Shown piece by piece: positions 1-19,552 of a DNA stretch of 19,552 nucleotides. The translations under genes and the position numbers were made by a program. Position 1 is the stretch's first letter; each line of letters opens with the position of its first letter. Source of the DNA: Patescibacteria group bacterium (GTDB lineage: Bacteria > Patescibacteriota > Gracilibacteria > UM-FILTER-43-11); contig JAHIYT010000110.1 of NCBI GenBank assembly GCA_018814945.1, forward strand, positions 1 through 19,552, read 5' to 3'. The notes beneath the pieces were generated by a model that did no database searches, had not been told where the DNA came from, and worked only from the letters and a program-made list of their open reading frames with translations.

Positions 1-1331
1 ATAAATTGAAAAGCGTGAATAATATCTTTAGCTATGGATGAAAGAACTTGGGCTAAAGGGTGAATCATTTTTGTATGTGAATATACACGATACAAAACAT
101 CGACCTCTTTTATTCTTTCTGCCAATTTTATTTCCATTATCTTTTTTTCGGTAACATCTGTAACAAATACCTGAGAATAGGTTTTCTCTTTCAATTCAAT
201 TACTTTAGAAAAGGTTTGTATATGAATTTGCTTCTTATTCTTTTTTTTACCAATGTATTCACCTAGCTCCGGCAATTTTTCACCCCTTTGCCTCCTAATG
301 GTATAGTCCCTAGCCAAATCAAATGACTCTTTAGATAAAAACTTGGAAATATCTTTGCCCATCAAATCTTTTGGTAAAGAATATCCAAAAATATTAGCCA
401 ATTTTTTATTTGCAAAGACAACTTTAGTATCTTTCAACATACAAATGCCGACCATAGATTGATCAATCATGGATCTATATTTTTCTTCAGACTCTTTAAG
501 GGCTTTTTGAGCCTCCTTTCTTTTGCTGATATCCAAGAGTGAGGCAATACTTTTTGTTGTCCCGGGTATCATTGCAACTGTCAAATATATATAACGTATG
601 TTTCCGTTTTTATCTATGAATTGTGCCTCATAATTCCTTGGAGCCTTTCCTTTTTTCTCTCTCCTTGTTTTATGATAATAAAGCATTCTATCAACATCTT
701 CTTTTGTAAAGAAATCGATAAACCTTTTCTTGTTTTCAATTTCCTCGCTCTTCATTCCCGACATTTTTTCAAACTCAGAATTAACTAAAGAAATTTTAGT
801 ATCTGCCTCAATAATAACCATTGCCGCACCAGTATTTTCAAAAGTAGTACGATATCTTTTTTCCAATTCTAAACGCGCCTCTTCTTTTTTCTTAAGTTCT
901 CGTAAATCAGTAATAATTCCTACCGAACCACCATCTGGAAGTGGAGTACCCAAGGCAAGCACGGGTATTTTTTCACCTAATTTTGTTATAAGCTGAGCCT
1001 CATAACTGGATGATCTTCCTTTTTTGCGATCTACTGCAATAGCCTGTCTTACTTTTATTGCTGAACTTTTCGACCAAAAGGCATATTCAGATTTGCCAAC
1101 AATTTCATCAAATGAATAACCAAGAAGACTACATAATTTAGGATTGGCATATACAACTTTTACGTTTTTATCAGACACCCATACACCATTTTGCATATTC
1201 TCAACCATGGCTTGGTACCAATTCCCGGTATGTTCAGTTTTATTTTTCATCCTTGGTAAAGAAACCTTTTTTTCTAAGCTCGCTAAAGGCCTTTTCGTAA
1301 ACTTAACATGTTGGTGGTCCAGTTCAGTCAT
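1..1331 (-). CDS. Multi-PAS sensor protein, N-terminal 443 codons (3' end outside window)
   Basis: Reading the minus strand from an ATG at 1331-1329 gives an uninterrupted frame to the window edge. Three PAS-type sensory domains are visible in order. The first (about residues 38-150) carries WYQAMVENMQNGVWV and a YANPKLCSLLGYS core. The second (about 158-275) begins YRTTFENTGAAMVII. The third (about 283-395) begins YRSMIDQSMVGIC with FANKKLANIFGYS. Linkers such as DLRELKKKEEARLELEKRY and DISKRKEAQKALKESEEKY are the helical connectors usual between tandem PAS domains. The last visible stretch (ERIKEVDVLYRVYSHTK...) resembles the start of a GAF-like or dimerisation segment. No membrane helix or signal peptide is seen, so a cytoplasmic sensor is likely. 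A histidine kinase or diguanylate cyclase output would lie beyond base 1 and cannot be decided here. The start is uncertain: an in-frame ATG at 1250 (residue 28) is preceded by AAGG. Confidence 0.88.
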   Translation of the reverse strand, partial: MTELDHQHVKFTKRPLASLEKKVSLPRMKNKTEHTGNWYQAMVENMQNGVWVSDKNVKVVYANPKLCSLLGYSFDEIVGKSEYAFWSKSSAIKVRQAIAVDRKKGRSSSYEAQLITKLGEKIPVLALGTPLPDGGSVGIITDLRELKKKEEARLELEKRYRTTFENTGAAMVIIEADTKISLVNSEFEKMSGMKSEEIENKKRFIDFFTKEDVDRMLYYHKTRREKKGKAPRNYEAQFIDKNGNIRYIYLTVAMIPGTTKSIASLLDISKRKEAQKALKESEEKYRSMIDQSMVGICMLKDTKVVFANKKLANIFGYSLPKDLMGKDISKFLSKESFDLARDYTIRRQRGEKLPELGEYIGKKKNKKQIHIQTFSKVIELKEKTYSQVFVTDVTEKKIMEIKLAERIKEVDVLYRVYSHTKMIHPLAQVLSSIAKDIIHAFQF

Positions 1332-1388
1332 ATAAATAAAATCACAAAAACTTTGAGGACATTTTGTTTTTGTTTTATTTCAAACCTG

Positions 1389-1397
1389 ATTATACCA
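1389..1397 (-). promoter_or_regulatory. Extended -10 promoter for the PAS gene
   Basis: On the minus strand this reads TGGTATAAT, a perfect TATAAT with the TGn extension. It lies about 58 bases upstream of the proposed ATG at 1331. No good -35 is found at 16-18 bases, which fits an extended -10 promoter. It is divergent from, and close to, the tRNA promoter. Confidence 0.55.
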
Positions 1398-1412
1398 TTT
1401 AAAGCGCTAATC

Positions 1413-1441
1413 TTGATAGTTAAATTTTAAAAACGTATAAT
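1413..1441 (+). promoter_or_regulatory. Sigma-70-type promoter of the tRNA gene
   Basis: TTGATA (1413-1418) and TATAAT (1436-1441) are separated by exactly 17 bases. The predicted start of transcription is near 1448, only a few bases before the mature tRNA 5' end at 1452, so the 5' leader would be very short. Confidence 0.8.
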
Positions 1442-1451
1442 CTGACCATTG

Positions 1452-1528
1452 GGGCGATTAGCTCAGTTGGCTAGAGCGCATGATTGACGTTCATGAGGTC
1501 AGTGGTTCGACTCCACTATCGCCCACCA
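1452..1528 (+). tRNA. tRNA-Val(GAC), CCA encoded
   Basis: A full cloverleaf can be drawn over 77 bases. The acceptor GGGCGAT pairs with ATCGCCC. The D stem is GCTC/GAGC, and the anticodon stem CATGA/TCATG has five perfect pairs. The seven-base loop TTGACGT gives anticodon GAC (valine codons GUC and GUU). The variable loop is AGGTC and the T stem is AGTGG/CCACT with loop TTCGACT. Discriminator A and a genomically encoded CCA complete the 3' end. Position 37 is G rather than the A often seen in valine tRNAs. The body resembles isoleucine-type bacterial tRNAs, but the anticodon decides the call. Confidence 0.93.
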
Positions 1529-1555
1529 TTTTATACCAAGAAACAAATCCGTGAT

Positions 1556-1603
1556 TTCGTCAGTTAAAAAGCGCATTTTCGTTTTGTTTGACGGAGTTTT
1601 TTT
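1556..1603 (+). terminator. Rho-independent terminator after the tRNA
   Basis: CGTCA (1558-1562) pairs with TGACG (1589-1593). The stem can be extended outward with T/A and G-U pairs and inward, after a mismatch, by an AAAA/TTTT block. It is followed directly by GGAG and a run of seven T (1597-1603). It separates the tRNA from the surface-protein operon. The stem is only moderately strong. Confidence 0.6.
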
Positions 1604-1628
1604 GATACAATTAAATTTGGTGTATTAT
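1602..1628 (+). promoter_or_regulatory. Candidate promoter of the surface-protein operon
   Basis: TTGATA (1602-1607) and TATTAT (1623-1628) are spaced by 15 bases, slightly short for sigma-70. A TTTGAT reading of the -35 gives 16. Transcription would begin near 1635. The -35 overlaps the T tract of the preceding terminator. No better promoter is visible before the giant gene. Confidence 0.45.
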
Positions 1629-1636
1629 GCGCTAAT

Positions 1637-1655
1637 TGTCTCTAAATTTAGACAA
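1637..1655 (+). other. Small hairpin in the leader of the giant gene
   Basis: TTGTCT (1637-1642) and AGACAA (1650-1655) can pair around an eight-base AU-rich loop. The core TCTAAATTTAGA is a perfect 12-base palindrome at 1641-1652. It would sit at the very 5' end of the predicted transcript, where a stem can protect mRNA or influence initiation. It could also be an operator. The role is unproven. Confidence 0.35.
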
Positions 1656-1671
1656 AAAATCAAAAAAATAA

Positions 1672-1740
1672 ATAAAATTTAAAACCAAACAAAAAATTAA
1701 AAATTGGAAAAGGATAATCGCAGGCGTCACTGTTTCTATA
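1672..1740 (+). other. In-frame N-terminal extension (signal-peptide n-region) lacking an ATG/GTG/TTG start
   Basis: The frame of the giant gene is open upstream of its first ATG (1741) as far as the TAA at 1669-1671. The extension is lysine-rich (KFKTKQKIKNWKR) and then hydrophobic (IIAGVTVSI), joining smoothly to MLANQLGYLGLSPF and an AxA-like NVNAQ end. That is the layout of a complete Sec signal peptide. No ATG, GTG or TTG is present in frame. The codon after the stop is ATA (1672), one base from ATG, and an ATT lies at 1696. No Shine-Dalgarno sits at a proper distance from the ATG at 1741. Confidence 0.6.
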
Positions 1741-4700
1741 ATGTTGGCTAACCAACTGGGTTATTTGGGATTATCACCTTTTGCAATTAAGAATGTAAAT
1801 GCTCAGAGTTTTACTCCTATAACAAATAACCAAGTTGATCCATATAATAATCACGATGAATTAGGACTGATTGCAATATTAGTAGAAAGTTCATTACTGA
1901 GTGATGGAAGCCTAAAGAATGACATCGTAAGGTATGCAAAAAATGCCCAAGAACGGATCCCTCACTCAAAGGCATTCATTATGGAAGTGGATAAAGAAGA
2001 ATCCACGCTAAAAATATCAACCGTTTTAGAAAAACTATATTACGAAGGCCTAGATACAGACTTATTGGATGACAGTATTTTAAATAATGACCTTGTAATT
2101 GAGGATGATAACAAATTAGCAGGGGTCATAATCATCGGTGATGTGCCGATTCCAGTCGTACACGATGAAACAATTCATCCAAGTATTTATCCATATACGG
2201 ATTTTTACAGAAAAATGTATATCTATAATTACGAAACTGAAAATTTTGAGCTAAATGGAGATGCAGAAAGTTATAACCCGGAAATTTGGCATGGCATAAT
2301 AGTTCCACCGAGTAAAGATCCATCAACTGGAAAGCAACAGTTGGAAGATTATTTTGAAAAGAACAATGCATACTCCGAAGGTGATCCTGATTATACAGAA
2401 TTTGATAAGCGCATGCTTTATGCCAATTTTCCTGAAATGGAGGATCAGATGAATTTTATGGATTACAGGAATTATGAAAGATACGGAGATTATATGGAGG
2501 AAATGGCATTTTACAGGTACAACAAACATTTATTAAAAGAACTTATCGGTGAAGTTAGCACTGATATGGGGTCGAGTGATCCTATTATTCCAGATGAAAC
2601 AATAGATAGTATGTTGGATGTCACAACTGACTTTTTGTTAGAAAAATATATGACACCGCTTTCCACCGCACTAAAGATATACAGAGGAAAGTTGAATGAC
2701 AAAATTGATGAAAGTGGCAGGTGGACATCGTCGGAAATAGATACACCGGACTCGCTGGTATCAATGAGGGATGAATATGCGAAATTCGATCTAAGAGAAA
2801 AACAAATGTCATTGGAGAATGAAATTGATGAGGTAATTGAAGACGAAGTTAGTGAACTTGATAGAGCCATAGAGGTTACTACTGGTGCAACGTTGAAAGT
2901 TAATTTGGTAATTTTTGATATTGATACGGACACCACAAGCTTTACATTCGATAGTTATGTGGATGGACAAAGGGTATTGGATATAACAAATGTGCAGGAT
3001 TGTGGAATATACAGAGGTTCAAAAAGAAGCCGTGGTGAAAGTGTTTTGGAAAATAATTCAGTTTTGGTAAAAGCTAATAGGATGTACAACCCTGCGAGCC
3101 TAATTGAACCACCAGATGATGATGACTGGGAATTAGAAGAAGACGAAGACTACATAGATTATGCAGGATGTGTATTTAATAATTCGGTTGAAGTTGATAC
3201 GGATGAAATTGAACTCAATCCTAATTTTTGCAAAACTGAAGAAGCCATTCTTTCACTCTTTGACATAATTGGTTCAAGAGAAGAGGAAGAGAGGATATTT
3301 GAACCGGGAACCTGCTCAATTGATTTTATGAGCTTCCACACAGGAAACGATCTAGATTTCGCAGCAACTGCTGCCGGTAGCGATATAATTGGAAAAACAA
3401 TGGGTGAAGTGATTAACGATGTATACAGTAAATTGCGAAATAGTGGTCATATTACAGAGATTGCAACTACACAACGTGCAAGGGCATCTGCGGTATTAAG
3501 AGCACTTATTAAAAATGATTTAACAGTAGAGTACGAACCAATTATAGGTGCAGATATTAGAGTTTGGGCAAATGAAAAGACAAAAGATATAGATAGTCTT
3601 GATAAACACACTGAACCAACCAGCTCAACTATTGCAACCATCAAACACATTGGTGAACCAAGAGTTATCAACGGAGAATTAAACTTCCCACAAATTGTCA
3701 CCCATAGCATTCCATCTGATGGAATTAGGTATATAGGACTTGCAGATAATGGTGAAAGAAAGGAATATGAGTATCCAAATATTTATAGAATAGAAGGAGA
3801 AAACGCCGGTGAAATTGCGGATAATTTAATCTCAACAATTATTGATAAAGAAGACGAATTGGAAACGCTAATTGGAGGTACAACAAATGTAATCAGTCGA
3901 TTCTTTTATGACAATTCAGAAGTAATAGAACCAATTATTTGGAATTCACTTGGAACGGATCAAAAGTTGGCTGAAATAATTCCAAAGTATTTAGATAGAG
4001 ATAGCTTGATGCCAGCTCCGAATAATAGCCCACCAAGGTATCCTCAAAATAAACCAAGTGGGTATGAAGTAATGCACATAGTTTCCAATGGTGATACTTG
4101 GGGATACAATTTTGGATTAAATAGTGCCATGAGACCAATTTCAGATGAGGCACTGGAGAACGCGCAGGCAGCCGCAGAAGAAAGTGGTGATGGAGATGGA
4201 GAAGGTGAAGCAGGTGATGAAGGTGGAATATCAGATGAAGGAAATTATGTATGCGGAGATCCAAAAGGTGTAGAAATTTGGGAATGGTTTGATGCACTTC
4301 AGTGTTGGATAGAGGAAGAAATCATTCCGGCCGCAGAATTGTTTAAATTAGATGAATCGTGTGGTGCTGCATTACCAGAAGCAGAAGAGGAAGATGAGGA
4401 AGATGAGGGATATGTGGATCTAATTGAAGATACCAGTGGTATACCTGTGCAAATAAACGCAGTAATGGAACGAAAAAGCTTGGTGATTGATCAGCAGGAA
4501 ATCATTAAGCTTTATCCATTAAATTCCGAAGGAAACAGTGTAATTGGCTACATAGACACACCCGTTCATTTGGAATTATCTAATCTTGATATTGGGGAAT
4601 TTGATAAAAACGATTTCAATATTTTTACCGGAGAAGAGCAGGTAATATTCACAGCAAAGGAAATTGGAACAAGTCAATTATATATAACCATGGGTGACAT

Positions 4701-7700
4701 TGAACTAAGTCCGCCTTTGCAAATAAATGTATATGAATATATAGACATTGCTTGGTCAGATCAGGCATTTGAAGATGGCGCAAAAACCAACTTCAATATC
4801 AATGTAAAATTATTTAATCCAAGTGGCCAAAGGATTACAGATGTAAATACGGACATTGTACTTTCAGCACAGCAACCTACAGATGGCGGATTTGAAGATG
4901 GAGGAAGAATACAGCTAATTGAAGGTGGGGGCAGTATTGTTTTTGAACCAACGCCCGGACCAACCGAAATAGTATTGATTGAAAAAGACCAATATATCAC
5001 AAACAATCCGTATACAATTTACCCACCGCCAAATCAACCTGTACAACTTGTTATTAAATCACCTAGTTATATTCCCGTCGGAGAAATATCGGAAATGGAA
5101 GTAGCAGCTGTAGATATTTACGGAGTAACTGTGCTGGACTTTAACGAAAGCATAGAGCTAAACATTAACGAAGAAAGTGAAGAATACGCAAGTATCCTGA
5201 ACCCAAATCTCACACTTTCGAATGGAAAAGGCAATGTTAGAATCCAAGCGAATAAACATACTGGAGAAATTCTCCTAACCGCATCTCATCCGGATTTGAA
5301 AGGAGGAGTTAGTGTACTACCAATACTTGCAAGAGTGGAAAGTGATGACTGGTCCTCTATGTATAGTCAGAATTTATTTGCTTCATTTGTTGGATTCCCG
5401 GCGGGTAATTTCTTTGAAGAAAATTATTTCGGTGGAGCTCATTTATTTAATGGAAAAACAGAAGCTGTGTATTCGTTCCTGACAGGACCAACACCAGCAC
5501 CAGTTATTTCCGTTGAACCAAACTATAAAATCAATTTAACCCAGCCCCAACAAAAGGTTTATGTTGGAACATTGGGTAGTTCGATCTTGTTGCAAGCGTT
5601 TGATTTAGGATCGTTAAAGACCCTTATTAACAAAACAATTCCATTAGATTTTGATGACGTAATAATGTGGGAGCAAGGTATGACTCCTGAGCAAAACAAC
5701 TTGTATGTAGAACTTTTGGACAACAATTATAAAATTACTGAAACAAATAGTGGAATAAAAATCTCAACTATCTTCGATGAAGTCATTCTTGATGTAAGAA
5801 AAGATGAAATTAGTATTCCAAATCCGGATTACATACTCGAATACAATCCTGAACCTGAATTTAATTTAATCGAACTTATACTAACCGATGGCTTTGGTAA
5901 TACGGCTAGATTGATGTTAAACCTTGAACCGGAGTCTTTAGACGAAAATAATTTTGATTTAATTGATGGAGGGTATTTAGTAGAAAGAACATACAGCGGA
6001 AATAGTACAAATGCTCCTAGTGGAATTGTGCTTTATGAATTTGGTGCAGAGATAGAAAAAGAAATAAGGGGCGAATATTACGGACTTGAAGGAGAAAGTA
6101 ACTATATACAATTATTCGCCAGCGGATCCCCTGTTGGAGAAGCTGTGAGGTACAATTTGCCATCTAATGGAATTTTACTTGGAGATCCAACCATCCAAAT
6201 TAAAACAAAAAGTTCATCCGGACTTAATTACGACAAATCTAAAGGTAATAAAATTTACCAAGATTCAAGAAATGCACAGATTATTTCCATCAATCATTTT
6301 AACTTTAATAATGACGGTTACGAAGATGTAGCAATGGTGATGGAAGACGGTCGTATCAGACTTTTAGAAGGCGGTGCAACAGAGCCTATTTTGCAAGACA
6401 GAGGGGATATTGCATTTTTTGGAGACGGAACTATTGCCGTAGAAGTGTTTGATTTTGCAAATGACAATTATGAAGATTTATTAGTTGCAACGGATGAAGG
6501 AAGGCTCGCAATTTTGCACAACGATAAAGAAGTAATAACAAGAACTGATCAAAAGATTAAGGTTGGTAAAAAATTATATACACTTTTGAAAGGAGATATG
6601 GATAAGGATGGATTTGAAGATTTGGTGACATTGGATAGTCGTGGAGATATTAGAATTTTTTATAATCAAAACAATGTAATTCCGGAGAATGGAACACTGA
6701 TTGGTAATTACGGATTCAGCCTAGCACTTGGAAATAATTTGTATAAAGATCTGGATGTTAGATACCCAGGACTCGATCCTCCAACAAGCAGTGGAGGTAT
6801 AGATTTGTCAGCGCTACCAATTCCAAGTTTGCCTACTCCAGGGGTTGAACCATCAGGCTCTCAAACAAATGCAATGCAGGACTTCCTGGATGGAAATATA
6901 ACTAATCCAAGTGAATCTAAATCGAATTCATTAATTGATGCACTCAGAGAAATGGCAGCAGCGGCCAGGGAAGACCCTGCGGCATTTGCAGGTGGAAGTG
7001 CACCACCACTTTTGCCATGGCCAGAAGAAAATAGCACTGCAACAAAATCGGATGACGAATTAGAAACATATTTCGCACCGGTTGAAGACACAAGTTTCTT
7101 AAATGTAAGTAAAACCGTTTACAACAAAGAAAGGCCTGATGAGCCAAATATTGATTTGGATGAGAGCCTTGTTTACACAATTGATATTTATTCATCAAGT
7201 ACTGTTAGCAATGTAGTATTTGCAGATACAGTGCCAGATGCGCTAACTGCAGATTTAACAACTGCAATTTGTGAAGGCGCAGGATGTGCCAATTTTGAAA
7301 CAACACAAAGTGGAATAAGGTTGTTCCTAAGTGGAATAACTTTATACGCAGGAAGCACAACAAGAATCAGTTACGAAGCAACAGTCGCCCATACGCCAAG
7401 AGCTAGCGTACTTATTCAACAGCTAACCGACCCACTTTCCATTAGTGATCCATATTTGGATATTATGGTATCTCCACCATACAACACTACTGGAGATTGG
7501 ATTCAACATTACACTACGGGACCACGAAGCTATGCAATTAGGTCAACCAGTGGTGACATTGCAGAACCATCCGATATGGAAGCAGCTCTTGAAGAAAGTG
7601 GAGACTTTATCGCAACCTTGGCAGCATTTGGCGAAGAGGAATACGATGAAGATAATCAACCCGATTTCTCAACTATTGAATTCCCAGATGCAGTGGGGGA

Positions 7701-10700
7701 CGCGTTGAATGAAGCAACCGGTGGTGATGAATGTTTTGATGTGAACCCAATAGATGGACAAATGCAACTGGGATGTAGTTCACAAGCTCTGGATGATATA
7801 GCTGGTGCAATAAACGATTTCGCGTGTATGGGCGGAGGATGCTTTCCAATGCCGTTTAACTACACATTTATGGTTCCTCAGGAAATGCCATTCCCAATTT
7901 TCGCGTTCCCAACAACCCAGCCAACAGCTGTAGGACCAATACCATTTATTTGGCCGGGGTCATTTATAGGAGCCTCCAATATTAGTGGACCAATTGTATC
8001 CATGATGAGATTTTATATGGGAATAAGTTTGACTGGAGGTATGGGTATAGCAATGTGTTGGGGGCCATATATGGGTTCAACCACACCACCACCACCTATG
8101 GCGCCTATTCCATACCCACCACCAATTGGCAACTGCATGGTAACAGCATTGCCAGCGGATAAAATATGGGGCGGACTTTGCGGCAAGATTGAAGAGGGAA
8201 TTAATCAGTTAATGCAATGGATCAATTCCGGAATCAATAAAATTAACTCAGCAGCTGCTAGTGTAAATAATAATCAAAACATTCCTGCTGAATTCACACA
8301 AACTGGAGGCGACAATAGTGCTGGCGGACTTGAGATTGGGCTAGCAGTAAATCTTGGTGAATCCATGAAATTTGAACCACCAGCCCAAGGCTTTTCTAAC
8401 CTGCACATTCCTGCATTCGATTCACTTGGGGGAGTGATTTCTAGTTGGGTAGACAGGCAAACTATGGAAATAGTAAACAAGCTTTTAACACTTCCAACGT
8501 TCTATATTTATCTTCCGGATATTAAATCGCTATTCAGTTTGGATATTGAAAAAACTGAAAAAGCTGCAGAAATTTGGGTAGAAAATATGGGAAGATCTCC
8601 AGCGGTTACCGGAGCAGCATTAAAAGAAATCAAAACAAATGATGAAGAAGGATTTTTAGAAGGCATGGATGCATTGGAGGCTCAGGCAAGAATATTTAAT
8701 CTAAACGCACTTGAGGGAATATACGACGTAGCCAGCGCATTGCCACTAGTGAATATAAGCGAGTATCCAATTGAGTTTAAAGTACCATGGCTATCTGCCG
8801 CAGAAATTCAGGCATATATTATTGAACTCGAACAATGGAAAACTCATTACGAACGAGAATTTAATAGAGTGAAGGACAAGTGGGAAAAGCTTACATGTTC
8901 AGCTGGTGATAATGAAACTGCTGGGCAAACTGCAGATGAGATTTCCGAATGTGCTGCCATGAAGATAGCGGAAGCATTCACTGCAGACTTTGAACCATTG
9001 TTAGAAAGCGTGCAGGAAAATATTGAAGTGCTTCAATCGTATTTGAAGTTCCCAAGACAATTTGTAAAATATAAAAGCCAACTTGCAGACTACGTAAGAG
9101 GTGTTGCCTGCTATCTGGATACAATCGCACAAATGCTAGGTGGTTGGTATGGAACCATTAAAGAGCAAGTGATAACTTGGGCTGAATTAATTTTAACCAT
9201 TATCGAAATTATTAAAAATATCAAAGAACTCTTTGATCTATTTATTGATTTCGATACAAGTTGTTCTATTTGTACAAACGAAAGAAATGCGAACTTTGGT
9301 TGGTGGATGTTACTTGGGTTAATACTACCGGAAATTCCAATAATTTCATTTCCTAAGTGGCCGGATATTGTATTTGATATCTCAAATATAGACGCAGCAA
9401 TTAATGTTGAATTGCCAATTCTTAGAATCACACCGGAACCTATTCCGTTGCCACCATTACCATATTTAAGGTTACCGGACTTCCCTACTTTTGATTTACT
9501 TCTGTCTCTTCCGCCATTGCCGGTATTGCCTAGACTGCCAGAATTCCCTGATCTGCCGGAATTACCGCCTTTACCAACCGTAGATTTACCAACACTGCCA
9601 TCTCCGCCGAAATTACCGGACATTGGTAAGCCATTTGAATTAATAATTCCGATAATTGAACAGCTTTTGAATATTTGGTGTCTGATGAAGAAAGCATTCG
9701 CACCTGTACCAGAAGCGTCTCTAAACGATCAGATAACACTGCTTACAAACAGACCTGCATATTTGATTCCTTTGGATATGCTCAAGCTTCAACTGCCAAA
9801 CATTGCACCGTTTGATCTGGGCTTTAATGAAATGCGTATTGATGTAACTGCATATCTTGGTCTTAGAATTCAGTTGGTTTCAAAAGCATTAGAAAGTGGT
9901 GCCGAACAATGGAATGAGTGGATTGAGGCAATACCGGAGGCAATGAATGAAGCTTATGAAGAATGGTTGGCAGCTCAAGAAACTTTTGTGCAATCAAAAA
10001 TTGATGAGTTTGAAGAAAAGATGGCAGAGGGTACACAGTGGCTTGAAGATCAATACCAAGAAGGGCTTGATGAAATGACCGAGGACCTAGCGGAAGCTTT
10101 CGAAGCGGCTGATGAATATTTACGCGACAAAGAAGATGAATGGCAGGATTGGGCAGATGAACAAGGATTAGAAATTGATTATCAGGATTATGTAAATGCA
10201 ATTAATGATGCAAATGGAAAAATTGAAGATTGGGGTAATGATGTTACTGATAAAATTGATGAATTCTTTGATGAAAATATCAACTTCAGTAATTTATGGA
10301 ACGATTTTGTAGAATTAGGAAATCTTCTTGGAAAAATATCAGAAAAATATTGGAACAAACCAGAAGTTCTAGAAGAGGTTAATAAAAATGTAATAAATGC
10401 GAGTGAAAAGGAAGAATTAAAGATCTACTTACAGGCTTGCTTATCAGATGAGGAACAATGTTTTAACGGCGATGCTTATCTAAGTTACTCTGAACAGCAA
10501 AATATAGATTACACATTACAAACTAACCTGGAAAAACAATTCTTAGGACTACTCGCAGAGCTAAATGTAGTGGTAGATGAAATAAAAAATGCAGAACTTG
10601 TGGACTTTAGAAAAGTAAAAGAAGATTTAGGAGTACCTGATTATAAGTTGGAACCAAGAATTAATTCTGAAGATAAAATTAATTGGATGAGAGGCGAGCT

Positions 10701-13700
10701 ATTGGCATATAGCGATCAATTAGATAAAGAAGCTGAAGAGTTAAAAGATGTGAGAGATTTATACGCACTTGCAAAAGTGCCACCAAGAAGCGCACTGCAA
10801 TATGAACTGGCAAGCGTAGAATATGAACCGGTAATAGATAATGAAGAAAGGCGAGTATTTTCAAGCGCGGTAATACCAACCAATTCAACAAATAATATCT
10901 TTGCACAACTTGAAGAGGAGAAAGTTGAACTTTTAGAAACGATTGAACGTAAAGCTAAAGCAATCACAGGTGAAGCTATAGATTCGGATGATGGATATTG
11001 TAGCGGAGTTTGTCTACCAGACCCAATCACAGATCAACCTACTGAATTTATTCCAGTTATATACAATCCGATTAATTCCGAGACATTATTCTTACCATCT
11101 GGTCATGTTGTTTATAGCGACGGAACTGCATTGTACTTAAAACGAGATTTAACTATTGATACGGAAGATGTAAATACTGGCGATAGTGAAATTCTTGAAC
11201 TTAGTTTAAATAAAACTTTCCTTTCACGGCTTGGTCAGTATCCGGACAGCATGGAAGCAATTAACATGCTCAAAACAACATTGGTTGAAAATGGTTCAGT
11301 GGAATTCACGTGGCTACCAAGCACGAATCCAAATGCATACGGATATGGAATAGAGTTAGAGAGATCAATTCTTGGTTACGATATAGACAGATATAGTAAC
11401 GAATTGCCTGACACCAAATTTGTACTATTACCACCAGATGAAACAGGTAAAGTCCCTGAGGTGCTGGTAGATGGTGAAGTAATTCCTTACGGAGTGCTTA
11501 TTACCAGCATAGAAGATGAAGAAGAAGCCAGAGAACATTTTGGAATTGAAGCAGATGAATTTAGAACCGGAGCTTCGCAAGTAACATTCACGACAATAAA
11601 CGGTGCAACTATTACATTAGATGAAAACAAGGCGGTTTACTTTGATAAGTACACAGGCTCTTCTTATGGTATGAACATGGTTAATGGCTATTACCACATA
11701 AAGATGACGTGGTTTAGTAGGGAGGGAAGAGTAGCGAGTTATAACCAAAGTGAACTTCTTGCACCACAGATTTATGTAGACGCGGCACCTCCAATTGATA
11801 TCGCAGAATCAGATACTTATTACGTTCCAATTTACAAAGAAAAACGTATTAATGCCGGTGAAATATTTGTAGATCTTTCTGATGTTTACAATTATTACTG
11901 GTATGTAGATGTTGAAAATAACCCATTAACCCCGGAGATTGGCGACCAATTATTTATATCACCTCAACACGAGCCTAAAGAATTTTCAGTTAAACTAGTT
12001 GCAACCCAAAATATTGAAGATGAATTGTTTGAAAAATATGAAAAAACTTTCAAGGTTGTAGTTTATGTTCCTAAAATTGAATTAGAACCAGATCCGCTTG
12101 GTGATGGAACTGTACAGGGTACACTCAAACATATTAATGAAGCTCCAAATGATTACTTGAGCAATATTCCGTTTAGTCTGTTCCGCAAGAGGTGGAATAC
12201 ATGGAAAAATTTAGGTCTGCTTATCGCCAAGGATGGAGCAAGTACACCGCCACTTAATGATCACTCAGATAAACCATATGTATATCCGGACAGCTACTAC
12301 ACAATAACTGATGAAGGAGAATATGTTATTTCCGGAATTGATTTTACCGATCCAAGTCCAATTATATTAAGAGATTTTGAAGCTGAAGATATTGCACGTG
12401 TACTGCCTGAAACCGGTAGGATAGAACTATTACAAGAAGGTTATAAAATACAGCCACTTTCAGCAACACCAAACTTACCTACTAGAGTTGCGGTTATAGA
12501 AGAAGAAACTGATTTAATAGCAGGCAATGTCTATTACGTACCTGATATGAATACAGATGTAGAAACAATAGAAGAGGACTTAAACATAAATAATATATTT
12601 GAGATAGGAACCACAGTTGGTGACGCAAATTTAAACGACGACATAATAGCTATAAATATTCCTGGTTACGCTCCGAGTTATCCAGGTGGCGTTGCCATAT
12701 TTAATCAAACCCCACCACAAAAGAACATTGCACTTATTGATACAGATGGTTCTATTAGAATTATGCAATCTGGCTACAAGTTAAGAATTAAGAATGAAAG
12801 CAATGAAGGAGAAAGATATATCTTCCAAATAATTACAGAAAATGATGATGAGATTTTTGACGTATATATTCATGCTAATTTCAACAACCTCGCTATCCAA
12901 CATGGTGAAGTAATGGATGAACAAAGCACAGTAATCGGATTAAACGAAATAGAGAGAATATTCGCACAATCGGATGATCAATCCGATCTTCAATCCGAAC
13001 AGCTATCCGATCCCCCATCCGAAAACCCTTTCCCAGATCTAGATAGCAGTCATCCATTCTATGAAGAAATTATAAATTTGTATAAAGCTAGGGTTATAAG
13101 TGGTTATGGAGATGGAACATTTAAAGCAGATGAAAAATTAACGCGTGCAGAATTTATTAAAATTGCATTAGGTGTTACAAACTGTTACGACTGTACAATG
13201 GCAACGGATGCGCAGAAAGAAAAATACAAACCATTCGCACCATTCCCAGATGTTAAGTTGCCTGCTTGGTATTACTACTGTGTATCAATCGCTAAAGACC
13301 TAGCTATGATCACAGGTTATGGTGATGGGCTATTCAGACCAAATAGAAATATAAGCAGGGCAGAAGCTGCAGCGGTACTACTTAGACAATCGCAAATAGA
13401 AATAATGGAAATGCCTGAAGGATTCTTTCAGGATATCCCGGAATATGCTTGGTATAAAGATTACGTTTACACCGCTGTTATGATAGGACTTATTAAAAAT
13501 GATTTTGGATTTGTACATCCGGATGAAGAAATTACCCGTGGTGAATTTGCATTTATGGGTACTGGCGTAATGAATATGTACGATTGTCATGAAGTGGATG
13601 AAGATGGTGATGGTATGCCTGACTGGTGGGAAGTTGAAAATAACTTGGACCCACTGTTTGCAGGCGATGCGGATGATGACAACGACGGTGATGGAAGAGA

Positions 13701-14256
13701 TAATTTGCAAGAATGGTTAGATGGAACTGATCCAAATGTTGCAGATACCCCTGAAGAGCCTGCAATAGAAGAGGGGGTATGTCCATGTACCGATAATCCA
13801 AATCAAAATGACACGGATGGCGATGGATTGATTGACCCATGTGATGATGACCTAGATGGCGACAGTATACCAAATACTTTATGTATGTTTGATGACAGCG
13901 GACTTGTTGACGACGAGCTTGCAGCAGGAAGTGTGGATAATTGTATATTTGATCCAAACGAAGATCAGCTAGATAGTGACTTTAATTATGTTGGAGATAT
14001 ATGTGAACCAACCGATGAATGTCCACCTATACCGGAAGATTACGATGGTGTACTGGATGGAGATGGATGCCCAGATATAGATGATTATTTTGAAGACAAT
14101 CCACCCGGCATTTATGTAAATAGTGGCCCAGCTTGTAATTTTATTGATTACGAATCAGATTTTGTTGAGGGGGATGTAATCATGACAGCAATTACGGATA
14201 TAACTACTCACGATGTAATTTTTGAAGGAAGTAATGAAGCAACTTATCAACCATAA
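1741..14256 (+). CDS. Giant secreted SLH-anchored surface protein (about 4,171 aa)
   Basis: An exported mosaic protein of roughly 0.46 MDa, strongly acidic. Visible parts, in residues from the ATG: signal peptide remnant 1-22; an alpha/beta-looking N-terminal region with LAGVIIIGDVPIPVV (127-141) and SIYPYTDF, loosely like the fold of caspase/gingipain-type domains but with no catalytic His/Cys pair I can identify; a Gly/Glu/Asp linker near 810-830; beta-rich Ig/invasin-like segments about 900-1480; three FG-GAP/VCBS-like repeats with Asp/Asn-rich loops (1515-1660); a DUF11-like domain (1786-1882); a Cys-bordered Pro/Gly/Met-rich segment (2029-2147); helical regions; an LPxLP tract (2567-2631); an acidic coiled-coil-like stretch (about 2717-2860); further beta domains including a duplicated GRIELLQEGYK / GSIRIMQSGYK motif (3559, 3670); a QSDx linker; three SLH domains (3763-3815, 3834-3890, 3894-3947); and calcium-binding thrombospondin-3-like DxDxDG repeats (3953-4110). 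SLH domains attach proteins to cell-wall polymers in many bacteria, so wall anchoring is expected. Whether it is an adhesin, an S-layer component or a host-contact protein is not known. First gene of a five-gene operon. The true start is probably upstream of 1741. Confidence 0.9.
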   Translation: MLANQLGYLGLSPFAIKNVNAQSFTPITNNQVDPYNNHDELGLIAILVESSLLSDGSLKNDIVRYAKNAQERIPHSKAFIMEVDKEESTLKISTVLEKLYYEGLDTDLLDDSILNNDLVIEDDNKLAGVIIIGDVPIPVVHDETIHPSIYPYTDFYRKMYIYNYETENFELNGDAESYNPEIWHGIIVPPSKDPSTGKQQLEDYFEKNNAYSEGDPDYTEFDKRMLYANFPEMEDQMNFMDYRNYERYGDYMEEMAFYRYNKHLLKELIGEVSTDMGSSDPIIPDETIDSMLDVTTDFLLEKYMTPLSTALKIYRGKLNDKIDESGRWTSSEIDTPDSLVSMRDEYAKFDLREKQMSLENEIDEVIEDEVSELDRAIEVTTGATLKVNLVIFDIDTDTTSFTFDSYVDGQRVLDITNVQDCGIYRGSKRSRGESVLENNSVLVKANRMYNPASLIEPPDDDDWELEEDEDYIDYAGCVFNNSVEVDTDEIELNPNFCKTEEAILSLFDIIGSREEEERIFEPGTCSIDFMSFHTGNDLDFAATAAGSDIIGKTMGEVINDVYSKLRNSGHITEIATTQRARASAVLRALIKNDLTVEYEPIIGADIRVWANEKTKDIDSLDKHTEPTSSTIATIKHIGEPRVINGELNFPQIVTHSIPSDGIRYIGLADNGERKEYEYPNIYRIEGENAGEIADNLISTIIDKEDELETLIGGTTNVISRFFYDNSEVIEPIIWNSLGTDQKLAEIIPKYLDRDSLMPAPNNSPPRYPQNKPSGYEVMHIVSNGDTWGYNFGLNSAMRPISDEALENAQAAAEESGDGDGEGEAGDEGGISDEGNYVCGDPKGVEIWEWFDALQCWIEEEIIPAAELFKLDESCGAALPEAEEEDEEDEGYVDLIEDTSGIPVQINAVMERKSLVIDQQEIIKLYPLNSEGNSVIGYIDTPVHLELSNLDIGEFDKNDFNIFTGEEQVIFTAKEIGTSQLYITMGDIELSPPLQINVYEYIDIAWSDQAFEDGAKTNFNINVKLFNPSGQRITDVNTDIVLSAQQPTDGGFEDGGRIQLIEGGGSIVFEPTPGPTEIVLIEKDQYITNNPYTIYPPPNQPVQLVIKSPSYIPVGEISEMEVAAVDIYGVTVLDFNESIELNINEESEEYASILNPNLTLSNGKGNVRIQANKHTGEILLTASHPDLKGGVSVLPILARVESDDWSSMYSQNLFASFVGFPAGNFFEENYFGGAHLFNGKTEAVYSFLTGPTPAPVISVEPNYKINLTQPQQKVYVGTLGSSILLQAFDLGSLKTLINKTIPLDFDDVIMWEQGMTPEQNNLYVELLDNNYKITETNSGIKISTIFDEVILDVRKDEISIPNPDYILEYNPEPEFNLIELILTDGFGNTARLMLNLEPESLDENNFDLIDGGYLVERTYSGNSTNAPSGIVLYEFGAEIEKEIRGEYYGLEGESNYIQLFASGSPVGEAVRYNLPSNGILLGDPTIQIKTKSSSGLNYDKSKGNKIYQDSRNAQIISINHFNFNNDGYEDVAMVMEDGRIRLLEGGATEPILQDRGDIAFFGDGTIAVEVFDFANDNYEDLLVATDEGRLAILHNDKEVITRTDQKIKVGKKLYTLLKGDMDKDGFEDLVTLDSRGDIRIFYNQNNVIPENGTLIGNYGFSLALGNNLYKDLDVRYPGLDPPTSSGGIDLSALPIPSLPTPGVEPSGSQTNAMQDFLDGNITNPSESKSNSLIDALREMAAAAREDPAAFAGGSAPPLLPWPEENSTATKSDDELETYFAPVEDTSFLNVSKTVYNKERPDEPNIDLDESLVYTIDIYSSSTVSNVVFADTVPDALTADLTTAICEGAGCANFETTQSGIRLFLSGITLYAGSTTRISYEATVAHTPRASVLIQQLTDPLSISDPYLDIMVSPPYNTTGDWIQHYTTGPRSYAIRSTSGDIAEPSDMEAALEESGDFIATLAAFGEEEYDEDNQPDFSTIEFPDAVGDALNEATGGDECFDVNPIDGQMQLGCSSQALDDIAGAINDFACMGGGCFPMPFNYTFMVPQEMPFPIFAFPTTQPTAVGPIPFIWPGSFIGASNISGPIVSMMRFYMGISLTGGMGIAMCWGPYMGSTTPPPPMAPIPYPPPIGNCMVTALPADKIWGGLCGKIEEGINQLMQWINSGINKINSAAASVNNNQNIPAEFTQTGGDNSAGGLEIGLAVNLGESMKFEPPAQGFSNLHIPAFDSLGGVISSWVDRQTMEIVNKLLTLPTFYIYLPDIKSLFSLDIEKTEKAAEIWVENMGRSPAVTGAALKEIKTNDEEGFLEGMDALEAQARIFNLNALEGIYDVASALPLVNISEYPIEFKVPWLSAAEIQAYIIELEQWKTHYEREFNRVKDKWEKLTCSAGDNETAGQTADEISECAAMKIAEAFTADFEPLLESVQENIEVLQSYLKFPRQFVKYKSQLADYVRGVACYLDTIAQMLGGWYGTIKEQVITWAELILTIIEIIKNIKELFDLFIDFDTSCSICTNERNANFGWWMLLGLILPEIPIISFPKWPDIVFDISNIDAAINVELPILRITPEPIPLPPLPYLRLPDFPTFDLLLSLPPLPVLPRLPEFPDLPELPPLPTVDLPTLPSPPKLPDIGKPFELIIPIIEQLLNIWCLMKKAFAPVPEASLNDQITLLTNRPAYLIPLDMLKLQLPNIAPFDLGFNEMRIDVTAYLGLRIQLVSKALESGAEQWNEWIEAIPEAMNEAYEEWLAAQETFVQSKIDEFEEKMAEGTQWLEDQYQEGLDEMTEDLAEAFEAADEYLRDKEDEWQDWADEQGLEIDYQDYVNAINDANGKIEDWGNDVTDKIDEFFDENINFSNLWNDFVELGNLLGKISEKYWNKPEVLEEVNKNVINASEKEELKIYLQACLSDEEQCFNGDAYLSYSEQQNIDYTLQTNLEKQFLGLLAELNVVVDEIKNAELVDFRKVKEDLGVPDYKLEPRINSEDKINWMRGELLAYSDQLDKEAEELKDVRDLYALAKVPPRSALQYELASVEYEPVIDNEERRVFSSAVIPTNSTNNIFAQLEEEKVELLETIERKAKAITGEAIDSDDGYCSGVCLPDPITDQPTEFIPVIYNPINSETLFLPSGHVVYSDGTALYLKRDLTIDTEDVNTGDSEILELSLNKTFLSRLGQYPDSMEAINMLKTTLVENGSVEFTWLPSTNPNAYGYGIELERSILGYDIDRYSNELPDTKFVLLPPDETGKVPEVLVDGEVIPYGVLITSIEDEEEAREHFGIEADEFRTGASQVTFTTINGATITLDENKAVYFDKYTGSSYGMNMVNGYYHIKMTWFSREGRVASYNQSELLAPQIYVDAAPPIDIAESDTYYVPIYKEKRINAGEIFVDLSDVYNYYWYVDVENNPLTPEIGDQLFISPQHEPKEFSVKLVATQNIEDELFEKYEKTFKVVVYVPKIELEPDPLGDGTVQGTLKHINEAPNDYLSNIPFSLFRKRWNTWKNLGLLIAKDGASTPPLNDHSDKPYVYPDSYYTITDEGEYVISGIDFTDPSPIILRDFEAEDIARVLPETGRIELLQEGYKIQPLSATPNLPTRVAVIEEETDLIAGNVYYVPDMNTDVETIEEDLNINNIFEIGTTVGDANLNDDIIAINIPGYAPSYPGGVAIFNQTPPQKNIALIDTDGSIRIMQSGYKLRIKNESNEGERYIFQIITENDDEIFDVYIHANFNNLAIQHGEVMDEQSTVIGLNEIERIFAQSDDQSDLQSEQLSDPPSENPFPDLDSSHPFYEEIINLYKARVISGYGDGTFKADEKLTRAEFIKIALGVTNCYDCTMATDAQKEKYKPFAPFPDVKLPAWYYYCVSIAKDLAMITGYGDGLFRPNRNISRAEAAAVLLRQSQIEIMEMPEGFFQDIPEYAWYKDYVYTAVMIGLIKNDFGFVHPDEEITRGEFAFMGTGVMNMYDCHEVDEDGDGMPDWWEVENNLDPLFAGDADDDNDGDGRDNLQEWLDGTDPNVADTPEEPAIEEGVCPCTDNPNQNDTDGDGLIDPCDDDLDGDSIPNTLCMFDDSGLVDDELAAGSVDNCIFDPNEDQLDSDFNYVGDICEPTDECPPIPEDYDGVLDGDGCPDIDDYFEDNPPGIYVNSGPACNFIDYESDFVEGDVIMTAITDITTHDVIFEGSNEATYQP
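9439..9633 (+). repeat. LPxLP proline-leucine tract inside the giant protein
   Basis: Residues 2567-2631 alternate Pro and Leu in short units (PLPPLPYLRLP, LPPLPVLPRLPEFPDLPEL, LPTLPSPPKLP), about one Pro in every two to three residues. Such tracts form extended polyproline rods or docking surfaces. It follows a hydrophobic helical region and precedes the acidic helical region, so it may act as a stiff spacer. The nucleotide units (CCGxxxTTACCG-like) vary, so this is an old repeat, not a fresh slippage product. Confidence 0.8.
12967..13026 (+). repeat. Five 12-base units encoding a QSDx linker before the SLH domains
   Basis: Five consecutive four-codon units read QSDD, QSDL, QSEQ, LSDP, PSEN. 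The first two units are CAATCGGATGAT and CAATCCGATCTT, and the later ones have diverged. The array ends immediately before the first SLH domain (PFPDLD...), as expected for a flexible linker. A second array of the same unit and the same total length occurs in the gene at 15848-17794. Confidence 0.8.
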
Positions 14257-14257
14257 A

Positions 14258-15064
14258 ATGAAAAAACTTATTCCAATCATAGGTTTCGCAATGCTAATAG
14301 TAGGAATACTGGGATGGCACGAGACGTCGTACCCACAACTAGACGTACCGCATTCAGAAGCCAATACTTGTTGGCAAGCCTATGAAGATAGTATCGAAGC
14401 GATTGAAAATTCTTGGGAGGAAAATTTACAAACCCTTATGGACCAAGAAAAGGCATCTAGTGAAATGGTAGATGAAGCATTTGAAGGCTTCCGCAGTTAT
14501 AAATGTATGCTGGAGTATGTCTGTAGATCTGTTCAGTATAGCGGATATGGATCACCACTGAGCGCTATAGGCACAGGTTTAACAAAAGCTCATATAGGTA
14601 GCATTGCCGGCTGCCAAGACCCGGAAGATATTGGACTGCCAGGCGGATTTGAAGAAGTAATGACGAGCATAATCACACTTGGATACGATCAAGCAGATAT
14701 TCAATACAACAAATATCCGTTTTATGAACAATGCATGACAGATGTAAATAATCCCGAATCAATAAGTCTAACAAGCTCACAGGAAAATTATAATACTTGC
14801 ATGCAATACATAGATAAAAAACTTGGATGTAGAAATACTGAAGAGGGTGTAAAAAACTGCCTGCTGGATAATTCAAGCGCTTTTGTAAAAATGGAAACTG
14901 CACTAAGAAAAAATCAGGCAGATCAAAAAGTGGCTGCATTTGAAAACAAAATGAATTCAATAATGACAAAAATGTTTACATTAGAAGCCCATGTTGGCTA
15001 CTTGCAAAATAATTTAAGAGAACTTTATAACCGATATGACTGCTTCCCAAGTAGTTGTAATTAA
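14258..15064 (+). CDS. Secreted Cys-containing helical protein, unknown function (268 aa)
   Basis: Not recognised. The N-terminus MKKLIPIIGFAMLIVGILGW is a Sec signal peptide or single membrane anchor. The remainder is mostly helical and polar, with ten cysteines spread through it (for example CW, KCMLEYVC, GCQDP, QCM, TCMQYI, LGCRN, NCLLD and a DCFPSSC terminus). An even number suggests disulfides and an extracytoplasmic location. The chosen ATG at 14258 follows the giant gene's TAA after one base, matching the TAATG-like junctions of the next genes. An in-frame ATG at 14234, with AAGGAAG just upstream, would add eight residues and overlap the giant gene. Either way, coupling to the giant gene is likely. 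The C-terminal half (about residues 205-255) looks like a coiled coil. Confidence 0.85.
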   Translation: MKKLIPIIGFAMLIVGILGWHETSYPQLDVPHSEANTCWQAYEDSIEAIENSWEENLQTLMDQEKASSEMVDEAFEGFRSYKCMLEYVCRSVQYSGYGSPLSAIGTGLTKAHIGSIAGCQDPEDIGLPGGFEEVMTSIITLGYDQADIQYNKYPFYEQCMTDVNNPESISLTSSQENYNTCMQYIDKKLGCRNTEEGVKNCLLDNSSAFVKMETALRKNQADQKVAAFENKMNSIMTKMFTLEAHVGYLQNNLRELYNRYDCFPSSCN

Positions 15065-15068
15065 TGCA

Positions 15069-15848
15069 ATGAAATTAAAAAAAGTTTTAATCATAGTGCT
15101 AAGCTTTGTTCTAATAGGTATACACATACCGACTGGCTATAGTGAAGGCGAAGAATTAACCGAACCTCAAAAAGAATGTGAGGATAAAAAACCAGATTTT
15201 CTTGAAAAAAACGAAGAAGGAATTTTTGTTTTAATCAAAACGTTAGAAGATGAAATAACAGCCGGTACAACCAAATTAAATATAGATACTCTTAACGAGA
15301 AATTTGAAGATGCACAAAATAAATATCACAAATATATACAATGTATTTTCGATTATTCCGAAAACAGAGTTCTGGAAAAATTGATAAAACCGGATGGAGA
15401 ATATCCATCTGCAGAAGAAACATGTGGAATTGATGTGGTATCAATTATTGGTGATACAAATCCGGATCAAATGCTCACACCACTGTTAAACACATATAAT
15501 ATTTACTCAGAATATTTAGATGAATTGGGGTACATATATTTAAGATCAGGACGAGTTGATTCGGGAGAAGGCGGGGAAAACCTTTATAACGCATTACAAC
15601 AATACAATATTCTATCCGCTTCTTTTGATGAATTTAATAGAAAAATAAGTTCTGAAAAGGCAAATGCACTAGTCGCAATGGATATTACATTCGTTACTCT
15701 AAAAGAACTTAGACTCGCATTTGTAATGCACAACCATTTTCAATGTATGCTATTTAATTTAGAAAAATATAGAAACTTCTTGGGTAAGATTCGTACTCTT
15801 GTAGAAGGCTTACCAGGAAAACTCAAAGATGCAAGTATGACAAAATAA
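15069..15848 (+). CDS. Secreted helical protein, unknown function (259 aa)
   Basis: Not recognised. The start MKLKKVLIIVLSFVLIGIHIPTGYSEG is a clear signal peptide, probably cut near GYS or SEG. The mature part is acidic and strongly helical (LEDEITAGTTKLNIDTLNEKFEDAQNKYHKY...), with four cysteines that could make two disulfides. The ATG begins four bases after the previous TAA with no Shine-Dalgarno sequence. An upstream in-frame start at 15036 would put polar residues before the signal peptide and overlap the previous gene, so it is less likely. The size and style match the gene before it (signal peptide, helical body, scattered Cys), so the two could be distant paralogues or partners, but I cannot align them convincingly by eye. 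Confidence 0.85.
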   Translation: MKLKKVLIIVLSFVLIGIHIPTGYSEGEELTEPQKECEDKKPDFLEKNEEGIFVLIKTLEDEITAGTTKLNIDTLNEKFEDAQNKYHKYIQCIFDYSENRVLEKLIKPDGEYPSAEETCGIDVVSIIGDTNPDQMLTPLLNTYNIYSEYLDELGYIYLRSGRVDSGEGGENLYNALQQYNILSASFDEFNRKISSEKANALVAMDITFVTLKELRLAFVMHNHFQCMLFNLEKYRNFLGKIRTLVEGLPGKLKDASMTK

Positions 15849-17794
15849 TGAAAAAAATATTCTTATCAATCATAGGAGTAATTGCATTCATATCAATACC
15901 AGCAATAAGCCTGGCAGGTTATTGTGACCTCGCTACATGGAACACTTATCAAAGTGTTTACTGTGATCTTGCATGGGATGGTAACCAAAAACCTGATGAA
16001 GAGATTATGGATGCTATTGCAATTCAACTCGGTTTTGATGAAATAAATAACGGAGGAGAGCTTGTAAGAATAATAGTAAGTGGTGAACTTGATCTAGCAG
16101 ATGTCATTCCTGAAACTACGGAAGAAGAAACATGCAACAGAATAGGAATTAACAAATTTATGAACGATAACAACGTAAAGCTTGATGAACTACCTATAGA
16201 TATTAAAAATGCATGTTCAGCTACGGACTCACGTAGTGAAGCAAGTGAATGGGGTAGGGTTATAAATAGTGTGCGATCAGCCTACGACAAAGAAAGAGTT
16301 TTATATCACACCAAAAAGAGTATGGAATATGAATTCCAATCTTCAGAAAAATATTGGGATAACTCACTAATGAATTCTCCATTTGATTTAATGCTTGATT
16401 TAAATTTAATTGAAATTGTGCTATTTGGAAGCCAGGCCCAATGGATGAATGATGTATTTATGTTCCCAGTGGAAGAAGATGAAGGTGGAGGAGGAGAAGG
16501 AGAGGGTGAAGGTGAAGAACCTGATGTAGAGACGCAAGATCTTGCGTCTCCGGGGGGTGATGAAGCCGAGACCGAAGGTGTTACAGCAACCACAACCGAA
16601 ACAGAAGGTAGTGAACCAGACTGCGTGCCAGCAGATGACCCCGATGCTGACCTTGGCGACACACCGGGAAATGAAGCCAATCCTGAATGTGGCAATGGGG
16701 AATTGGATGTATTACTTGGTGAACAATGTGACGATGGTAATAATGTATCTGGTGATGGATGCAGCCAATACTGTATGAAAGAAGCAACCGGAGCAGATGA
16801 TGTATGTATGGATCCTGATGCAGTTACTTTCCAATCTCCATCTAATTCTCAATCCGGCAGTCAATCTGATAATCAATCTGATAACCAATCCGACGATCAA
16901 TCCAATGGCTGTCCACCAGGCACATTCCCTACACAAGACACATCCATAACAGGCCCAGGCCTTGATGAACAGCCAGAATATCCTCAATCTAATGACTATC
17001 CAGGACCACATACAGGTGGAACATTTAAAGATTATCCGCCAAGCACAGCACCTGCATGCCCACCTGGTTATAGTGAAGTGGTAATTCAATACGGAAATAA
17101 GGAAGAAAGAAATTGTGTACCAACTGAATTCTGTGCAAGTTTTGATGATATACGCGAACATTTATTTGGAGAAGATTGGCAGGAAGACGAAGCAAAATCA
17201 TCGGTTGCAACAGCTATTGAAGCTTTGTTCTGTGTAACCGTTACAACAGCAAATAGACCTACCACCCCGTATGCAATGAACGATGGATGTATTGATTGTC
17301 ATGTTATAGGAATGGTGGATGCTTTGGACAAAGCATTAGAAACAAATGTATCCCCTCTTGAAAATACAACCGGCAGTTTTGGTATAAGCAGTAGATGGGG
17401 GCCTAAGTTCTCATTCAATTTGGTTACGGCTTTAAAATCCAAATTTAAGGTGGTACTTCCTCCGGATAATCAAAAAACTGCAATGCAAAAAGCTGATGAA
17501 GCAAGGGCAGCATCTTTAGCGGAGAATGGAATGGTAGAACCAACAATAAGCACTGGCGAAAGTGGAGTCGAAGAATTAGCCAGAAAACAAGAACAAGAAC
17601 AAACAAGTAGTGCAACGGTATTGAATGACCTAAAAAATTATCGTGTAAGTAATGTCGCCATTAGTGATCAATCTTTCTCTTCAAGAGTACTACCACTGTT
17701 CCAACAAATGCTAAAGAGTTTTGAACGTATTGAAAGTAAACTTATGGGAATAGCGGAAATTGCAATTAATCAAAAAGATACATGCCAATTCTAA
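15848..17794 (+). CDS. Secreted Cys-rich protein with DUF4215-type repeat (648 aa)
   Basis: Signal peptide MKKIFLSIIGVIAFISIPAISLA, with likely cleavage before GYC (residue 24). An N-terminal globular part (24-205) is followed by a low-complexity Glu/Gly linker (about 208-226). A Cys-rich repeat at 281-309 has the hallmark CGNG...GEQCDDGNNVSGDGCSQYC. This is the DUF4215/Myxococcus cysteine-rich repeat signature, found in secreted proteins of myxobacteria and some uncultured phyla. A five-unit QSDx linker (335-354) and a Pro/Cys-rich segment (CPPG repeats) follow. The C-terminal part (about 420-648) contains CIDCH at 481-485 and a helical Gln/Glu-rich tail. The ATG overlaps the previous stop by one base (TAATG). 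Its function is unknown; an extracellular structural or binding role fits. The CIDCH motif could bind heme c but could equally be a disulfide. Confidence 0.88.
   Translation: MKKIFLSIIGVIAFISIPAISLAGYCDLATWNTYQSVYCDLAWDGNQKPDEEIMDAIAIQLGFDEINNGGELVRIIVSGELDLADVIPETTEEETCNRIGINKFMNDNNVKLDELPIDIKNACSATDSRSEASEWGRVINSVRSAYDKERVLYHTKKSMEYEFQSSEKYWDNSLMNSPFDLMLDLNLIEIVLFGSQAQWMNDVFMFPVEEDEGGGGEGEGEGEEPDVETQDLASPGGDEAETEGVTATTTETEGSEPDCVPADDPDADLGDTPGNEANPECGNGELDVLLGEQCDDGNNVSGDGCSQYCMKEATGADDVCMDPDAVTFQSPSNSQSGSQSDNQSDNQSDDQSNGCPPGTFPTQDTSITGPGLDEQPEYPQSNDYPGPHTGGTFKDYPPSTAPACPPGYSEVVIQYGNKEERNCVPTEFCASFDDIREHLFGEDWQEDEAKSSVATAIEALFCVTVTTANRPTTPYAMNDGCIDCHVIGMVDALDKALETNVSPLENTTGSFGISSRWGPKFSFNLVTALKSKFKVVLPPDNQKTAMQKADEARAASLAENGMVEPTISTGESGVEELARKQEQEQTSSATVLNDLKNYRVSNVAISDQSFSSRVLPLFQQMLKSFERIESKLMGIAEIAINQKDTCQF
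16529..16550. repeat. Perfect 22-base palindrome inside a coding linker
   Basis: GAGACGCAAGA (16529-16539) is followed directly by its exact reverse complement TCTTGCGTCTC (16540-16550), giving an 11-bp stem with no spacer and a central AGATCT. It lies in frame in the low-complexity linker of the DUF4215 protein and encodes ETQDLAS plus flanking bases. GTAGAGACGC-type palindromes are known as dispersed repeats in several bacterial groups. A small mobile repeat captured within a gene is the likely explanation. Confidence 0.75.
16850..16909 (+). repeat. Five 12-base units encoding a QSDN linker
   Basis: Units read QSGS, QSDN, QSDN, QSDD, QSNG. The DNA consensus is about CAATCYGAYRAY, and the two central units differ by one base (CAATCTGATAAT and CAATCTGATAAC). 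The array matches, in unit and in total length (60 bases), the linker before the SLH domains of the giant protein. Confidence 0.85.
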
Positions 17795-19329
17795 AAAGAA
17801 CAATCATTGGCGTATTTATATTACTTGGATTAATCGTCCAATCTCAAAACGTGCACGCACTTTGGTCACCAATAATTTCAAAACAAGTGGGGCAAATTAA
17901 ACAACATATATTGGAAGCAAGAGAAGTAAATGGCACTGGTACACTTGCGTCTGCATCTGCATATTTACAAAGCAGAGATGATGAAGCAAGAGCACAAAAT
18001 ACTGCAGTCGGAACACCGGCAGGGGCGTCAACTGCACAGCAGGAAGTTAGGAAGGATGTCATAAAAAATATATTCTATGCACCATTAGACGCAATATATT
18101 CGATATTTAATATATATCCATCCACAGAACAAGTTGTAAGCAATTGTTTAAGAGATGATATTTGGTATTTAGAAGATCTGAAGGACGTAGTTGTTCAGGA
18201 AATGATTAAATCCTATTTAATGGGTGATGGTTACCATGGCGATATTTTAAGGACAGACTACAAATATTTAAGAGATACTGTTAATGATCTAAAACAATAT
18301 GGTGGTAATCCAACCAAAGAAATAACGGAAGGACTTACTTCAAGTAGAAAGTTTTTTGGGGCAGATAATACAATTAACTATTACACACCAATAGCACTTG
18401 GAGGTGAAAATGGGGTAGGTGTAAGTACAGATGAATGTGAAGAGGTTTGTCTGCCAGACTGTGATTGGTTTGTAGATGAAAAAAAAGAAGAATGTATAGA
18501 TGAATGTAACAGTAACTGCACACTAGCTTCAACGATTACATGGGAAGGCTGTCCAGATGCTGAATTTTTGGATGCAATAAATGAAACATGGGAAAGCATA
18601 AAAACTTTTGGAGTAATTGCCAGTGGCAGTAGTGTTGAATGGGGTGACATTTGGGAAATGGCCGAAGCTCGTGCAAAAATTCGTGCTGCCGAGTGGATTG
18701 AAGCTAACCAAATCACACTTACAATTGGTGGAGAGAAAGGTGGTAATGCACAAAGTTTGGTAAAAGGTGGTGGCTGGGATAAATTTGTTGGAAAAGTAAA
18801 AACTGAATTAGGAATTTTAGTGAACAATGTACTTGGACCAGTTACACCATTGTTTGATTGGAGTTTATTTAGAGGTGACCAAACCAGTGTCTTTGAAAGC
18901 GGGTGTGTATATTACCAAGAGAACCCAGCCAATCCAGATGCTGGAGTATTCACACCTTGTACGGAGCAACAATTAAAAGATTACGACGAATGTGTCGCAA
19001 CAGCGCCTAATTTAAGAGACGTCATAGAATGCGGTAAATCTAGAAACATCAATAAGAAAGCAACTGCCATAAAAAGAATAAAAGACTTTCAGGCAGAAGC
19101 CACGGCACATAACAAAGAATTACAAAAGGCTGAAACTGCTTATGTATACAATATGCAACTAAACAGCGTTGGCGAACAGAATTTAATAGAAACAGAAAGG
19201 GTACTTTGGAAGATAAATATGAAAATTAAACAAGGTTACGAAGGCGTAAGTAAAGACGCCGGCAATCAATTGCCAACAATCCTTCAGAATTTAGAAGGGT
19301 TTGATAAAAAGCATTGCCCGAATAAATAG
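17782..19329 (+). CDS. Secreted protein with a doubled CX3CX3C cysteine cluster (515 aa)
   Basis: Not recognised. Signal peptide MPILKRTIIGVFILLGLIVQSQNVHA, with likely cleavage after VHA (AxA-like), so exported. The ATG lies inside the previous gene (13-base overlap), implying coupled translation. The mature N-terminal third is helical with an Ala/Ser/Thr-rich linker (about 50-88). At residues 219-246 six cysteines are spaced CX3CX3C, then ten residues, then CX3CX3C, which suggests a disulfide-stapled helical hairpin. More cysteines occur later (C257; the GCVYYQ, PCTEQ, ECVATAP and ECGKS segments; HCPNK at the end). The C-terminal 90 residues look like a coiled coil. It is the last gene of the operon. 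Its stop codon lies within a 24-base direct repeat. Confidence 0.88.
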   Translation: MPILKRTIIGVFILLGLIVQSQNVHALWSPIISKQVGQIKQHILEAREVNGTGTLASASAYLQSRDDEARAQNTAVGTPAGASTAQQEVRKDVIKNIFYAPLDAIYSIFNIYPSTEQVVSNCLRDDIWYLEDLKDVVVQEMIKSYLMGDGYHGDILRTDYKYLRDTVNDLKQYGGNPTKEITEGLTSSRKFFGADNTINYYTPIALGGENGVGVSTDECEEVCLPDCDWFVDEKKEECIDECNSNCTLASTITWEGCPDAEFLDAINETWESIKTFGVIASGSSVEWGDIWEMAEARAKIRAAEWIEANQITLTIGGEKGGNAQSLVKGGGWDKFVGKVKTELGILVNNVLGPVTPLFDWSLFRGDQTSVFESGCVYYQENPANPDAGVFTPCTEQQLKDYDECVATAPNLRDVIECGKSRNINKKATAIKRIKDFQAEATAHNKELQKAETAYVYNMQLNSVGEQNLIETERVLWKINMKIKQGYEGVSKDAGNQLPTILQNLEGFDKKHCPNK

Positions 19330-19343
19330 CGAGAAATCCGGTC
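19320..19343. repeat. 24-base direct repeat, copy 1
   Basis: Identical over 24 bases to 19447-19470; the shared core is AAATAGCGAGAAATCCGG. This copy contains the last sense codons (Asn-Lys) and the TAG of the 515-residue gene. The two copies start 127 bases apart. Confidence 0.9.
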
Positions 19344-19366
19344 CGAACGTAAATAGCCCGAACGTA
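19343..19366. repeat. Short tandem repeat CCGAACGTA
   Basis: CCGAACGTA occurs at 19343-19351 and again at 19358-19366, with a 15-base period. AAATAGC, part of the 24-base repeat, also recurs between them (19351-19357). The higher GC and repeated structure set this segment apart from the AT-rich genes beside it. Confidence 0.7.
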
Positions 19367-19394
19367 GTTGAAGGCGTATTGAAGTGAGAGCAAA

Positions 19395-19428
19395 AATACG
19401 TAAGATCTGCGAAGAAGATCTAAGTATT
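19395..19428. terminator. Stable hairpin between convergent genes, possible bidirectional terminator
   Basis: AATAC plus AGATCT on the left (19395-19408) pairs with AGATCT plus GTATT on the right (19416-19428) around the loop GCGAAGA, about 11 to 12 pairs with one small bulge. CGTATT (19375-19380) can instead pair with AATACG (19395-19400), giving an alternative fold. No long T run follows on either strand, so classical rho-independent termination is not assured. Position between convergent genes favours an end-of-transcript role. Confidence 0.4.
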
Positions 19429-19446
19429 GTTGAGGATTTCCCTATT

Positions 19447-19470
19447 GAATAAATAGCGAGAAATCCGGTC
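19447..19470. repeat. 24-base direct repeat, copy 2
   Basis: Exact second copy of 19320-19343. Here it ends three bases before the stop codon of the convergent gene. Its GAGAAATCC also forms a bulged hairpin with GGATTTCCC at 19434-19442. Confidence 0.9.
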
Positions 19471-19472
19471 TA

Positions 19473-19552
19473 CTATAAGCCGTTCACTATATCCTTAAAC
19501 TGATATCCACGTTCTTTGGCGTTGTTGAACATATCAAAACTTGCACATGCCG
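19473..19552 (-). CDS. C-terminal 25 residues of a convergent gene (5' part outside window)
   Basis: On the minus strand the frame entering from the window edge reads ACASFDMFNNAKERGYQF and then KDIVNGL before TAG (19475-19473). The composition is protein-like, and the other two minus-strand frames either close early or give a less plausible peptide. The fragment is too short to assign a family. It converges on the surface-protein operon. Confidence 0.5.
   Translation of the reverse strand, partial: ACASFDMFNNAKERGYQFKDIVNGL

Follow-up and report, generated by a model that had tools for sequence, protein, structure and literature searches.

We lean, if only slightly, towards reading five consecutive genes of a Patescibacteria group bacterium, one coding for a giant surface protein and four for smaller exported proteins, as the parts of a single cell-surface complex of the Gracilibacteria/Peregrinibacteria class, with the giant as its scaffold. 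Such a complex would most likely be wall-anchored, disulfide-rich and giant-scaffolded, and would probably serve cell contact. The same five-gene order is found in many members of the class, which suggests a shared surface structure that has gone undescribed. The bacteria of this class are very small and presumably dependent on other cells, and their surface proteome is largely unannotated. A single giant protein here becomes a gene family that is conserved, can be given a name and has four constant partners; its core (aa 2318-2720) is found at E<=1e-5 in 229 of 353 class genomes and in 156 of the 236 of good quality. The partner families are new, and the cluster provides concrete targets for study.

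Gene layout

The window, meaning the whole stretch of DNA analysed, is a complete contig of 19,552 bases from a genome of 1.03 Mb in 187 contigs. A tRNA-Val is followed there by five genes on the + strand, here called the giant, g2, g3, g4 and g5; g5 and the giant's core each have one match in the source genome. The layout put forward in the original prediction, with junctions of +1, +4, -1 and -13 bases, agrees exactly with the ORF coordinates. The features are as follows.

1601..1611, +: putative extended -10-like element TTTGATACAAT, read by eye
1672..14256, +: giant surface protein gene, first ATG at 1741 (4171 aa from there), from ORFs and homologues
1861..2721, +: giant, N-terminal domain (aa about 41-327), gingipain-like fold, from structure model and fold comparison
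6433..6642, +: giant, FG-GAP/beta-propeller-like part (aa 1565-1634), sub-cut-off Pfam match
7792..9900, +: giant, conserved core (aa 2018-2720) with a Cys-containing part, helices and a proline-rich LPxLP stretch, the class signature
13027..13551, +: giant, SLH domains (aa 3763-3937), Pfam PF00395 E 1.3e-27, NCBIfam stretch 3764-3937
13588..14040, +: giant, TSP3-like DxDxDG repeats 3′ of the SLH part, from sequence, with a sub-cut-off NCBIfam match at 3956-4001
14258-15064 (from ATG), +: g2, exported protein, 268 aa, conserved Cys C38, C181 and C267
15069-15848 (from ATG), +: g3, exported protein, 259 aa, Cys119 and His221 invariant in 21 sequences
15848-17794, +: g4, exported protein, 648 aa, SxFDLIxDLxxIExxxF motif and CxxC pair
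16682..16786, +: g4, Cys-rich acidic repeat, TIGR02232 E 6e-10, DUF4215
17782-19329, +: g5, exported protein, 515 aa, CLRDDIWxLE motif

By eye, the string AATAAATAGCGAGAAATCCGGTC is present twice at or just past the end of g5 (window 19320-19475).

Start of the giant

The giant ORF at 1741-14256 stands as claimed, but the n-region of its predicted signal peptide lies 5′ of 1741. The frame is open upstream back to 1672, with no ATG, GTG or TTG in 1672-1740, and the N-terminus combines a K/R-rich n-region with moderate hydrophobicity (1.46) and an ambiguous start codon. This lysine-rich n-region is conserved within the window's family. Among 11 family giants (the window, L101-L103, L105-L107, L109-L111 and L143; L104 and L108 were left out because their giants are incomplete at that end, by a break or a cut), nine have no ATG, GTG or TTG 5′ of the hydrophobic core, L105 and L110 being those that have one, and in eight of the nine a stop codon lies 9-17 codons ahead of that core. 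AUA or AUU initiation is the simplest reading of the missing usual start codons; the start is thus probably non-canonical, with ATA at 1672 or ATT at 1696 as candidates. Similar -10-like elements (TTTTTGRTAnAAT-like), judged by eye, recur just 5′ of this gene in no fewer than 7 of the 11 family loci.

Architecture of the giant

The giant would be exported and would fold outside the cell with disulfide bonds and calcium. Fold matching of its structure model gives the N-terminal domain a caspase/gingipain fold, and in this modelled fold it resembles gingipains R and K (peptidase C25), from which it differs in having neither a conserved Cys in the aligned range (6-292) nor a Pfam C25 match. No Cys column reaches 50% in the first 385 residues of 32 aligned N-terminal sequences, a stretch that covers the aligned range, and C25 is absent among the Pfam matches listed for the window proteins (E up to 1) and for nine N-terminal members (E up to 0.1). 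Cys386, present in 31 of the 32, lies outside that range; His149 recurs in 30 and position 174 in 17 of them, counts that come from the sequence alignment. The gingipain-like head would probably have lost its protease activity and be used for binding instead. Coverage of the core profile exceeds 75% in 51 of the 55 named giants, and that of the N-terminal profile does so in 39; the N-terminal alignment (A10) contains the window and 31 of these 39 spans, with L117, L122, L129, L133, L137, L148, L150 and L152 left out, and the core alignment (A9) the window and 50 of the 51, with L154 left out.

Further along, the propeller-like part has counterparts in relatives, FG-GAP_3 being above cut-off in all three that were scanned. 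Invasin_D3 is above cut-off in two of the three. A conduit, in which the core would make up or line a channel crossing the wall or entering a partner cell and g2-g5 would be components of that channel, seems very improbable. The core is the best class signature and has the giant's only post-N-terminal window with hydropathy >=1.6 (aa 2519, borderline), features that such a conduit would account for, whereas the confidence of the core model is too low for it (pLDDT 68.6, pTM 0.48) and neither a channel fold nor any other convincing match stood out among the fold matches listed for this model, where, as for the N-terminal domain, an absence excludes nothing.

SLH domains, of which surface proteins usually carry up to three, bind a pyruvylated wall polymer. 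The SLH assignment of the giant was upheld by the PF00395 match, which comprises three stretches (best, aa 3763-3806), and SLH was found at E<0.01 in 10 of 10 standard-code giant tails, in eight of them above the Pfam cut-off. TSP3_bac reaches E<0.01 in the giant tails of 7 of 10 relatives and exceeds its cut-off in five; the window's DxDxDG repeats are probably calcium-binding, to judge from their sequence. Since these C-terminal SLH domains would hold the giant on the wall, its N-terminal part would reach outward. With SLH domains on the C-terminal side, the giant resembles other SLH-anchored surface proteins; it differs in its size, core and partner genes, and in that SLH was not found in the recoded tails described below. 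A cellulosome-type scaffold was considered and dismissed, since no cohesin or dockerin module is among the Pfam matches listed for the five proteins (E up to 1).

The most conserved parts of the giant are the propeller-like part, the proline stretch and SLH, which makes a structural role a serious rival. The giant would then belong to the architecture of the cell envelope, as an S-layer-like or wall-stabilizing protein with g2-g5 as its folding, disulfide or assembly factors and no role in cell contact, a possible but doubtful reading. The SLH and TSP3-like tail, the usually single copy, the slowly changing structural parts and the CxxC pair in g4 all fit it, whereas the missing start codon in 9 of the 11 family giants would be odd for a very abundant lattice protein.

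Partner proteins

That g2-g5 bear signal peptides and several cysteines is supported by hydropathy and by the sequence itself: each starts with a single hydrophobic stretch, past which no window of 19 residues has a mean hydropathy >=1.6, and their Cys counts are 10, 4, 18 and 13. The shared linker was likewise located, a QSDxQSD-type stretch read from the sequence ahead of the giant's SLH part and within g4. As predicted, the partners belong to no recognized family: g2, g3 and g5, like the giant's N-terminal part and core, have no Pfam or NCBIfam match at curated cut-offs, and g4 has one Cys-rich repeat only, which is not seen in the aligned g4 from other families. Profile searches of solved structures with the N-terminal part, the core, g4 and g5 returned no believable relative, the best hit (E 0.0036) being of coiled-coil type or chance. 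The idea of g4 as a c-type cytochrome (CxxCH) was rejected, several homologues carrying CxxCE instead. The deep g4 profile was built from 16 of the 18 non-family g4, with L091 and L049 left out.

Export of the four partners would be coordinated; they would attach to the giant, with its conserved core as the likeliest site, and together with it could form a rigid surface projection or collar, whose likeliest job would be contact with other cells or surfaces.

Conservation across the class

Full-length homologues of the giant span the class to which Ca. Peregrinibacteria, Peribacteria and Gracilibacteria belong and which we take to be the GTDB class Gracilibacteria; the 55 named loci bear the titles Ca. 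Peregrinibacteria, Peribacteria, Gracilibacteria, Altimarinus or simply Patescibacteria. Of 379 genomes sampled from the phylum, 22 have the core, every one of them a member of this class, and the core usually gives one match per genome, with two or three in some, many of which are fragments of one match. Giants of other families align to the window's along their length, unevenly (in 60-residue bins, some with an identity <=0.1); for L047, bin identity goes up to 0.48 within the core and 0.53 within the SLH part, and for L048, a locus without the N-terminal end, to 0.43 and 0.33. A second, smaller exported-looking protein lies near the cluster in family f18 (L048:16803-18113 and L081:7201-8544), and that of L048 matches the giant at E about 1e-18, presumably via SLH.

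When 58 genomes (the window's own and 57 relatives) were searched with g4, 15 of the 17 relatives from the same family matched in regions other than the Cys repeat, and G005 and G011 matched within the repeat only. Whether gene order is conserved in Patescibacteria was a check proposed with the original prediction, and the order is indeed kept. It runs giant-g2-g3-g4-g5 in 13 of 15 same-family loci (in some of them the giant is cut by a contig end or one gene is in two ORFs), the other two, L045 and L015, ending at contig edges. Among 24 named standard-code loci with >=5.2 kb 3′ of the giant, 22 hold the complete ordered set, a figure that is partly circular, since genomes used for the named-locus profiles recur among the named loci; in the other two, L148 has all four genes, with the ORF start of g2 overlapping the giant, and L155 has none. 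Eight further standard-code loci have less than 5.2 kb there: four are full, L108 has g2 only, and L111, L121 and L137 have none. With profiles built only from the window's family and L046-L049, g4 is found next to the giant gene in 14 of the 20 loci newly added from other families (E 2.7e-19 to 2.9e-85). The six without it comprise L088, L089, L090, L099 and L100, read as UGA-recoded, and L095, in which the four small genes lie on a separate contig, among other genes.

It is unlikely that the five genes share nothing more than export and regulation, being switched together while their proteins act separately. Such a unit would accommodate partner genes that sit apart from the giant, as in the f24 locus L172, where the four form a group some 46 kb away from the giant's core, and also in G262, G027, G346 and G348. 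Against it, the order is retained with mostly small gaps or overlaps over divergent families, and in the f7 loci L170 and L175 g2 is inverted yet remains beside the g3-g4 cluster. The f6 locus L166 keeps the order.

The UGA-recoded clade

Gracilibacteria and Absconditabacteria read UGA as glycine, according to the parts of PMC11452946 and PMC8080830 used here. We assigned genetic codes from frame length; the automatic choice was table 25 for L046, L091 and L165, but L046 seems to be read correctly with table 11, and the same is likely for the other two. No SLH was found in the last 990 residues of 10 recoded giants (0/10), and no g2-g5 beside the giant in 17 recoded loci (0/17), six more being too short. 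Small genes without a giant nearby, the outcome named beforehand as damaging to the idea of one operon-encoded complex, are thus what this clade presents, and here they count against it. That recoded giants persist with no SLH found in their tails also speaks against a role in envelope architecture. In f14 and f21 loci g4 and a neighbour are separated from the giant, and the gene ahead of them is often ClpB-like, as named by eye. Genes 3′ of the recoded giants have the right sizes for diverged g4 and g5, yet they were rejected as such, those of L113, L130, L136, L142, L144 and L149 having housekeeping-like starts, for example that of a Der-type GTPase (named by eye); a g5 match in L130 (E 2e-4) was dropped, being one of these genes.

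In the core tree, all 21 recoded rows, identified by locus id against the assigned codes, fall on one side of a 100/100 branch, with L128 on a long branch and of unsure placement; this split of aligned sequences is consistent with vertical descent. The giant of the recoded clade would have lost its SLH anchor and its partner genes would have moved or been lost, which would make this clade, with its SLH tail gone and its cluster broken up, a natural experiment. A bolder and tentative version of the surface complex, which we think rather doubtful as a whole, is a class-defining surface machine: a giant scaffold, whose head has a protease fold but has probably ceased to cut and whose core is rich in proline, would join four exported proteins of new families in a discrete contact organelle, used on other cells already by the common ancestor of Gracilibacteria and Peregrinibacteria and rebuilt without the wall anchor in the UGA-recoded clade.

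Co-occurrence at the genome level

The g4 profile matches 201 of the 353 class genomes. Both g4 and the core are found in 181, the core only in 48, g4 only in 20 and neither in 104, an association with a Fisher p of 2e-31, uncorrected for ancestry. By hand count, 33 of the 48 core-only genomes belong to f10, f14, f20 and f21, where g4 scores low and the core regions carry TGA stops. Ten of the 20 g4-only genomes have the N-terminal part of the giant, and G008 and G010 have the giant's tail at a contig edge. With the core in 181 of the 201 and another part of the giant in 12 of the other 20, the link between g4 and the giant holds at the genome level.

Families f5 and f8 manage without the giant, which again argues against envelope architecture: no match to its N-terminal part was found in 7 of 7 of their genomes tested, and a core match, a marginal one, turned up in a single f5 genome, G198. 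In G042 (f5), which yielded no giant cluster, contig C1 has, near 137005-155550, a 7,015-aa frame with several matches to the g4 Cys repeat (DUF4215-like). Two partial N-terminal matches in f13 (E 2.8e-16 and 1.2e-20) lie in ORFs of about 640 aa, G029:C6:8464-8787 and G047:C51:7163-7519; no core was found in that family. In the f32 genomes G322, G323 and G319, open frames some 5,470-5,780 aa long carry the N-terminal domain of the giant and share their contig with g4, the proline-rich core being undetected in them.

Relation to known systems

The original prediction recognized no described system of this composition, and we concur for the literature searched, most subscription papers being outside its scope; the portions of PMC11452946, PMC8406219 and PMC6792436 that were covered make no mention of a five-gene cluster. 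Closest in kind is Vampirococcus lugosii, a predator of the Absconditabacteria, for which the covered part of PMC8080830 describes giant surface proteins (the ten longest measure 1392-4163 aa) in which DUF11, integrin and fibronectin domains occur and for which a role in host attachment is proposed. The likeness lies in very large surface proteins, a related clade and recoded UGA; the difference, on a comparison by description alone, is that this part of the paper leaves a five-gene cluster, SLH and a conserved core unmentioned. A survey of huge proteins, as far as PMC11573180 was covered, finds Ca. Peregrinibacteria enriched in them, theirs being without COGs. In Ca. Peribacter riflensis, the sections of PMC4736985 consulted report 14 clustered genes for Cys-rich proteins averaging 1,655 aa and describe no giant with four small partners, in which this cluster differs from the window's; shared with the window are large, exported, Cys-rich proteins, an FG-GAP annotation and a suggested role in attachment. 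The same sections note a weak similarity of these proteins to Cys-rich repeats of Myxococcus.
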